Shown here piece by piece: positions 1 to 64,000 of a DNA stretch of 64,000 nucleotides; the first letter of the stretch is position 1, and every line of letters begins with the position of its first letter. The DNA is taken from assembly GCF_002237655.1 (NCBI RefSeq), contig NZ_NOKT01000007.1, positions 62,001 to 126,000 of the forward strand, read 5' to 3'. The stretch comes from Streptomyces sp. XY006 (GTDB lineage Bacteria; Actinomycetota; Actinomycetes; Streptomycetales; Streptomycetaceae). A model generated the notes under the pieces. The model was not told the DNA's origin, made no database searches, and saw only the letters and a list, made by a program, of their open reading frames with translations. Position numbers and translations under genes: made by a program.

Positions 1-1
1 C

Positions 2-1045
2 GTGCACTGCTGGGGCGAGGGCCGCGCCGACGGTGTGCTGCGCCACCGCCCGTGGCCCGCGCTCGACGGCGCCAACGACGCGCTGCGCACGTTCTCCGTC
101 GACCTGGCGATGGCCGCCGCCCTGGAGGGCCGCGAGCTGGTGCACTCCCACACCTGGTACGCCAACCTCGGCGGCCACCTCGCCAAGCTGCTGTACGGCA
201 TCCCGCACGTGATGACCGCGCACTCCCTGGAGCCCCTGCGCCCCTGGAAGGCCGAGCAGCTCGGCGGCGGCTACGAGCTGTCCAGCTGGGCCGAGCGCAC
301 CGCGATCGAGTCCGCCGACGCGGTGATCGCCGTCTCCGGGGCGATGCGCGAGGACATTCTCGGCTGCTACCCGGCGCTGGACCCGGACAAGGTCCACGTC
401 GTGCACAACGGCATCGACACGAGCCTGTACCGGCCCGACCACGGCACGGACGCGCTGGACCGGATCGGCCTGGACCGCTCGCGCCCGTACGTGCTGTTCG
501 TCGGCCGCATCACCCGGCAGAAGGGCGTGCCCCATCTGCTGCGCGCGGTGCGGGACATCGACCCGGCCGCCCAGGTCGTGCTGTGCGCCGGCGCACCCGA
601 CACGCCGGAGATCGACCGGGAGTTCCGGGAGCTGTTCGCGGAGCTGAGCGAGGTCCGCGACGGGGTGCACTGGATCCCGAGGATGCTGCCGCGCCCCGAG
701 GTCATCCAGCTCCTGACGCATGCCGCGCTGTTCGTCTGCCCCTCGGTGTACGAGCCGCTGGGCATCGTGAACCTGGAGGCGATGGCCTGCGGCACGCCCG
801 TGGTGGCCTCGGCGGTCGGCGGCATCCCCGAGGTCGTGGACGACGGCAGGACCGGCCTGCTCGTCCCGGCCGGCGACGGCTTCGAGGCGGGGCTGGCCCG
901 GGCCATGGACACCGTCCTCGGCGATCCGCCGGCCGCGCGGCGGATGGGCGAGGCCGGGCGGGAGCGCGCGGTCGGCGAGTTCGGCTGGGACGCGGTGGCC
1001 CGCCGCACGGTCCGGCTCTACGAGGAGATCGTCAAACAGGCTTAG
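2..1045 (+). CDS. glgA: Glycogen synthase / GT4 glucosyltransferase (5' end cut off)
   Basis: The visible 347 residues are a GT-B retaining glycosyltransferase that uses ADP-glucose to build alpha-glucan or, as known for some actinobacterial members, maltose-1-phosphate. The first visible codon is internal: the family normally begins about 35-40 residues earlier with a Gly-rich donor-site loop, so the N-terminus lies left of the window. Seen are an HSHTWYANLGGH segment, the start of the C-terminal Rossmann domain (VGRITRQKGV) and the E-x7-E signature of retaining GT4 enzymes in YEPLGIVNLEAMACG. The gene is followed after 51 bp by glgC on the same strand, the usual actinobacterial glycogen pair. 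The true product could be called GlgM rather than GlgA; sequence alone does not separate them. Confidence 0.9.
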   Translation: MHCWGEGRADGVLRHRPWPALDGANDALRTFSVDLAMAAALEGRELVHSHTWYANLGGHLAKLLYGIPHVMTAHSLEPLRPWKAEQLGGGYELSSWAERTAIESADAVIAVSGAMREDILGCYPALDPDKVHVVHNGIDTSLYRPDHGTDALDRIGLDRSRPYVLFVGRITRQKGVPHLLRAVRDIDPAAQVVLCAGAPDTPEIDREFRELFAELSEVRDGVHWIPRMLPRPEVIQLLTHAALFVCPSVYEPLGIVNLEAMACGTPVVASAVGGIPEVVDDGRTGLLVPAGDGFEAGLARAMDTVLGDPPAARRMGEAGRERAVGEFGWDAVARRTVRLYEEIVKQA

Positions 1046-1096
1046 TGGGTACCCCCTAGGGGCAGGCATCGGGAAAGAGGCGTGAGGGGAGCGGCC

Positions 1097-2317
1097 ATGC
1101 GTGGTGGTGGTCCTTCGGTCCTGGGGATCGTGCTGGCGGGCGGCGAGGGCAAGCGGCTGATGCCCCTGACCGCGGACCGTGCCAAACCGGCGGTGACCTT
1201 CGGCGGCACGTACCGCCTGGTCGACTTCGTCCTGTCCAACCTGGTCAACGCCGATGTGCTGCGCATCTGCGTCCTGACGCAGTACAAGTCGCACTCGCTG
1301 GACCGGCACATCACCACCACCTGGCGGATGTCCAACCTGCTCGGCAACTACGTCACGCCCGTCCCCGCCCAGCAGCGCCTCGGCCCCCGCTGGTACCTGG
1401 GCAGCGCCGACGCGATCCTGCAGTCCCTCAACCTGATCTACGACGAGCGCCCCGAGTACGTCGCCGTCTTCGGCGCCGACCACGTCTACCGCATGGACCC
1501 GCGCCAGATGCTCGCCCAGCACATCGAGAGCGGTGCGGGCGTGACGGTCGCCGGGATCCGGGTGCCGCGCACGGAGTCCTCGGCGTTCGGCGTGATCACG
1601 CCCGGCTCGGACGGGCAGACGGTGGAGCGCTTCCTGGAGAAGCCGTCCGCCCCGCCCGGTCTCCCGGACGACCCCAACTGCGTCTTCGCCTCGATGGGCA
1701 ACTACATCTTCACCACCAAGGCCCTCATCGAGGCGCTCAAGCGGGACGCCGAGGACGAGTCCTCCGTGCACGACATGGGCGGTTCGATCCTGCCCCAGCT
1801 CACCGACCGGGGCGAGGCCGCGCTGTACGACTTCAGCGCCAACCACGTGCCCGGCGAGACCAGCCGCGACCAGGGCTACTGGCGGGACGTCGGGACGCTG
1901 GACGCCTACTACGAGGCGCACATGGACCTGATCGCCGAGCGCCCCGCGTTCAACCTGTACAACCGCAGCTGGCCGATCTACACGCACTCGTACCAGCTCT
2001 CGCCGGCCCGCTTCAACGCGGGCGGCATCGCCAGCGAGTCCATCATCAGCGCGGGCTGCCTGGTCCGCGGCCAGGTCACCCGGTCCGTGCTGTCGCCGGG
2101 CGTGGTGGTCGACCCGGGCGCCGTGGTGCAGGGTTCGGTGCTGCACGACAACGTGCACATCGGCCGGGGCGCGGTGGTGCGCGGCGCCGTCCTCGACAAG
2201 AACGTCGAGGTCCCGCCGGGCGCGACGGTCGGCGTCAACCCGGAGCGCGACGCCGAGCTGTACACGGTCTCCAAGGGCGGCGTCATCGCGCTCGGCAAGG
2301 GCCAGCTGGTCACCTGA
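1097..2317 (+). CDS. glgC: Glucose-1-phosphate adenylyltransferase (ADP-glucose pyrophosphorylase)
   Basis: Makes ADP-glucose from ATP and glucose-1-phosphate, the committed step of bacterial glycogen synthesis, in the cytosol. The 406-residue protein opens with the nucleotide-binding loop [13 protein letters not shown], followed by the AKPAV segment and the [10 protein letters not shown] active-site strand. The last ~110 residues have the hexapeptide pattern of a left-handed beta helix (runs of V/I every six residues such as [21 protein letters not shown]), as expected. ATG at 1097 is chosen over in-frame GTG 1082 because AGGGGAG lies five bases upstream and the conserved sequence starts there. 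Length matches the family. It is probably co-transcribed with glgA, whose product uses its ADP-glucose. Confidence 0.95.
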
Positions 2318-2321
2318 CGAG

Positions 2322-2335
2322 ACCCCGCCGGGGGT
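2322..2335 (+). terminator. Weak hairpin after glgC
   Basis: ACCCC and GGGGT pair across a four-base loop just after the glgC stop. There is no T tract, so its role as terminator is only suggested by position. Confidence 0.25.
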
Positions 2336-2393
2336 TGCGGTGAGACGTCTCCGGCGGACTTTGTCCTGCCTCTGGACGAAGCCCGGGATCCGT

Positions 2394-2431
2394 GTTGTCA
2401 TGCCAACGTCTTGTACATGACAACGTTGGCA
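2394..2431. promoter_or_regulatory. Overlapping LacI-type operator region upstream of the GH2 gene
   Basis: TGACAACGTTGGCA (2418-2431) is a near-perfect palindrome around a central CG, the usual form of LacI-family operators. A related element ATGCCAACGTC...TTGTACAT lies immediately left of it. Together they form nested inverted repeats: GTTGTCATG (2394-2402) with CATGACAAC (2416-2424), and TGCCAACGT (2401-2409) with ACGTTGGCA (2423-2431). The block ends 10 bp before the GTG start of the GH2 gene, so a bound repressor would block initiation. No regulator gene is adjacent, and this motif differs from the LacI sites at 14.3 kb. Confidence 0.65.
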
Positions 2432-2441
2432 TGGAGGTTCC

Positions 2442-5060
2442 GTGCGTCCCCGACGTCTCAGAAACCGCCTCGCGTTACTGCTCGCCGCGCTGCTCGCCCT
2501 CACGGGCCTGAGCGCAGTCCCCGCACTCGCGGACGACCCCGCCGAGATCCACGGCCTCAAGGGCGAGTACTACACCCACTCCGCCCCGGGCGCCTTCGAC
2601 TTCCACACCCTCAAGGCGACGACCTTCGACCAGGACCTCGACTTCGACAACCTGGAGCCGCGCCTGAACTTCACCACCGGCCGCTCCGACGACGTCAGCG
2701 TCCGCTGGACCGGGAAGATCGTCCCGGAGAAGACCGGGCCGCACACCTTCTCGGTCAGCGCCGACAACGGCTTCCGCCTCTGGATCGACGGCACCCTCGC
2801 CATCGACCACTGGGTCGACGACTGGGACCGCGAGCAGACCGCCGAGCCCGTCGACCTCACCGCCGGCCGCGCCTACGACATCAAGGTCGAGTACTTCGAG
2901 CACTACGGCGGCTCCAACTTCCACCTGCGCTGGACCCCGCCCGGCGCCGCCAAGGCCCCCGTCCCGCAGTCGGCCTTCCGCCTCCCCGAGGGCTTCGACT
3001 ACGACGGCGCCCTCGCGGCCACCGTCCAGTCCACCGGCCGCACCCTCAGGCTCGACTTCGCCCAGGAGCTCACCGCACCCCCGGCGGGCTTCACCGACCA
3101 CCTCGACGCCGTGATCGGCGGCGCCGCGTGGCCCCTGGGCGAGGCCCGCCCGGACCCGTCCGACCCCACCGCCCTCCTGGTCGCCCTGGACGAACCGGTG
3201 GTGGGCGACAAGACGGGCACGGCCCGCGGCACGGCCGACATCCGCTACGACGGGCAGGGCGGCCTCACCGACACCGACGGCAACGTTGTCAAGGAGTTCT
3301 GGACGTCCGGCCCGAACCACTCGACCCACCAGCTGCGCACCCGCTGGGCCGACGAGGTCGGACCGGACAACGCCCTCCCGGAGTACCCGCGCCCGCAGCT
3401 GACCCGGGACGCCTGGAAGAACCTCAACGGCCGCTGGCAGTTCGCCGCCGCCGAGCCCGGCGAGCAGCCGCCCGTCGGCCGGACGCTGAAGGAGCGCATC
3501 CTCGTCCCGTACCCGGTGGAGTCGCAGCTCTCCGGCATCGAGCGGCACGAGGACCGCATGTGGTACCGCCGCACCTTCACCGTCCCGCGCGACTGGAACA
3601 TCGGCTCGGGTCAGCGGCTCCGGCTCAACTTCGGCGCCGTCGACTGGCGCTCCGAGGTCTACGTCAACGGCACGAAGGTCGCCACGCACGAGGGCGGCTA
3701 CGACAAGTTCAGCGCCGACGTCACCGACGCGCTCGAGCCCGGCCGCACCCAGGAGCTGATCGTCGGCGTCTACGACCCGACCGACGCGGCCTCCGGCGAG
3801 AACCCGCCGCTCGGCAAGCAGCGCCTGGACCCCAGCGGCATCTGGTACACCCCGTCCTCCGGCATCTGGCAGACGGTGTGGATGGAGCCGGTCGCCCGCG
3901 ACCACGCCGACTCCCTCAAGATCATTCCCGATGTGGCGGGCGAGAAGGTGACCGTCGAGGTCCGGGGCGTCCGGGACGGCGTACCGGTCACGGCGACGGC
4001 GTACGACGGCCGGCGGAAGGTGGCCACGGCGAGCGGCCGCACCGGCGGCCCGCTGACGCTGACCGTCCGCGACCCGCACCTGTGGTCGCCGGACGACCCG
4101 TTCCTCTACGGCCTGAAGGTCACGGTCGGCGCCGACCGGGTCGGCAGCTACTTCGGCATGCGCTCCATCGCCGTCGAGAAGGTGAACGGCGTCCCGCGCA
4201 CGGTCCTCAACGGTGAGCCCGTCTTCCTGATGGCCACCCTCGACCAGGGCTTCTGGCCCGACGGCCTGCACACCGCGCCCACCGACGAGGCCCTGGCCTA
4301 CGACCTGAAGGCGCACAAGCGGCTCGGCTTCAACTCGGTGCGCAAGCACATCAAGGTCGAGCCGGACCGCTGGTTCCACTGGGCCGACCGGCTCGGACTG
4401 CTGGTCTGGCAGGACATGCCCGCGATGACGGCCGGGGTGAACCCGAGCGCCACCTCCCGCGCCCGCTACGAGCGCGAACTGAAGGAGATGATCGACGAGC
4501 ACATCAGCAGTCCCTCGGTCGTCATGTGGGTGACCTTCAACGAGGGCTGGGGCCAGTACGACGTGGGCCGGATCGCCGAGCAGGCCAAGGCCTGGGACCC
4601 GACCCGCCTGGTCAACGGCCAGTCCGGGCTGAACCTCGGCGCCGACGGCGGCACCGGCGACATCATGGACGAGCACGGCTACCCGAGCCCGGCCCTGCCG
4701 CCCCGCCCCGACGGGCAGCGTGCCCTGGTCAGCGGTGAGTACGGCGGCCTGGGACTCGCGGTGCCCGGCCATGCCTGGTCGGTGCAGCAGTCGTACGTCG
4801 ACGTGGACCCGGCCACCTACACCGAGGACTACCTGGAGAAGCTGGACGAGGTCCGGGCGCTGGTCTGCAAGGGGAGCAACGGGGCCGTGTACACCCAGAT
4901 CGCGGACGTCGAGGGCGAGCTGAACGGCTTCCTCACCTACGACCGCGCGGTGCTCAAGCCCGACACGGCCCGGCTGAAGGCCGCGCACGAGGCGCTGATC
5001 CGTGACGCCTCCCGGGTGACTCCCACGGGGTGCCCGGCGCCGCAACCTGTGCTGGACTGA
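2442..5060 (+). CDS. Secreted PA14-containing glycoside hydrolase family 2 enzyme
   Basis: An 872-residue exported glycosidase. A Sec signal peptide (RRLRNR, Leu-rich core, PALA cleavage motif near residue 30) leads into a PA14 carbohydrate-binding domain (about 35-165). After a linker come the GH2 jelly-roll (about 320-470), Ig-like and TIM-barrel domains. In the barrel the acid/base pair is N700-E701 (FNEGWG) and the likely nucleophile is E766 (SGEYGG). GH2 covers beta-galactosidase, beta-mannosidase and beta-glucuronidase; the substrate cannot be fixed here. GTG 2442 is chosen because it starts the signal peptide and GGAGG lies four bases upstream. The operator-like palindrome overlapping the promoter region suggests substrate-induced expression. 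It stands alone, ended by a strong hairpin. Confidence 0.9.
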   Translation: MRPRRLRNRLALLLAALLALTGLSAVPALADDPAEIHGLKGEYYTHSAPGAFDFHTLKATTFDQDLDFDNLEPRLNFTTGRSDDVSVRWTGKIVPEKTGPHTFSVSADNGFRLWIDGTLAIDHWVDDWDREQTAEPVDLTAGRAYDIKVEYFEHYGGSNFHLRWTPPGAAKAPVPQSAFRLPEGFDYDGALAATVQSTGRTLRLDFAQELTAPPAGFTDHLDAVIGGAAWPLGEARPDPSDPTALLVALDEPVVGDKTGTARGTADIRYDGQGGLTDTDGNVVKEFWTSGPNHSTHQLRTRWADEVGPDNALPEYPRPQLTRDAWKNLNGRWQFAAAEPGEQPPVGRTLKERILVPYPVESQLSGIERHEDRMWYRRTFTVPRDWNIGSGQRLRLNFGAVDWRSEVYVNGTKVATHEGGYDKFSADVTDALEPGRTQELIVGVYDPTDAASGENPPLGKQRLDPSGIWYTPSSGIWQTVWMEPVARDHADSLKIIPDVAGEKVTVEVRGVRDGVPVTATAYDGRRKVATASGRTGGPLTLTVRDPHLWSPDDPFLYGLKVTVGADRVGSYFGMRSIAVEKVNGVPRTVLNGEPVFLMATLDQGFWPDGLHTAPTDEALAYDLKAHKRLGFNSVRKHIKVEPDRWFHWADRLGLLVWQDMPAMTAGVNPSATSRARYERELKEMIDEHISSPSVVMWVTFNEGWGQYDVGRIAEQAKAWDPTRLVNGQSGLNLGADGGTGDIMDEHGYPSPALPPRPDGQRALVSGEYGGLGLAVPGHAWSVQQSYVDVDPATYTEDYLEKLDEVRALVCKGSNGAVYTQIADVEGELNGFLTYDRAVLKPDTARLKAAHEALIRDASRVTPTGCPAPQPVLD

Positions 5061-5074
5061 CGGCACATGCACCA

Positions 5075-5107
5075 TAAGTCCCGCCCCGCTCAGCGGGGCG
5101 GGACTTA
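5075..5107 (+). terminator. Strong terminator hairpin after the GH2 gene
   Basis: TAAGTCCCGCCCCGCT and its perfect reverse complement AGCGGGGCGGGACTTA are separated by a single C, giving a 16-bp inverted repeat 14 bases after the stop codon. It folds into a very stable short-loop stem and isolates the GH2 gene from the next one. Confidence 0.85.
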
Positions 5108-5204
5108 ATCCGGTGTTAACTGTACGTAGCCTGATCGTGCTTGACCGTAATCGGCTGGGGGCGATTGACTGCTGACCCACCCGTCGTCCACGCGAGGCAA
5201 GCCC

Positions 5205-6548
5205 TTGACTGCTGATCTGCTCGCTCCTCTCGACCTGGCGTTCTGGAACATCGAGTCCGCCGACCACCCGATGCACCTCGGCGCGCTCGGGATCTTCTCC
5301 GCGCACTCGCCGGCCGCGGGCGCCCACGCGGCGGACCTCCTCGCGGCCCGCGCCGCCGGCGTCCCGGGACTGCGGATGCGGATCCGCGACGTGTGGCAGC
5401 CGCTGCCCTCCGCCCTGCGCCGCCCGCTCGCCTTCGGCGGGGCGGCGCGCGAGCCGGACCCCGACTTCGACCCCCAGCACCACGTGCGGCTGCACGCACC
5501 GGCCGCCGACTTCCACGCGGAGGCCGGACGGCTCATGGGACGCCCGCTGGAGCGCGGCCGGCCGCCCTGGGAGGCCCATGTGCTGCCCGGTGAGGACGGG
5601 GTCTGCTTCGCGGTGCTGTTCAAGTTCCACCACGCCCTGGCCGACGGCCTGCGGGCGCTGACCCTCGCCGCGGGCGTCATGGACCCGATGGACCTGCCCG
5701 CGCCCCGGCCCCGCCCGGCCGTCCCCCCGCGCGGCCCGCTGCCCGACGTGCGCGACCTGCCCGGCCTCATGCGCGGCGCCCTCTCCGACGCCGCCCGCGC
5801 CCTGGACATCGGCGCCTCGGTCGCCCGCTCCTCGCTCGACGTGCGCTCCACCCCCGCGCTCACCTGCGAGCCGAGCGGCACACGCCGCACCGCCGGCGTG
5901 GTCCTCGACCTCGACGACGTGCACCGCATCCGCAAGACCGTGGGCGGCACGGTCAACGACGTCCTCATCGCGGTCGTCGCCGGCGCCCTGCGCCGCTGGC
6001 TCGACGAGCGCGGCGACGGCAGCGAGGGCGTCGCGCCCCGGGCCCTCATCCCGGTCTCCAAGCGCCGCCCGCGCACCGCCTACCCGCAGGGCAACCGGCT
6101 CTCCGGGTACCTGATACGGCTCCCGGTGGACGATCCGGACCCGCTGGCCCGCCTGGCCTCGGTCCGCACCGCCATGGACCGCAACAAGGACGCCGGCCCC
6201 AACCGGGGCGCAGGCGCCGTCGCCCTGCTCGCCGACCACGTCCCCGCCCTCGTCCACCGGCTGGGCGGACCCATGGTCGGCCAGGCGGCCCGGCTCTGGT
6301 TCGACATCCTCGTGACCAGCGTGCCCCTGCCCAGCCTCGGCCTGAAGCTCGGCGGCCACCCCCTCACCGCCGTCTTCCCGCTCGCCCCGCTGGCCCCCGG
6401 CCACTCCCTCGCGGTCGCCGTCTCCACCTACCGGGGCGCCGTCCACTACGGCCTGGTCGCCGACGCCGAGGCGGTCCCCGACCTGGACACGTTCGCGACC
6501 GCCGTCTCCAAGGAGGTGGCGACGCTGATCAAGGCCTGCCGGCCGTGA
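5205..6548 (+). CDS. Wax ester synthase / diacylglycerol acyltransferase (WS/DGAT)
   Basis: Transfers an acyl group from acyl-CoA to diacylglycerol or a fatty alcohol, the last step of triacylglycerol or wax storage, at the membrane or lipid-body surface. The 447-residue protein has the family's opening (PLDLAFWNIESADHPMHLG) and the condensing-type motif HHALADG, with H142, H143 and D147. The second conserved block NDVLIAVVAGALRRWL and the C-terminal half are also as expected. Length is normal. TTG at 5205 is taken as start because GAGG lies seven bases upstream and the family sequence begins at once; no ATG or GTG lies between it and the conserved residues. It follows a strong terminator, so it is its own transcription unit. 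Confidence 0.9.
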   Translation: MTADLLAPLDLAFWNIESADHPMHLGALGIFSAHSPAAGAHAADLLAARAAGVPGLRMRIRDVWQPLPSALRRPLAFGGAAREPDPDFDPQHHVRLHAPAADFHAEAGRLMGRPLERGRPPWEAHVLPGEDGVCFAVLFKFHHALADGLRALTLAAGVMDPMDLPAPRPRPAVPPRGPLPDVRDLPGLMRGALSDAARALDIGASVARSSLDVRSTPALTCEPSGTRRTAGVVLDLDDVHRIRKTVGGTVNDVLIAVVAGALRRWLDERGDGSEGVAPRALIPVSKRRPRTAYPQGNRLSGYLIRLPVDDPDPLARLASVRTAMDRNKDAGPNRGAGAVALLADHVPALVHRLGGPMVGQAARLWFDILVTSVPLPSLGLKLGGHPLTAVFPLAPLAPGHSLAVAVSTYRGAVHYGLVADAEAVPDLDTFATAVSKEVATLIKACRP

Positions 6549-6558
6549 TCACGCGCGT

Positions 6559-6589
6559 TTGGCGGTGCGGCCCCGCGCTGAAGTAAAAT
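6559..6589 (+). promoter_or_regulatory. Candidate promoter of the SDR-like gene
   Basis: TTGGCG (6559-6564) and TAAAAT (6584-6589) resemble -35 and -10 boxes, but with a long 19-base spacing. A transcript start near 6596 would support the ATG at 6652. Confidence 0.4.
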
Positions 6590-6651
6590 CCGCCGTTCGA
6601 AAGCAGGCGCGACCGGCGCGCCGCGACGGCAGAGCAGGGAACGCAGCGGCG

Positions 6652-8154
6652 ATGACGGTGACAGAGGACGGCCCGCGGGCCATGGACGAGGCGAGCGGGC
6701 TCTCGTACGGACCCGGCATCGACCCCGAGCGCCTGGCCGTCTGCCTCAGCGTGCTCGAGGAGCTCGACAAGCTGGAGGTGGACCACCCGGACGCCATCGC
6801 CGTGCGCCGGGCCACCGCGGGCGTCTACCGCACGGTCAAGCAGCGCCGCCGCCAGGAGCGCCGGGCCGCCAAGACCGCCCACGACAAGGCGGTCACGGAG
6901 GCCACGGCGACCGGCTCCGCACAGCGCATCGACGACGAGACCGAGGGCCTGCTGCCCTCCTCGCGCACCGAGGAGGGCCGGATCGCGGGGATACTCCAGC
7001 GCCCGCGCTCCTGCTACACCTGCAAGACCCGGTACGTGGAAGTCGACTACTTCTACCACCAGCTCTGTCCGGACTGCGCCCGCGTGAACCGCGAGAAGCG
7101 CGACGTCCGCGCCGACCTCGCCGGCAAGCGCGCGCTGCTCACCGGCGGCCGCGCCAAGATCGGCATGTACATCGCGCTCCGGCTGCTGCGCGACGGCGCC
7201 CACACCACCATCACCACGCGGTTCCCGAAGGACGCCATCCGCCGTTTCAAGGCCATGGACGACTCCGCGGACTGGCTGCACCGCCTGGAGGTCGTCGGCA
7301 TCGACCTGCGCGACCCGGCGCAGGCCGTGGCCCTCGCCGACCAGGTCGCCGAGGCCGGGCCGCTCGACATCCTCGTCAACAACGCGACCCAGACCGTGCG
7401 CCGCCTGCCCTCCGCCTACGCCGCCCTGGTCGAGGGCGAGAGCGCGCCGCTGCCCGCCGGTGAACTGCCCGCCCACCACGTCATCGGCGCCTTCAACTCC
7501 GGCGCGGTCGACGGCCTCGCCGCGCTGCCGCTCGGCACCAGCGGCCTGGACGCGCAGCAGGTCGCCGACCTCGCCCTGGTCGCGGGCAACGCGAGCGTGG
7601 AGCGGCACCTGGACGGCACGGCGATCGACGCGGGCGGCCTGGTCCCCGACGTCGTCGACACCAACACCTGGGTGCAGACCATCGAGCAGATCTCCCCGGT
7701 GGAACTGCTGGAGACCCAGCTGTGCAACTACACGGCCCCCTTCATCCTCATCAGCAAGCTGCGGCCGGCGATGGCCGAGGCGGCGAGGAAGGCGCGGAGC
7801 AAGCGCGCGTACGTCGTCAACGTGTCGGCGATGGAAGGGGTCTTCGGCCGCGGGTACAAGGGCGCGGGGCACCCCAACACCAACGCCGCCAAGGCCGCGA
7901 TGAACATGGTCACGCGCACCAGCGCGCAGGAGATGTTCCAGACCGACGGCATCCTGATGACCTCGGTCGACACGGGGTGGATCACGGACGAGCGGCCCCA
8001 CTACGACAAGTTGCGGCTCGCCGAGGCGGGCTTCCACGCACCGCTCGACCTCGTCGACGGCGCGGCCCGGGTCTACGACCCGATCGTCCGCGGCGAGGCG
8101 GGGGAGGACCTGTACGGGGTCTTCCTGAAGGACTACGCGCCGGGGAAGTGGTAG
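6652..8154 (+). CDS. SDR-fold protein with zinc ribbon and no catalytic Tyr
   Basis: A 500-residue protein with an N-terminal charged helical region (1-115), a four-Cys zinc-ribbon-like segment (C121-x2-C124-x14-C139-x2-C142) and an SDR-type Rossmann domain from about 155. The nucleotide loop reads LTGGRAKIG and the NNA strand motif is present (LVNNATQT). The usual YxxxK catalytic pair is altered: K414 is kept in TNAAKAAMNM, but the Tyr position is T410. A roughly 90-residue insertion follows the NNA strand. Normal SDR hydride-transfer chemistry is therefore doubtful; an NAD(P)-binding regulatory or altered catalytic role is possible. ATG 6652 fits the candidate promoter upstream. It is monocistronic and convergent with the next gene. 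I know of no established function. Confidence 0.8.
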   Translation: MTVTEDGPRAMDEASGLSYGPGIDPERLAVCLSVLEELDKLEVDHPDAIAVRRATAGVYRTVKQRRRQERRAAKTAHDKAVTEATATGSAQRIDDETEGLLPSSRTEEGRIAGILQRPRSCYTCKTRYVEVDYFYHQLCPDCARVNREKRDVRADLAGKRALLTGGRAKIGMYIALRLLRDGAHTTITTRFPKDAIRRFKAMDDSADWLHRLEVVGIDLRDPAQAVALADQVAEAGPLDILVNNATQTVRRLPSAYAALVEGESAPLPAGELPAHHVIGAFNSGAVDGLAALPLGTSGLDAQQVADLALVAGNASVERHLDGTAIDAGGLVPDVVDTNTWVQTIEQISPVELLETQLCNYTAPFILISKLRPAMAEAARKARSKRAYVVNVSAMEGVFGRGYKGAGHPNTNAAKAAMNMVTRTSAQEMFQTDGILMTSVDTGWITDERPHYDKLRLAEAGFHAPLDLVDGAARVYDPIVRGEAGEDLYGVFLKDYAPGKW

Positions 8155-8163
8155 GGCCCGGCG

Positions 8164-8613
8164 TCAGTCGACGGCCCCCAGGCGGGAGTTGCGCGCCGCC
8201 AGCAGTTCCAGCACGGTGCGCCAGTCCTCCAGCACCCCGGCGTCGAACCCGGCCGTGCGGCCCTCCTCGGTCGCCTGGCGCAGGGCGAGCACGTCGTCGT
8301 CGGCCGGGACTCCCCGGCCGGGACGGTCGCGCAGGAGCCGGGAGACCCGCTCGCCGAGCAGGGCGCGTACCGCGCCGGCGGTCTGACCGGCCCGCCCGGC
8401 CGGGTCACCTGGCCACAACAGCCCGCCGACCGGCTGCACCAGACCCGCCACTTGGAGCTCCTTGTCGGCCGGGCGGCCCCGGCGGAGCAGGGCGGCGGTC
8501 CGCAGCGCGTGGTCGTGCAGGTCGACCGGCGGCCTGCCGCGCTCCGGGAGGTCCCGGGTGCCCCGGCAGGCATACAGCAGGTCCATCAGCTCCTCGACGC
8601 TGCGCAGCTCCAT
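8164..8613 (-). CDS. Hypothetical protein, degenerate HD-like
   Basis: A 149-residue soluble protein. The stretch around residues 28-70 (DLHDHALRTAALLRR ... LQVAGLVQPVGGLL) resembles the helical core of HD-domain phosphohydrolases, in which a LLHDVG-type motif supplies the metal-binding His-Asp. Here the HD pair reads QP, so metal catalysis is unlikely. Start at 8613 is supported by GGAGG about nine bases upstream. It ends nine bases from the converging SDR-like gene. The fold assignment is an inference from helix pattern and one motif. Confidence 0.6.
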   Translation of the reverse strand: MELRSVEELMDLLYACRGTRDLPERGRPPVDLHDHALRTAALLRRGRPADKELQVAGLVQPVGGLLWPGDPAGRAGQTAGAVRALLGERVSRLLRDRPGRGVPADDDVLALRQATEEGRTAGFDAGVLEDWRTVLELLAARNSRLGAVD

Positions 8614-9070
8614 GCGTCAGTCCTCCCGCGCGTCAGCCGTTGCCGTACGGCAGCAGACCATGACGAGCTTGCGACTCAGCCAACGGCACTTGAACTGCGC
8701 CACCGGCCGGAAAGGGCCGTCGCGTCCGTACGCCGAACGAGTGATACGCAGAGCGTCCCTTTTGTGAACGAATCGGTGCGTAAACCCCAGTTGAACGCCA
8801 GATGACGCGCGATCGTTACCGGCTGTTTTCAGCCCCATAGAGCGGGGCCCCGCTCATTTGGTTAATCTGATGCGGACGGACAGCACCACGGGGTCCTACC
8901 CACACCCACGGTCCGTCATGGGACCAGCCGGTACACCACGGCCTGCTCTCCCGTGAGTCGACCGGCGCCACCGCGTCCGAACTGCACATGACACATAGCC
9001 CGCGCGGGCGTCAGGCGCAGCAGGACCGGCGCGTACGTCCCGAGGGTGACCGACACATAAGGAGTGCGCG
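8614..9070. other. Long intergenic region with a 16-bp palindrome
   Basis: No convincing gene is seen in this 457-bp gap. It contains the perfect palindrome GAGCGGGGCCCCGCTC (8840-8855), a locally AT-richer stretch (8757-8830) and, at its end, the AAGGAG ribosome site of the small gene at 9071. Promoters for the flanking divergent genes should lie here but no clear -35/-10 pair stands out. Confidence 0.5.
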
Positions 9071-9244
9071 GTGACACCGGAGAAGACGAATCGCGATCAG
9101 CGCCCCAAGGAACGCGGCGAGCGCGCCGGCCGACGGGTCGACGAGCTCGGCAGCCTCGACGTGTGGGCCCGGTCGGCCCCGATCCGCCTCGCGGGCTACG
9201 AGGAAGACCTCGCGGAGCCCCACATCCTGCCCAGCGTCGACTGA
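9071..9244 (+). CDS. 57-residue peptide of unknown function
   Basis: A GTG start at 9071 is preceded at ideal distance (six bases) by AAGGAG. It opens a 57-codon frame ending in TGA at 9242. The peptide has a highly charged, Arg/Lys/Glu-rich first half (about 1-24) and a more ordered second half containing DELGSLDVWARSAPIRLAG and ending EPHILPSVD. There is no signal peptide, membrane segment or Cys. The two-part layout recalls a leader-core arrangement, but no modifying enzyme is next to it. It could equally be a small partner or regulatory protein. The GNAT gene begins 55 bp downstream on the same strand. Coding is supported by the ribosome site and strong third-position GC. Confidence 0.6.
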   Translation: MTPEKTNRDQRPKERGERAGRRVDELGSLDVWARSAPIRLAGYEEDLAEPHILPSVD

Positions 9245-9299
9245 ACCGGACGCGGACCCCTCAGCGACCACCGAGCATGGGCGTGCCACACTCGCACCC

Positions 9300-9782
9300 A
9301 TGCTGATCAGGCAAGCAACGGCCGACGACTGGCCTCGCATCTGGCCCTTCTGGCACCGCATCGTCGCCGCGGGCGAGACCTACGCCTGGGACCCGGGAAC
9401 CTCCGAGGAGGAGGCCCGGGTCCTCTGGATGAACCCCGCGAAGCGCGTCTACGTCGTCGAGGACGACCGCGGCTCGGTCGTCGCCTCCGCCTACCTCACC
9501 CCCAACTACGGCGGCCCGGCGGCCGCCATCGCCAACGCCGGCTTCATGGTCGACCCCGCCCGGGGCGGCCGGGGCTACGGCAGGGCTCTCGCCGAGCACC
9601 TGCTGAGCGAGGCCCACGCCGCCGGTTACCGGGGCATGGTGTTCAACGCCGTCGTCGAGACCAACCCCGCCGTGCAGCTGTGGACCTCTCTCGGGTTCAC
9701 GATCCTCGGCACCGTGCCCGAGGCGTTCGACCACCCCCGGCACGGCCGGGTGGGCCTGCACATCATGTACCGGGCCCTGTAG
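9300..9782 (+). CDS. GNAT-family N-acetyltransferase
   Basis: A 160-residue single-domain acetyltransferase of the GCN5 fold, transferring acetyl from acetyl-CoA to an amine on an unknown small molecule or protein. The acetyl-CoA pyrophosphate loop is clear (RGGRGYGRAL, residues ~95-104), as are the following NAVVETNPAVQLWTSLGF helix and strand. Length is typical. No ribosome site precedes ATG 9300, so it may be translated from a leaderless mRNA or coupled loosely to the small peptide gene upstream. Substrate unknown. Confidence 0.9.
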   Translation: MLIRQATADDWPRIWPFWHRIVAAGETYAWDPGTSEEEARVLWMNPAKRVYVVEDDRGSVVASAYLTPNYGGPAAAIANAGFMVDPARGGRGYGRALAEHLLSEAHAAGYRGMVFNAVVETNPAVQLWTSLGFTILGTVPEAFDHPRHGRVGLHIMYRAL

Positions 9783-9786
9783 AGCG

Positions 9787-9800
9787 GAGCGGAACCGCTC
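9787..9800. terminator. Short hairpin between convergent genes
   Basis: GAGCGG and CCGCTC flank AA just after the GNAT stop. The stem is short; only the position between converging genes supports a terminator role. Confidence 0.3.
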
Positions 9801-9853
9801 AAGAGAGCCGAACTGCCTCGGCAGGCATCACCGGGTGAGGTCCCGGACGGTCG

Positions 9854-10273
9854 TCAGGGACGGGCGTAGGGCCGGGTCATGATCTCCATGTTGTGGCCGT
9901 CCGGGTCGTCGAAGTAGGCGCCGCGACCGCCGAAGAGGTCGTTGACCCGCCCGGGCTCGGTGTGGCGCGGATCGGCGTAGTACGTCACGCCGAGCGCCTC
10001 CAGGCGGGCGATCATCGCGTCGAACTGCTCGTCCGGCACGAGGAAGGCGTAGTGCTGGGGCTGGATAGGCTCGTCGCGCTTCTCGTAGTAGTCGAGGGTC
10101 ACGCCGTTGCCCAGGTCGACCGGGAGGAACGGGCCGAAGGGGGCGGCGACCTTCAGGCCCAGCACCGTCGCCAGGAACTCGGCCGACAACTGACGGTCGG
10201 AGGCGTAGACGACGGTGTGGTCGAGGCGGGCGACGGCCGTCGGCAGGTCGGGGGTGTGTTCTGCGAGGGACAT
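9854..10273 (-). CDS. VOC-superfamily (glyoxalase/bleomycin-resistance fold) protein
   Basis: A 139-residue metal-site beta-alpha-beta-beta-beta protein. The opening RLDHTVVYASDRQLSAEFLATVLGL and the closing AYFDDPDGHNMEIMTRPYA are the two hallmark ends of VOC repeats, with a possible first metal ligand at the His of RLDHTV and a C-terminal Glu in NMEIM. Candidate activities are dioxygenase, isomerase or drug binding; nothing in the neighbourhood decides. Start at ATG 10273, about ten bases after a GGAG. It converges with the GNAT gene. Confidence 0.85.
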   Translation of the reverse strand: MSLAEHTPDLPTAVARLDHTVVYASDRQLSAEFLATVLGLKVAAPFGPFLPVDLGNGVTLDYYEKRDEPIQPQHYAFLVPDEQFDAMIARLEALGVTYYADPRHTEPGRVNDLFGGRGAYFDDPDGHNMEIMTRPYARP

Positions 10274-10477
10274 GAGGGATGTGTCTCCGGTTCACTGGTG
10301 GTCAGGACGCGCCAGAAGAGGCGCGGGACGGGGGAACGCGAAGACGGAAGGCGGGGCTCGCGCCCGCTCCGGCTCTCGGCCGGGGCCGGGCGGGGTCACC
10401 CCCGCCGCCCTCATACCGAGGCCGGGCGCCTCACTCGTGCATGGCCTACGGCCGACCCGGCAGTCACGCGGCCGACC

Positions 10478-11821
10478 CTAGCCGACGGGCGCCGTGCGCC
10501 GCCATGGATTTCCGGCCTCCAACTGCCCCGCCACGGCCAGGAGCAGGTCCTCCGTGCCGGGGCGTCCCACCAGCTGCACGGCGCAGGGGGCGCCGGAGGG
10601 CAGGGTGCCGCAGGGGACGGCCATGGCGGGCCAGCCGGTGAGGTTCCATGGGGGCGTCAGCGGCGAGTAGTTGGTGTTGACCAGCAGGTTGCTCAGCCAG
10701 CCCCGCTCGTGCCAGGGCCCGGCCTTCGGGGAGCGGCGGGCGAGGGCGGGGGTGAGCAGCACGTCGTACTCGGCGAAGAACGGCTCCAGCCGGTGGCGCA
10801 GCTGCTCCCGGGCCGTCCCCGCGCCGGCCGCGCTCACGAAGGGCCGGCCGAGGCGCGCGTGCACGCGGGTGCGTCGCGTGAGCAGTCGCGGGTCGAGGGG
10901 CCGGGCGTCGGCCGCGGTGCCCGCCGTCCAGTGCATGAGGGAGGTGGCCGCGAGGGAGAGCGGGTAGGGCGGATCGGCGCGCCGGACCTGGTGGCCCGCC
11001 CGCATGAGCAGCCCCGCCGCGTCCCGCGTGGCGGCCGCGTACGGGCGGCCGATGGTGACGCCGGCCAGCGGACTGCGCAGGGACAGCGCGACCTTGAGGG
11101 CGCCGGGGGCGGACGGGGGCGCGGGCTCGGTGCCGGCGAGGACCGCGAGCATCAGGCGGGCGTCCTCGACGGTCGTGGCGAGCGGCCCGTTCTCCGACAT
11201 GCCGAACCAGTCGCTGTCCCCGGCCCCGGTCGGCACCACCCCGCGGCCCGGCTTGATCGTGACCAGGCCGCAGTTGGCCGCCGGTATGCGCAGGGAGCCC
11301 ATACCGTCGTTGCCGAGGGCGATCGGCACCATGCCGGCCGCGACGGCGGTGGCGCTGCCGCCGGAGGAACCGCCCGCCGAACGGGCCGGGTCCCACGGGT
11401 TGCGGGCGGTGCCCAGCACGCCGTCGGTCGTGCCGAAGACGCACAGTTCGGGCACGTTCGTCAGGCCCACGACGACGGCGCCCGCGGCCCGCAGCCGGGC
11501 CACCGTCACATGGTCCCGCGCGGCCGGTGTGTCGGGTGTGGCGGCCGAGCCGACGCGGCGGGACTCGCCGCGCACGGCGAGGTTGTCCTTGACGGCCACG
11601 GGCACCCCGGCCAGGGGCAGTTCGGCCAGGTCGCCGCGCGCGGCCACCTCGTCGGCCTCGGCCAGGGCCCGCTCGGCCCGCACCAGCCGGAACGCGCCCA
11701 GCCGGCCGTCGAGCCGCCGGATCCGTTCGAGGTGCTCGGCGACCACCTCCCGGGGCGTGACCCGCTTCTCGCGGACGGCGGCGGATATCTCGGCGGCGGT
11801 GCGGCCGGCCCAGCTGGTCAC
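10478..11821 (-). CDS. Amidase-signature family amidohydrolase
   Basis: A 447-residue cytosolic amidase that hydrolyses an amide to acid and ammonia. The Ser-cisSer-Lys triad can be placed: K78 in VAVKDN, the Gly/Ser-rich loop GGSSGGS (S152/S153) and the nucleophile S176 in GNDGMGSLRIP. Length fits the family. The GTG at 11821 is chosen over a longer frame beginning at 11935 because GAGGAG lies six bases upstream and the homologous sequence (WAGRTAAEISAAV) starts directly after it. Substrate unknown; members include indole-acetamide, nicotinamide and general amidases. The gene stands alone, 204 bp from the VOC gene that follows it on the same strand. Confidence 0.88.
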   Translation of the reverse strand: MTSWAGRTAAEISAAVREKRVTPREVVAEHLERIRRLDGRLGAFRLVRAERALAEADEVAARGDLAELPLAGVPVAVKDNLAVRGESRRVGSAATPDTPAARDHVTVARLRAAGAVVVGLTNVPELCVFGTTDGVLGTARNPWDPARSAGGSSGGSATAVAAGMVPIALGNDGMGSLRIPAANCGLVTIKPGRGVVPTGAGDSDWFGMSENGPLATTVEDARLMLAVLAGTEPAPPSAPGALKVALSLRSPLAGVTIGRPYAAATRDAAGLLMRAGHQVRRADPPYPLSLAATSLMHWTAGTAADARPLDPRLLTRRTRVHARLGRPFVSAAGAGTAREQLRHRLEPFFAEYDVLLTPALARRSPKAGPWHERGWLSNLLVNTNYSPLTPPWNLTGWPAMAVPCGTLPSGAPCAVQLVGRPGTEDLLLAVAGQLEAGNPWRRTAPVG

Positions 11822-11976
11822 AGAGGCTCCTCGGGAGAACGGGGGAGACGGGCTACCGGTCAGTACGTCAGGGAGAACTGTGCACCGGCCGGGGGCGCAC
11901 GTCGAGATCGCCAGCCGTTCCGCACGCCGGCGCACGCGGTCAGGGATGCCTTGGGAGGGGGCCCGCGGTGCTCGGC

Positions 11977-12064
11977 GCGAGGCCTGTGATGACCGGGGGC
12001 GAGGCCTGTGATGACCGGCGGCGAGGCCTGCGGGGACCGGGGGCGGGGCCCGCAGGGCCCCGGC
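11977..12064. repeat. 22-bp tandem repeat, four units
   Basis: Units start at 11977, 11999, 12021 and 12043. The first three share GCGAGGCCTG followed by TGATGACCGG or CGGGGACCGG; the fourth is degenerate and GC-richer. The array lies between the end of the hydrolase gene and the start of the amidase gene, so it may act as a terminator or simply be a slippage repeat. Confidence 0.85.
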
Positions 12065-12079
12065 GCGGGGGCTGCGGGC

Positions 12080-13111
12080 TCAGCGCAGATGGCGCTCGAA
12101 GAAGGCCTCGGTGACGTCCATTTCGGCCGCCCACCGCGGCCCGAAGGTGTGGCCCTCACCGGCGACGGCCCGCAACTCGACGTCCTTGCCCGCCTTCTGG
12201 AACGTCCGGGCGGCCTCCCGTGACCAGGCCAGGGGACAGGTGTCGTCGGCGGTGCCGTGCTGGATCAGCAGGGGCTCGGTCAGGCGGTCGGCGTAGGTGA
12301 GGGGCGAGACGCCACGCCAGAACTCCGGGTCCTCCTCGGGCGTGCCGTGCTTCTCCTCGATCTCCGTCACGATCGGGTCGCCGTCGGGCCGCTGGAAGTG
12401 GTCGATGTTCTCCTGCGGGCGGGCACTCACCGGCGCGTAGGCGACGGCCGCGTCGAACAGACCGGGCGCCACGACCAGCGTGTTGTACACGACCCCGCCT
12501 CCCATGGACCGGCCGAACAGGCCGATCCGGTCGCCGTCGATCTCCGGCCGCCCGGAGTCGCGCAGGGCCAGGGCGGCGCCGATGACGTCCTCGGTGTAGC
12601 CGAGGCGCAGGTTCACGTCGTTGTCGGGATCGTCGTCGGAACGGGCGTGGTTGCGGTAGTCGGTGTGCAGGACGACGTAACCGCTGCGGGCCAGGCGGTC
12701 CTGCTCGCGCGGCATGCCCTGGCCGCTGAAGTAGACGTCCGGGTCGATGTAGCCGTGCGCCAGCACCAGGGCGGGGAACGGGCCCTTGCCCACGGGGATG
12801 TTCATGATCCCCGAGACGGTCAGGCCGTTCGCCTCGTACGTGACGGCGTAGCGGGTGTAGGCGGAGGTGCGGTCGAGCACGTCGCCCAGGCGCAGGCCGG
12901 AGCCCGTGTGCTCGCGCCGCATCAGGGCCGGGAGGGAGACGGGGTCGACCGGGGCGGGGGAGGGGGAACTGCTGCGCGGGCTCGGTGCCTCGGCCGCCCT
13001 CGTCGTCGCCGGGCCGGTCTCGGGCGTGCTGCCGCCGTCGCCGCCGGTGCAGGCGGTGGCGACCGCCAGCAGCAGTCCGGCGGCGGCACAGGCCGTGCCC
13101 CGTAGACGCAT
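12080..13111 (-). CDS. Lipoprotein alpha/beta hydrolase (esterase/peptidase type)
   Basis: A 343-residue exported hydrolase. A lipoprotein-type signal ends at C21 (AVATAC) and is followed by a Ser/Pro-rich linker (about 25-60), typical of surface lipoproteins. The catalytic domain shows the oxyanion strand LVLAHGYID, the nucleophile elbow GRSMGGG, the Asp loop in HGTADDTCP and the His in GEGHTFG, so the Ser-Asp-His triad is complete. The closest families are dienelactone-hydrolase/prolyl-oligopeptidase-like esterases. Start at ATG 13111 is set by the signal peptide; the ribosome site (GGGGGG) is poor. It lies 122 bp downstream of the LacI gene on the same strand, but no functional link to it is evident. 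Confidence 0.85.
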   Translation of the reverse strand: MRLRGTACAAAGLLLAVATACTGGDGGSTPETGPATTRAAEAPSPRSSSPSPAPVDPVSLPALMRREHTGSGLRLGDVLDRTSAYTRYAVTYEANGLTVSGIMNIPVGKGPFPALVLAHGYIDPDVYFSGQGMPREQDRLARSGYVVLHTDYRNHARSDDDPDNDVNLRLGYTEDVIGAALALRDSGRPEIDGDRIGLFGRSMGGGVVYNTLVVAPGLFDAAVAYAPVSARPQENIDHFQRPDGDPIVTEIEEKHGTPEEDPEFWRGVSPLTYADRLTEPLLIQHGTADDTCPLAWSREAARTFQKAGKDVELRAVAGEGHTFGPRWAAEMDVTEAFFERHLR

Positions 13112-13233
13112 ACCCCCCCATTGTGACTCCGCCGGGTCCCACCGGGCAGGGCTCGTCCGGGCACCCGCACAGGTCCGGCCGGCCCGGCGCCGAGCCAGAC
13201 GGAAGACGGACACCCAGTGGGACCTGCCCCGCC

Positions 13234-14283
13234 CTAGGACCTGCCCCGCACCGGCCCCGTGCTGTCCCTCTCGATCAGCGCCGGCACCGGCACCCGCACC
13301 GTGCGCGCCGGGCCGCCGTCCAGCAGGGCGGTCAGTTCCCGGGCGGCCGTGCGGCCGAACTCGACGCTGTCCCGGGAGAGCGCGGACAGCCACGGCTTGA
13401 CCAGGCGGCACAGGGCGGAATCCTCCCAGGCCACCACCGACACGTCGGCCGGCACCGAGAAGCCCAGCTCCGCCGCCGCGGCCACCCCGGCGACGGCCAT
13501 CACGTCGTTGTCGTAGATCAGGGCCGTCGGGGCGCCGGGCCCGTCCAGCACCCGGCGGGTGACGGCCGCGCCCGCCGCGTCCGAGTAGTCGGTCGGCACC
13601 GACTGCACCTCGGACAGGCCCCGCCGCTCCGCCTCCGCGCGCAGGGTGCGGATCCGGCGCTCGGTGTGGGCCAGCCCGGGCAGCCCGGCGATGTGCGCGA
13701 TCCGGCGGTGGCCGAGCGTGTACAGCCCGTCCACCAGGGCCGCCATCGCGCCCGCGTCGTCCGCCCACACCGTCGACAGCCGGGGGTGCCGTCCGTCCGG
13801 GGCGCCTCCGATCACCACGGCGGGCAGCCCCAGTTCGTCCAGGAGGCCGGGCCGGGGGTCGTCGGTGCGCGGGTCGACCACCAGCACGCCGTCCACCCGG
13901 TGTTCGGCCCACCACCGCCGGTACACCGCGCACTCGTCGTCGATGTCCTCGGCGATCTGGAACAGCAGGCCGAGGTGCCGCTCGGCCAGCACCTCCTGGA
14001 TGCCGGAGACGAGTTGCAGGAAGAACGAGTCCACGCCCAGCGTCCCCGCCGGGCGGGCCAGCACGAAGCCGACCGTCGCCGCGCCCTCCCCGGACAGGGC
14101 GCGCGCGGCCGTACTGGGCCGCCAGCCCAGTTGCTCGGCGACCCGGCGCACCCGGTCCCGGGTGACCTCGGAGACCCCGGGCCGGCCGTTGAGCGCGAAC
14201 GACACCGCGCTCTCGGAGACACCGGCCCGCCGGGCGATGTCCTTCATCGTCGGCCGCCGCGCCGGCGAACGCTTTTCCGGCAC
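13234..14283 (-). CDS. LacI-family transcriptional regulator of the glycan operon
   Basis: A 349-residue repressor. The N-terminal helix-turn-helix and hinge helix are clear (TMKDIARRAGVSESAVSFALNGRPGVSEVTRDRV, residues ~12-46), followed by a periplasmic-binding-protein-like sugar-sensing domain to the end. GTG 14283 is chosen because GGAGG sits about six bases upstream; a longer frame runs through the operator region and is rejected. It is divergent from the sugar ABC/GH operon. Two operator-like palindromes lie 30-71 bp upstream of its own start, so it very likely represses both itself and the operon and is released by an imported oligosaccharide. Confidence 0.93.
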   Translation of the reverse strand: MPEKRSPARRPTMKDIARRAGVSESAVSFALNGRPGVSEVTRDRVRRVAEQLGWRPSTAARALSGEGAATVGFVLARPAGTLGVDSFFLQLVSGIQEVLAERHLGLLFQIAEDIDDECAVYRRWWAEHRVDGVLVVDPRTDDPRPGLLDELGLPAVVIGGAPDGRHPRLSTVWADDAGAMAALVDGLYTLGHRRIAHIAGLPGLAHTERRIRTLRAEAERRGLSEVQSVPTDYSDAAGAAVTRRVLDGPGAPTALIYDNDVMAVAGVAAAAELGFSVPADVSVVAWEDSALCRLVKPWLSALSRDSVEFGRTAARELTALLDGGPARTVRVPVPALIERDSTGPVRGRS

Positions 14284-14312
14284 GCCTGCCCTCCCCGTCG
14301 TCAGTCGATGCA

Positions 14313-14354
14313 CACTAATGCGCTTGAGTGACCCGACTCTAAAGCGCATTAGTG
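14313..14354. promoter_or_regulatory. Pair of LacI-type operators in the divergent promoter region
   Basis: CACTAATGCGCTT (14313-14325) and its exact reverse complement AAGCGCATTAGTG (14342-14354) flank 16 bp. Each is also part of an imperfect palindrome centred on GCGC: CACTnAnGCGCnTnAGTG at 14313-14330, and CTAAAGCGCATTAG at 14339-14352. A central CpG dyad is the hallmark of LacI-family sites. Confidence 0.75.
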
Positions 14355-14403
14355 ATCGGGTGCAAGAAGATGGAGCAAACCAATCTGACCTGCGGTGATG
14401 TGC

Positions 14404-14420
14404 AGCTAAAGACTTTAGCT
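14404..14420. promoter_or_regulatory. Perfect 17-bp palindrome before the sugar ABC operon
   Basis: AGCTAAAG and CTTTAGCT pair across a single A. The half-site CTAAAG is shared with the LacI operators at 14.3 kb but the spacing is one base shorter. A TTGACT that could serve as a -35 box follows at 14433-14438, so the palindrome sits where it could control the operon promoter. Confidence 0.6.
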
Positions 14421-14523
14421 GAGCGGAATCCATTGACTTTCACGAAGAGAACGATGCAAGGTCTGGCCCGGCGTCATTCCCGCCGCCCTCCCGCCCCCCC
14501 CGTTTCCCAAGGAGCCGGTCACC

Positions 14524-15813
14524 GTGCGCATCTCCCGCAGAGCCTTCGCCGCCGCTGCCGTCGCTGTCCTTCTGCCCCTCAGTGCCTGTGGTTCCGGGGG
14601 CGAGCAAGGTGGCTCCGGTGACGCCTCCGGCAAGGTCGAAGGCGACATCACGTTCCAGACCTGGAACCTGCGCGCCAACTTCAAGCCGTACTTCGAGGGC
14701 CTGATCGCCGAGTTCGAGAAGAAGTACCCGGGCACCGACGTGAAGTGGGTCGACCAGCCCGCCGAGGGCTACGCCGACAAGATCAGCGCCGACGCCGCCG
14801 GCGGCACCCTGCCCGACGTCGTCAACGTCTCCCCGGACCTGGTCGCCCCGCTCGCCAAGGCCGGTCTCGCCCTGGACCTGGACAAGGCCGCCCCGCAGTA
14901 CCGCAAGGAGTACCTGCCCGGCGCCTGGGACGGCCACCGGATACCGGGCATGACCGGCACCTACGCCTTCCCCTGGTACCTCAACACCGGCCCTCTCTTC
15001 TACAACAAGACGCTGTTCCGGCAGGCCGGGCTCGACCCGGAGAAGCCCCCGAGGACGTACGGCGAACTCTTCTCGGCGGCCCTGCAGCTCGCGGAGAAGA
15101 GCGACGGCAAGGTCGCCACCCTCGCCAACGTGCCCACCATCGAGGACTTCGGGCGCTACGGCGTCCCGCTGATGAACAAGGAGGGCACCGCCTTCACCTT
15201 CGACGACGCCAAGGGCGTCGAACTCCTCACCGAGTACAAGAAGCTGTACGACGCGAAGGCCCTGGACCCGCAGGCGCTCACCGCCACCCCCGAGTCCTCC
15301 GGCAAGAAGTTCCTCACCGGGGCCGTCGCCATGAACCCCGGCAGCGCCCTCGACCTAGGCAACTTCAAGAAGCAGGCGCCGAGCCTGTACAAGAACATCG
15401 GCATCACCGACCAGATCACCAGCACCGGCCACGTCAACATGTACGTGATGGGCGTGATGGTGAACTCCCAGTCGAAGCGCAAGCCCGCCGCGGTCGCCTT
15501 CGCGCACTTCGTCACGGACGCGGCGCACCAGATGTCCTTCGCCAAGAAGGTCGCCATCTTCCCCAGCACCGCCGGCTCCCTCGACGACCCGTACTTCACC
15601 AAGGAGGACGGCACCGACGAGACCCGGGTCCGGGTCGCCGCCGCCAAGTCCCTGAAGACGGCCGTCAATTACACGCCGGTGCTGTTCAGCGAGCAGATGA
15701 AGATCGCGCTGCGCAACGAGGTCGCCAAGGCGCTGCAGGGCAAGCAGAGCCCGAAGGAAGCTCTCGACAACGCTGTCAAGGAGTGCGACCGGCTTCTGAA
15801 GCAGCAGGGCTGA
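14524..15813 (+). CDS. Sugar ABC transporter substrate-binding lipoprotein
   Basis: A 429-residue extracellular solute-binding protein of the type used for oligosaccharides. The signal peptide ends in the lipobox LSAC (C22), then a Gly/Ser linker leads into the two-lobed binding domain (GDITFQTWNL, GGTLPDVVNVSP, FPWYLNTGPLFYNK). GTG 14524 has AAGGAG nine bases upstream. It is the first gene of the operon; two permeases follow within a few bases. Context with a mannosidase, an endoglycosidase and an alpha-mannosidase suggests it binds N-glycan fragments. No ATPase gene is in the operon, so a shared ATPase of the MsiK kind is presumably used. Confidence 0.93.
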   Translation: MRISRRAFAAAAVAVLLPLSACGSGGEQGGSGDASGKVEGDITFQTWNLRANFKPYFEGLIAEFEKKYPGTDVKWVDQPAEGYADKISADAAGGTLPDVVNVSPDLVAPLAKAGLALDLDKAAPQYRKEYLPGAWDGHRIPGMTGTYAFPWYLNTGPLFYNKTLFRQAGLDPEKPPRTYGELFSAALQLAEKSDGKVATLANVPTIEDFGRYGVPLMNKEGTAFTFDDAKGVELLTEYKKLYDAKALDPQALTATPESSGKKFLTGAVAMNPGSALDLGNFKKQAPSLYKNIGITDQITSTGHVNMYVMGVMVNSQSKRKPAAVAFAHFVTDAAHQMSFAKKVAIFPSTAGSLDDPYFTKEDGTDETRVRVAAAKSLKTAVNYTPVLFSEQMKIALRNEVAKALQGKQSPKEALDNAVKECDRLLKQQG

Positions 15814-15819
15814 CGCACC

Positions 15820-16713
15820 ATGGCTCTCTCCGGCACCTCCCGGGTGCGGCGCCAACTGCCGACCAGCCCCTGGCTGTTCGCCGCCCCCGGCCTGCTCGTC
15901 ATCAGCGCGTTCGTGCTGTACCCGTTCGTCTCCACGGTGGTGAACTCCTTCACCGACCGCCGCACCCTGATCCCCGGGCGGTTCGTGGGGCTCGCCAACT
16001 TCCGCGAGCTGCTGCACGACGACATGTTCTGGACCGGCCTGCGCAACAGCACGCTCTACGTCCTCGGAGTCGTCCCGCTCCTCGTCGTCCTGCCGCTGCT
16101 GCTCGCCCTGCTGGTGCAGAAGAACATCCCCGGCATCGCCTTCTTCCGGTCCGCCTTCTACACCCCGGTCGTCGCCTCGATCGTCGTGGTCGGACTGATC
16201 TGGGTGTGGCTGCTCGACGAGCGCGGGCTGGTCAACTCCCTGCTGGAGACGGTCGGGGTGGGCCGCGTCGGCTTCCTCAGCGACCAATGGCTGCTCCTGC
16301 TCAGCGCCATGGCCGTGACGGTGTGGAAGGGCCTCGGCTACTACATGATCATCTATCTCGCGGCGCTCGGGAACGTGCCGCGCGAACTGCACGAGGCCGC
16401 CGCCGTCGACGGAGCGGGCGCGGTGCGCCGCTTCCTCACCGTCACCGTGCCCGCCGTCCGCTCCACCATGGTCCTGGTCGGCGCGCTCTCCTCGGTCGCC
16501 GCGTTCAAGGTGTTCTCCGAGGTGTACCTGCTGGCGGGCCCGAGCGGCGGACCGGCCGGCGAGGACACCACCCTGGTCATGCTCGTGCAGCGCACGGGCA
16601 CCGGCCTGAGCGGCCGCGTCGGCTACGCCTCCGCCCTCTCCGTCGTCGTCTTCGTCGTCACCGTCGCCCTGATGCTGCTCGTGCTGCGCGCGGACCGGAA
16701 GGAGGACGCGTGA
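15820..16713 (+). CDS. Sugar ABC transporter permease (MalF type)
   Basis: A 297-residue inner-membrane permease with about six hydrophobic helices, the first starting near residue 18 (SPWLFAAPGLLVISAFVLYPFV). The cytoplasmic EAA loop that docks the ATPase reads HEAAAVDGAGAVRRF. ATG 15820 lies six bases after the binding-protein stop, so translation is probably coupled; the ribosome site is weak. The stop overlaps the next permease start by four bases (GTGA). Confidence 0.93.
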   Translation: MALSGTSRVRRQLPTSPWLFAAPGLLVISAFVLYPFVSTVVNSFTDRRTLIPGRFVGLANFRELLHDDMFWTGLRNSTLYVLGVVPLLVVLPLLLALLVQKNIPGIAFFRSAFYTPVVASIVVVGLIWVWLLDERGLVNSLLETVGVGRVGFLSDQWLLLLSAMAVTVWKGLGYYMIIYLAALGNVPRELHEAAAVDGAGAVRRFLTVTVPAVRSTMVLVGALSSVAAFKVFSEVYLLAGPSGGPAGEDTTLVMLVQRTGTGLSGRVGYASALSVVVFVVTVALMLLVLRADRKEDA

Positions 16714-17618
16714 GCGTTCTGGAGAAGACCCGGGCTCCCGAGCAGCCGCCGCGCGCGGCGCGCGAGCCGCGGATCACCGACGAGCACGGCCGCCGCGTCC
16801 GGGTGTGGGAACTCGCCCTGCGCTACGTCCTGCTGCTCGCCGTCCTCGCCCTCACCATCGGCCCGTTCCTGTGGCAGCTGTCCACCTCCCTCAAGGGCCC
16901 CACCGAGGACATCTACAGCTCCCCGCCGACGTTCCTGCCGGGCGATCCGACCCTGCACAACTACGCGCGGGTCGCCGACACCATCCCCGTGTGGGACTAC
17001 GCCCTCAACTCCCTGAAGGTCGCCACCGCCAACGTCGTCACCAACTGCGTCGGCGCGGCCCTCGCCGGCTACGCCCTGGCCCGGCTGCGCTACCGGGGCC
17101 GCCGCGCCGCCACCCTGGCCTTCATCCTCGCCATGCTCGTGCCGGTCGAGGGCATCATCATCGCCCAGTTCACCACCATGCGGGACCTCGGCCTGAACAA
17201 CACCCTGATCGGCGTGGTCCTGCCCGGCTGCATCGGCGCCATGAACGTGCTGCTGATGCGCAACGCCTTCCTCAACCTGCCCTACGAGATCGAGGAAGCG
17301 GCCTTCGTCGACGGCGCCAACGTCTGGCAGCGGTTCCTGCGCATCGCCCTGCCGTCGGTGAAGGGCACCCTCGCGGTCGTGGCGATCTTCGCCTTCATGG
17401 GCGCCTGGGACGACTTCCTGTGGCCGCTGATCGTGCTGAGCGACCCCTCCAAGTTCACCCTCACCATCGGCCTCAACTACCTGCACGGCACCTTCGCCAA
17501 CGACGAACGGCTCGTCGCCGCCGGCACGATCATCGCCGTCGCGCCGCTGATCGCCCTCTTCGCCTGCCTCCAGCGGTACTTCTTCCGCGGTGTCGGCGAG
17601 GGCGCCGTCAAGGGCTGA
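16710..17618 (+). CDS. Sugar ABC transporter permease (MalG type)
   Basis: A 302-residue permease with an extended cytoplasmic N-terminus (about 30 residues) and six predicted membrane helices. The EAA loop reads EEAAFVDGANVWQRF, followed by the conserved FMGAWDDFLWPL segment. GTG 16710 overlaps the preceding TGA and has AAGGAGG just upstream. It pairs with the upstream permease to form the channel for the imported saccharide. The next gene begins 36 bp later, still within the operon. Confidence 0.93.
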   Translation: MSVLEKTRAPEQPPRAAREPRITDEHGRRVRVWELALRYVLLLAVLALTIGPFLWQLSTSLKGPTEDIYSSPPTFLPGDPTLHNYARVADTIPVWDYALNSLKVATANVVTNCVGAALAGYALARLRYRGRRAATLAFILAMLVPVEGIIIAQFTTMRDLGLNNTLIGVVLPGCIGAMNVLLMRNAFLNLPYEIEEAAFVDGANVWQRFLRIALPSVKGTLAVVAIFAFMGAWDDFLWPLIVLSDPSKFTLTIGLNYLHGTFANDERLVAAGTIIAVAPLIALFACLQRYFFRGVGEGAVKG

Positions 17619-17654
17619 CCCCGCCGACCCCGTACCTCCGTCACAAGGACCCGC

Positions 17655-18902
17655 ATGCCTCCTGCCGTGCGCTTCGGCGTCAACTACACCCCCAGCGAAG
17701 GGTGGTTCCACCACTGGCTCGACTTCGACCTGGACTCCGTGCGCGCCGACCTCGACTCGATCGCCGCGCTCGGCCTGGACCACGTCCGGGTCTTCCCGCT
17801 GTGGCCCTACTTCCAGCCCAACCGCACCCTGATCCGGCCCCGGGCCGTCGAGCAGCTCGTCGCGCTGGCCGACGCCGCCGCCGAGCGGGGCCTCGACGTC
17901 AACGTGGACGGTCTGCAAGGGCACTTGAGCAGCTTCGACTTCCTGCCCGCCTGGACCCGCACCTGGCACCGGCGCAACCTGTTCACCGACTCTGACGTGC
18001 TCGACGGCCAGGCGAACCTGCTGCGCACCCTGGCCGCCGCCCTCGCCGACCGGCCCAACTTCATCGGCATGACCCTCGGCAACGAGGTCAACCAGTTCTC
18101 CGCCGGGCCCCACCCCGACCCCGACCGCGCCACACCCGACGAGATCGAGGCCTGGCTCTCCCGGATGCTCGCCGCCTGCGAGGAGGGCGCCCCAGGCCGG
18201 CTGCACCTGCACGCCGAGTACGACGCGACCTGGTACCAGGACGACCAGCCGTTCACCCCGGGCCAGGCCGCCCGGCACGGCGCCGTCACCGCCGTGCACT
18301 CCTGGGTCTTCAACGGCACCGCCCAGCGCTACGGCCGCGCCTCCGTGCCCAGCGAGCACCACGCGGCCTGGCTGGTGGAGCTGAGCAAGGCCTGGGCCGG
18401 TGACCCGCACCGGCCGGTCTGGCTCCAGGAGGTCGGCGCCCCGGCACCCCTGGTACCGCCCGAGCACGCCGCCGCCTTCACCGAGGCGACCGTCGCGAAC
18501 GCCCTGGACTGCCCGGACCTGTGGGGCATCACCTGGTGGTGCTCCCACGACGTGTCGCGCAGCCTGGCCGACTTCCCCGAGCTGGAGTACGGGCTCGGCC
18601 TGCTGACCAACGACCGCAAGCCCAAGGACACCGCCCTGGTGCTGGAACGGGCGGCGCGCGGTCCCTCGTCCACCCCGGCGGCGCGCAGGACCGCGCTCGT
18701 CGTGCCCGCCGACCCGGCGGCCCGTTCGCGGTGCGCCCCGGGCGGGCCCGTCTTCGAGGCCTTCTTCCGGCTGGTCGCCGACGGGGCCCGGCCCACCGCC
18801 GTCCTCGACAGCCGGGCCGCCGACCGGGAGCACCTGGCCGCGCGCGGCATCACCGAGACCGTCACCGCCGACCAGGTCCTCGAAGGAGGCACCCGCTCGT
18901 GA
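17655..18902 (+). CDS. GH5-family beta-mannosidase-like enzyme, cytosolic
   Basis: A 415-residue (beta/alpha)8 glycosidase without a signal peptide. The GH-A catalytic pair is visible: acid/base E144 in TLGNEVNQF and nucleophile E259 in WLQEVGAP. The opening FGVNYTPSEGWFHHW and the DLDSIAALGLDHVRVFPLW strand fit GH5. From memory, GH5 subfamily 18 includes beta-mannosidases that split Man-beta-1,4-GlcNAc, the N-glycan core disaccharide; the association here with GH85, GH38 and a sugar importer makes that the best guess. The last ~75 residues extend past the barrel. AAGGA precedes ATG 17655. The stop overlaps the next start. Confidence 0.82.
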   Translation: MPPAVRFGVNYTPSEGWFHHWLDFDLDSVRADLDSIAALGLDHVRVFPLWPYFQPNRTLIRPRAVEQLVALADAAAERGLDVNVDGLQGHLSSFDFLPAWTRTWHRRNLFTDSDVLDGQANLLRTLAAALADRPNFIGMTLGNEVNQFSAGPHPDPDRATPDEIEAWLSRMLAACEEGAPGRLHLHAEYDATWYQDDQPFTPGQAARHGAVTAVHSWVFNGTAQRYGRASVPSEHHAAWLVELSKAWAGDPHRPVWLQEVGAPAPLVPPEHAAAFTEATVANALDCPDLWGITWWCSHDVSRSLADFPELEYGLGLLTNDRKPKDTALVLERAARGPSSTPAARRTALVVPADPAARSRCAPGGPVFEAFFRLVADGARPTAVLDSRAADREHLAARGITETVTADQVLEGGTRS

Positions 18903-20902
18903 AACCGACCCGACGCACCGTCCTGCTCGCCGGCGCCGCGGCCGCCCTCGTCCCCTCCCCGCCCGCGACGGCGGCCCCGAGGGCCGCGGCGGCGACCCGG
19001 CCGTACGCGTCCTACTGGTACCCGGACTCCCTTCCCTCGGGCAGCCCCGGCCCCGGCATCACCTGGCGCAGCCTGAAGTCCTGGCGTGCCGAGACCGACC
19101 CGGACCTCGCCTTCAACGCCTCGTCCGTGCCGCTGACCGCCCGCTTCACCCCGGCCCCCGCCAACGCCACCGCCCGCGCCGGGCAGGCCCGCATCCAGTC
19201 GCTGGTCTCCTTCGGCCCCACCGCGGGCAACCCCTCCCAGGGATCGGCCACCGCCGACTACTACGCGCTCACCCACTGGGCCTACATCGACGAACTGGTC
19301 TTCTGGGGCGGCTCGTCGGGCGAGGGGCTGATCCTCGCGCCGAACGCGCCGATCGTGGACGCCGCCCACCGGCACGGCGTGCCCGTCCTCGGCAATGTCT
19401 TCCTGCCGCCCGTCGCCTACGGGGGCCAACTGCGCTGGACCCGCGACCTGGTGCAGAGGGACGCCGCCGGCCGTCACCCGCTCGCCGAACGGCTGGTCGC
19501 GGTCGCCGAGGCCCACGGCTTCGACGGCTGGTTCGTCAACGCCGAGACCGGGGGAGGCGACACCGCCCTCGGCGCCGACATGCTGAGCTTCCTGCGGGAG
19601 CTGAAGTCCCGCGCGGCGGCCAAGGGACAGCGCGTCACCTGGTACGACGCCATGACCGTGAACGGCACGGTCAGCTGGCAGGGCGCGCTCAACGGCCAGA
19701 ACGAGCCGTTCTTCCGGACCTCCGACGACATGTTCGTCGACTTCCGCTGGTCCGCGAACAGCCTGGTCTCCTCGGCGAGCCGGGCCGAACAACTGGGCCG
19801 CAGCCGCTATGAGTTGTGGGCCGGCGTCGACGTCGAGGCAGCCGGCTGGAACTCCACCGTGCGCTGGGACGCCATCGTGCCGGCGGACCGGGCGCACATC
19901 GCCTCGATCGGCCTCTACCGGCCCGAGTGGACCCGCAACCACCTGCCCGCCGACCAGCGGGGACCGGCCGCCTTCCACGCCGCCGACGACCGGTTCTGGA
20001 CCGGCCGCTCCCTCGACCCGTCCCGGCCGGACGGCACGGACCCCTGGCGCGCGCCCGCCGTGTCGGTCGCCGACCGCTCGACGGTCACCTCGGTGCCGTT
20101 CGCCAGCACGTTCAACACCGGGCACGGGCTGCGCTGGTACGAGGACGGCAAGGTCACCTCCGACGCGCCCTGGAACCACCTCGGGCTGCAGGACCGGCTG
20201 CCGTCCCGGCGCTGGGCCGTGCACACCGAGGGCAGCCGCCCGGCCGTGACCTTCGACTTCGAGGACGCGTGGCGGGGCGGGAGCAGTGTCCTGGTCGACG
20301 GCGTGCTGTCCGCACCGGCCCTCGTCGAGCTGTACGCGACCCGGCTGCCGCTCACCGCGGACACGGTCGTCGAACTGACCCACCGGACCGACTCCGGCCC
20401 GGTCCGGGTCGAGCTGGCCGTCGCCACCGCCGAACCGGGCACGCCCGGCGGGACACCGCCGTACACGTACTACCCCGTGACCTCGGGCGGCACCTGGAGG
20501 ACCACGGCCGTCCGGCTCACCGGCCTGACCGGGACCGTCCGGGCGATCGGCGTCCGGCTGACCGCGGCCGACGGCACGCCCGTGCGCTGGCGGCTCGGCG
20601 GCCTGGCCGTCCGCACGGCGACCCGGACCCCGGCCGCTCCGTCCGGCCTGCGGGTGAGCGCCGCGTCCGGCGGCGATCTGCGCCTCGTCTGGAACCCGGC
20701 CCCGGGCGAGGTGCGGCAGTACACCCTGCACCGGGTCCTGCCCGACGGCACCCGCCGCTTCCTCGGCGGCACCTGCCAGCGGGCGTACTTCGCCTCCGGC
20801 CTGAAGCCCGAACAGGGCGAGCGAGCCGCGCGGTTCGAACTACGCGCCGTGGGGGAGCTCTACACCTCGTCGGCACCCGTGACCCTGACCCACCCCTGGT
20901 AA
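18899..20902 (+). CDS. Exported GH85 endo-beta-N-acetylglucosaminidase
   Basis: A 667-residue enzyme that cuts the chitobiose core of N-glycans, releasing the glycan from protein. A twin-arginine-type signal (TRRTVLLAG, cleavage near ATA-AP at ~25) marks export. The barrel contains the GH85 signature FDGWFVNAET, with the substrate-assisting Asn N214 and general acid/base E216 one residue apart. Downstream (about 380-560) is a beta-sandwich region and then a fibronectin-like domain (about 580-660). GTG 18899 overlaps the previous TGA and has AAGGAGG nine bases upstream. Being the only obviously exported hydrolase of the operon, it probably acts first, outside the cell. Confidence 0.88.
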   Translation: MKPTRRTVLLAGAAAALVPSPPATAAPRAAAATRPYASYWYPDSLPSGSPGPGITWRSLKSWRAETDPDLAFNASSVPLTARFTPAPANATARAGQARIQSLVSFGPTAGNPSQGSATADYYALTHWAYIDELVFWGGSSGEGLILAPNAPIVDAAHRHGVPVLGNVFLPPVAYGGQLRWTRDLVQRDAAGRHPLAERLVAVAEAHGFDGWFVNAETGGGDTALGADMLSFLRELKSRAAAKGQRVTWYDAMTVNGTVSWQGALNGQNEPFFRTSDDMFVDFRWSANSLVSSASRAEQLGRSRYELWAGVDVEAAGWNSTVRWDAIVPADRAHIASIGLYRPEWTRNHLPADQRGPAAFHAADDRFWTGRSLDPSRPDGTDPWRAPAVSVADRSTVTSVPFASTFNTGHGLRWYEDGKVTSDAPWNHLGLQDRLPSRRWAVHTEGSRPAVTFDFEDAWRGGSSVLVDGVLSAPALVELYATRLPLTADTVVELTHRTDSGPVRVELAVATAEPGTPGGTPPYTYYPVTSGGTWRTTAVRLTGLTGTVRAIGVRLTAADGTPVRWRLGGLAVRTATRTPAAPSGLRVSAASGGDLRLVWNPAPGEVRQYTLHRVLPDGTRRFLGGTCQRAYFASGLKPEQGERAARFELRAVGELYTSSAPVTLTHPW

Positions 20903-20927
20903 CCACCCCCTCTAGGGAGCACCCCGC

Positions 20928-23900
20928 ATGCATGACGACCGCAGCCTGGTCGAAGCCCGCCTCAAGCGCGTCCTCGACGAGCGTGTCCGCCCCGCCGTGT
21001 ACCCCGAGTCCGTGCCGCTGGAGGTGGCCGTCTGGCACGCTCCCGGCGAGCCCGTCCCGGTCGCCGAGGGCCTCGCGGCCGAGCCCGCGCCGATCGAGGT
21101 GGGCGCCCGGTGGGGTGCTCCCTGGGGCACCAGCTGGTTCCGCGTGTCCGGCACCGTTCCCGAGGCCTGGGCGGGCCGGACCGTCGAGGCGATCCTGGAC
21201 CTCGGCTTCGACGAGAACATGCCCGGCTTCCAGTGCGAGGGCCTGGTCTACCGGCCCGACGGCACCCCGGTGAAGGGCCTCAACCCGCGCAACCAGTGGG
21301 TCCGCGTCGCCGCCCCCGCCGAGGGCGGCGAGCAGGTGCGGCTGCACATCGAGGCCGCCTCCAATCCCGTCATCCTCGACTACCACCCCTTCCTGCCCAC
21401 ACAGCTCGGCGACAAGGAGACCGCGGGCAGCGATCCGCAGTACACCCTGACCCGCATGGACCTCGCCGTCTTCGACCAGACGGTGTGGCAGCTCGTGATC
21501 GACCTGGAGGTGCTCGGCGAGCTGATGGCCGAGCTGCCGGTGGAGTCGGCGCGCCGCTGGGACATCCTGCGGGCGGTCGACAAGGCGCTCGACGCGCTGG
21601 ACCTCCAGGACGTCAACGGAACGGCGGACCGGGCCCGTTCACGCCTCACCGAGGTCCTGGCCACGCCCGCCGCGCCCTCCGCCCACCGCATCAGCGCCGT
21701 CGGGCACGCGCACATCGACTCGGCGTGGCTGTGGCCGCTGCGCGAGACCGTGCGCAAGGTGGCGCGGACGACCTCCAACATGACCGCGCTGCTCGACGAC
21801 GAGCCGGAGTTCGTCTTCGCCATGTCGCAGGCCCAGCAGTGGGCGTGGGTGCGCGACCACCGGCCCGAGGTGTGGGCCCGGGTGAAGAAGGCCGTGGCCG
21901 ACGGGCGGTTCGTGCCGGCCGGCGGCATGTGGGTGGAGTCGGACACCAACATGCCCGGCTCGGAGGCGATGGCCCGGCAGTTCGTGCACGGCAAGCGGTT
22001 CTTCCTCGACGAGTTCGGCATCGAGAACGACGAGGCCTGGCTGCCCGACACCTTCGGTTTCGCCGCCGGCCTGCCGCAGATCATCAAGGCCGCCGGCTCC
22101 AAGTACCTGCTGACACAGAAGATCTCCTGGAGCCAGACGAACAAGTTCCCGCACCACACCTTCCAGTGGGAGGGCATCGACGGCACGCGGATCTTCACCC
22201 ACTTCCCGCCCGTCGACACCTACAACTGCTCCATGAAGGGCAGCGAGATCGCCCACGCGGCCCGCAACTTCAAGGACAAGGGCGTCGCCCGGCACTCCCT
22301 GGCCCCCACCGGCTGGGGCGACGGAGGCGGCGGCACCACCCGCGAGATGGTCGCCAAGGCGGCCCGGCTGCGCGACCTGGAGGGGTCGGCGACGGTGACG
22401 TGGGAGACGCCGCGGGAGTTCTTCGAGAAGGCCGCGGCCGAGTATCCCGAACCGCCGGTGTGGGTCGGCGAGCTGTACCTCGAACTGCACCGCGCCACCC
22501 TCACCAGCCAGGCCAAGACCAAGCAGGGCAACCGCCGCAGCGAGCACCTGCTGCGGGAGGCCGAACTGTGGGCCGCCACGGCGGCGGTGCGCACCGGGTT
22601 CCCCTACCCGTACGAGGACCTGGACCGCATCTGGAAGACGGTGCTGCTGCACCAGTTCCACGACATCCTGCCCGGCTCGTCCATCGCCTGGGTGCACCGC
22701 GAGGCCCGCCGCACCTACGAGCGCGTCGCCGAGGAGCTGACCGGGATCGTCGAGGCCGCGCAGCGCGCCCTGGCCGGCGAGGGCGACACCCCGCTCGTCT
22801 TCAACGCCGCCCCGCACGCCCGCGCCGGGATCCCGGCCGGTGGCGCGCGCACCCCGGCCGAGCCGGACCGCCCCGCCCGGTCGGACCGGTCCGGCGGGGG
22901 GTACGTCCTGGACAACGGCCTGCTCCGGGTGGAGATCGACGCCCGCGGGCTGGTCGTGTCCGCGTACGACATCGAGGCCGACCGCGAGACCGTCGCCCCC
23001 GGCCGGGCCGCGAACCTGCTCCAGCTGCACCCCGACTTCCCGAACATGTGGGACGCCTGGGACGTCGACGCGTTCTACCGCAACACGGTCACCGACCTGA
23101 CCGACGCCGACGAGGTCGTCCCGGACGGCGACGGGGTGCGGATCGTGCGGTCCTTCGGCTCCTCCCGCGTCACCCAGCTGCTCTCGCTCGCGCCGGGGGA
23201 GCGGCGGCTGACCCTCGATACGGAGGTCGACTGGCACGAGACGGAGAAGTTCCTCAAGCTCGCCTTCCCGCTCGACGTGCACGCCGAACGGTACGCGTCC
23301 GAAACCCAGTTCGGCCACTTCCACCGGCCCACCCACACCAACACCTCCTGGGAGGCGGCCAAGTTCGAGGCGTGCAACCACCGCTTCGTGCACCTGGCCG
23401 AACCCGGCTGGGGCGTCGCGGTCGTCAACGACTCGACCTACGGCCACGACGTGACGCGCACGGTCCGCACCGACGGCGACGGCGGCACGACCACCACCGT
23501 GCGCGTCTCCCTGCTGCGCGCCCCGCGCTTCCCCGACCCGGAGACCGACCAGGGCGTCCACCGCTTCCGGCACGCGCTGGTGCCCGGCGCCGGCATCGAG
23601 GACGCCGTGCGCGAGGGCTGGCGGATCAACCTGCCGGAACGGCGGCTGACCGGAGGCGGCGCGGTGGCGCCGCTGGTGACGTGCGACCAGGACGCGGTGG
23701 TGGTCACGGCCGTCAAGCTGGCCGACGACGGCAGCGGGGACGTGGTCGTCCGGTTCCACGAGGCGTTCGGCGGGCGGGCGCGTGCCACGCTCACCGCCGG
23801 CTTCGAGGTGGCGGACGTCGCGGTCACGGACCTGCTGGAACGCCCGCTGGCCGACGCGCCGGCACCGCGCGCGGAGGGCGGCCGGATCGCGCTGCGGCTC

Positions 23901-23942
23901 CGCCCGTTCGAGCTCATGACGCTCCGGCTGCGGCGCGCCTGA
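20928..23942 (+). CDS. GH38 alpha-mannosidase, cytosolic
   Basis: A 1004-residue retaining alpha-mannosidase that removes terminal mannose from high-mannose glycans. The zinc site shows H260, H262 and D264 (GHAHIDSAW) and the probable nucleophile is D374 (LPDTFGFAAG). The N-terminal beta domain (1-240), catalytic domain, three-helix region and C-terminal beta-sandwiches match the GH38 layout and length. No signal peptide is seen, so it should act on imported oligosaccharide. AGGGAG lies eight bases before ATG 20928. It is the last gene of the operon. Confidence 0.94.
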   Translation: MHDDRSLVEARLKRVLDERVRPAVYPESVPLEVAVWHAPGEPVPVAEGLAAEPAPIEVGARWGAPWGTSWFRVSGTVPEAWAGRTVEAILDLGFDENMPGFQCEGLVYRPDGTPVKGLNPRNQWVRVAAPAEGGEQVRLHIEAASNPVILDYHPFLPTQLGDKETAGSDPQYTLTRMDLAVFDQTVWQLVIDLEVLGELMAELPVESARRWDILRAVDKALDALDLQDVNGTADRARSRLTEVLATPAAPSAHRISAVGHAHIDSAWLWPLRETVRKVARTTSNMTALLDDEPEFVFAMSQAQQWAWVRDHRPEVWARVKKAVADGRFVPAGGMWVESDTNMPGSEAMARQFVHGKRFFLDEFGIENDEAWLPDTFGFAAGLPQIIKAAGSKYLLTQKISWSQTNKFPHHTFQWEGIDGTRIFTHFPPVDTYNCSMKGSEIAHAARNFKDKGVARHSLAPTGWGDGGGGTTREMVAKAARLRDLEGSATVTWETPREFFEKAAAEYPEPPVWVGELYLELHRATLTSQAKTKQGNRRSEHLLREAELWAATAAVRTGFPYPYEDLDRIWKTVLLHQFHDILPGSSIAWVHREARRTYERVAEELTGIVEAAQRALAGEGDTPLVFNAAPHARAGIPAGGARTPAEPDRPARSDRSGGGYVLDNGLLRVEIDARGLVVSAYDIEADRETVAPGRAANLLQLHPDFPNMWDAWDVDAFYRNTVTDLTDADEVVPDGDGVRIVRSFGSSRVTQLLSLAPGERRLTLDTEVDWHETEKFLKLAFPLDVHAERYASETQFGHFHRPTHTNTSWEAAKFEACNHRFVHLAEPGWGVAVVNDSTYGHDVTRTVRTDGDGGTTTTVRVSLLRAPRFPDPETDQGVHRFRHALVPGAGIEDAVREGWRINLPERRLTGGGAVAPLVTCDQDAVVVTAVKLADDGSGDVVVRFHEAFGGRARATLTAGFEVADVAVTDLLERPLADAPAPRAEGGRIALRLRPFELMTLRLRRA

Positions 23943-24041
23943 GCGAGGGTGGGAGACGCAGGTCACATCCGTGCATGTCACATCGGGACGGGCCGCCGGC
24001 TCATAAGGGCGTAAGCACCGACAACGACGAAGGAGCTCACC

Positions 24042-24515
24042 ATGAGCGCGCGTCTGGACGTCTTCGCCACCCCGGGCGGCAGCAGGCTCGTCAAGCAGTT
24101 CACCTCCGTGGGGCGGCTGGTCGTGGAGTCACCGCTGCCGGCCGCCACGCGGGAACTGGTCTCGCTGCGCGTGAGCCAGATCAACGGCTGCGCGGTCTGC
24201 ATCGACATGCACACCAAGGAGGCCGCGGCGGCGGGCGAGTCCGCCGTGCGCCTCCACCTGGTCGCGGGCTGGCGGGAGGCCACGGTCTTCACCGACGCCG
24301 AGCGTGCCGCGCTGGAACTGGCCGAGCAGGGCACCCGGATCGCGGACGGCGCCGGCGGCGTCCCGGACGAGGTGTGGGAGCGGGCCGTCAAGCACTACGA
24401 CGAGGAGCAGCTCGTCGCGCTGGTCACGCTGATCGCCTTCATGAACACCGCGAACCGGCTGAACGTGATCCTGCAGCAGCCGGCCGGTGACTACAAGCCG
24501 GGTCAGTTCACGTAG
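24042..24515 (+). CDS. Carboxymuconolactone decarboxylase / AhpD-like protein
   Basis: A 157-residue all-helical protein of the AhpD-like fold. The redox motif CxxC with its following His is present (CAVCIDMH, residues ~47-54), as is the QINGCAVC lead-in typical of alkylhydroperoxidase-like members. It probably acts as a thiol-based peroxidase or reductase; no partner is nearby. AAGGAG lies seven bases before ATG 24042. Its last eight bases overlap the end of the converging GntR gene. Confidence 0.88.
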   Translation: MSARLDVFATPGGSRLVKQFTSVGRLVVESPLPAATRELVSLRVSQINGCAVCIDMHTKEAAAAGESAVRLHLVAGWREATVFTDAERAALELAEQGTRIADGAGGVPDEVWERAVKHYDEEQLVALVTLIAFMNTANRLNVILQQPAGDYKPGQFT

Positions 24516-25248
24516 CCACGGCACCACGGGCCCCGGGCATGTCCTGGGGCCCGAGCTGCGCCCACAGCCACTGTTCCACCTCGCCCACGTGCGCGGCCGC
24601 CGCCGCGCGGGCCGCCTCGGGATCGTGGGCGGCCAGGGCGCGGTGGATCGCCGCGTGCTCGCGGCGGGTGCGGGCGAAGGCGCCCTCCTCCTGGTAGCCC
24701 CGCCAGACCCGGGCGCGGAACGTGCGCGACGACAGGCCCTCCAGGATCGCGGCCATCGTCTCGTTGCCCGCCGCCACCGCGATCACCCGGTGGAACGCCA
24801 GGTCGTGGGCGATGATCTCCTCCGGATCCTCCGTGGCGTTCATCGCCGCCAGGTGCTTCTCCACCTCGGCCAGCTCGTCCCCGGAGATCCGCGCGGCGGC
24901 CAGCGCCGTCGCCGTCGACTCCAGGATCCGCCGGATCTCCAGCAGCTCCACCAGCCGCGGGCCGCGCGACAGATCCGCCACGACCCCGAAGGTCTCCAGC
25001 AGGTCGCCGGCCTCCAGCCGCGTGACGTAGATGCCCGAGCCGTGCCGGGCCTCCAGCACCCCCAGCACCGTCAGCGCGCGGATCGCCTCCCGCATCGAGC
25101 TGCGGCTGATGCCCAGTTGCGCGGCGAGGTCACGCTCGGTCGGCAGCCGTTGGCCGGGCTCCAGCCGGCCCTCGGCGATCATCGCCTTGATCCGCTCGAT
25201 GGCGCGCTGCGTCACGGTGCCCTTCTGCGGGGCTGTCTCGTCGTCCAC
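24508..25248 (-). CDS. GntR-family (FadR/FCD) regulator of the fucose cassette
   Basis: A 246-residue repressor. The winged helix-turn-helix occupies about 10-75 (RLPTERDLAAQLGISRSSMREAIRAL as core, seen in part) and the all-helical FCD ligand domain fills the rest. Metal- or ligand-binding His residues are recognisable in HDLAFHRVI and REHAAIHRAL. GTG 25248 has GGAGGAG five bases upstream; a much longer in-frame extension is rejected. It is divergent from the L-fuconate dehydratase gene, with a perfect FadR-type palindrome between them, so it very probably represses that operon until a fucose-pathway intermediate binds. Confidence 0.93.
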   Translation of the reverse strand: MDDETAPQKGTVTQRAIERIKAMIAEGRLEPGQRLPTERDLAAQLGISRSSMREAIRALTVLGVLEARHGSGIYVTRLEAGDLLETFGVVADLSRGPRLVELLEIRRILESTATALAAARISGDELAEVEKHLAAMNATEDPEEIIAHDLAFHRVIAVAAGNETMAAILEGLSSRTFRARVWRGYQEEGAFARTRREHAAIHRALAAHDPEAARAAAAAHVGEVEQWLWAQLGPQDMPGARGAVAT

Positions 25249-25291
25249 GCCACTCCTCCGATCACGCGCTTCGGCGCAGTCTAGCCACCTG

Positions 25292-25306
25292 AGTGGTCCG
25301 ACCACT
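25292..25306. promoter_or_regulatory. FadR/GntR-type operator
   Basis: AGTGGTC and GACCACT form a perfect inverted repeat around one C, the classic TGGTCnGACCA form of FCD-type GntR sites. It lies 44 bp upstream of the regulator start and within the shared promoter region. A second, partial copy (TTGGTCTGAT) lies at about 25356-25365 beside a TAAGTAT-like -10 sequence. Confidence 0.75.
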
Positions 25307-25488
25307 ACGAGTAATAGGCGCTGAATGTGCGGCTGAAGGGTGTTCTCCCGCTCAATTGGTCTGATAAGTATGCGGGTAGCTGCTCGAACCCGGTCGATGG
25401 GAGCGCCACTCATGCCCGGAAGGCACAACGGCCCTGGCCCCGGCCGCGCCCAGGACTGAACCCGCCCCCGACCGACGAAAGGCCCTCC

Positions 25489-26832
25489 GTGTCTCCGACG
25501 CCCGCCCGCATCATCGCGGTCGACACCCACGACATCCGCTTCCCCACCTCGCGCGAGCTCGACGGCTCCGACGCGATGAACCCCGACCCGGACTACTCGG
25601 CGGCCTACGTCGTCCTGCGCACCGACGCGGCCGACGGGCACGAGGGCCACGGGTTCGCCTTCACCATCGGGCGGGGCAACGAGGTCCAGGTCGCCGCGAT
25701 CGACGCGCTGCGCGGACACCTCCTCGGCCGCGACCTGGACGGGCTGTGCGCCGACCCCGCCACCCTCAACCGCGACCTGATCGGCGACAGCCAGCTGCGC
25801 TGGCTCGGACCCGAGAAGGGCGTGATGCACATGGCGATCGGCGCCGTCGTCAACGCCGTGTGGGACCTCGCCGCCAAGCGCGCCGGACTGCCGCTGTGGC
25901 GGCTGCTCGCCGAGGCGGAGCCGGAATGGCTGGTCGGCCAGATCGACTTCCGCTATCTCACCGACGCCCTCACGCCCGAGGAGGCCCTGGCGCTGCTCCG
26001 CCGGGGCCGGGAGGGCGCCGGGGAGCGCACCGCCCGGCTGCTGGAGCGCGGCTACCCGGCCTACACCACCTCGCCCGGCTGGCTCGGCTACGACGACGAC
26101 AAGCTGTCCCGCCTCGCGGCCCGGGCCGTCGCCGACGGCTTCACCCAGATCAAGCTCAAGGTCGGCGCCGACCTCGACGACGACATCCGCCGCTGCCGCG
26201 TGGCCCGTTCGGTCATCGGCCCGCACGTGCGGATGGCCGTGGACGCCAACCAGCGCTGGGACGTCGGTGAGGCGATCCGCTGGACGAAGGCCCTCGCCGC
26301 CTTCGACCCGTACTGGATCGAGGAACCCACGAGCCCCGACGACATCCTCGGCCACGCGGCGATCCGCCGGGCCGTCGCCCCGGTGAAGGTCGCCACCGGC
26401 GAGCACGTGCACAACCGCGTCGTCTTCAAGCAGCTCCTCCAGGCGGGCGCGCTCGACGTCGTCCAGATCGACGCGGCCCGGGTCGGCGGCGTCCCGGAGA
26501 ACCTCGCGATCCTGCTGCTGGCGGCCAAGTTCGGCGTGCCGGTGTGCCCGCACGCGGGCGGGGTCGGCCTGTGCGAACTCGTCCAGCACCTGTCGATGTT
26601 CGACTACGTCGCCGTCACCGGCACGACCGAGGACCGGGTCATCGAATACGTCGACCATCTGCACGACCACTTCCTCGACCCGGTGGTGATCCGGCAGGGT
26701 CACTACACGGCACCCACCGCGCCGGGCTTCTCGGCCGCCCTGCGGCCCGAGACGCTGGCGCGCTACACGTACCCCGGCGGCGCGTTCTGGGCCGCCGACC
26801 TCGACGCGACGAAGAAGGGGCACGCCGCATGA
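25489..26832 (+). CDS. fucD: L-fuconate dehydratase (enolase superfamily)
   Basis: A 447-residue enzyme dehydrating L-fuconate to 2-keto-3-deoxy-L-fuconate. It has the enolase-superfamily capping domain and (beta/alpha)7-beta barrel. The KxK base motif is IKLKVG, metal ligands fall in [16 protein letters not shown] and ATGEH, and the His-containing [11 protein letters not shown] strand supplies the acid. The opening [21 protein letters not shown] is highly typical of fuconate dehydratases rather than mandelate racemases. GTG 25489 has GAAAGG six bases upstream. It is first in a five-gene operon and overlaps the next gene by four bases (ATGA). Confidence 0.9.
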
Positions 26833-27584
26833 GCGACTTCGAGGGCCTGCGGGCCCTGGTGACGGGAGGCGCCTTTGGCATCGGCCGGGCCACCGCCGGG
26901 CTCCTGGCCGAGCGCGGCGCACAGGTCGCCGTCCTCGACCTGGACCCGTCCCCGGTCGGCAAGCCACTCCTCGCCCACCGCGCGGACGTCACCGACGACA
27001 CCTCCGTGCGCGCGGCCGTCACGGCGGCGGTCGCGGAACTCGGCGGCCTGGACGTCCTGGTCAACAACGCGGGCATCGGCGCCCGGGGCACCGTCGAGGA
27101 CAACCCCGACGACGAGTGGCACCGCGTCTACGACGTCAACGTCGTCGGCATGGTCCGCACCACCCGCGCCTGCCTGCCCCACCTGCGGGCCTCCGCGCAC
27201 GCGGCGATCGTCAACACCTGCTCCGTCGCCGCCACCGCGGGCCTGCCGCAGCGCGCCCTGTACAGCGCCACCAAGGGCGCCGTGCACTCCCTCACCCTCG
27301 CCATGGCCGCCGACCACGTCCATGAGGGCATCCGCGTCAACTGCGTCAACCCCGGGACGGTGGACACCCCGTGGGTCGGCCGGCTCCTGGACGCCGCCCC
27401 GGACCCGGCCGCCGAACGCGCCGCCCTGGAAGCCCGCCAGCCCACCGGCCGTCTGGTCTCCGCGGCCGAGGTCGCGGGCGCCATCGCCTACCTGGCGAGC
27501 CCGCTGTCCGGCGCCACCACGGGCACCGCGCTCGCCGTCGACGGCGGCATGCAGGGCCTGCGGCCGCGGCCGGTGGCCCGGTGA
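26829..27584 (+). CDS. SDR dehydrogenase, probable 2-keto-3-deoxy-L-fuconate dehydrogenase
   Basis: A 251-residue classical short-chain dehydrogenase. The NAD-binding loop is TGGAFGIG, the NNAG motif reads LVNNAGIG, and the catalytic Ser, Tyr and Lys are in [10 protein letters not shown] and YSATKGAVH. Position directly after L-fuconate dehydratase with a four-base overlap indicates oxidation of the dehydratase product at C4 to 2,4-diketo-3-deoxy-L-fuconate. That is the established next step of the non-phosphorylated fucose route. The family alone would not give the substrate. Confidence 0.85.
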
Positions 27585-28567
27585 ACCGGCTCGGCGGCAG
27601 CGGCGTCGAGGTCAGCGCCCTGTCCTTCGGCGCCGCCGCCATCGCCAACCTGTACAGCGAGGTCGGTGAGGAGCAGGCCCACGAGGCCGTGGAGGCCGCC
27701 TGGCAGCGGGGCATCCGCTACTTCGACACCGCCCCGCACTACGGACTCGGCCTCTCCGAACGCCGGCTCGGCGCGGCCCTGCGCGGCCATCCGCGCGAGG
27801 AGTACACGCTGTCCACCAAGGTGGGCCGCCGCCTCGAACCCGCCGACGGCACCGGCGACGACCTCGCCCACGGCTTCGCGGTGTCCGCCACCCACCGGCG
27901 CGTGTGGGACTTCAGCGCCGACGGCATCCGCCGCACCCTGGAGTCCAGTCTGGAACGCCTCGGCCTCGACCGCGTCGACGTCGTCTACCTCCACGACCCC
28001 GACGAGCACGCCGAAGCCGCCTTCCGCGAGGGCTATCCGGCCCTGGAGAAGCTGCGCGCGGAAGGCATGGTGGGCGCGATCGGCGCCGGGATGAACCAGT
28101 CGGCGATGCTCACCCGCTTCGTCCACGACACCGACGTGGACGTGGTGCTCTGCGCCGGCCGCTACACCCTCCTCGACCAGAGCGCCCTCGCCGACCTGCT
28201 GCCGGCGGCCCTGGAACGCGGCACGTCCGTGGTCATCGGCGGCGCCTTCAACTCCGGCCTGCTGGCCAACCCCGAGCCGGGCGCCCGCTACAACTACACC
28301 GCCGCCCCGTCCGAACTGGTCGAGCGCGCCCTGCGCCTGAAGTCCGTCGCCGACCGGCACGGCACCACGCTGCGGGCCGTCGCGCTGGCCTTCTGCGCCG
28401 CCCACCCGGCCGTCGCGAGCGTCCTCGTCGGAGCCCGCTCGGCGCACGAAGTCCGCGACTGCGCCCACCAGTTCGCCGCCCGCGTACCGGCCGCGCTGTG
28501 GCAGGACCTGCGCGCCGAGGGCCTGCTGCCCGCCGACGCCCCCGTCCCCGGCGAGGCATCCCGGTAA
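27581..28567 (+). CDS. Aldo/keto reductase, probable L-fucose (D-threo-aldose) 1-dehydrogenase
   Basis: A 328-residue (beta/alpha)8 oxidoreductase. It keeps the AKR active site: Asp and Tyr in FDTAPHYGLGLSE, Lys in LSTKVGR and His in VYLHDPDE. The sequence around VGRRLEP and the long loop after it match D-threo-aldose dehydrogenases that oxidise L-fucose to fuconolactone. GTG 27581 overlaps the preceding TGA by four bases. It would be the first enzyme of the pathway encoded by this operon. Confidence 0.87.
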   Translation: MNRLGGSGVEVSALSFGAAAIANLYSEVGEEQAHEAVEAAWQRGIRYFDTAPHYGLGLSERRLGAALRGHPREEYTLSTKVGRRLEPADGTGDDLAHGFAVSATHRRVWDFSADGIRRTLESSLERLGLDRVDVVYLHDPDEHAEAAFREGYPALEKLRAEGMVGAIGAGMNQSAMLTRFVHDTDVDVVLCAGRYTLLDQSALADLLPAALERGTSVVIGGAFNSGLLANPEPGARYNYTAAPSELVERALRLKSVADRHGTTLRAVALAFCAAHPAVASVLVGARSAHEVRDCAHQFAARVPAALWQDLRAEGLLPADAPVPGEASR

Positions 28568-28576
28568 GGAGCCGTC

Positions 28577-28894
28577 ATGAGAGTCGCCCTGCACACCAAG
28601 GTCCGCGCCGGCCGGGCCGCCGCCTACGAGGCCGCCCACCGCGAGGTCCCCGAGGAGCTCACCGACGCCATCCGCGCCGCGGGCGCCACGTCCTGGACCA
28701 TCTGGCGCAGCGGCACGGACCTGTTCCACGTCCTGGAGTGCGCGGACTACGCCCGTCTCCACGCCGAACTGGAGCAGCTGCCGGCCAACGTCGCCTGGCA
28801 GGCCCGCATGGCCGAGCTGCTCGACGTCGTCCACGACTACTCCGGCGAGGGCGCCGGTGCCGGCCTGCCCGTCGTCCGGGAACTGCCGGCATGA
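28577..28894 (+). CDS. L-rhamnose/L-fucose mutarotase family protein
   Basis: A 105-residue ferredoxin-like dimeric mutarotase that interconverts the anomers of a 6-deoxysugar. The family pattern is clear: R-hydrophobic start, KVRAGRAAAYEAAHREVPEEL, then SWTIWRSG and FHVLEC strands. In this operon it would speed up supply of the fucose anomer used by the dehydrogenase. AAGGAG lies six bases before ATG 28577; the stop overlaps the next gene by four bases. Confidence 0.88.
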   Translation: MRVALHTKVRAGRAAAYEAAHREVPEELTDAIRAAGATSWTIWRSGTDLFHVLECADYARLHAELEQLPANVAWQARMAELLDVVHDYSGEGAGAGLPVVRELPA

Positions 28895-29724
28895 CGGTGA
28901 CCGACGCCCACCACCACGTCTGGGACCTGTCCGTCCGCGACCAGGACTGGATCACCGGACCCCGACTGACGCCGCTGCGGCGCGACTTCACCATGGAGGA
29001 CCTCGAGCCCGGGGCGAGGGCCGCCGGAGTGGGCCGCACCGTCCTCGTCCAGACGGTCACCGTGCCCGAGGAGACCCCGGAGTTCCTGGCCCTGGCCGAG
29101 GAGCACGACCTGGTCGCGGGCGTCGTCGGCTGGACCGACCTCACCCGCCCCGACGTGGCCGCCGAACTCGCCCGGCTGCGCGAGCTCCCGGGCGGCCGGT
29201 ACCTCAAGGGCATCCGCCACCAGGTCCAGGGCGAGCCCGACCCCGAGTGGCTGCTGCGCCCGGACGTCCTGCGCGGACTGGCCGCCGTCGCCGCCGCCGG
29301 ACTGGTCTACGACCTCGTCGTCCTGCCCCACCAGCTCCCGGCCTGCGTACGCGCGGCCGCGGCCCTGCCCGGGCTCACGTTCGTCCTCGACCACCTCGGC
29401 AAACCACCCGTCGCCACCGGCGCCCTCGAACCCTGGGCGTCCGGCCTGCGGGCCCTGGCCGCCCTGCCCAACACCGTCGCCAAGCTCTCCGGCCTGGCCA
29501 CCGAGGCCGACCCCGCCTCCTGGACCGTCCGGGACCTGCGCCCGTACGCCGACGTCGCGCTGGAGGCCTTCGGTCCCGGCCGGCTGATGTACGGCTCGGA
29601 CTGGCCCGTCTGCACCCTGGCGGGGACCTACGGCGGCATGCTCGACGCCGCACGCCGGCTGACCGGCCCGCGCGACCACGCGCGGATCCTCGACACCACC
29701 GCCGCCCGGGTCTACGGCCTGTGA
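28891..29724 (+). CDS. Amidohydrolase-family lactonase, probable L-fuconolactonase
   Basis: A 277-residue TIM-barrel hydrolase of the amidohydrolase-2 (COG3618-type) group. The HxH metal motif is at the N-terminus (DAHHHVWD), a conserved His is in LDHLGKP and the C-terminal catalytic Asp is in YGSDWPVC. Relatives open L-fucono-, L-rhamnono- or galactonolactones, and the operon context selects fuconolactone, giving the substrate of the dehydratase. ATG 28891 overlaps the mutarotase stop. It ends 13 bp inside the converging membrane-protein gene. Confidence 0.87.
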   Translation: MTVTDAHHHVWDLSVRDQDWITGPRLTPLRRDFTMEDLEPGARAAGVGRTVLVQTVTVPEETPEFLALAEEHDLVAGVVGWTDLTRPDVAAELARLRELPGGRYLKGIRHQVQGEPDPEWLLRPDVLRGLAAVAAAGLVYDLVVLPHQLPACVRAAAALPGLTFVLDHLGKPPVATGALEPWASGLRALAALPNTVAKLSGLATEADPASWTVRDLRPYADVALEAFGPGRLMYGSDWPVCTLAGTYGGMLDAARRLTGPRDHARILDTTAARVYGL

Positions 29725-31133
29725 ACCGGTCCCGCCAGCCGCGTCGGCGGCAGGTACTCCCGCACGTACGTCCGCTCCCAGCAGGCGCCGGTCTCGCGCA
29801 GCTCGCGCCGGGTCGTGTAGCGGTAGCGGAACAGCCGGGCGCGCACGAAGCGGGGCGGCCGGTCCGGCGGGAACGGTGAGCGGCGCAGCAGCTTCAGCGT
29901 GTCCCGGTCGTTCTCCAGCAGCCGCTCCACCAGCCGCCCGAACCAGGGGTCGGCGTAGGCGGGGGAGAGGGCGGCGAACCACATCATCCAGTCCAGGCGC
30001 AGATGGTAGGGCGCGAACTGGCGCGGCCACCGCCGGGGATCGCCGGGCTTGCCCTTGAACTCGTACTCCCGCCAGTCCGAGTCCTCCCGCGGCACCTCGT
30101 CCGCTGTCCCCTCGACGACGACCTCGTACCGCACCCGGCTCACGCTGCCGAACGCGCCGTAGGTGTTGACCAGGTGCAGCGGGTCGAAGGAGCGGTTCAT
30201 CACCTGGCGGCGGGAGAGCATGTTGCGCACCGGCCGGTAGCTGAGGCCCACGAGCAGCGCGGACACCGCGAGCACCAGCACGACGTACCACAGCGGCGCG
30301 TCCGGCACGTCGGGGGCGTCGGCCGGGAAGCGCACCGCGGACAGCGCCAGCACGATCGTGATCCAGTTCAGCCAGGAGAAGTTGCCCGACAGCACCAGCC
30401 ACAGCTGGGTGACGATCATCAGCGCGGCGGCCGCCGTCGCCACCGGCTGGGGGGTGAACAGCGCGAACGGCACCACCAGTTGCGTGACGTGGTTCGCGGC
30501 CACCTCGACCCGGTGCAGGGGCCGGGGCAGGTGGTGGAAGAACCAGCTCAGCGGGCCCGGCATCGGCTGGGTCTCGTGATGGTGGTCCAGGCAGGTGAGC
30601 CTGCGCCAGCACTCGTCGCCGCGCATCTTGATCAGCCCCGCGCCGAACTCCACCCGGAACAGGATCCACCGCAGCAGGAACAGCACCACGAGCGGCGGCG
30701 CCACCTCGTCGTTGCCGAGGAACACCGCGAGGAACCCGACCTCCAGCAGCAGCGACTCCCAGCCGAACGAGTACCAGGTCTGCCCGACGTTGACGATCGA
30801 CAGGTACAGCACCCACGGCACCAGCCAGAGCAGCATCGCGCCCCACAGCGGCAGCAGCGCGTCCAGCCCGGCCAGCAGCGCCGCCGACAGCGCGCAGCCC
30901 GCCCAGGCGCACAGCGCGAAGTAGCGGTCCGAGTAGTGCAGCTGGAACAGGCTCGGCGCCCGCTTGAACGGCACCCGCTCGACGAACCGCGGCACCGGCA
31001 GCATCCCGCGCCGCCCGATCAGCGCCCGGAACTGCAGCGCCGCCGTCAGGAACGCCACCAGGTACACGGCGGCCAGCGCCCGCTGGAAGACCAGCCGGGT
31101 CAGCCAGTAGTCGGATGCGGTGAACCACTCCAC
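29712..31133 (-). CDS. Lipase-maturation-factor-like membrane protein
   Basis: A 473-residue polytopic protein with about eight hydrophobic helices in the first 310 residues and a soluble C-terminal domain. The loops carry the family-specific blocks FGWESLLLEVGFLAVFL, RVEFGAGLIKMRGD, HHHETQPMPGPLSW and the C-terminal EYEFKGKPGDPRRWPRQFAPYH. Eukaryotic LMF1 matures lipases in the ER; the bacterial role is unknown. GGAGGAG precedes ATG 31133. It is convergent with the fucose operon and divergent from the lipoprotein gene. Confidence 0.85.
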   Translation of the reverse strand: MEWFTASDYWLTRLVFQRALAAVYLVAFLTAALQFRALIGRRGMLPVPRFVERVPFKRAPSLFQLHYSDRYFALCAWAGCALSAALLAGLDALLPLWGAMLLWLVPWVLYLSIVNVGQTWYSFGWESLLLEVGFLAVFLGNDEVAPPLVVLFLLRWILFRVEFGAGLIKMRGDECWRRLTCLDHHHETQPMPGPLSWFFHHLPRPLHRVEVAANHVTQLVVPFALFTPQPVATAAAALMIVTQLWLVLSGNFSWLNWITIVLALSAVRFPADAPDVPDAPLWYVVLVLAVSALLVGLSYRPVRNMLSRRQVMNRSFDPLHLVNTYGAFGSVSRVRYEVVVEGTADEVPREDSDWREYEFKGKPGDPRRWPRQFAPYHLRLDWMMWFAALSPAYADPWFGRLVERLLENDRDTLKLLRRSPFPPDRPPRFVRARLFRYRYTTRRELRETGACWERTYVREYLPPTRLAGPVHRP

Positions 31134-31273
31134 GGACGTGCGCTCCTCCCGGTTTCGCGCCCGACTTCGCTGTCACGCTCCGCGTACCACCGCTCCGGTT
31201 GCGTAACCCGAGTGAGCCCCGCAAACAATAGTGACGAACTGCCCGAAACGGGCTCAGGTGAGCGGAGGACGAG

Positions 31274-32368
31274 GTGCGCACACCCACCGGGGCCTTCACC
31301 ACGGCCTGCGCGCTCGTCGCCGCGCTCCTGCTCACCGCGTGCGGCGCCGGCCGCGCCGGAGACGGCGCGGACGAGGGCCCGGCGGCCGGAGCGCTCGTCC
31401 TCCAGGCGGCCGACGACCCGGGCCCGGACCCCTTCACGGACTCCACGGCCGTCCCTGCGCCCACCCCGTCCCCCGCCGGACCCGCGCCGCGGACGGCGGG
31501 CGGCACCGTCCGGGTCTCCACCGGCCCGCGCTCCCTCTCCGGCGCCACCCCCGGCCTGTACGGCGGCACCGAGCGGACCGGCAGCTGCGACATCGGGCGG
31601 CAGATCGGCCACCTCACCCGCGACCGCGCCGCGGGCCGTGCCTTCGCCCGGGTCGCGGGCGTCCCCCCGGAGGCGGTCCCGGACTACGTACGGGCCCTCA
31701 CCCCGGTCGTGCTGCGGGCCGACACCCGTGTCACCGGCCACGGCCACCGCGCCGGCCGGGTCACCGGCTACCAGGCCGTCCTCCAGGCGGGCACCGCCGT
31801 CCTGGTCGACGACCGGGGCGTGCCCCGCCTGCGCTGCGCCTGCGGCAACCCCCTGCGCCCGCCGCTCGCCCCGCGCGGCACGCCCGGCACCCGGGGCACG
31901 CCCTGGCCCGGCTACCGGCCCGGCGCGGTCGTCTTCGTGACCCCCGCCCCGCGTCCCGTCACCGACTTCACGATCATCGACCTGGCCGACCGGACCTGGA
32001 TCGAACGGCGGCCCGGGCACGACGTGCGCCACGACCGGGTCCTGCCGCCGCCGGTATGGGTGCCCCGGCCCCCGGCGCCGGCCACGCCCGTGCCCTCGCG
32101 CCCGTCCCGCCCGTCCCCCGAGGCGGACCCGGCCGGCGGCGTCGTCCCGCCCCCGCCCCAGGACGCCGCGCCGCCCCCCGGCGAACCGGCGCCCCGGGAC
32201 GCCGTGGACGCCGCGGAACACGAGCCGGAAGACCCCGGCGCGCCGGACGAGGTCGGACCCGAAGCCGTGCCCGACGGACCCGACCTGCCCGACGGGGCCG
32301 GACTGATTCCCGACGAACCGGCCGACGACAGCATCTTCGGCAGCCCCACGGACGTCTTCAGCAACTGA
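31274..32368 (+). CDS. DUF6777-like lipoprotein with Pro-rich tail
   Basis: A 364-residue predicted surface lipoprotein. The signal ends in the lipobox LTAC (C23). A conserved central domain (about 78-240) contains TPGLYGGTERTGSCDIGRQI and a pair of Cys in LRCACGN, resembling the streptomycete DUF6777 family; this match is from memory. Residues ~265-364 are a Pro/Glu/Asp-rich low-complexity tail, unlikely to be folded. GTG 31274 has GGAGG five bases upstream. The phosphatase gene follows after 77 bp. Function unknown. Confidence 0.75.
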   Translation: MRTPTGAFTTACALVAALLLTACGAGRAGDGADEGPAAGALVLQAADDPGPDPFTDSTAVPAPTPSPAGPAPRTAGGTVRVSTGPRSLSGATPGLYGGTERTGSCDIGRQIGHLTRDRAAGRAFARVAGVPPEAVPDYVRALTPVVLRADTRVTGHGHRAGRVTGYQAVLQAGTAVLVDDRGVPRLRCACGNPLRPPLAPRGTPGTRGTPWPGYRPGAVVFVTPAPRPVTDFTIIDLADRTWIERRPGHDVRHDRVLPPPVWVPRPPAPATPVPSRPSRPSPEADPAGGVVPPPPQDAAPPPGEPAPRDAVDAAEHEPEDPGAPDEVGPEAVPDGPDLPDGAGLIPDEPADDSIFGSPTDVFSN

Positions 32369-32445
32369 GGGCCGGTCGCGCGGAGCGGCCCGTAGACTCG
32401 GCACATCCGGTCGAAGAACCGGACGAACCCTGGCAAGGTGGGCCC

Positions 32446-34536
32446 ATGGCTGATCGGGGAGCGAGCGCCGCCCTGTCCCTCCCGGACGACTGGCCCGCCC
32501 ACCCGGATCCGATCCTCGCGCTCAACCGGATGGGCAGCTTCGACTGGGACCTGGACACCGGCCTGATGCAGATGGACGCGCAGGCCCACGAGGTGTTCGA
32601 CGTGCGCCCCGACGAGTACGACGACCACCCCGAAAGCCTGTCCAAGCGCGTCCCGCCGGGTGAGGCACGGCGCCTGGACACGGCGGTCTCCCAGGCCCTG
32701 AAGGACGGCAGCGAGAACTACGGCGCCTACTTCCGCATCCGCCGCCGCGACGGCAGCCTGCGCTGGACGCACACCCAGGGCTACATCCGGCGCGACGAGA
32801 CCGGCCGGCCCCGCCGCATCATCGGCATCGTCCGGGACGCCACCCGCGAACTCGGCGAGAGCGACGCCCGCCGCGACCAGGCCGACCGGGACGAGGCCCG
32901 CCGGGAGCAGACCAGCGTCGTCGAACTCACCACGGCCGCCCTCGCCCACGCCCGCACCGTCCAGGACGTCATCGACGTCCTCAAGGACACCCACGGCCTC
33001 ATCCACCTGGGCGCCACCAGCCTCGTCATGGGCCTGGTCGAGGCCGGCCGCATCCGCCTGGTCGCCGAGGGACCCGAGGACGCCTTCGTGCCGGGCACCC
33101 GCGTCACCCGCATCGACGAGCCGTACCCGATGAGCGAGGCCGTGCGGACCCTCGGCCCGTGCTTCATCGAGTCGCCCGAGGAGTTCGCCGAGCGCTACCC
33201 GATCCTGTGGCCCCACATCACCGGTCTGAACATCACCTCGGCCGCCTATCTGCCGCTCATCGTCCAGGCCCGCCCGATCGGCGCGATGGGCCTGCTCTAC
33301 AGCGACCGGCGCGGCTTCACCACCGAGGAGCGCAACATCCTCGTCGCCCTCGGCAGCAGCATCGCCCAGAGCCTGCAGCGGGCCATGTTCTACGAACAGG
33401 AGATGGACCTCGCCCAGGGGCTGCAGCAGGCGATGCTGCCCCGGACCATCCCCGGCGTGCCCGGCGCCGACGTCGCCGTGCGCTACCGGGCCGCCGCCAT
33501 CGGCGGCCCGGTCGGGCGGGACATCGGCGGCGACTGGTACGACCTGATCCCGCTGCCCGGCGGCCGGGTCGGTGCCGTCATCGGCGACGTCCAGGGCCAC
33601 GACACGCACGCCGCCGCCGTCATGGGCCAGTTGCGCATCGTGCTGCGCGCCTACGCCGCGGAAGGCCACCCGCCGGCCACCGTGATGGCCCGCGCCTCGC
33701 TCTTCCTGCACGAACTCGACACGGACCGCTCCGCCACCTGCCTGTACGCGGAGGCCGACCTGTCCACCGGCGTGCTCCAGGTGGTCCGCGCCGGGCACAT
33801 CGACCCGCTCGTCCGGCTGACCGACGGCTCCTGCCACCGGATCGGCGTCCCGGGCGGCCTGCCGCTCGGCCTGTCCGCCGAGTTCGGCCGCCTCGACTAC
33901 CCGGTGGGCACGCTGGAACTCGACCCGGGCGACACCCTGCTGCTGTGCACCGACGGCCTGGTCGAGCAGCCCGGCGCCGACCTCGACGACGGCATGCGCA
34001 CCCTCACCGCCCTGGTGACCACCGGCCCCGAGGACGTGCGGGACCTCGCCGACCGGCTCATCGACGTGGCCGCCGAACGCGGCGGCGACGACGACGTGGC
34101 CCTGCTCCTGCTGCGCCGGCGCGGCCCCGAGGGCCCGCACGCCGGCCGCCGCCTGCAGCGCCAGGTGGCCCCCGGCGACCCGGCCGCCCTCTCCGAGGCC
34201 CGGCACATGATCCGCACCGCGGTCGCCGCCTGGGGCGCCGGGGACCGCGCCGACGAGATCGAGCTGGTCGCCGACGAGCTGATCACCAACGCCCTCATGC
34301 ACACCGAGGGCTCGGCGACCCTCTCCCTGCGGGTCCTCACCGGCTCCGACCGCCGGCTGCGCGTCGAGGTCGAGGACTCCTCCAGCGCCCTGCCCCGCCG
34401 CCGCGAGGCGGGCGACTCCGGCGTCTCCGGGCGGGGTCTGCTGCTGGTCGAGTTGTTCACCGACGTGTGGGGCGTGGAGGCCCGGGGCGGGGGCAAGGCC
34501 GTCTGGTGCGAGTTCGTGGTGCCGGACCAGGACTGA
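32446..34536 (+). CDS. PAS-GAF-SpoIIE phosphatase with anti-sigma-type kinase domain
   Basis: A 696-residue cytosolic signalling protein. Domains in order: PAS (about 25-130), a GAF domain (about 170-320), a PP2C/SpoIIE phosphatase (about 330-560; metal Asp in GGDWYD, GDVQGHD, LCTDGLVEQ and GGDDDVALLL) and an RsbW-like HATPase (about 575-695; ELVADELITNALMHTE). Such fusions act in partner-switching of anti-sigma antagonists. The sensed input is unknown. ATG 32446 has AAGGTG upstream; a long in-frame upstream extension is rejected as it crosses the lipoprotein gene. Confidence 0.92.
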   Translation: MADRGASAALSLPDDWPAHPDPILALNRMGSFDWDLDTGLMQMDAQAHEVFDVRPDEYDDHPESLSKRVPPGEARRLDTAVSQALKDGSENYGAYFRIRRRDGSLRWTHTQGYIRRDETGRPRRIIGIVRDATRELGESDARRDQADRDEARREQTSVVELTTAALAHARTVQDVIDVLKDTHGLIHLGATSLVMGLVEAGRIRLVAEGPEDAFVPGTRVTRIDEPYPMSEAVRTLGPCFIESPEEFAERYPILWPHITGLNITSAAYLPLIVQARPIGAMGLLYSDRRGFTTEERNILVALGSSIAQSLQRAMFYEQEMDLAQGLQQAMLPRTIPGVPGADVAVRYRAAAIGGPVGRDIGGDWYDLIPLPGGRVGAVIGDVQGHDTHAAAVMGQLRIVLRAYAAEGHPPATVMARASLFLHELDTDRSATCLYAEADLSTGVLQVVRAGHIDPLVRLTDGSCHRIGVPGGLPLGLSAEFGRLDYPVGTLELDPGDTLLLCTDGLVEQPGADLDDGMRTLTALVTTGPEDVRDLADRLIDVAAERGGDDDVALLLLRRRGPEGPHAGRRLQRQVAPGDPAALSEARHMIRTAVAAWGAGDRADEIELVADELITNALMHTEGSATLSLRVLTGSDRRLRVEVEDSSSALPRRREAGDSGVSGRGLLLVELFTDVWGVEARGGGKAVWCEFVVPDQD

Positions 34537-34558
34537 CCCCACGTGGCACTCTGGAGCT

Positions 34559-35422
34559 ATGCCGGAACTCCCCGAGGTCGAGGCGCTCAAGGACTTCCTG
34601 ACCGAGCACCTGGTCGGCCACGAGATCGTGCGGGTGCTGCCCGTCGCGATCAGCGTCCTGAAGACGTACGACCCGCCGCTGTCCGCGCTGGAGGGCCACG
34701 AGGTCACCGCCGTGCGCCGGCACGGCAAGTTCCTCGACCTGGCCACCGCGGACGGCCCGCACCTGGTGACGCACCTGGCCCGCGCGGGCTGGCTGCACTG
34801 GAAGGACCGCCTCCCGGACGGTCCGCCCCGCCCCGGCAAGGGCCCCCTCGCCCTGCGCGTGGCCCTGGAGACCGGCGCGGGCTTCGACCTGACCGAGGCC
34901 GGCACGCAGAAGCGCCTCGCGGTGTACGTCGTGGAGGATCCGCAGCAGGTGCCGGGCGTGGCCCGGCTCGGCCCGGACCCGCTCGCCGACGACTTCGACG
35001 AGCGGCGCCTGGCGGAGCTCCTGGCCGGTGAACGGCGCCGGCTCAAGGGCGCCTTGCGCGACCAGGGCCTGATCGCGGGCGTCGGCAACGCCTACAGCGA
35101 CGAGATCCTGCACGCGGCGAGGATGTCGCCCTTCAAGCTGGCCGCGTCGCTGAGCGAGGAGGAGACCGGGCGGCTGTACGCGGCCCTGCGCGAGACGCTC
35201 ACCGAGGCGGTCGAGCGCTCCCGGGGCGTGGCCGCCGGGCGGCTGAAGGCCGAGAAGAAGAGCGGCCTGCGCGTGCACGGCCGTACCGGTGAGCCCTGCC
35301 CGGTGTGCGGGGACACCATCCGCGAGGTGTCCTTCAGCGACTCCTCGCTGCAGTACTGCCCGACGTGCCAGACGGGCGGCAAGCCGCTGGCCGACCGCAG
35401 GATGTCCCGCCTGCTGAAGTGA
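34559..35422 (+). CDS. Fpg/Nei-family DNA glycosylase with altered zinc finger
   Basis: A 287-residue base-excision repair enzyme. The catalytic PE N-terminus (MPELPEVE) is intact, as are the Lys of RRHGKFLDL and the helix-two-turns-helix segment GVGNAYSDEILHAARMSPF. The C-terminal zinc finger is C247-x2-C250-x16-C267-x2-C270. In E. coli Fpg the finger holds an Arg (QRATFYC) that enters the DNA; here that position reads SSLQYC, so the Arg is missing. Substrate range may therefore differ from 8-oxoguanine. The start is fixed by the required N-terminal Pro. It follows the phosphatase gene by 22 bp. Confidence 0.9.
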   Translation: MPELPEVEALKDFLTEHLVGHEIVRVLPVAISVLKTYDPPLSALEGHEVTAVRRHGKFLDLATADGPHLVTHLARAGWLHWKDRLPDGPPRPGKGPLALRVALETGAGFDLTEAGTQKRLAVYVVEDPQQVPGVARLGPDPLADDFDERRLAELLAGERRRLKGALRDQGLIAGVGNAYSDEILHAARMSPFKLAASLSEEETGRLYAALRETLTEAVERSRGVAAGRLKAEKKSGLRVHGRTGEPCPVCGDTIREVSFSDSSLQYCPTCQTGGKPLADRRMSRLLK

Positions 35423-35434
35423 CCGGCCCGGCCG

Positions 35435-36616
35435 TCACCGGGAGGGCGGGTTCCACTCGAACATCAGCAGGGTCGCGTCGTCCCGCAGCCGGCTCGTGGG
35501 CGAGTCCAGGATGGAGTGGATGAGGCGCCGCAGCGTCTCGGCCGCCAGCTCGCCCGCGGCCGTCGCCCGGATGATGTAGTCGGCGAACTGTTCGAGGCCG
35601 AACTCCCCGCCGTCACTGCCCCGGGCCTCGGTCACCCCGTCGGTGTACATCAGCACCCGGTCGCCGGGCTTCAGCGCCATCTCGTGCGTCTGCCGCTTCC
35701 GCCCGGCGAGCAGCGACGGCAGCCCCATCGGCGGATCCGCCTCGCGCCGCATGGCGTCCACGTGCAGCCGATCCTCGCGGATGAGCAGCGGGGTGGGATG
35801 CCCGCAGTTGCACCACCGCAGCATCCCAGAGGCCAGGTCGAGCTCGGCCAGGACCCCCGTGCAGAACTGGTCCGGCAGCCAGGTCGCCAACGCGTCGTCG
35901 ACGCACTCCACCAGCTCCGGCAGGTCGGCCCCGGTGCGCCGGGCGTTGCGGCACGCGGCCAGCGACACGGCCGTGGTGAGCCCGGAGGCCAGGTCGTGTC
36001 CCATGGCGTCGAGGACGCAGGCGTGCAGGGTCGTCTCGGTCAGGGCGTGGTCGAAGGCGTCGCCGCCGATCTCGTAGGCCGGTTCCAGCACGGCCGTGGA
36101 GACCACGTGGGCGGTGCCGATCGTACGGGGCGGCAGGAAGGCCCGCAGCATCTCGGCCGGCAGCCGCATCGCTTCCGTACGGGTGCGCCGGACGAAGGTC
36201 TCCTTGTACGCGCGCTTCGACGTGATCGTCATGGCGAGCAGGGTGGACAGGGCCCGGGCGCGGCGCAGCACGGCGGGGGTCAGTGAGGGGGAGAACACGG
36301 CCAGCACCCCGAGCCGCTCCGCGCCGTCCACGAGGGGGAGCCACGCCGTCATGCCGCCCGACTCGGACTCCGCCACGCGCAGGGACTGGGTGCGGTAGGT
36401 CCAGCCGGCGAGCGAGTCGTCCACGGGCAGGGGCGGGGTGACGTCGGTGAGGGGCACCAGGCGGCGCTGCTGGATGTCGGCGAGGTACACCACGGAGTGC
36501 TGCAGCCCCAGGGCCCTGGTGCAGCGGGCGACGGTGGTGGTCAGATCCAGCGCGGCGTTCGCCGGGTCGGCGAGGAACTCCTCCAGACGGTCCTCGCCGC
36601 TCGCTGCCGTCGTCAC
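35435..36616 (-). CDS. GAF-SpoIIE protein phosphatase
   Basis: A 393-residue PP2C-type Ser/Thr phosphatase with an N-terminal GAF-like sensor (about 20-150) and a SpoIIE catalytic domain (about 170-390). Metal-binding motifs are present: EIGGDAFDHA, DAMGHDLASG, MYTDGVTEARG and RDDATLLMFEW. It lacks the kinase domain of the neighbouring phosphatase at 32.4 kb. Likely role is dephosphorylation of an anti-sigma antagonist. It converges with the glycosylase gene and lies downstream of the anti-sigma gene on the same strand, 111 bp away. Confidence 0.9.
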   Translation of the reverse strand: MTTAASGEDRLEEFLADPANAALDLTTTVARCTRALGLQHSVVYLADIQQRRLVPLTDVTPPLPVDDSLAGWTYRTQSLRVAESESGGMTAWLPLVDGAERLGVLAVFSPSLTPAVLRRARALSTLLAMTITSKRAYKETFVRRTRTEAMRLPAEMLRAFLPPRTIGTAHVVSTAVLEPAYEIGGDAFDHALTETTLHACVLDAMGHDLASGLTTAVSLAACRNARRTGADLPELVECVDDALATWLPDQFCTGVLAELDLASGMLRWCNCGHPTPLLIREDRLHVDAMRREADPPMGLPSLLAGRKRQTHEMALKPGDRVLMYTDGVTEARGSDGGEFGLEQFADYIIRATAAGELAAETLRRLIHSILDSPTSRLRDDATLLMFEWNPPSR

Positions 36617-36727
36617 CTCGACTCCCCTCGCCGGGACCTCGGGCGCCCCGGGCGGGCTCCGGAGCGCGTCGTCAGCAGTCTCACACCGGGACGCCCGGGC
36701 CGCCCGGTGGCCGGGGCGGACGGATGG

Positions 36728-37381
36728 TCAGCGCGCTTCGAGGCGCGCCAGGACCTCCCCGGTCGCGGAGCGGATCTCGAAGCGGGCGATGTCGTCGGGG
36801 TGCAGGGAGGAGCTGGCCATCATCGTGTGCGGTTCGGTGTCGTGGCCGGGTCCGTGCCAGCTGGTGGCGATCTCCTCATGGCCGTCCCGGCCGACGATGA
36901 CCAGATGGCAGGCGCGCGAGTCGGAGGCGTCCTTCACGCGCAGCTCGACCTGGCTGCCGGAGGCCTCGTCCGCCGTGGTGACCTGCGCCCACACGCCCGT
37001 GTGCACATCGGTCGCGGTGACCGTCCGGGTGTTCTCGTCGCCGTCCCCGGCCATCACGGAGACGGCGGGCACCGACACCGCGATCACGACGGAGGCGGCC
37101 AGCGCGAACACCATGCGCCGGCGGCCGGCCCGGCGGCGGGTCGCCACCTCGGCCAGCAGCCGGTCCAGCATGCGCGGCCCGGGCTGCGCCATCGGGTTCA
37201 CCAGCCGTGGCGTCGCCCTGCGGTACAGCATCAACTGCCGTGTCGTCGGGCCGAACTCCGTCACCTCTGCAGCGCACTTGGGGCACTCCATGAGGTGGTC
37301 CTCGAAGCGGAAGGCCTCCGCCTCGTCCAGCACGCCGAGCGCGTAGGCGCCGACGTCGCGATGCCTTTCCAGGGACCTCAT
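36728..37381 (-). CDS. Zinc-binding transmembrane anti-sigma factor
   Basis: A 217-residue protein. The N-terminal ZAS domain has H29-x3-C33-x2-C36 (EDHLMECPKCAAE), with H7 as possible fourth ligand. A single membrane helix spans about 91-112 (MVFALAASVVIAVSVPAVSVM) and the remaining ~100 residues would be extracytoplasmic, the RskA-like arrangement. It would hold an ECF sigma factor inactive until an envelope or redox signal. The most likely partner is the sigma gene at 38.2-38.7 kb, separated by one unrelated gene. Confidence 0.88.
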   Translation of the reverse strand: MRSLERHRDVGAYALGVLDEAEAFRFEDHLMECPKCAAEVTEFGPTTRQLMLYRRATPRLVNPMAQPGPRMLDRLLAEVATRRRAGRRRMVFALAASVVIAVSVPAVSVMAGDGDENTRTVTATDVHTGVWAQVTTADEASGSQVELRVKDASDSRACHLVIVGRDGHEEIATSWHGPGHDTEPHTMMASSSLHPDDIARFEIRSATGEVLARLEAR

Positions 37382-37532
37382 GCCGAATCCTCGTGCCGTT
37401 GGGTGCGGGTGGGGTTACTCCTTGCTCCCACCGGTACGGACCAGGCAGCGGAATCACTCAAGCCGGTGACACAATCGCAACCAAAGGATTCGGAGCCCTC
37501 CGGCCCCCGGATTGGTCGGGGACCGCAGAAAG

Positions 37533-38045
37533 CTAAAAAAGATGGATCGCGAGGTGGCCCAGGGGCAGTCCCAGCTGCCAGGCGGGCGTCCAGACCTTCG
37601 GCCCCTCGTCCTCCCCGGCCACCGGAGCACCGCCCGGCACCGCGTTCAGATCAGGCGCCAGCAGCTCCGTCTCCTGCAGCCAGCGCCAGGCCTCCTCGGC
37701 GAGGTCCAGGTCCGGCGCGGCCCGGCCCGACGCCGCGGCGTCGGCGGCCAGCTCCGCCAGCCGCTCGCCCACCCACTCCTGCCACGGCTGGTCGTACGCG
37801 GTCAGCGACAGCCACGTCTCCAGCTGGGTGACCACCCGGATGCCCGACAGCTCCCCGTCGGTGTCGGAGAGGAAGATGGTCAGCGCCAGGGCATCGCGCC
37901 CCGCGCGGAACTCGAAGGACGTCGGCGGCATCAGATCGCCGGTCCGCAGCAGCTCGTCCGCGATGTACTCCGCGTACAACCACGCCATGGGGACGGTCAG
38001 TTCGCCGTCCGAACCGTCCGTGCCCTCGTGACCTCTGTGCAGCAT
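37533..38045 (-). CDS. Hypothetical protein between sigma and anti-sigma genes
   Basis: A 170-residue soluble acidic protein, rich in Leu, Ala, Asp and Trp, with no signal peptide or membrane helix. Visible pattern: a central beta region (TSFEFRAGRDALALTIFLSDTDG, ~42-64) and an alpha-helical part containing LAEEAWRWLQETELL. I do not recognise a family. It lies 151 bp from each flanking gene, all on the minus strand, so it may be part of one regulon. Purine-rich GGAAGG precedes the start at 38045; a downstream in-frame GTG is an alternative. Confidence 0.65.
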   Translation of the reverse strand: MLHRGHEGTDGSDGELTVPMAWLYAEYIADELLRTGDLMPPTSFEFRAGRDALALTIFLSDTDGELSGIRVVTQLETWLSLTAYDQPWQEWVGERLAELAADAAASGRAAPDLDLAEEAWRWLQETELLAPDLNAVPGGAPVAGEDEGPKVWTPAWQLGLPLGHLAIHLF

Positions 38046-38196
38046 CCCTTCCTGCCTTCCTCCGGTACGTGCGCGTCGGCCGACACCGGGTCCCGGGGCG
38101 TTGCCGGCCCCATCCGGAACACGGATAGGAACACCCGATTACTCAACCGGGGTCCTCAGCAAGGCGCTTTACGGAGGCTTGACTCGGCCGTGGGTT

Positions 38197-38742
38197 TCAC
38201 CGCAGGTCGGCGGCGTAACCCGGAAGCACCCGGCGCAGGGCGCGCAGCGCGTAGTACGCGCGGGACTTCACGGTACCGGGCGGGATCCCGAGGGTCGCCG
38301 CGGCTTCCGCCACACTCGCCCCCTGGAAGTACACGAGCACCAGGACTTCACGGTGCTCCGGAGTGAGTGTCTTCACAGCCCGGCGCACGTCGAGCATCGC
38401 CGCTGCCCGCTCGGCGTGGTCGGAACTGACCCGCGCGTTCTCCAGCACCGCGTCGCCGACCTCGGCCGGACGGGCCTGCCGGGCGCGCCGGGCGTCGATC
38501 GCGAGCCGCCGCCCGACGGTCATCAGCCAGGGCCGTACGGAGTCGAAGTCGTCGGCCCGCAGGGCCTCGGGGTGCTGCCAGGCGCGCACCAGCGTCTCCT
38601 GGACCAGGTCCTCGGCGCGCTGCCGGTCTCCGTCGCACAGGCGCAGGAGGAGCGCGAAGAGGGGCCGGCCGTGCTCCCGCTGCAGTGCGGCGAGCTCGTG
38701 CTCGGCGGTCGTCCCGTTCGTGAGAGTGGATCCGGCCGTCAT
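38197..38742 (-). CDS. ECF-type RNA polymerase sigma factor
   Basis: A 181-residue group-4 sigma factor. Region 2 (about 15-95) shows the core-binding LRLCDGDRQRAEDLVQETLVRAWQ helix (in part) and the -10 recognition segment PWLMTVGRRLAIDARR. Region 4 (about 125-178) has the helix-turn-helix VAEAAATLGIPPGTVKSRAYYALRAL that reads the -35 box. ATG 38742 is chosen on homology; a longer frame to 39861 overlaps the CapA gene and is rejected. A zinc anti-sigma gene lies two genes downstream on the same strand, suggesting a sigma/anti-sigma system. Confidence 0.92.
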   Translation of the reverse strand: MTAGSTLTNGTTAEHELAALQREHGRPLFALLLRLCDGDRQRAEDLVQETLVRAWQHPEALRADDFDSVRPWLMTVGRRLAIDARRARQARPAEVGDAVLENARVSSDHAERAAAMLDVRRAVKTLTPEHREVLVLVYFQGASVAEAAATLGIPPGTVKSRAYYALRALRRVLPGYAADLR

Positions 38743-38964
38743 GGCCGTATGCCACCGCAGGGTGCCGCCGGGGCACAGGGCACGTACCCGGCTGTGCGAC
38801 GGACGGTCGATCGCGTCGGCGAACGGTTCGACGAACGGTCGGGGCGCTCCACCGGGCGGGTGCCGGTCGGGCGTATGAGCGTGTCGGAGCCGCGTGGGGC
38901 GTCCGGAACCTCCTTTCCTCTTTGTGTGTAAATACGACCACAACGCCCACCGTGGGGTGAATGG

Positions 38965-40119
38965 ATGATCGCACGCAGTCGACAGGTGGCCCTGGCCCTC
39001 ACCGTCGTCCTCGCCGCAGGCGCCGCCTGCCAGGCCCGCAGCCACGCACCGTCCGGACCCGGCCGCCCGGCACCCTCCGCCGCCGGGCCCCGCGGCTTCA
39101 CACTCGTCGCCTCCGGCGACGTCCTCCCGCACGACACGATCATCGACCGGGCCCGCTTCGACTCCGGCGGCACCGGGTACGACTTCCGGCCCATGCTCGA
39201 CGGCGTCCGCTCCGTGGTCTCCGGCGCCGACCTCGCCCTGTGCCACATGGAGACCGTGTACGGCGCCGACGGCGACTACTCGGGCTACCCCACCTTCAAG
39301 TCCCCGCCCGAGGTCGCCCGGGCCCTCGCCGTCACCGGCTACGACGGCTGCTCCACCGCCTCCAACCACACCCTCGACGACGGCGCCGACGGCATCCGCC
39401 GCACCCTCGACGCCCTCGACCGGGCGGGCGTACGGCACGCCGGCTCGGCCCGCACCGAGGAGGAGGCCCGCACCGTGACGGTCCTCCAGGCCGGCCCGGC
39501 GAAGATCGCCCACCTCGCCTACACCTACCACACCAACGGCATCCCGTTCCCCGAGGGGCAGCCCTGGGCCGTCAATCTCATCGACGAGAGCCGGATCCTC
39601 GCCGACGCCCGGGCCGCGCGCGGTGCCGGCGCCGACGTGGTCGTCGTCTCGCTGCACTGGGGCACCGAATGGCAGGACGCCCCCGACGAGGTTCAGCTGT
39701 CCCTGGCCCGGAGCCTCACCGCCGCCCGCGGCGCGGGCCGCCCCGACATCGACCTGATCCTGGGCACCCACGCCCACGTCCCGCAGGCCTACGAGAAGGT
39801 CAACGGCACCTGGGTGATCTACGGCATGGGCGACCAGATCGCCGGCCTCATGACCAACCACGAGGGCGCCAAGGACCCGCGCGGCAACCAGTCCACCCTG
39901 GGCCGCTTCACCTTCGCCCCGCCCGCCCGGCCGGGCGGCCGATGGGAGGTGACCCGGGCCGAGTTCGTCCCGCAGCTGTTCGACGTCGACGCCGGCCGGG
40001 TCGTCAACCTCAACCGGGCGCTCGCCCAGGGCGCCGACGTCCGGGCCGTCCGCGACCGCATCCGCGACGTCGTCCTCAGCCGCGGCGCGGCGAAGGACGG
40101 GCTGGTGATGGGGGAGTAG
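38965..40119 (+). CDS. CapA/PgsA-family metallophosphatase-like lipoprotein
   Basis: A 384-residue exported protein of the poly-gamma-glutamate capsule (CapA) group with a calcineurin-like fold. The signal ends at C22 (AGAAC). Metal-site motifs are recognisable: ASGDVLPHDTII, the ME of LALCHMETVYG, TASNHTLDDG, SLHWGTEW and LGTHAHVPQ. No capsule biosynthesis genes are near, so it is more likely a stand-alone surface phosphoesterase. It is divergent from the sigma gene (222 bp apart) and its stop lies four bases from the permease remnant. Confidence 0.88.
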   Translation: MIARSRQVALALTVVLAAGAACQARSHAPSGPGRPAPSAAGPRGFTLVASGDVLPHDTIIDRARFDSGGTGYDFRPMLDGVRSVVSGADLALCHMETVYGADGDYSGYPTFKSPPEVARALAVTGYDGCSTASNHTLDDGADGIRRTLDALDRAGVRHAGSARTEEEARTVTVLQAGPAKIAHLAYTYHTNGIPFPEGQPWAVNLIDESRILADARAARGAGADVVVVSLHWGTEWQDAPDEVQLSLARSLTAARGAGRPDIDLILGTHAHVPQAYEKVNGTWVIYGMGDQIAGLMTNHEGAKDPRGNQSTLGRFTFAPPARPGGRWEVTRAEFVPQLFDVDAGRVVNLNRALAQGADVRAVRDRIRDVVLSRGAAKDGLVMGE

Positions 40120-40123
40120 GAGC

Positions 40124-40585
40124 TCAGTCCGCCTGCTCCGGCCGGCGCCCGGCGAGCTTCGAGTGCCGGTAGGAGTAGGCGCAGTAGACGACGAGCCCCA
40201 GCGCGAACCAGACGGCGAACCGCACCCAGGTCTGCCACTGCAGGAACGTGATCAGCCAAATGGAGAACACGATCCCCACCGCGGGCACCACCGGCATCCA
40301 CGGCGTGCGGAAGGTGCGCGGCAGATCCGGCCGCCGGTAGCGCAGCACGATCACCGCCGCGCACACCACGACGAACGCCAGCAGGATGCCGATGTTGGTC
40401 AGCTCGGCCGCCTCGCCGATCGGCAGGAAGCCGGCGATCACCGCCGAGGCCACCCCCACGATCCAGGTGACCCGCGTCGGCACGTGCCGCGTCGGATGCG
40501 TCTTCGCGAACCAGGTGGGCAGCAGCCCGTCCCGGGACATCGAGAACCACACCCGCGTCACACCGAGCATGAACGTGAACATCAC
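40124..40585 (-). pseudogene. C-terminal remnant of an APC amino-acid permease, cut by the prophage
   Basis: The 153 codons match the last third of an APC-family amino-acid permease: VTRVWFSMSRDGLLPTWF is the conserved loop, followed by four hydrophobic helices and a short basic tail. A full permease has about 480-500 residues. Homology stops at about 40586-40592, where the reading frame continues for some 25 codons into unrelated DNA before a stop at 40658. There is no ribosome site for a separate protein. The missing N-terminal part should lie at the far end of the prophage. This marks the integration site. Confidence 0.85.
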
Positions 40586-40682
40586 TTGAGCAGGGCGTAT
40601 CCCCCCTGGTGGGAGGCGCGCCCTGCGTGTTCGTTCGCAGTGGCTGACCCTGGTTGGTCATGGTTGGTTTGAGTTGACCCTG
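40586..40682. other. attL-like left prophage junction with repeats
   Basis: Permease homology ends here. GCAGGGCG (40590-40597) and CGCCCTGC (40619-40626) form an inverted repeat with a 21-bp spacer. TGACCCTG occurs twice in direct orientation, at 40645-40652 and 40675-40682. Such arm repeats are expected beside recombinase crossover sites; the exact core cannot be fixed without the other end. Confidence 0.55.
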
Positions 40683-40724
40683 ATGGGCAAGATCTTTCTC
40701 CCATCCGTCTCCCATGGGAGGCGA

Positions 40725-40757
40725 ATGGCCCCCGGCGCAGGAAGCGTCGGGGGCCAT
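40725..40757. terminator. Strong hairpin near the prophage left end
   Basis: ATGGCCCCCGGCGC (40725-40738) pairs with GCGTCGGGGGCCAT (40744-40757): 14 pairs with one G-U, around the loop AGGAA. It could stop transcription entering or leaving the prophage; no T tract follows in either direction. Confidence 0.65.
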
Positions 40758-40859
40758 GAGACCAGGGTGGGAGTTGGCCACCCGGGGAGGCGGGCAGAGC
40801 CCCCACCCTGGCTGTCCTGTTCTAACGCGTGCACCCTACAAACGTCACGGGGTAATCGT

Positions 40860-40875
40860 TCACTCGTTCGAGTGA
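40860..40875. promoter_or_regulatory. Operator-like inverted repeat
   Basis: TCACTCG and CGAGTGA flank TT in a perfect 16-bp inverted repeat within the gene-free region, a good candidate binding site for a phage repressor. Confidence 0.5.
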
Positions 40876-41100
40876 GTTTACTTCCGCTTGACCGTAGAGC
40901 CTCAGAACCGCCCACCCGCCGCCGAGGGGGTGCTCACGACGGATGGACGGCTCAACCAGCACGGGCCGCGCCGGCGGACCCATGCCGGGTTCGTGAGGGG
41001 GGTGGCGGCAAGCGCCATCTGTCATCTCGATTTGCCCACTGTCGAGTTCTCAAACAGATGCATGCGCTGCCCTGCCAGTACCCGCCCCTGATCAAAGAAT

Positions 41101-41116
41101 GCCTGATCTATCAGGC
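41101..41116. promoter_or_regulatory. Operator-like inverted repeat before the small XRE gene
   Basis: GCCTGAT and ATCAGGC flank CT, ending 26 bp before the GTG at 41143. Its place suggests autoregulation of the XRE gene. Confidence 0.55.
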
Positions 41117-41142
41117 TGACATGTGATCACCTTCGACAGAGC

Positions 41143-41382
41143 GTGTCCAGAGTGCACGCACCCGATGACGACGCCTGGCTCACCGAACACTGCCGGGCCA
41201 TCGGCGACCGCATCCGCGCCGAACGCCTCCGCCAAAACCGCACCCAAGAGCAGCTCCACCTCGCCGCCGGCATCAGCCGCTTCACCCTCCAGGAGATCGA
41301 AGCCGGCCGCGCCAACCCGACGCTCCGCCTGCTGCTCCGCATCGCTCGGGAACTGGACACGCCGCTCTCCTCTCTCGTGTAG
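41143..41382 (+). CDS. Small XRE-family helix-turn-helix regulator
   Basis: A 79-residue protein that is essentially one Cro/C1-type DNA-binding domain: RIRAERLRQNRTQEQLHLAAGISRFTLQEIE is helices 1-3 in part, followed by a short C-terminal helix. This size fits a phage or plasmid repressor or antirepressor. GTG 41143 is the only workable start. No good ribosome site is seen, so the message may be leaderless. It is convergent with the Cys-rich gene pair. A perfect inverted repeat lies just upstream. Confidence 0.82.
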   Translation: MSRVHAPDDDAWLTEHCRAIGDRIRAERLRQNRTQEQLHLAAGISRFTLQEIEAGRANPTLRLLLRIARELDTPLSSLV

Positions 41383-41476
41383 TGGCCCGCCGCCAGAACG
41401 GGGCATTGTCCCGGCGGCAGGCCGCGGCCGCCCGTAACGGGGCGTCGGGGCGGCCGCTCATCTCGGCGCCGGCACC

Positions 41477-41680
41477 TCACGACCGGGACCGAGGGCTCTG
41501 AGAGACGCAGATGCGGCAGGCGTACACCTGCATGCTGAGATCGTGGGCGCCCGACGCGCCCTGCGCGATACCCGCGGGGACTGCGCCTCCCGTGAGACGC
41601 GCGTTGCACCAGCAGCAGTTCCAGCCTTGGTACTGGCCATACGTCAGGTCGCTGACAGGCGGCGGCGTAGGGAGGGTCAT
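41477..41680 (-). CDS. Small Cys-rich protein B of the XRE-linked pair
   Basis: A 67-residue protein with two CxxC motifs (CWCNA at ~23-26 and CRIC at ~56-59) that could bind one zinc, separated by a segment with GIAQGASGAHD. ATG 41680 overlaps the stop of the upstream Cys-rich gene by four bases. Similar small proteins accompany XRE regulators in streptomycete accessory DNA, to my recollection. Function unknown. Confidence 0.7.
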   Translation of the reverse strand: MTLPTPPPVSDLTYGQYQGWNCCWCNARLTGGAVPAGIAQGASGAHDLSMQVYACRICVSQSPRSRS

Positions 41681-42033
41681 GGCGCGCCCTCCGAGGCGAG
41701 ACGGCACAGGGCCTGCCGGTCGGTGCACGGCTGGTTGCGGAGGCAGGTGCTGCACGCTGCCACGTGGATGCGGTACACGTCGGATGCCGTCGCGCGGACG
41801 CACCCAGCGCAGCCGCGGGGGAAGATGGTCACCCCGTCGGGGCCGGGCCGGGCGCCGAGGTCGCGCGCTGTGTGCGGGACGAGGCTGGCGCCGCACCACA
41901 CGCACACGGCGCCCTCGGTCTGTAACCCGGACAGGCGGCGCACGTTGGGCAGGGGCAGCAGCGCGAGAGGACCAGCGTCACTGCTGGTCGCGCGTACAGC
42001 TGGGGCCTCCACGGCCGCGGTGATCCGTCTCAC
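41677..42033 (-). CDS. Small Cys-rich protein A of the XRE-linked pair
   Basis: A 118-residue protein with four Cys pairs in the second half (CVWC, CAGC, CSTC and QPC...LC), enough for two zinc knuckles. No signal peptide or membrane helix. GTG 42033 starts just after the terminator of the XRE-TPR gene; the ribosome site is weak. Translationally coupled to the next small gene. No known activity; a DNA- or protein-binding accessory role is possible. Confidence 0.68.
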   Translation of the reverse strand: MRRITAAVEAPAVRATSSDAGPLALLPLPNVRRLSGLQTEGAVCVWCGASLVPHTARDLGARPGPDGVTIFPRGCAGCVRATASDVYRIHVAACSTCLRNQPCTDRQALCRLASEGAP

Positions 42034-42065
42034 ACCACCGACCGTAGAGGCCCCACAGCAGGAGA

Positions 42066-42086
42066 AGGGGCAGGAATCCTGCCCCT
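42066..42086 (-). terminator. Terminator of the XRE-TPR gene
   Basis: AGGGGCAGGA and TCCTGCCCCT are perfectly complementary around a single A, four bases after the stop codon. It separates the regulator from the Cys-rich pair on the same strand. Confidence 0.8.
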
Positions 42087-42090
42087 CACC

Positions 42091-43341
42091 TCACGCGGCC
42101 AACAGGCCCAGCTTCACCGCCAACTCCGACGCGCGCTGCCGCCGCTCGGGCTGCTTCGCCTCGGTCTCCTCCAGCACGATCCTGCGGGCGTACCCGTTGT
42201 ACTTGATCGTCTCCGACGCCGCCTCATGCGCCTTGTCCAACGTCGCGAGCGCCACATCCGGCTGCCCGTCGAGCTGGTAGGCGCGCGCCTCCTCAATCCG
42301 ATGCCGGGCCCGCCGCGGCCGCGACTTGATGACCGCCTTGTCTGCCCGAGCCGCCTGCCGCACCGACTCCCCACCCTGGTGGAGCTCCACCGCGACCGTC
42401 ACGGCGTGGGCACCCATGATGGCCCGGGAGAACGACGTCACCGGGTGGAAGTAGCCGGCCGGCAGCTTCTTGCTGGTCTTCTCCGCCTTGTCCCACCAGC
42501 CCCATGCCGTGCCGTTCTCGCCGCGGCGCGCCGCGGTGTACCCGGCCTCGAACTGCAACGCACCGGCGACGGCGAGGACGTTGTCGTCCGCGTCCGGGAG
42601 GTGGGGTTCGAGGTAGCGGAGCGCCTCCAGCGTGACGGCGTCCGCGGCGTCGAAGTGCGCGGGGCCGGAGTCGCGGTGGGCCTGGGCGGTGAGCCACGCG
42701 GCGACGCCGACGGCGTGCGGGTCCTCGGAGTCCTGGGCCGCGACCATGCCGCGCTCGGCGACGCGCCACAGGAGGGCGCTGTCGGGCTGGTAGGCGACGA
42801 AGAACTGGCTGAGGCTGTACACCTCGGAGAGGATCGCCTGCGCCGCGCGCCGCTCGGCCGCCGTGTTGGACTGCCGGACCGCCAGCTGGGCGTCACGGAT
42901 CAGGTCGGGAAGCAGTTTGCCCACGACCTCCCGGTGGTTGGGGGCCTCGTGCCGGGCGGTCCACGCCGCGTCGAGTCGGTGCCGCAGGTGCTGGGTCGGC
43001 GGCGCCTCCCGGTCCGCAGTCAGCGGGAACGCGTCGACGGCGGCCTTCACCCCCGCGAGGCGGGGGTGGCCGGGCCCGATGAACAGGTCGACGTGCAGGG
43101 TCTGGTCGCCGGTCAGGTCCGCGAGGTCACGGACGCGCAGCAGCTCGGCGATGCGCAGGATCATGGGCAGCTTCGGGGGTTGGATCTGGCCAGTCTCCAC
43201 CTGCTTGACCCACGACGGGGACTTGCCGAGGAAGCCGGCGAGGACGGGTCGGCTCATGCCGCGGCGTTGGCGGTAGATCTGCATGCGTTGGCCGAACGCC
43301 ATGGGGTCGGCGTAAGGGTCCGGGGTAGCATCGGATGGCAT
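42091..43341 (-). CDS. XRE-family regulator with TPR-like C-terminal domain
   Basis: A 416-residue protein. An N-terminal Cro/C1-type helix-turn-helix (FGQRMQIYRQRRGMSRPVL and SPSWVKQVETGQ, residues ~16-55) is followed by ~330 residues of helical repeats resembling TPRs. This architecture is frequent in Streptomyces and often controls neighbouring accessory genes in response to a peptide or ligand. ATG 43341 has GGAAAGGGG upstream. Followed directly by a perfect hairpin terminator and the Cys-rich pair. Within the prophage it could be cargo rather than the lysogeny repressor. Confidence 0.85.
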   Translation of the reverse strand: MPSDATPDPYADPMAFGQRMQIYRQRRGMSRPVLAGFLGKSPSWVKQVETGQIQPPKLPMILRIAELLRVRDLADLTGDQTLHVDLFIGPGHPRLAGVKAAVDAFPLTADREAPPTQHLRHRLDAAWTARHEAPNHREVVGKLLPDLIRDAQLAVRQSNTAAERRAAQAILSEVYSLSQFFVAYQPDSALLWRVAERGMVAAQDSEDPHAVGVAAWLTAQAHRDSGPAHFDAADAVTLEALRYLEPHLPDADDNVLAVAGALQFEAGYTAARRGENGTAWGWWDKAEKTSKKLPAGYFHPVTSFSRAIMGAHAVTVAVELHQGGESVRQAARADKAVIKSRPRRARHRIEEARAYQLDGQPDVALATLDKAHEAASETIKYNGYARRIVLEETEAKQPERRQRASELAVKLGLLAA

Positions 43342-43444
43342 GGTCTCGCCCCTTTCCTGGTTACGGGTCGCACTGTCCAGGGTAGGGGCGGGGCCGTTTT
43401 CGTGTGAGGGGTCTGTGGTGGAAGGGGCCGCGTAGGCTGGTGGT

Positions 43445-43636
43445 ATGTCCCCCGATCTCGTGACCCGTGGTCCCGTGCGCTCTGCTGCGGAGTTGAATCA
43501 GGCGATCCGCGCGCTGTGGACTGGGCCGGGCGGGCATCCGGCGCTGCGGCTGACGGATGAGCAGCGGGAGGAGTACGGGCGGCTGCTGGCCGAGCTGCGG
43601 CAGGTCGAACGCGGGGAAGTCGTCGAGGCCGCGTAG
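43445..43636 (+). CDS. Small hypothetical protein
   Basis: A 63-residue acidic helical protein (RSAAELNQAIRALW, then EQREEYGRLLAELRQVERGE). ATG 43445, divergent from the XRE-TPR gene with 103 bp between. Ends one base from the converging small gene. No known family. Confidence 0.55.
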   Translation: MSPDLVTRGPVRSAAELNQAIRALWTGPGGHPALRLTDEQREEYGRLLAELRQVERGEVVEAA

Positions 43637-43637
43637 C

Positions 43638-43838
43638 CTACTCGCCGAGTTCCTCCGCCGTGACGGTGTCACCGATCGACACCCACAGCACGTGTGCCTG
43701 CGCCGATTCGAAGTTGCCCCCACGGTCCCGGGCCTGTCGCTCCAGCTCGGTATACGTCAGCCCGAGCTCAGCAAGGGCGTGACGGCAGCCAGCGAGCCAC
43801 TCCTCGCGGGTCACCTCGATCACCACGTCGTCATCCAC
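43638..43838 (-). CDS. Small hypothetical phage-type protein
   Basis: A 66-residue acidic protein beginning MDDDVVIEVTREEW, with a helical pattern TYTELERQARDRGGNFES and a LWVSIG strand. GTG 43838 is preferred; upstream frame lacks a ribosome site. Similar short proteins are seen in Streptomyces mobile DNA, to my recollection. Function unknown. Confidence 0.55.
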   Translation of the reverse strand: MDDDVVIEVTREEWLAGCRHALAELGLTYTELERQARDRGGNFESAQAHVLWVSIGDTVTAEELGE

Positions 43839-43920
43839 ACCCCCAGCATGGCAGAGGGCCCCGCCCGCCGTAGCGGACGAGGCCCGTGAGGGTTCTTGCC
43901 AGGTCCGGCAAAAAGCCCGG

Positions 43921-44127
43921 TCAGGCGATGACGTGGTGCACCCACCAGACGGAGAACCCGACCCAGCCGCCGACGAACAGGACCTTGCCCGCCTTCGTGT
44001 GGACCCGGCACCAACGGCGCGTAGCCGCCGACAGAGTGGCCTCCTGCCGGGCAGTCCGCAGCGCATACGTCTCCACCACAGCCCCGGCCAGGATCAGCCC
44101 ACCCCACACCGCGTCGCCCGGATTCAC
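43921..44127 (-). CDS. Small membrane protein of the lysis region
   Basis: A 68-residue protein with two hydrophobic helices (VWGGLILAGAVVETYAL and VLFVGGWVGFSVWWVHHVIA) flanking a basic linker. GTG 44127 overlaps the upstream stop by four bases. Position downstream of endolysin suggests a lysis or holin-type function. Confidence 0.65.
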   Translation of the reverse strand: MNPGDAVWGGLILAGAVVETYALRTARQEATLSAATRRWCRVHTKAGKVLFVGGWVGFSVWWVHHVIA

Positions 44128-44444
44128 CGGCCGACCGCCGTCCAGATGCCCAGGCCGATAGCCGTCGCCGACGCCAGCCCGGCGATCGACTGCAGCGGCC
44201 ACTGGCGGCCCTTCACCGCGTCGAGGTCGGCCTTCAGCGGCTTCAGCTCGTCGTCACGCAACTTCCGTACTTCGTCCTCCAGCTCGCGCCGGAGGTCACG
44301 CACGTCCTGCTCTGTGCGGGCCGACCGTTCGACGAGGACAGCGCAGGACGTCTTGATCTCGCCGAGGTCTCGGCCGAAGCTGCCGATGTCGCTCCTCAGG
44401 TTGGCCAGTTCGACGGCGACGGAGGTCGTCTCCGGCGGCGTCAC
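44124..44444 (-). CDS. Coiled-coil protein with C-terminal membrane helix
   Basis: A 106-residue protein: a charged heptad-rich region (about 10-80; TEQDVRDLRRELEDEVRKL) followed by a single membrane helix (about 85-104). GTG 44444 overlaps the upstream stop. Such tail-anchored coiled coils occur in phage lysis modules; a holin partner or spanin-like role is a guess. Confidence 0.7.
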   Translation of the reverse strand: MTPPETTSVAVELANLRSDIGSFGRDLGEIKTSCAVLVERSARTEQDVRDLRRELEDEVRKLRDDELKPLKADLDAVKGRQWPLQSIAGLASATAIGLGIWTAVGR

Positions 44445-44674
44445 TCTCTCACCGCCTCAGCCCCGTCGGTCCGCAGCCACGACGGCAGCAGCCCCTGCAC
44501 CGACGGCAGCGCCATCACCCGCGCGAATCCACCCGCCACCGCCAGCGCCCCCGCCACCCACGGCAGCGACTCCGGCACACCCGACGCCGCCACGATCCCC
44601 GGCAACGCCACCGCGGTACCCACCGCCGTCTGAAGCACCGTGCGCACGGTCCGCTTCGTCTCTTCCTTCGGCAT
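44441..44674 (-). CDS. Holin-like small membrane protein
   Basis: A 77-residue protein with a charged N-terminus (MPKEETKRTVRTVL) and two hydrophobic segments (about 13-32 and 38-55), the usual holin layout. ATG 44674 has AAGGAGAAG at good distance, so a longer upstream frame is rejected. It follows the endolysin and one small gene. Confidence 0.68.
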   Translation of the reverse strand: MPKEETKRTVRTVLQTAVGTAVALPGIVAASGVPESLPWVAGALAVAGGFARVMALPSVQGLLPSWLRTDGAEAVRE

Positions 44675-44676
44675 GA

Positions 44677-44964
44677 TCACTTCTCCTTCTGCGCGAGCGC
44701 GCGAGCGTGCGCGTCGATGCGCGCGTACTTCTCTTCCGTGGTATGGCCGTCCCACGTGTTGATCTCCGAACGCGTCACGTGCTCGAAGAGGTCCATGTCG
44801 TCAGGCGAGACGTGCCACGACGCTTGCCCGGTGGGCAGATCGACGATGACGACTGCCCACTCAGGCTCGGCCGGGTCGTGGTAGCCGATCGTCGACGGGT
44901 ACGCCGCCGCCAGATGGGCAACGAGATGGCTCCGCTCGCGGTACACCGCGTCAGCGGCGCTCAC
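44677..44964 (-). CDS. Hypothetical phage protein downstream of endolysin
   Basis: A 95-residue soluble protein with the segment EWAVVIVDLPTGQASWHVSP and a C-terminal helix (HTTEEKYARIDAHARALAQ). It starts four bases inside the endolysin gene end and runs up to the holin-like gene. No known family. Confidence 0.7.
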   Translation of the reverse strand: MSAADAVYRERSHLVAHLAAAYPSTIGYHDPAEPEWAVVIVDLPTGQASWHVSPDDMDLFEHVTRSEINTWDGHTTEEKYARIDAHARALAQKEK

Positions 44965-45800
44965 GGGGTCGGCCCCGTCACGTCGACGCTCACCTTCACC
45001 ACCGCGTCCGCGATGGCCTTCTCGACCGCAGCCACTACCGTGGCTGTGTCGACGTCCTCACCGACCATGCCCGCGAGCTTGGTGATCGCCGCCGACTGCG
45101 CGGCGAGCTGCGTGTTCGCCTTGTCCAGCCGCTTCAGGATCTCCGTCTGCACCGACGAGAGCGTCCACGTCGGGTTCGTCGCCGGCGCACCCGGAACGGA
45201 GATCACCCCGTCCAGCGTCAGCACCGCCTTCGCAACCTCAGCTGCAGTGGGCATGTCGTCCTCCTCGCTCTTGCCGGCCGCCCGGGCGACGATGCCCGGG
45301 AACACGACCTCACGGAACTGCTTGATCCGGGCCGCGCCCGGACAGGCCGTGCCGCTGGTGGACCACTCCGGGAACATGGAGTGGTAGCCCATCCCGGGGT
45401 CGTCGTGGCTGCGGCAGATCCGCAGCGGGATCCCGTGGTGCTGGTGCAGCCACACGCCCAGCTTGATGAGTTCCTCGACCTGGGCGGCCGTCCACGGGTC
45501 GGAGCCCTTGGTGTTGGACGCCGTCTCGATCGATACCGCGCCCGTGCCGTCGGGCCGCCGGTTGGCGCCCGCGTTCGCGTCAGCGCGGGTCTCCGTGCCG
45601 ATGAACTGGCCGAGGTCCCCCTCGTAGCCCAGCCCGAAGTGGGACTCCAGGTTGGTGGAGTCGCGCCAGTACTCGTAGGTCCGCTTTGCCGTCCACGGCG
45701 CGATGATGCTGTGCACGATGAACTGCGTCGGCCGGATCGCCGCCTGCTGATCGGACTCCGGCTGCAGCTCCATCTTGGTGGCGCCCGGGTACCAGGCCAT
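44961..45800 (-). CDS. Endolysin: N-acetylmuramoyl-L-alanine amidase
   Basis: A 279-residue lysin that cleaves the amide bond between muramic acid and the stem peptide. The amidase_2/PGRP domain fills about 1-180: zinc His in IVHSIIAP, the GLGYEGDLGQFIG strand, and the C-terminal ligands in GYHSMFPEWSTSGTACPG. Residues ~195-279 are Ala/Val-rich and helical, probably a cell-wall binding or multimerisation region. The gene lies after the tail genes and before the holin-like genes, the normal late order. Confidence 0.9.
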   Translation of the reverse strand: MAWYPGATKMELQPESDQQAAIRPTQFIVHSIIAPWTAKRTYEYWRDSTNLESHFGLGYEGDLGQFIGTETRADANAGANRRPDGTGAVSIETASNTKGSDPWTAAQVEELIKLGVWLHQHHGIPLRICRSHDDPGMGYHSMFPEWSTSGTACPGAARIKQFREVVFPGIVARAAGKSEEDDMPTAAEVAKAVLTLDGVISVPGAPATNPTWTLSSVQTEILKRLDKANTQLAAQSAAITKLAGMVGEDVDTATVVAAVEKAIADAVVKVSVDVTGPTP

Positions 45801-45801
45801 G

Positions 45802-46056
45802 TCAGCCGCCCCCGACAGCGGTCCACTGGACGGCGTACGCGGCGGCCGTGCCGTACCAGACCAGCTCGTGCGACGCGTCCCGCACCAGCCAGCCCCCGGC
45901 CGGGATGACCTTCCGCGAGCCCTCCGAGCTGAGCAGCATCAACTGCACGCCCGTGTCGCTGGAGATCGTGTACGCGCCGTCCAGCCACTCCGCGACCGCG
46001 GTGCCGTTCGTGCCGTCGTACTGCATCGACTCGTGCCGTCGAGTCACGATTGCCAT
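45802..46056 (-). CDS. Small phage structural or hypothetical protein
   Basis: An 84-residue beta-rich protein (TRRHESMQYDGTNGTAVAEW, then strands around VIPAGGWLVRD). AGGAGA lies six bases before ATG 46056. It abuts the endolysin gene. Possibly a tail-tip or chaperone component. Confidence 0.7.
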   Translation of the reverse strand: MAIVTRRHESMQYDGTNGTAVAEWLDGAYTISSDTGVQLMLLSSEGSRKVIPAGGWLVRDASHELVWYGTAAAYAVQWTAVGGG

Positions 46057-46064
46057 GAGGTCTC

Positions 46065-46583
46065 CTATGCGGTGCGTCGCAGCTCAAGCCACGAGTCGGT
46101 GTACAGAACCGCGGCGATGGCCGACGAAGCGGCCTGCGCCCAGTCCAGGGAGAACGTTCCGGCCGTGCTGCCGACGCGGAGCGTGCCGTGAAGGATGGCG
46201 CCCATGTCCGCGTCGCTGGTGCCGTAGGCGTTGCGGGACTGCGTCACGTCGTTGGACTCCATACGCAGGCTGTAGCCCGTCGTTCCCGACGCCGCGGTGC
46301 CCGAGCCCGGGGCGGCCAGGTGCCACTCGCCGAGCGACCCCGTGGGGACGGAGAAGTCGATGAGCAAGTCGGCAGCCGGGTCGGCGAAGTACTTGATCCA
46401 CCCGTGCCAGATGTAGACGGCGTTCGCCTCCACCTCGAACTGCAGGTGCGGGTCGGCCGTCGCCGTAGTGGTCGCCGCGCGGCTGGTATCCGCGGTCTTC
46501 CGCGCAGTCTGCGGCAACATGCTCCGCAGCAGAGCGGCGGTCGCACGCTGTCCGGCCGCCGGCTGGGGGTAGTACTCGGCCAC
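46065..46583 (-). CDS. Phage tail-associated protein
   Basis: A 172-residue beta-rich protein starting MAEYYPQPAAGQRATAALLRSMLPQ, a pattern seen in tail-fibre or receptor-binding proteins of streptomycete siphoviruses. The rest (DPHLQFEVEANAVYIW to SWLELRR) reads as a jelly-roll. GTG 46583 has AAGGAGG five bases upstream. Position between the big tail protein and endolysin supports a distal tail role. Confidence 0.7.
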   Translation of the reverse strand: MAEYYPQPAAGQRATAALLRSMLPQTARKTADTSRAATTTATADPHLQFEVEANAVYIWHGWIKYFADPAADLLIDFSVPTGSLGEWHLAAPGSGTAASGTTGYSLRMESNDVTQSRNAYGTSDADMGAILHGTLRVGSTAGTFSLDWAQAASSAIAAVLYTDSWLELRRTA

Positions 46584-46593
46584 GCTGCCCTCC

Positions 46594-49440
46594 TTACAGG
46601 GGAAGAATCCAGGGGTTCGCGAGGCGCACGTCCGCGCCCGCGCTGTGTGCTTTGACGACGCCGTTGACGCTGCGGGTCACCGTGAACGTCTGCGGGTCCG
46701 TCAGCTGGAAGTTGTCGTAGGTGAACGTCAGCGGCAGAACGTTGGTGTTGCCGCTGCCGAGGACAGACCGCACACCCACCGACCCGGCCGTGCTGAGCGA
46801 TCCGTCGGTCACCGTCGACTGCCAGTCCGGCTCCGCCTCGCTCGTCGCCCACGCCTTCGCCCGCAGCCGCGCGCCCTTCACCTGGAAGCGGATCGTGAAG
46901 AACGTGCTGGCCGCGTGCGTGCCCGGGATCGTGGTCGTGGACAGGTCGGACTGGGCGCCGCCGACGCGCTTCTGCAGGACGAGACGGAGGGTCTGGTCGG
47001 TGCGGAAATCCAGCCTCGCGCCGTAGGTGTTGTTGGCGTCCATGTAGCGGCCCAGCACCATCGCGTACTGCGAGTCGCCCGTCGCCAGGGCCGCCGTCGA
47101 CACGCTCACCCGCACGTCCACATCAGCCGACGGCGACGGCACCACGCTGAACCGCGAGCTGTTCACCGCCGTGGGGCTGTGCGTGGCCTGCGTCCCGTTC
47201 GTGGCGTACTCGGAGGCCGCGCCACCGGTATTCGTCCACGACTGGCCCGTATCCGCCGTGCCCCACCCGTTCGAGGTTGTGCGCGTGAACGTGTCCGACA
47301 CGGCCCCGCTGACAGCGGTCACCCGCATCACCTCGCCACCCACCCGGATGTCGAACGGCCAGTCCGCGCTGCTCGTCGTCCACAGCGTCACCTCACCCGG
47401 CGACGGCGCCACCACCAGCGACGTATCCGACGAGCCCACCGCCGACACCAGCACCGAACCGTCCGTGTCGATGCGCGTCTCGTCGTCCAGGTAGCCCACC
47501 GTGTACGGCGACGCCGGCGCGCAGGCGAACGTCAGCCGTTGCTCGAAGTGGTTGATGGTCTCCGGGTCGATGCCCAGGATGAGCTGGTCGATGGTGTCCG
47601 GGGCGAGCCACGCGGGCGGGTTGGTGATCTGGATGCGGTCGCCGAGGCGGAGGGCGAGGATTGCGCGCCGCATGTCCGGGGTGATGCTGGGGTGGGCCAG
47701 GTTCACGCTGATGCGGGGGAAGCGCTCCTCGTCGGTGGTGCCGAGGTGGACGCGCCACGCGGCGTGGTCGCGGATCGTAGCCCGGTCCGTCGTGGCGAGG
47801 TTGAGGGTGAGCCCTGAGCTCTCGCCGTACTTGCCGATCGCCTGGGTCCCGAGCGGGCCGTCGGTCTCTTCGTAGGTCTCCGACACGCCGCCCGCGGTGA
47901 CGGTCAGCACGTTCTGAGTGGTCCGGTCGTCCTCCACTGGCACTGGCACTGCGGCCAGGTTGTAGCCCGAGTACGACAGGATCAGCGCGGGGTCCTGGTT
48001 GTAGAGGCTGGCGCGGGTGCGGTAGCCGAGGCCGAGCGCCGAGCGGGTCTCGTACAGCAGGCCGCCGTCAGCGAGTACCGCTTCCTGTATCAGGGTGAGG
48101 GGGTTCGCCTTGCCCTGGGCGCCCATCCGCACTGTGTCGTCCAGGTCGCCGACCCACTCGAACGGGATCGCTTCCTCGCCGCACAGCCGCTGGATGCGGC
48201 GGCCGGCTGTCTCGCCGATGGGGTTGAGGCGGGCGCCGAGGGCGTCGATGTCGCTGATGGCGTTCTCGACGGTGATGTGGCCGAGGACGCCGCCTGTGAG
48301 CCCCGTCGTGCTGTTCGGGCCGACGGCGGAGATGGACGCGACGAAGGCGTGGACCGCCGTGCAGCGGGTGAGGCCCTCGGTGTTCCGGGTCAGCGCCGTG
48401 GACGACTCGACGCCGTTGAGGACGTCGAGGGTGCGGATGGTGTAGATGGTGCTGGAGCCGGACTCCTGGAACTCCAGGCTGACGTACAGGAGCTTGTTGC
48501 GGATGTCGAAGGTGTGGTCCAGGTCTACGCCGAAGTTGGTGCCGTCGTCGCCCATGAAGATCAGACTGAGACTGCGGGTGGTGGCGTTGTAGACCAGCTC
48601 GTAGTGGGCGAGCGGCGTGGTGCTGGTGTCCACGGCCTGGCTCACCCGCATGATCACCTTGCGGTCGGACAGCGACGTCGACGGCGTCGTGAAGAAGAAG
48701 CGGACCTGCGTCGCGGTCGGTGTGTCGTACCGGGAGACGCCGCCGCTCATCGCCGCCCCGGTGAAGACGGGCAGCGGGTCACTCGCTGCGAACCTGGTAC
48801 TCGCCGCCAGGTCCGGGGTACCGGTGGAGAACGTCATCGGGCTGCCGCTGGTGACCGCCGAGGCAATCTGCGTCGAGCCGTCCGCGTCCTCGCACGGCCA
48901 GTACGCCACCACGCTACTCGCGAGCGGCTCCGTGATCGCCCGGTACACCACCGACCGCTCCGGCGCCGGGCCCTGCGCCAGACGCTGCAGGATGCCCGCC
49001 ACCGTCACGTCGACCCACACATCGCTGCCCGACGGGTCCCAGTTCGGGGCCCACTCGGTGACCTCGCCCCACAGTCGGTACGCCTTGCCGCCGTTGCCGT
49101 CCGGCACGCTGATCCGGAGCGGGGTGTTGCGGCCGATGGACCCGTAGTACGGGCCGGAGGGGTTGCGCGGGGAGAAGCGGCCGTCCTGGTTCTTCAACTG
49201 CAGGGTCGCCGTCGCGCGCTCGGTCTGGGATCCCTCGCTGCCCTGGATGCCGTAGGTGATGCGGATCTGGCCGCTGTCGTCACGGACCATGCAGTAGGAG
49301 GTGATGTCGACCCACTCGCCCGCCACCCACAGTTCGACCTGTACCGGCTCGTCGTTCGACGCCTCTCCGCTGCCCCGTAGTGGGCCGGGCAGGTTGGTGA
49401 GGCGGCGCCGGACGGCGGCGACGAGCGGGGCGATCGGCAT
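46594..49440 (-). CDS. Large minor tail protein with lectin-like domain
   Basis: A 948-residue protein. The N-terminus (PVQVELWVAGEWVDITSYC, then ATLQLKNQDGRFSPRNPSGPYYG) is a common opening of actinophage minor tail proteins. The middle is beta-rich. A concanavalin/LamG-like region spans about 725-910 (DTGQSWTNTGG ... SRFSVVPSPSADVDVRVSVS), suggesting host-surface sugar binding. AGGAGG precedes ATG 49440. It follows the tape measure and a small tail gene. Confidence 0.82.
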   Translation of the reverse strand: MPIAPLVAAVRRRLTNLPGPLRGSGEASNDEPVQVELWVAGEWVDITSYCMVRDDSGQIRITYGIQGSEGSQTERATATLQLKNQDGRFSPRNPSGPYYGSIGRNTPLRISVPDGNGGKAYRLWGEVTEWAPNWDPSGSDVWVDVTVAGILQRLAQGPAPERSVVYRAITEPLASSVVAYWPCEDADGSTQIASAVTSGSPMTFSTGTPDLAASTRFAASDPLPVFTGAAMSGGVSRYDTPTATQVRFFFTTPSTSLSDRKVIMRVSQAVDTSTTPLAHYELVYNATTRSLSLIFMGDDGTNFGVDLDHTFDIRNKLLYVSLEFQESGSSTIYTIRTLDVLNGVESSTALTRNTEGLTRCTAVHAFVASISAVGPNSTTGLTGGVLGHITVENAISDIDALGARLNPIGETAGRRIQRLCGEEAIPFEWVGDLDDTVRMGAQGKANPLTLIQEAVLADGGLLYETRSALGLGYRTRASLYNQDPALILSYSGYNLAAVPVPVEDDRTTQNVLTVTAGGVSETYEETDGPLGTQAIGKYGESSGLTLNLATTDRATIRDHAAWRVHLGTTDEERFPRISVNLAHPSITPDMRRAILALRLGDRIQITNPPAWLAPDTIDQLILGIDPETINHFEQRLTFACAPASPYTVGYLDDETRIDTDGSVLVSAVGSSDTSLVVAPSPGEVTLWTTSSADWPFDIRVGGEVMRVTAVSGAVSDTFTRTTSNGWGTADTGQSWTNTGGAASEYATNGTQATHSPTAVNSSRFSVVPSPSADVDVRVSVSTAALATGDSQYAMVLGRYMDANNTYGARLDFRTDQTLRLVLQKRVGGAQSDLSTTTIPGTHAASTFFTIRFQVKGARLRAKAWATSEAEPDWQSTVTDGSLSTAGSVGVRSVLGSGNTNVLPLTFTYDNFQLTDPQTFTVTRSVNGVVKAHSAGADVRLANPWILPL

Positions 49441-49443
49441 CGG

Positions 49444-49953
49444 TCAGCCCACCTCCTGGAAAATCACCCAGCAGCGCATGTCGGTGGCCGTGGTCGGCGT
49501 GGTCGCGCGGACCCGGAGGAACCGGCTCACGGCGATGATCGGGCGGGTGTCGGGCATCCACTGCCGCACGTACTGCAGCCCCGACTCGCCCGAGACGGAG
49601 GACAGGGAGACAGTGTCGAAGACGCGGCTGGCCGTCGTGGTGCCCTCCGCGGTCGCCGTGTATCCGGTCGCGCTGGTGCCCAGGGTGAGTAGCGTGTTCG
49701 CCCCGTTGGGGTCCAGGTTCTGCACGCCCGCGTTGACGTGCGCGGTCACCGTGGCGGCCACGTCCGTCTGCAGCAGTTCGACGACGCCGTCCGCACCGGG
49801 CGGGTCGTCCAGGCTGAACCCCCACTCCAGCAGCTGGATCTGCCTCGTCGACGGCGTGGCGAGCTGGAGCATCGTCTTGATGCTCGTGCCCGTCGTCACC
49901 GACTGCTGCGCGGCAGTCGTCGGCGCCGGGCCATTCCACACGATGTACGGCAC
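49444..49953 (-). CDS. Phage tail/structural protein
   Basis: A 169-residue beta-rich protein (MPYIVWNGPAPTTAAQQSV; LEWGFSLDDPPGADG; SRFLRVRATTPTTATDMRCW). Placed between tape measure and minor tail protein, where distal tail proteins are usual. GTG 49953 has a purine-rich site upstream. Confidence 0.72.
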   Translation of the reverse strand: MPYIVWNGPAPTTAAQQSVTTGTSIKTMLQLATPSTRQIQLLEWGFSLDDPPGADGVVELLQTDVAATVTAHVNAGVQNLDPNGANTLLTLGTSATGYTATAEGTTTASRVFDTVSLSSVSGESGLQYVRQWMPDTRPIIAVSRFLRVRATTPTTATDMRCWVIFQEVG

Positions 49954-49971
49954 TATCCCGTCCCTTCCTCG

Positions 49972-52900
49972 TTACCTGCCGCGCGGCGGCTGCAGGACCG
50001 CCTCGATCGAGCCGCGGGCCTTGACCACCCGCCGGCCGGTGTCCACCCACAGCTCTCCGAACTCGCGCCCGGCGATGCTCACCTGGAGCACGATCGGCTG
50101 CGCATCGCTGGTGGCGGCCGGCGTCGGTGCGTATCGGGTGCCGCCGGTGCGGGGGGTGTTGAGCATGGATGCCCAGGCCTGCTGCTGCATGCGGCGGGTG
50201 TCCGGCCCGGAGTACACGCGGGACCCGAACGGGAGCCGCACGAGCTCGGGCTCGTGCTCGCCGACCATCGTCCAGCCGGAGCGCAGACCACCCGACGCGG
50301 CACCGATGATCCCCCCCGACGCCTTCTTCTTGAACGCCGACTCGATCTGCTTCTCCATAGCCTTCGCCAGCTTGTCCATGGAGCGCGCCAGCTTCTCCTG
50401 CGAGTTGGTCAGCTTCTTGACCTGCAACTCCTGCGCCTTGATCGCCGCCCCGAACACAGAGTCCGCCGTCGTCTTCCCCGCCGAACCGGCCGCGCCAGTG
50501 ATCTGCGACTGCAGCGAGTTCAGCGAGCCGATCTCCGACGACGACGCCTGCAACAGCGCCCCCGCCGTCTCCAGCCCACCGCCCTCGACGCCGGCTTCGG
50601 CGACCTGCTGCAGCAGCGACGACGACAGGCCCTTGCCCTTGAGGTCCTTCAGCGCCTGGGCGAACGCGGTGGCCTTGTCCCGGGAGGCGGTGAGGCCGCC
50701 CATGATGGACGCGACGGTGACCGGGCCGTCGCCGCTGGCGCCGCGGGTGATGTTCGAGGCGTTCAGCACCCCGGACTTCACGCTGTCGGACAGGGACGCC
50801 GCGGCCTGCTTGAGGCTGTCGAGCTTGTCCTTGGCCTTCTCCAGCGACGCGGACACCTTGCCGAGCTGCTTCTCCCAGCTCAGCAACTTCTTGCCGGTCG
50901 AGTCGAGGGCCTTCAGTAGGGAGCGCTCCTGCCCGCCGTGCGTGGCCTTCATGATGATGCCGCGCCACTGGTTCAGCGCGTTCACCAGACTGCTGACGCT
51001 GTCCGGGTTCGCGAACGCCGACCCGAACTCCGAGCGCCGGTAGCCGGCCATCTGCCCGAAGTGGCTGATGGTCAGGTCGCCCCAGGCGTCCTTCCGGGCC
51101 GCCTTCTCCGCCTTGGTGACACCGCCCTTGGCGTACCACTTCACCGCGCCGCCGAGGATGCCCACGGTCTCTTCGGCGATCTGCCGGGACCTGGGCCGCT
51201 TCGTGGGGCTGAGCGGGATGTACGCCTCTCCGCCCGTCTCGGGCTCCGCCCACACCCGCCACGCCCCGGCCGGGGCGATCTGCGCGCTGTGGTCCTCCAC
51301 CCCGCCGTCGGCGAAGGAGCGGAAGATGTTGCCGTTGGCGCTGAATCGCGACGCCGCCCGGTTGTCGGCCGCCGAGCCCACGAACCGCTGCTGCACGTTG
51401 ATGTACGACGTGCCGAGCACCCGTCCCGTCAGCGCCCGCACCGCGGCGTTGAACATCGCCGCGTTGGCGCCGACCGGCACATTCTTCTTCGAGAACTTCG
51501 TGCCCCTCACCCGCTGCGCCTCGCCGAAGAACGGGCGAGGGTTGGCGGCGATCGTGGCCTCGGAACGGCGCTTGTCGAAGGCGTTGAGCTCGCCGCGAGC
51601 GGCCCGCAAGGCGGCCTCCGCCTCCCGCTTGTCGGCCGACAACTTCGCCTTCCGCTCCCGCGTCAGGTCCTTGTCGTTCAGCTTCTCCTTGATGGAGGCG
51701 AGGTTGTCCTCGGCCGCCTTCACGTCGAGCTTGAGCTTCGCCCGGCTCAGCTTCTCGTTGGCCGTGGTCGCGAACTCGCCGATCTTCCCGTTGACCGCAC
51801 CCAGCGTCTCGCTGGCGCCGGCCGCCCACTCGTCGAACTTACGGTTCGACTCCTTCAGCGCGTCACCGATGCCGGGGATGTTCCCGAAGGCCATGGCGAG
51901 CCCAGACACGACCAGGTCCGCGGACTCGATCGCCGTCTGCGCCATCAGCGTGAAGCCGTTGCTGAGGATCGGCAGCCACTGGATGCCGGTGTTGACCATG
52001 TCGATGATCGTCTGGCCGACCGCGACGAACGCCCCGCGGATGGCGGTCTCGTTCTCCTTCGCCCAGTTCGACAGGCCCCGGAAGCCCTCACCCATCGTCG
52101 AGACGTCGACGCCCGACACCGCCAGCAGGGACTCGACCAGCGCCCCACCGAGGACGCTCGCCAGATCCGAGGCGACCTCGAAGCCGATCCGGCCGACCTC
52201 GTTGAAGGTGCGGAAGACGTCGGCCGCCACGTGCGCCGCCGGCTCCAGGCCCTCCATCGCCCCTTCGAACACGGACGCGAAGCCCTCAACGGCCAGGCCC
52301 GCCCCACGAAACGCCTCGCCGAGCAGCGGCCCGAAGGTCTCGCCGAAGGACCCCGCGATCTTCCCGAGCGACGGCAGCAGCGAGTCGTTGATCAGCGACG
52401 CCAGACCGCCCAACATCTCCGACGAGCCGCCGATGCCCTGCTCCAGCCCGTCGAACATGCCCGGCAGACCCGTGTCCAGGAACCCGCCCAGCAGGCTGTC
52501 CCACGCATCCAGGGCCGGCTGGGACTTGGCACCGAACTCCAGGAACGCCTGAGTGAACGATCCGATCGACCCGGCGAAGTCCTTGAACCACGCCGAGCCC
52601 ATCTTCACGTTGGTGAGCAGCGCCGACTGGAACGCTGGCGAGTCGGCGAACCGCGCGGCCCTTTCCGTGATCCGGCCGAAGGTGTCCGCACCGATCTTGA
52701 TGACCGGTGTCAGGTCCTTCATCGCCCCGGACAGGCTTTTCACGGCCTTCTCGGTGTGCGGGGCGACGGTCTTCTCCGCTGTCTTCTTCCAGTCCTCGAA
52801 GGCGGGCTTGAGCTCCTTGGCCTTCTTCTTCAAGTCGTCGAGCGCCAGCGCGCCGCCGCCGACGACGGCCGTCATCCCGAACAGCATCGGCGACAACGCG

Positions 52901-53730
52901 CCGATCGTGGGGAGCAGGGCGCTGCCCAGGGCCACCGCAGTGCCGATCAGCTTGCCCCGCAAGCCCGTGCTGCCGCTCCCCCCGAAGGCGTTTGCCGCGT
53001 TGTTGGCCGAGACGGTGAGGGTGCCCAGGTTGCCGCGCAGATCCCGAAGGTCGTCGCCGGTGTCCCGGCTAGCACTCCCCAGATCGCCGATCTGAAGGGT
53101 GAGGTTGGCGGCCGTGCCCGTGAGGTGGGCGAGACGGTCCTCTGTGTCTTCCGCACGCTGCCCCAGCCGGCCAACAGCGGTGGCAGCGCGACTCCCGGCC
53201 GCGCGCAGTTGGTTCAGCTCACGGGTCGCGTCCTCCGCCGCCGCGGCGAGGCGCTGCAGCGACACCGACGCGGTCACGCCAGCCGCAGTGAGGGCTGCGA
53301 GGGAGGTTGAGGCGCGCTGCGCCGCGGTGTTCAAGCCGCGGATGGCGCGGCTGGTGCTGTTGATCTGCCCGGACTGGTTGTCGAAGGTGACGTCGAGGCG
53401 GATCGGGGACTGCGCGCGCAGGTCCCGTATGCGGCCGGAGATCGTGGTGAAGCCGGCGGCGGTCCGGTCGTCCAGCCCAACGGAGATGTCCGCGCGGCTG
53501 GCTGCCCGGATGGCGGTCATGGACCGCTGGATAGCGGCGAACCCGGCCACCGTGCGGTCATCAAGGCGTACCGCCACGTCGATGTCACGGGCGGCCGCGC
53601 GCAGTCCGGTGAGCGCCGTGGATGCAGCCCGGGCACGGTCCCGGAGGGTGCTGAGGGAGGAGTTGACGGAGGTGAGTCCGGTGCCGGTCTGGTTGGCGAC
53701 CCGGACGCGGATCTCGATGTCGTTACCCAC
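49972..53730 (-). CDS. Tail tape measure protein
   Basis: A 1252-residue protein that sets tail length and helps DNA passage. N-terminal 250 residues carry repeated RVANQTGTGLTSVNSSLSTL- and VRLDDRTVAGFAAI-type helical repeats. Hydrophobic segments near 290 (ALGSALLPTIGALSPMLFGM) could insert in the membrane, and long helical stretches follow. A C-terminal region (about 950-1190) is coiled-coil-like. GTG 53730 is chosen because GGAGG lies eight bases upstream; GTG 53739 is too close to it. It overlaps the end of the frameshifted chaperone by eight bases. Confidence 0.92.
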   Translation of the reverse strand: MGNDIEIRVRVANQTGTGLTSVNSSLSTLRDRARAASTALTGLRAAARDIDVAVRLDDRTVAGFAAIQRSMTAIRAASRADISVGLDDRTAAGFTTISGRIRDLRAQSPIRLDVTFDNQSGQINSTSRAIRGLNTAAQRASTSLAALTAAGVTASVSLQRLAAAAEDATRELNQLRAAGSRAATAVGRLGQRAEDTEDRLAHLTGTAANLTLQIGDLGSASRDTGDDLRDLRGNLGTLTVSANNAANAFGGSGSTGLRGKLIGTAVALGSALLPTIGALSPMLFGMTAVVGGGALALDDLKKKAKELKPAFEDWKKTAEKTVAPHTEKAVKSLSGAMKDLTPVIKIGADTFGRITERAARFADSPAFQSALLTNVKMGSAWFKDFAGSIGSFTQAFLEFGAKSQPALDAWDSLLGGFLDTGLPGMFDGLEQGIGGSSEMLGGLASLINDSLLPSLGKIAGSFGETFGPLLGEAFRGAGLAVEGFASVFEGAMEGLEPAAHVAADVFRTFNEVGRIGFEVASDLASVLGGALVESLLAVSGVDVSTMGEGFRGLSNWAKENETAIRGAFVAVGQTIIDMVNTGIQWLPILSNGFTLMAQTAIESADLVVSGLAMAFGNIPGIGDALKESNRKFDEWAAGASETLGAVNGKIGEFATTANEKLSRAKLKLDVKAAEDNLASIKEKLNDKDLTRERKAKLSADKREAEAALRAARGELNAFDKRRSEATIAANPRPFFGEAQRVRGTKFSKKNVPVGANAAMFNAAVRALTGRVLGTSYINVQQRFVGSAADNRAASRFSANGNIFRSFADGGVEDHSAQIAPAGAWRVWAEPETGGEAYIPLSPTKRPRSRQIAEETVGILGGAVKWYAKGGVTKAEKAARKDAWGDLTISHFGQMAGYRRSEFGSAFANPDSVSSLVNALNQWRGIIMKATHGGQERSLLKALDSTGKKLLSWEKQLGKVSASLEKAKDKLDSLKQAAASLSDSVKSGVLNASNITRGASGDGPVTVASIMGGLTASRDKATAFAQALKDLKGKGLSSSLLQQVAEAGVEGGGLETAGALLQASSSEIGSLNSLQSQITGAAGSAGKTTADSVFGAAIKAQELQVKKLTNSQEKLARSMDKLAKAMEKQIESAFKKKASGGIIGAASGGLRSGWTMVGEHEPELVRLPFGSRVYSGPDTRRMQQQAWASMLNTPRTGGTRYAPTPAATSDAQPIVLQVSIAGREFGELWVDTGRRVVKARGSIEAVLQPPRGR

Positions 53731-54255
53731 CGTCGACACCTCCCTCTGGTGCTGGTGTTCCGAGTTGTTCGATCTTCAGGAGCCGGAGCAGCTCGGCGTC
53801 CTCCTGCAGCAGCGTCGTGAGCGTGTAGCCGGGGAAGCGCTGCAGGAGGCCGAGGATCAGGCGGGCACGGCCGAGGTCTGAGGGCTCTCGGACAGGGGTT
53901 CCATCGGAATCGACACCGCCGGGGACGGCTCGCCAGAGGGCGAGCTCTGCGGCAAAGGGTCAGAGACCCCGCTGTTCGCCTTGCGCACGGCGTCGAGCAT
54001 GGCCAGGATCATGGCCACGTCCTGAGTGCACACGCCCTCATACGTGGTCGGGACGGGCTGCCCTTGATCGTCCTCGACGTTCCACGACACCAGGCGCTTC
54101 ACGAGCGTCTTGACGATCAGGTCGGCGTCCATGTCGACGCCATCCAGTTCCAGTTCCTCTGCCACGGTCATGCCGCGCACGCTGGCCTGGAGGCCCTCGT
54201 ACTCGGTGCCGGTGAAGTCCAGCGCGTAGACGCGCCTCTTCGGGCGGTAACCCAT
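53723..54255 (-). CDS. Frameshifted tail assembly chaperone (GT-type fusion)
   Basis: The predicted -1 frameshift product shares residues 1-101 with the short chaperone, then continues for 76 residues (AAELALWRAVPGGVD ... LGRARLILGLLQRFPGYTL ... EDAELLRLLKIEQL) for 177 in total. The added part is helical, as in T domains that bind the tape measure protein. There is no start codon with a ribosome site for separate translation of the second frame. Both products are expected at a fixed ratio, as established for lambda-like phages. Confidence 0.78.
53857..54255 (-). CDS. Tail assembly chaperone (G-type product)
   Basis: A 132-residue acidic protein (MGYRPKRRVYALDFTGTEYEGLQ; TVAEELELDGVDMDADLIVKTLVKRLVSW) immediately upstream of the tape measure gene, the invariable place of siphoviral tail chaperones. 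Its end is Ser/Pro-rich and overlaps a second reading frame that continues to the tape measure start. A slippery CCCTTTG is in phase at codons 100-101, so a fraction of ribosomes should make a longer product. Confidence 0.85.
   Translation of the reverse strand: MGYRPKRRVYALDFTGTEYEGLQASVRGMTVAEELELDGVDMDADLIVKTLVKRLVSWNVEDDQGQPVPTTYEGVCTQDVAMILAMLDAVRKANSGVSDPLPQSSPSGEPSPAVSIPMEPLSESPQTSAVPA
53953..53959 (-). promoter_or_regulatory. Programmed -1 frameshift site CCCTTTG
   Basis: On the minus strand the heptamer reads C CCT TTG in the zero frame, the canonical X-XXY-YYZ form. After slipping to CCC TTT the -1 frame is open for 76 more codons, up to TAA at 53723-53725. Confidence 0.8.
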
Positions 54256-54267
54256 CCTATTTACCCC

Positions 54268-54675
54268 CTATGTCCAGGTCGGGACGGTGCCATCCGACAG
54301 GACGCCGGGGACCGCGAAGGTGAGCTCGCCGCTGTCGGAGCGGCTGAGCGGGTAGTCGGTGAAGAGGCACTCGTTGTTGAGGCTCTGGCCGCTGACGGTC
54401 AGGGACACGGTGCGCGCCACCGAGGTGGACGGCACGGTCTTGAACACGTCATGGCTCGCGTTCGTGGCGTCGTTGAAGACGCCGTTGAGGGTGATGCTGA
54501 AGTCGGCGAGCAGCAGGAGCCGCTCATAGGCCGACTTGTCGATGCCGGTGATGTCCTGCACGCCGCGCGGGGTGGCGAACTGCAGGTTGGTGATGTCGTT
54601 CTTGATCGCCCTGGCGGTGCCGCCCGCGTCATCCACGGAGCAGGTCGTCCACCCGAGGCCGCTCTCCTTGGCCAT
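54268..54675 (-). CDS. Tail tube (major tail) protein, copy 2
   Basis: A 135-residue beta-rich protein (MAKESGLGWTTCSVDD; DITGIDKSAYERLLLLADFSI in part; VSLTVSGQSLNNECLF). Position directly before the tail chaperones is that of the major tail protein in siphoviruses. It shares the TGIDKS..ER motif with the larger gene at 55.1-55.9 kb, suggesting related folds. Confidence 0.75.
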   Translation of the reverse strand: MAKESGLGWTTCSVDDAGGTARAIKNDITNLQFATPRGVQDITGIDKSAYERLLLLADFSITLNGVFNDATNASHDVFKTVPSTSVARTVSLTVSGQSLNNECLFTDYPLSRSDSGELTFAVPGVLSDGTVPTWT

Positions 54676-54678
54676 GGC

Positions 54679-55113
54679 CTATCCCTTCTGCTGCTGGTCG
54701 ACGAGGCGGAGTTGGTTCTCGCCGAAGTCCTCCACCCAGTCCTGCGGACGGGTGTGCTGCCGCTTCCGGCCGGTCGGGTTGCCCCGCCAGTCCCCGTCAC
54801 GGACGAGGTAGATCTCGGGTCGGGTGCGGTGCTCGGCGAAGCAGCGCTGACCGCTTTCGAACCGGAACACCGTGAGGCCTTGCTCGGTGCGCATCTCGCG
54901 GAACGTGCGCCGCGACTGGCCCCGGATGTAGGCGGCCTGCGTCGCGCCGAGCTCCGTGCGCTCGTCGATGACGGAGTCCCAGCCGTGCCGCCACTGCGGG
55001 CAGCCGACCTGCTCGCACGCCGCCACCACGCTCGTGTCACGCGGGCTGGTGATCTGGTAGGTCTGGTACGCCTGCACCGGCAGCGCCGGGTCGATACGAG
55101 TCACCGGTCGCAT
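54679..55113 (-). CDS. Hypothetical phage protein between tail-tube genes
   Basis: A 144-residue basic protein (ACEQVGCPQWRHGWDSVIDE; RTFREMRTEQGLTVFRFESGQRCFAEH; DWRGNPTGRKRQ). Two N-terminal Cys and two His could hold a metal. ATG 55113 overlaps the upstream stop (ATGA). Found near tail genes in related phages, to my recollection; function unknown. Confidence 0.72.
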   Translation of the reverse strand: MRPVTRIDPALPVQAYQTYQITSPRDTSVVAACEQVGCPQWRHGWDSVIDERTELGATQAAYIRGQSRRTFREMRTEQGLTVFRFESGQRCFAEHRTRPEIYLVRDGDWRGNPTGRKRQHTRPQDWVEDFGENQLRLVDQQQKG

Positions 55114-55856
55114 CAGAACACCTGCCCTGCGATCTCGTTCTTCACGATCACCACGGAGAACGCCAGCGAGGAGAACCCGCCCGTCGTCGTGGTGACCGCT
55201 CGGATGTAGCGGCGGATGGTGGCGTTGTTCGCCGTCGCGATCCGCTCCGCGGTGCGCCCGGCGGTGAGCTGCGTGAAGCTGAGCCCGGCGACGTCCGCGA
55301 ACGTCGAGTTGTCCGCGCTGTCCTGGATCTTCACCGTGACGTCCGTGCCGGTGAACGCATACGCCTGGAGGTAAGCCTGCGCCCCGAACGCCGCCGACGC
55401 TGCGGTGTCGATCGACGAGCCGTTCGTCGCCGCGGTGTCGGTGCGCACGCCGGCCGTCAGCGACCGGCCCCACTCGACACCGAACCCGTTGCACTGGAGA
55501 TCGAAGGTGAAGGTGAACGCCCCGTCGTCGCCGCGCTGGCCGTCGTAGTTGACCTGCTTCGACACCTGGCACGCCGCCGGATTCCCCAGCGTCGTCCCCC
55601 GGAAGTACGACGCGATCACGTCCGTCGTCGGCAGCGTGCTCAGCCGCGGGTGCACACGGTCCGTCCCCGGGTTGAAAAAGCACGTCCCGCCCATCGAGCC
55701 GGTGCGCTTCCCACCGATACGCTCGTGACCGCTCTTGTCGATGCCCGTCGTGTCGAGCGTGGCGGGGCCGCCGGCCACGGCGATGCTGTTGATGTCGCCG
55801 GAGACGTCGTACCCGTGCAGGTAGAAGTTGTCGCCGAGCCCGGACTGCTTACTCAC
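55113..55856 (-). CDS. Tail tube-like structural protein, copy 1
   Basis: A 247-residue beta-rich protein (SKQSGLGDNFYLHGYDVSGD; LDTTGIDKSGHERIGGKRTG; FTFTFDLQCNGFGVEWG). Its C-terminal half (about 125-245) looks like an added Ig-like domain. It shares the TGIDKS..ER segment with the smaller tail gene two genes downstream. GTG 55856 overlaps the upstream gene by four bases. Confidence 0.75.
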   Translation of the reverse strand: MSKQSGLGDNFYLHGYDVSGDINSIAVAGGPATLDTTGIDKSGHERIGGKRTGSMGGTCFFNPGTDRVHPRLSTLPTTDVIASYFRGTTLGNPAACQVSKQVNYDGQRGDDGAFTFTFDLQCNGFGVEWGRSLTAGVRTDTAATNGSSIDTAASAAFGAQAYLQAYAFTGTDVTVKIQDSADNSTFADVAGLSFTQLTAGRTAERIATANNATIRRYIRAVTTTTGGFSSLAFSVVIVKNEIAGQVF

Positions 55857-56305
55857 GGGGTCTCCTCCCAGAGGTCGTTGACGATGCAGGGCACGGCGAT
55901 GTCCATGACCCGGTACTTGGTGCCGTCCTGCTGGAGGTAGCCCGCGCGGACGTCGAGGGGCTGGCCGTGGGCGCCGAGGATGTCGATCTCCCGCAGCAGC
56001 CCGCCAAGGGTGAAATCACCGACGTAGGCGCCGCAGAGGTCGTCGACGGCGGCGACCATAGTGGGGTCGATCGCGTCGGGCGGGTCGAACATGAGCGTCT
56101 GGAGCCGCACCGTGAAGCTGACTCGGGTGGTGACCGAGTTCAGGCCGGACGAGCGCAGAGGCGTGATCTGGTTGGCCCACACGGAGCACGTCAGCCCATG
56201 CCCGGGCGCGTTCTCCGGCTCGTGCTGGTTCACCCGCTCGAAGTGCCCGGACGCCAGTGCATGCGAGACGACCGCGTCAAGGAGGCCCATGATGTCCAAT
56301 GCCAT
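55853..56305 (-). CDS. Tail terminator-like protein
   Basis: A 150-residue alpha/beta protein (MALDIMGLLDAVVSHALASGHFERV; TTRVSFTVRLQTLMFDPPDAID). Size, sheet-rich pattern and place between the HK97-gp10-like gene and the tail tube match a tail terminator or head-tail completion protein. Confidence 0.7.
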   Translation of the reverse strand: MALDIMGLLDAVVSHALASGHFERVNQHEPENAPGHGLTCSVWANQITPLRSSGLNSVTTRVSFTVRLQTLMFDPPDAIDPTMVAAVDDLCGAYVGDFTLGGLLREIDILGAHGQPLDVRAGYLQQDGTKYRVMDIAVPCIVNDLWEETP

Positions 56306-56308
56306 CGG

Positions 56309-56695
56309 TCAGCCCCCCATCGCGGGGAGATGACGGCGGACGGCCTGCTCGGCGATCTGCGGGCCGCGCTCGCGGACGAGGGTCTTGGTGCGCTTCCAGT
56401 GCCAGTAGCCAGGGAAGCGGGTGACTGGCGAGTTGCGGGAGCCGACGCCCTCCAGCCACGGCCCGTACACCACGCCCTGGTCGTGCACGAGAGACGTGTC
56501 CGCGCTGAGGCGGGTGGTGGTGACGCGGGACTCGTAGTAGCCCGTCGGGTGCCGGAACGCCATGCCCATGAGCGTCAGCGCGTGCGTCTCGGCGAACTCG
56601 GCGATGTCCTCACGCGCGTCGTCCGCCGCCTCCTGCATGGCGCGCTCAGCACGCCCGTCGAACAGCGGGCCCTCGAAGTGGATGTCGATGCTCAT
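56309..56695 (-). CDS. HK97 gp10-like head-tail joining protein
   Basis: A 128-residue protein with an N-terminal helix (AERAMQEAADDAREDIAEF) and the RHPTGYYESRV...YGPWLEGVG pattern characteristic of gp10-type tail-completion proteins. Start overlaps the upstream connector stop by four bases. Confidence 0.75.
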   Translation of the reverse strand: MSIDIHFEGPLFDGRAERAMQEAADDAREDIAEFAETHALTLMGMAFRHPTGYYESRVTTTRLSADTSLVHDQGVVYGPWLEGVGSRNSPVTRFPGYWHWKRTKTLVRERGPQIAEQAVRRHLPAMGG

Positions 56696-57759
56696 ACGGA
56701 CCTCACCCGCGCCTTCCGGCCGTGCGAGTCGTAGACCTGGTTGCGCAGCGTCGCCAGAGCCGTCGCGTCCAGCGCCCGCTCGCCGGTGCCACCGTCGCCG
56801 GTCTTCCGGGTGCGGGCGTAGCCGGCCTGCTCGCTGGTGATCCTGTTGATGGCTTCGGCGAGGGCCAGGTCTCGTACCGGCCCGGGCGGGTCCCAGCGCA
56901 CAACGCTCGCCGCGTCAGCGTGGGTGGCCGCGGTGGTGCCGAGCGCGCCCCGCTGCACGGTGAGCGCGCGGGCCGCGTAGATGTCGACGCCAGCCGCGTG
57001 CGCGGCGAGCACCGAACCGTCGAAGGCCCGCTTCACGGTCAGGGTGTTGCCGGCGATGTCGACGATGAGCATCCGCTCGGACTCGACGAGGAGGACCTCG
57101 TCGACGGCGAAGGCGCTGCCGTCCGTGACGGTGACGGTCACGCTGTTCTGCTGGGCGGTCAGTCCGCTGCCGCCGACGTTCTGGCCGGTGTCGGCCATCG
57201 TGCGGTTGGTGACGAGCATGCGCTCGGAGCCGATGCGCAGCACGCTGCCGACGCCGAGTTCGGCCGACGCGGCGCCGTTCACGGTGATCGTGGTGGCGGT
57301 CGTCGTGCCGACGGCGGCCGCGAGCGTCCCGACGGTGGTCTCGTCGAGTTGGTAGCCCCACAGGCCGGTGATGGTGATGTCCCGCTGGTGGGTGTCGCCG
57401 CCGCCGAACGCCGCGCTGGAGTCGAGGTCGATCTCCAGCCGGTTGTAGGGCGGGCCGGAGCGGTTGGGCTCCAGGAAGTAGTCGCTCGCGGCGATCGTCG
57501 TGCCGCCGGAGGTGAGGGTGGTGACGGAGATCAGCTCGGAGTCGTCGAGCCACAGCCGCCACGACGGCCGGTACTGCGAGCCCGGCCAGTCGAAGGACCG
57601 CGTGGCCGTCTCCGGGTAGAACCGGCGGTGGCACAGCGCGTCGATCCCGCGACTGGCGGACTGCAGGGCGCGGTCGATCTGTGCGCTGCTGCGGGCCGTG
57701 GCCTTCACGTCGAGGGCGCGCATCACGTCCTCACGCGTCGCGTACACCGGCTGGGTCAT
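56692..57759 (-). CDS. Head-tail connector/adaptor protein with inserted beta domain
   Basis: A 355-residue protein. The N-terminal helical part (MTQPVYATREDVMRALDVKA; RALQSASRGIDALCHRRFYP) is a gp6/DUF-type connector; the C-terminal helix is LALAEAINRITSEQAG. Between them (about 140-290) is a Thr/Val-rich repeat-like beta region. This is longer than usual connectors of ~100-200 residues, so an inserted domain is inferred. Confidence 0.78.
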   Translation of the reverse strand: MTQPVYATREDVMRALDVKATARSSAQIDRALQSASRGIDALCHRRFYPETATRSFDWPGSQYRPSWRLWLDDSELISVTTLTSGGTTIAASDYFLEPNRSGPPYNRLEIDLDSSAAFGGGDTHQRDITITGLWGYQLDETTVGTLAAAVGTTTATTITVNGAASAELGVGSVLRIGSERMLVTNRTMADTGQNVGGSGLTAQQNSVTVTVTDGSAFAVDEVLLVESERMLIVDIAGNTLTVKRAFDGSVLAAHAAGVDIYAARALTVQRGALGTTAATHADAASVVRWDPPGPVRDLALAEAINRITSEQAGYARTRKTGDGGTGERALDATALATLRNQVYDSHGRKARVRSV

Positions 57760-57795
57760 CTCTCGTCACCTCCTCTCGTGGTCTCGTGCAGGGGG

Positions 57796-58200
57796 TCAGG
57801 CGCGGCCGTATACGGAGAAGCCGACACCGGTGAAGCTGGGGGTGGTGCCGGTGAGCTCCCAGCGGATGCGGCCTTGGTTGCCGAGCGTGTAGCCGGTGCT
57901 GATCTGCCCGTAGGTGTAGCCCGACGACGTGAGCAGCGCCCCGCCGATCGACGTTGCTGACGAGGTCTGCACCCAGTTCCCGAACTCGTCCGCCACCTCG
58001 AAGAACACCGCCAAGGTGGGGGTCGTACCGGTAGGGGCGTTGCCGACGTGAACGACGAGCAGCCCATTCGAGACCGTCGAGATGTCGATGGCCTCGGCAC
58101 GGTTCGTCACGAGGTTCGTGACGCTCGCACTGACGTGGTTCGTGCTGGAGTTCAGCGTCAGACCGGACGCCTTGAAGATCAGGTTGTCCCGGATCGGCAT
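57796..58200 (-). CDS. Phage structural protein (virion-associated)
   Basis: A 134-residue beta-rich protein (DNLIFKASGLTLNSSTNHVS; GLLVVHVGNAPTGTTPTLAVFFE) resembling an Ig-like or jelly-roll virion protein. It lies between head and connector genes. Similar in size and pattern to the 58.6-59.1 kb gene; a head-decoration role is likely. Confidence 0.65.
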   Translation of the reverse strand: MPIRDNLIFKASGLTLNSSTNHVSASVTNLVTNRAEAIDISTVSNGLLVVHVGNAPTGTTPTLAVFFEVADEFGNWVQTSSATSIGGALLTSSGYTYGQISTGYTLGNQGRIRWELTGTTPSFTGVGFSVYGRA

Positions 58201-58217
58201 GCTCGTCGTCCCTCCCC

Positions 58218-58586
58218 TCAGTCGTCAGCAGAAGCCGCGGTCTCGCGGCCACTGGTAGCCGTCGCTTCGGCAGTGGAGGACTCCGCTGCCTTCCGGCCCG
58301 GCTTGGAGCGGTTCCCCGCAGTGCGGGCACGCGACGGGCGGGGTGTCTCGCTCGGCTCGGGCGTACTCGGCTGCTTCTCGCTCGATGTCTCGGAGCTGCT
58401 CCCAGCTGATACGTCCTCACCCGCCTCGGGTCCGGCGATATCCGCCGCGTGCGACGCACCGCCGTGAACGGTGATCTTGCCCATGTGTGCGCCTTCCTCG
58501 ACGTGGCCTGTGCTCTTGCAGTGCGGGCACCGGGCTGCACCCACCGAGTAGCGGGCGGTGCAGCCGGTGCAGATCCACAGGGTCAT
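58218..58586 (-). CDS. Zinc-ribbon phage protein with disordered tail
   Basis: A 122-residue protein. The first 25 residues form a zinc ribbon (CTGCTARYSVGAARCPHC, i.e. C-x2-C-x11-C-x2-C), the remaining part is Ser/Glu/Pro/Thr-rich and probably disordered. Overlaps the upstream stop by one base. Similar proteins follow capsid genes in actinophages, to my recollection; function unknown. Confidence 0.72.
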   Translation of the reverse strand: MTLWICTGCTARYSVGAARCPHCKSTGHVEEGAHMGKITVHGGASHAADIAGPEAGEDVSAGSSSETSSEKQPSTPEPSETPRPSRARTAGNRSKPGRKAAESSTAEATATSGRETAASADD

Positions 58587-59104
58587 CAGGACAGCGGCGC
58601 GATCAGCTTCTCGGGCGCCCGCGACGTCGTCAGATCACGCAGCAGGTACAGCACGGCGCCCAGCTGGGCGTTCGTGCCGACGTCCGCGACGTCGAGGCTG
58701 ATGTAGTCGTAGCCGTCCGACAGGGAGCGGGCGTCGACCTCGATCGCGATGATCTGCTGCGACTCCGCCGAGGTGCCGGCACCGCCGGGGTCGGCGATCG
58801 TGGCCGCGGCGGACTGGGTGACCTTCGTCCACTGCTCGTCGCCGTCGAGGGTGGCCTCGGTCTTGAGGTAGTAGTGGTCGATGATCGCCAGGTTGGCGGT
58901 CGTGCCTGCCGACGAGGCGGTGTGCTGCTTCAGCGTCAGCGTCGGGTCGTCACCGGCGGTGCCGGCGCCCTTCACGACGAGGATGGTGCAGCCGCCCGCG
59001 TTGCGCAGACTGACGCGCTTGCCGGTGACGGCTGCGGTGGAGAGGTCGACAGGTGCGGCGCCGATGCTGACGTCGAAGCTGCGGCCGAGTGCTTCCATGG
59101 CCAT
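58586..59104 (-). CDS. Probable capsid decoration or virion protein
   Basis: A 172-residue beta-rich protein (RSFDVSIGAAPVDLSTAAVTGK; NAGGCTILVVKGAGTAGDDP; YLKTEATLDGDEQW). Immediately downstream of the capsid gene, where decoration proteins are usual. Start ATG 59104; ATG 59098 is an alternative. Confidence 0.68.
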   Translation of the reverse strand: MAMEALGRSFDVSIGAAPVDLSTAAVTGKRVSLRNAGGCTILVVKGAGTAGDDPTLTLKQHTASSAGTTANLAIIDHYYLKTEATLDGDEQWTKVTQSAAATIADPGGAGTSAESQQIIAIEVDARSLSDGYDYISLDVADVGTNAQLGAVLYLLRDLTTSRAPEKLIAPLS

Positions 59105-59137
59105 GGAGGTGGTCCTTTCTGTCTCGGTGCAGCCGGG

Positions 59138-60514
59138 TCAGGCGGCGAGCTCGACGAACGGGGACAGCGTGTTGCTGGAGCCGTTCTGGGGGGTGATGGC
59201 GGACTGCAGCCAGGGGCGGCCGTCGACGCGCTGGATGATGCGGAACGTCGTCTTGTCCGAGCCGAACTTGTAGTCGGTGGACGAGTCGGCGGTCATGGTC
59301 TGGCGGTCACCGACGAGGTAGTAGCCCAGGTCGGTGAAGGCGAGGTCGCCGCGGGAGCCGAGCGTGCCGCCCTTCTCGGTGATGATGAGCGGCCGACCGA
59401 AGATGCTCATCGGGGCGGGGCCGGTGGCGTTGACGACGAAGACGCTGTTGCCGCCGGTGCCGACGGACAGGCTCATCTTGAGCAGCTGGGGCAGGGCGTC
59501 GGGGGCGCAGGTCCACACGGCGCGCGACAGCGACGAGGGGAGCATGCGGGCGTACATGTTGACGATGTCGTCGTACTTGATCTGGTTCGCCGTGGTGCGG
59601 GTGACCGCGACGGCGGCCGCGTTGCCCTCGCCGCGCCAGCCGAGCGGCTCGCCCACGCCGGTGCCCGAGATGAACTTCGCGTCCTCCTCGAACGCGAGGG
59701 CCTGCGGCCACAGACGCTCGATCAGCGCGGAGAACGAGGTGATGGAGTCCTGGAGCAGCTCGTTCGGGACCGCGCTCAGGCCGGTCAGCTTCTTCGCGTC
59801 GAGGGTGACGCGGCCGAACTTGGGGTTCGAGTCGGTGAACTCGGCGCCCTCCTCGCCCCAGTAGGCGACCATGCCGCCGAACACGCTGCCGTTGTTCGTG
59901 GTGGAGTCGATCATGGGGAACGGCACGCGGGCCGACTCCATGGGCACGACCGTCGCGAGCGGCCGGACGATGGACTGCTCCAGCGCGATCTCCAGCAGCT
60001 GGCTGCGCAGGGACTCCGGGACCAGGAACCCACCGTCGGCCGGCGAGACGCTGCTCGCGGCGTTGCGGAGCGCGCCGAGCTTGTCGGCGTCCGCGGCCAC
60101 GTTCTTGTGCCAGATGTTGCGGACGTAGTCGATGGCGTTGGAGAAGTGCGAGTCCACCGCGGCGCCCGGCGCGGCCGGGTTGTACGCGGTGGCCTGCCGG
60201 TGCGAGGTGAGCATGTTCGCCCGGTTGCCGTTCGCGTCCAGACGCGCGCCGTTCTCCGGGGACAGGTTCAGCCGCTTGATCTCGTCGCGGTCGCCCTTGG
60301 CGCCGGCGTCGCGGAGCATGTTGGCGATGCCGCGCTGGACGCCCTCGTCGATCTGCCGCTGCAGGTCGCTGCCGTCGCCCTGCTGCCGGTTGGCGTACTC
60401 GATGATGAAGTTGGTCAGGTCCTCGGGCGTCTCGACGACGTCCTTGGCCTTGGTCGGGTCGGCGAGCATCTCCGCCAGCTCGGCGGCGTTGCTCGGGATC
60501 GTGGGGGTTGCCAT
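59138..60514 (-). CDS. HK97-fold major capsid protein
   Basis: A 458-residue protein. The first ~130 residues are charged and helical, like the delta scaffold domain removed during maturation (NAAELAEMLADPTKAKDVVE; DGSDLQRQIDEG). The HK97 fold follows: DGGFLVPESLRSQLLE, then LDAKKLTGLSAVPNELLQD and FISGTGVGEPLGW. The protease gene lies ten bases upstream. Confidence 0.93.
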   Translation of the reverse strand: MATPTIPSNAAELAEMLADPTKAKDVVETPEDLTNFIIEYANRQQGDGSDLQRQIDEGVQRGIANMLRDAGAKGDRDEIKRLNLSPENGARLDANGNRANMLTSHRQATAYNPAAPGAAVDSHFSNAIDYVRNIWHKNVAADADKLGALRNAASSVSPADGGFLVPESLRSQLLEIALEQSIVRPLATVVPMESARVPFPMIDSTTNNGSVFGGMVAYWGEEGAEFTDSNPKFGRVTLDAKKLTGLSAVPNELLQDSITSFSALIERLWPQALAFEEDAKFISGTGVGEPLGWRGEGNAAAVAVTRTTANQIKYDDIVNMYARMLPSSLSRAVWTCAPDALPQLLKMSLSVGTGGNSVFVVNATGPAPMSIFGRPLIITEKGGTLGSRGDLAFTDLGYYLVGDRQTMTADSSTDYKFGSDKTTFRIIQRVDGRPWLQSAITPQNGSSNTLSPFVELAA

Positions 60515-60524
60515 GCTGCCTCCT

Positions 60525-61523
60525 TCAGGCTGCTTCCGTCGCCGAGCTGGCCGCCGACGTGCTGTGGGTGAAGCGGGCCACGAGCGCGGCCCACGGGTCA
60601 GGCTTGGGCTGGGAGAGGTGAGCGACCATGGCCGCCCACTCGTCTACGGGTTCAGCGGCCGCCTCCGGCTCCGGCTCGGCGGTCGGCTCCTCGGGGGCGG
60701 GTTCGACGGGCGTGGTCTCAGCGACCGGCTCGACGGGTGTCGTGTCCTCGACGGGCGGGGCCACTGCGGCGGCGAGCTGCGCGGCGATCTCCTCGCCGAT
60801 CAGCGACCGGATGTCCTCGGACAGCGTGTGCGACTCCCGCTCCAGGGCCACCGGCTCCGGTGCAGGGGCCTGCTCGCGACCGGCGTACCGGAAGACAGAG
60901 AGGTCCCAGGAGGCGGCCACGGCCAGTTCGCCGGGTGCGCGCTCGCTCTCGCGGGTCGGCGCGTCGACCTCGTCCGCGAGGCCAGCGTCCACGGCTTCCT
61001 GCGCGCTGAACCACGTCTCGCGCTTCATGGCCGCGCGCCAGTCCTCGACGCTGCCGCCTGCGCGGGCCGCGTAGATCCCGGCGATCTTGTCGGACTGGCG
61101 GTCGAGGAGTTCGGCCATCTCGCGCATCTCGTCGGCGTTTCCGACGGCGAGCCCGGCCGCTTCGTGGATCATGAATTCGGCTCCCTGCCGGGCCACGATT
61201 CGGTCACCTGCCATGGCGATGACCGAGGCGATCGACGCGGCGAGGGAGTCGACGTAGACGGTGACGGGCGCGGGGTGCGCCCGCAGCGCATTCATGATCG
61301 CAATTCCGTCGAATACCGAACCGCCAGGGCTCGACAGGTGCAGGTTGATCTGCGACGCGCTCAGCGCCTTGATGTCCGCGACGAACTCGTCGGCCGTGGT
61401 GCCGAGCCAGCCGATCTCGCCGTAGAGCATGACGTCGGCCTCGCCGCCTGCGAGGTTACGGATGCTGTACGGCTTCTTCTCGGACGCGATCCTCGCCCGG
61501 ATCTTGGACGGGTCAAACGGCAT
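60525..61523 (-). CDS. ClpP-like head maturation protease with acidic tail
   Basis: A 332-residue S14-type serine protease that trims capsid proteins. Active-site elements: HLSSPGGSVFDG, the nucleophile Ser in VDSLAASIASVIAMAG, and the His in FMIHEAAG; Asp would follow in the DAGLADEVD region. Residues ~225-332 are Pro/Glu/Val-rich and likely disordered, perhaps a scaffold. ATG 61523 is used; an upstream extension overlaps the HNH gene in another frame. Confidence 0.92.
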   Translation of the reverse strand: MPFDPSKIRARIASEKKPYSIRNLAGGEADVMLYGEIGWLGTTADEFVADIKALSASQINLHLSSPGGSVFDGIAIMNALRAHPAPVTVYVDSLAASIASVIAMAGDRIVARQGAEFMIHEAAGLAVGNADEMREMAELLDRQSDKIAGIYAARAGGSVEDWRAAMKRETWFSAQEAVDAGLADEVDAPTRESERAPGELAVAASWDLSVFRYAGREQAPAPEPVALERESHTLSEDIRSLIGEEIAAQLAAAVAPPVEDTTPVEPVAETTPVEPAPEEPTAEPEPEAAAEPVDEWAAMVAHLSQPKPDPWAALVARFTHSTSAASSATEAA

Positions 61524-62310
61524 CAGCCTGTGCCCCCTTCCGGGCCTGCTTCCGCTGGTGGGTTCGTTCGGCGTGGCAGTTCGCACACACGACTTCACAC
61601 TTGGCGATCTCGGCCATGAGTCGCTCGTAGCTCGCCCGTGTGATGCCCGCGCTGACGTTGAACTCTTTGGTTTCGGAGTCGAGGTGATCGAACTCCATGA
61701 CGTAGTACGGGTAGCGGACACCGCAGTCCGTGCACGGCTGGTTCTTCGCTGCCCGCACAGCAGCGCGGTTGCGGCCGATGACGCGGTGAGCTGCCTCGCG
61801 GGCCTCGCCCGGGTTCCGCTCCCGCCACTTCTTGGTCGCGACCCTGTTCGCTACCCGGACGACTTCCCTCTCGCCCTCGGACAGACTGCGGTGACGCTCC
61901 TGGCACTTCCCGGCGTGCGCAGCCGCGCACGGTGCGCAGGCTTCTTCGGCGTGCACGTAGTGCGCCTGGTAGCCAGCAGCCGTGCCGGTGCGTCCGCCAG
62001 GGAAGTCGAGGGTGGGGAGTGCGCATGCCAAGCCGGGCTCGGGGACAAGGGCGCGACGGCAGTCCGAGCACGGGCGCTGCCCGGCGCCGAGGTGCGCCTT
62101 GTAGCCGTCGAGGGTTCCCTGGATGCCGCCGGGGAAGCAGGCGAGGGAGCGTGCCCTCTCTTCAGCGCGGATCCGACGCCGCGCCGTGGCACAGGACTCG
62201 CATACGGGTTCGCCTGCGTGGCGGTGCGCTCCGTACCCGGCGATCGTCCCGGTGCGCCCCTGGGGGTAGCCAGGGGTGGGTTTTGCGCAGGCAGGGGTAA
62301 CGTAGGTCAT
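61513..62310 (-). CDS. HNH endonuclease with three tandem zinc-knuckle repeats
   Basis: A 265-residue protein. Residues ~10-120 hold three copies of a repeat G-x-x-GT-x-x-GY-x-AH...C-x2-C, with CESC, CSDC and CAPC. A linker with KKWRERNPGEAR leads to a C-terminal HNH domain: CTDC...EFDHLDSETKEFN...CEVVCANCHAERTH. The usual phage order would put the protease straight after portal, so this gene looks inserted. In-frame ATGs at 62337 and 62451 are possible; the latter overlaps the portal stop (ATGA). ATG 62310 is chosen since it begins at the first repeat and leaves a leader after the candidate promoter. It may be a homing-type nuclease or a packaging HNH. Confidence 0.82.
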   Translation of the reverse strand: MTYVTPACAKPTPGYPQGRTGTIAGYGAHRHAGEPVCESCATARRRIRAEERARSLACFPGGIQGTLDGYKAHLGAGQRPCSDCRRALVPEPGLACALPTLDFPGGRTGTAAGYQAHYVHAEEACAPCAAAHAGKCQERHRSLSEGEREVVRVANRVATKKWRERNPGEAREAAHRVIGRNRAAVRAAKNQPCTDCGVRYPYYVMEFDHLDSETKEFNVSAGITRASYERLMAEIAKCEVVCANCHAERTHQRKQARKGAQADAV

Positions 62311-62386
62311 GTCGATCTGCTCTCTCAGGTCGGCCATGCCCCGGGGGTGTTCCAGCACCCGCCGGGGTCCATTGTTGATACGTCCG

Positions 62387-62392
62387 ATTCTA
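62387..62392 (-). promoter_or_regulatory. Candidate -10 box for the HNH gene
   Basis: TAGAAT on the minus strand lies in an AT-richer gap between portal and HNH genes. No clear -35 is at the right distance. An own promoter would fit a gene added to the late operon. Confidence 0.35.
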
Positions 62393-62447
62393 CCGTTTCC
62401 GCAGGTCAAAGCCCTTACGGAGCGGCCGAGTTGGGGCGTGATGATGC

Positions 62448-64000
62448 TCATGCGTCACCGCCCTGACGCCGCTTGACCACACGGCACCTGCACTCGTTGC
62501 CGTACTCCGCACCAGTGCAGTGCACGTAGCCGGAGCCGCCCGGGTAGTCCTTGAAGGCCGCGGCGCGGTTGCGGTAGAGCTGGCCGTCGTTGTCCCGGCA
62601 GGGCTGGCAGGTGTTGTCGTCGATGACCGCGACCGCCTGCCACCGCATGGCCGCCTCGATGTCCTCACCAGCAAGCCCGGCCACGGTCTCCGACCACGTG
62701 TCCGTCGGCTCCGGTGCAGGGTCGTCCTCGGCGGGCGCGGCGTCGGGCTTCGCCGGGGTCCGGCCGCGGCGGGCGAGCTGCGCCGGCGGCGGCACGTTGA
62801 GGTCGAGCCCGGCGCCGGCGCGGTTGAGGATGTCGCGGGCCTCTTCCCAGGTGAGCACGGTGTCGACGCCGAGGTAGATTGACTGGATCATGTCGCCCAG
62901 CTCGCGCGGGCTGATGCTGCCGTCGCCGCCTTGCGCGGCCGCGGCTGGCATCTCCGGCAGGCCGACCGCGGACAGGATGCCCTCCGGCGCCCACATACCG
63001 GTCTCGGCGAGCGCCTTCGCCGCGTTCGCCCGGGCAGTCAGCGTGGCGGCCTCGGTCTCCGGGTCGGGCGGCGTCGGGTTCTCGTAGTCGAACTCCAGGC
63101 CTTCCGCGGCGCGGCCGAACATCGGCAGGAGCTCGTGGTTGAGGGCGGCCTTGATGCGCTCCAGGCGCGGGATGGTCTGCTGCTCCGCGAACCACGCCTT
63201 CGCCGCGAGGGCGCTCGCACGGTTGATGTCCTCGAAGTCACCGATCGCGGACTTGCTGATGCCGTAGGCCTCGCGGATCTTGTCGGCGGTGGCGCCGCGC
63301 AGCTCGACGAACTGCATGTCGCGCTGGCTGATGGTGCGGTCGATCCACTTGCCCTTCTCCAGGATCGCCACGCGGTGGGCGTTCGCGACGCCCTTGTGCT
63401 GATCGGCCCAGCGTTCCCGCAGTTCGTCGAACTGTGAGTCGGACAGGTACTCGTCGAACTGAAGAATGCCGCCCGGCTGCGCGCTGTTGATGAAGAACGC
63501 GCGGCTCCATTCGGCGGCGTACCGGCTGGTGTCGAGGTCCGGGAGGATCGACAGCACCGGGCTGAGCCCGCGGTACGGGTCGAGCGGGTTCGGCCGGCGC
63601 AGCTGGATGACCTCGTTGAGCTCCAGCGGGATCTGCTCGCCGTCGGGCGACGTGTAGACGTAGCCCTTGAGGAACGTCTCGGGGTCCGGGACGGGGGTGA
63701 TGCGGTCGGGTCGGACGGGCCACATCTCCAGCGGGATGTTCACGCCGGGGTGGCGGGCAATGACCCACCAGGTCTCGCCAGTGAGGTCGTAGTGCTGGGT
63801 GGAGGACTCGACGAACTCCTGCCGCGGCATGAACTTGTTCGGGGCGTTCCATAGGTCGAGCGCGGCGTGGGAGGTGACCTCGGTCCGGTCCTCCGGGCGG
63901 CCGCTCTTGGCCTTGCGGTAGAGCTTCCAGTCGACCAGCGCGGTGGCGTTGCTGGTGCGGTCGACGATCGCGAACAGGGTGCCGACCGCGGACATGGCGC
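62448..64000 (-). CDS. Portal protein with C-terminal MuF-like domain (5' end cut off)
   Basis: At least 515 residues of an HK97-type portal, the dodecameric ring for DNA entry. Portal landmarks: LYRKAKSGRPEDRTEV, ALDLWNAPNKFMPRQEF, VIQLRRPNPLDPYRGLSPV and the wing/clip region KIREAYGISKSAIGDFEDINRAS. The reading frame stays open past base 63995 to the window end, and portals usually have ~40 more N-terminal residues, so the start lies outside. The last ~75 residues (VAVIDDNTCQPCRDNDGQLY, then GYVHCTGAEYGNECRCR) match the Cys-rich end of MuF minor-head proteins. The portal and MuF functions seem fused. The stop overlaps a possible HNH start. Confidence 0.92.
   Translation of the reverse strand, partial: AMSAVGTLFAIVDRTSNATALVDWKLYRKAKSGRPEDRTEVTSHAALDLWNAPNKFMPRQEFVESSTQHYDLTGETWWVIARHPGVNIPLEMWPVRPDRITPVPDPETFLKGYVYTSPDGEQIPLELNEVIQLRRPNPLDPYRGLSPVLSILPDLDTSRYAAEWSRAFFINSAQPGGILQFDEYLSDSQFDELRERWADQHKGVANAHRVAILEKGKWIDRTISQRDMQFVELRGATADKIREAYGISKSAIGDFEDINRASALAAKAWFAEQQTIPRLERIKAALNHELLPMFGRAAEGLEFDYENPTPPDPETEAATLTARANAAKALAETGMWAPEGILSAVGLPEMPAAAAQGGDGSISPRELGDMIQSIYLGVDTVLTWEEARDILNRAGAGLDLNVPPPAQLARRGRTPAKPDAAPAEDDPAPEPTDTWSETVAGLAGEDIEAAMRWQAVAVIDDNTCQPCRDNDGQLYRNRAAAFKDYPGGSGYVHCTGAEYGNECRCRVVKRRQGGDA

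Follow-up and report, generated by a model that had tools for sequence, protein, structure and literature searches.

A temperate tailed phage encoding a tyrosine integrase has almost certainly integrated, in a site-specific manner, into a chromosomal amino acid permease gene of the CAT type in Streptomyces sp. XY006. The 64,000-nucleotide stretch of DNA analyzed here (the window; C71:62001-126000 of a genome of 8.25 Mb in 73 contigs) contains the left junction, and the right junction lies further along the same contig (Table 1). The insertion is of an ordinary kind, although it could be mapped cleanly; the earlier note was right about the gene and the event and wrong about the integrase family. 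According to the proposed mechanism, a tailed Streptomyces phage would insert at codons ~340 to 346 of the permease gene, in predicted TM8, by means of a tyrosine integrase, whose gene the prophage carries at its right end and which would recombine at the 20-bp core common to attL and attR, its N-terminal domain binding putative arm-type sites, the TYTCCCA repeats, on both sides of that core. Insertion splits the permease gene and would inactivate the permease, and excision would leave a single core behind.

Table 1. Coordinates of the prophage, its junctions, and its predicted genes (window positions unless preceded by C71)
Feature	Position	Strand	Basis or remark
C-terminal fragment of the split CAT/APC amino acid permease	40124..40582	-	Pfam, orthologues, joined-flank alignment, hydropathy
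attL core, 20 bp, CCGAGCATGAACGTGAACAT	40563..40582	+	Longest exact match between the junction regions
Prophage, left 23.4 kb	40583..64000		Runs on beyond the window to C71:157870
Inverted repeat, arms 40590-40597 and 40619-40626	40590..40626		Wholly phage-side, background density
Putative left arm-type integrase sites, TCTCCCATCCGTCTCCCA	40697..40714	+	Sequence pair TYTCCCA-N4-TYTCCCA
Phage XRE-type regulator, candidate repressor	42091..43302	-	PHROG 5823
Endolysin	44961..45800	-	PHROG 1493
Tail tape measure protein	49972..53730	-	PHROG 305
Major head protein	59138..60514	-	PHROG 10
Head maturation protease	60525..61523	-	PHROG 2976
Portal protein	62448..64000	-	PHROG 2662; ORF 62448-64133, 5' end just past the window
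Partner pair near attR, TTTCCCACTCGTCTCCCA	window-equivalent 95780-95797		Sequence pair
Integrase (tyrosine recombinase), beside attR	C71:156487-157860	+	PHROG 1, 2.1e-15

Two halves of one permease gene flank the prophage

The earlier note described an APC permease reduced to its last ~153 codons exactly where phage DNA begins. Both parts of this description were borne out. The window ORF at 40124-40585 (minus strand) matched PF13520 (1.3e-15) and PF13906 (1e-15), and host homology extends no further than the edge of the att core. Phage DNA extends from position 40583, and the GTG "start" of the 153-residue ORF (40583-40585) is already phage-side sequence. A search for the N-terminal part at the other prophage end, which the earlier note had suggested as a check, located it on the same contig beyond the window (C71:157851-158887), where it ends at the second copy of the core. 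In the same-genome search, C71:157871-158842 (minus strand) was 92% identical to residues 1 to 324 of L009, an intact orthologue, and this half sits in a 352-residue ORF that ends in phage sequence. The two permease fragments are separated by 55.3 kb, indicating that the right end of the prophage lies ~32 kb beyond the window. The C-terminal fragment is present in a single copy in the genome, with paralogues elsewhere that are at most 53% identical.

Joining the host flanks with one copy of the core reconstituted an uninterrupted ORF of 491 codons, of which the C-terminal fragment represents residues ~340 to 491. Compared with eight intact orthologues, all from other Streptomyces species, the joined ORF displayed 83 to 89% DNA identity, and alignment with the closest of these (L009 to L011) required only 0 to 1 gap openings across ~1,450 bp. 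The reconstructed protein has an APC profile and a CAT-like full length; among solved structures, the CAT homologue 5oqt/6f34 is the closest to it (GkApcT 5oqt, 4e-129 over residues 10 to 468). Hydropathy analysis placed the insertion point in a hydrophobic segment counted as TM8 of 12, a numbering in which two adjacent peaks at residues 119 to 162 are taken as one helix, and the C-terminal fragment starts within this predicted helix. The gene is thus split into 346 and 145 codons, and the phage provides no replacement end. Since neither half holds a complete transmembrane core, insertion is expected to inactivate the permease, and excision would be expected to restore the gene exactly.

Both junctions map to within a 20-bp core

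The core CCGAGCATGAACGTGAACAT, which encodes permease residues 340 to 346, recurs at attR with 20 of 20 bp identical (C71:157851-157870; window-equivalent 95851-95870) and occurs only at these two sites in 100 kb (the window plus L043 and L044). Both ends of the insertion are therefore mapped to within these 20 bp. Counting one core, the prophage amounts to 55,288 bp. Integration took place within a protein-coding gene rather than in a tRNA gene; a tRNA search of the fetched prophage sequence and of the surroundings of both junctions gave no hit. The 8-bp inverted repeat reported to span the junction fared less well: its arms are exact, but it starts 8 bp past the core and lies wholly on the phage side. 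For exact repeats with 8-bp arms and loops of 3 to 30 bp, the density per 100 bp is 0.24 within the prophage, as against 0.21 for the host flank, indicating that this repeat is no more than expected by chance; it was accordingly rejected as a junction signal.

The integrase is a divergent tyrosine recombinase

The gene abutting attR ends in the core, its TGA stop codon lying inside it, and int therefore remains whole after insertion. Pfam returned no match for the encoded protein, whereas other members of its family show PF00589 or SAM-like domains. In an alignment of 29 members, R219, K278, R366, H390, and Y399 were invariant; by reading of the sequence, the usual H of the HxxR motif is Y363 in this enzyme. 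The family profile matched solved phage integrases (3nkh, 3.3e-9; 2kiw, 1.7e-8), and the AlphaFold model (pLDDT 81.7), in which a β-rich N-terminal domain precedes the core-binding domain, matched the folds of XerA, Tn1549 Int, XerD, and λ Int with E values of 1e-6 to 4e-4, the best fold matches being 12 to 16% identical in sequence. Together with the PHROG 1 assignment, these profile matches, catalytic residues, and predicted fold identify the enzyme as a divergent tyrosine recombinase. The fold, the β-rich N-terminal domain ahead of the core-binding domain, and the arm-like repeats around the core are features in common with λ Int and Tn1549 Int, from which the present enzyme differs by its remote sequence lacking a Pfam match and by the overlap of its gene with the core and the right repeat pair. 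No related integrase was detectable in the cultured-phage (tblastn) and plasmid collections searched.

The earlier note had favored a serine integrase, arguing from the location of the site inside a coding gene. Tyrosine integrases typically use tRNA or tmRNA sites and serine integrases more commonly use coding regions, dnaJ2 being reported as a tyrosine integrase exception to that rule (PMC6109161), and many integrase attB sites fall in protein-coding genes (PMC12884075). This preference of serine integrases for coding genes (PMC6109161) speaks for such an enzyme, but it is very unlikely to have inserted the prophage: the gene abutting attR encodes a tyrosine recombinase, no PF07508 match was found in the prophage, the sole match in the genome being on another contig (C12), and a 20-bp common core with flanking arm-like repeats is a better fit to a tyrosine than to a serine enzyme. 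A coding-gene target is not diagnostic of a serine integrase, and the present prophage is another exception beside dnaJ2. Like the phage described here, the dnaJ2 prophages of Bifidobacterium are tailed, reside in an actinobacterial host, and use a tyrosine integrase and a coding-gene attB, a combination described as unusual (PMC6109161). They differ in that attB is at the 3' end of dnaJ2, which is reconstructed upon insertion, whereas the present site is in the middle of the gene.

Paired repeats flank the core

The motif TYTCCCA-N4-TYTCCCA, which the earlier note had missed, is found once at each prophage end, and no third copy is present in the 100 kb. The window contains one occurrence versus none in 100 shuffled sequences, a post hoc comparison given that the pattern had been noticed at the junctions. 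In the deduced attP, the repeats are paired, spaced by 11 bp, and located on both sides of the core. Of 34 related integrase loci, 25 also contain the pair, a recurrence that provides independent support for it at the sequence level. The right pair lies within the int coding sequence, and part of its conservation may be imposed at the protein level; in six relatives (L064, L065, L068, L069, L073, and L075), the pair is located just after the int stop codon, indicating that protein conservation alone does not account for it. By analogy with λ-type heterobivalent integrases, we infer that the N-terminal domain of the integrase binds the TYTCCCA repeats as its arm-type sites.

Related integrases abut different cores

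A phage contig (L159) encoding an integrase 71% identical to that of the prophage has its int gene joined directly to DNA matching the left end of the prophage (positions 40687-40812, 77% identity), which is the arrangement expected of attP; two TYTCCCA pairs, at 4322 and 4528, flank its core region, as they would in attP. A second, 57-kb phage contig (L160, IMGVR_UViG_3300046536_000466) encodes a 69% identical integrase, with int likewise joined directly to DNA of the left-end type. The core of L160 differs from that of the window phage, and L159 and L160 share a third core. Integrases 61 to 66% identical (L047 to L050) end at an ORF resembling a P-loop kinase, whose start codon overlaps or adjoins the int stop codon; the search for a second core copy in these kinase-abutting relatives never gave more than one exact match in a genome. 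Some integrases 40 to 46% identical end beside an ORF beginning with MKFISTKSFMPFVIYRI, which we take to resemble the C terminus of UppP. Among members 61 to 71% identical, the att cores are of three or more kinds, two of them within or next to protein-coding genes; the more distant members border on still others. All of the related loci with organism names were from Streptomyces, with which gene content and G+C of the present genome are in accord. A tentative reading, to which we give somewhat less than even credence, is that the integrase belongs to a Streptomyces lineage of tyrosine integrases that keeps its arm sites and readily changes its core. If so, these enzymes would lend themselves naturally to studying how a tyrosine integrase acquires a new target, and the embedding of attP in the end of int would cause the last residues of the enzyme and the core to change together.

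Gene content and relatives of the prophage

Prophage genes were predicted with a simple codon-usage caller. Virion, packaging, and lysis genes are all present between the cores, including, in addition to those of Table 1, genes for a large terminase, a head-tail adaptor, an FtsK-like protein, a DNA methyltransferase, an RNA ligase, and an exonuclease, and the tailed prophage appears to be complete. The best candidate excisionase (L044:12894-13196) had no PHROG match. The closest cultured relatives are the Streptomyces phages Xkcd426 and Dagobah, which are related by their terminase (61% identity, the highest found among cultured phages) and major capsid protein (44%) and have no integrase detectably related by tblastn. 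The terminase is 100% identical to that of a 52.6-kb IMG/VR contig, of which a fetched stretch of 7.3 kb was identical to this genome, indicating that the prophage has probably already been catalogued automatically. Other IMG/VR contigs carry relatives with 85 to 93% terminase identity.

Occurrence of the split permease and alternative explanations

A strong match to the C-terminal permease fragment was present in 157 of 393 sampled Streptomyces genomes (~40%). Among the matches listed for these 157 genomes, leaving aside G214 (327 residues), only the present genome has a permease split by a phage, indicating that the insertion is rare or recent in this sample. No prophage having its attB in an amino acid permease gene turned up in the literature searched.

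In one of the sampled genomes (G009:C1:8687937-8688490; L045), the permease lacks its N-terminal ~1 kb, and ~100 bp of unrelated sequence join the remaining fragment to the usp gene next to it. That fragment ends ~10 bp beyond the position of the att core, and no phage is present. We considered whether this site, too, had received a phage and rejected the idea upon reading of the locus, where the N-terminal part is deleted and the ~100 bp are filler.

Decay of the kind seen in G009 makes it legitimate to ask whether the fragment in the window is an ordinary permease pseudogene, or a rearrangement scar, lying beside phage DNA by chance. This is scarcely conceivable, since neither half of the permease is missing or damaged, the two are collinear, and what lies between them is exactly a phage with a perfect 20-bp direct repeat at its ends. 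The insertion could also be a regulated switch in which conditional excision restores the permease without lysis, a form of active lysogeny discussed for φSa3mw and hlb in Staphylococcus aureus (PMC6597384). The expected exactness of restoration and the uninterrupted ORFs of the integrase and the regulator are in keeping with such a switch, which is nonetheless improbable in view of the lack of conservation of the arrangement, no other phage split having been found among the listed matches from the 157 genomes. φSa3int in hlb likewise disrupts a chromosomal coding gene in a manner reversible by excision (PMC6597384), in a different host and with a different phage and gene. Site-specific integration of a temperate tailed phage by its own tyrosine integrase, the reading preferred here, agrees with the earlier proposal of a prophage in an amino acid permease gene, with phage modules between the cores and one half of the permease at each end.

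Significance and additional observations

An attB/attP pair with precise coordinates is now available for an actinobacterial tyrosine integrase of divergent sequence. This pair could serve as an integration tool, because the permease gene carrying attB is found in ~40% of the sampled genomes of the genus. More generally, a serine integrase should not be deduced solely from a site that lies within a coding gene.

Three other features of the window were noted. The region at 14524-23942 has the look of a cluster for N-glycan degradation, in which genes resembling those of a sugar ABC transporter (by reading only) are located beside two hydrolases identified by Pfam, a GH85 endohexosaminidase (18899-20902) and a GH38 α-mannosidase (20928-23942). 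ARAGORN detected a tRNA-Glu (ctc) of 67 nucleotides between genes at 10347-10413; it is short for a tRNA and may be degenerate. Finally, positions 29712-31133 encode a bacterial homologue of the lipase maturation factor LMF1 (PF06762, 2.1e-62).
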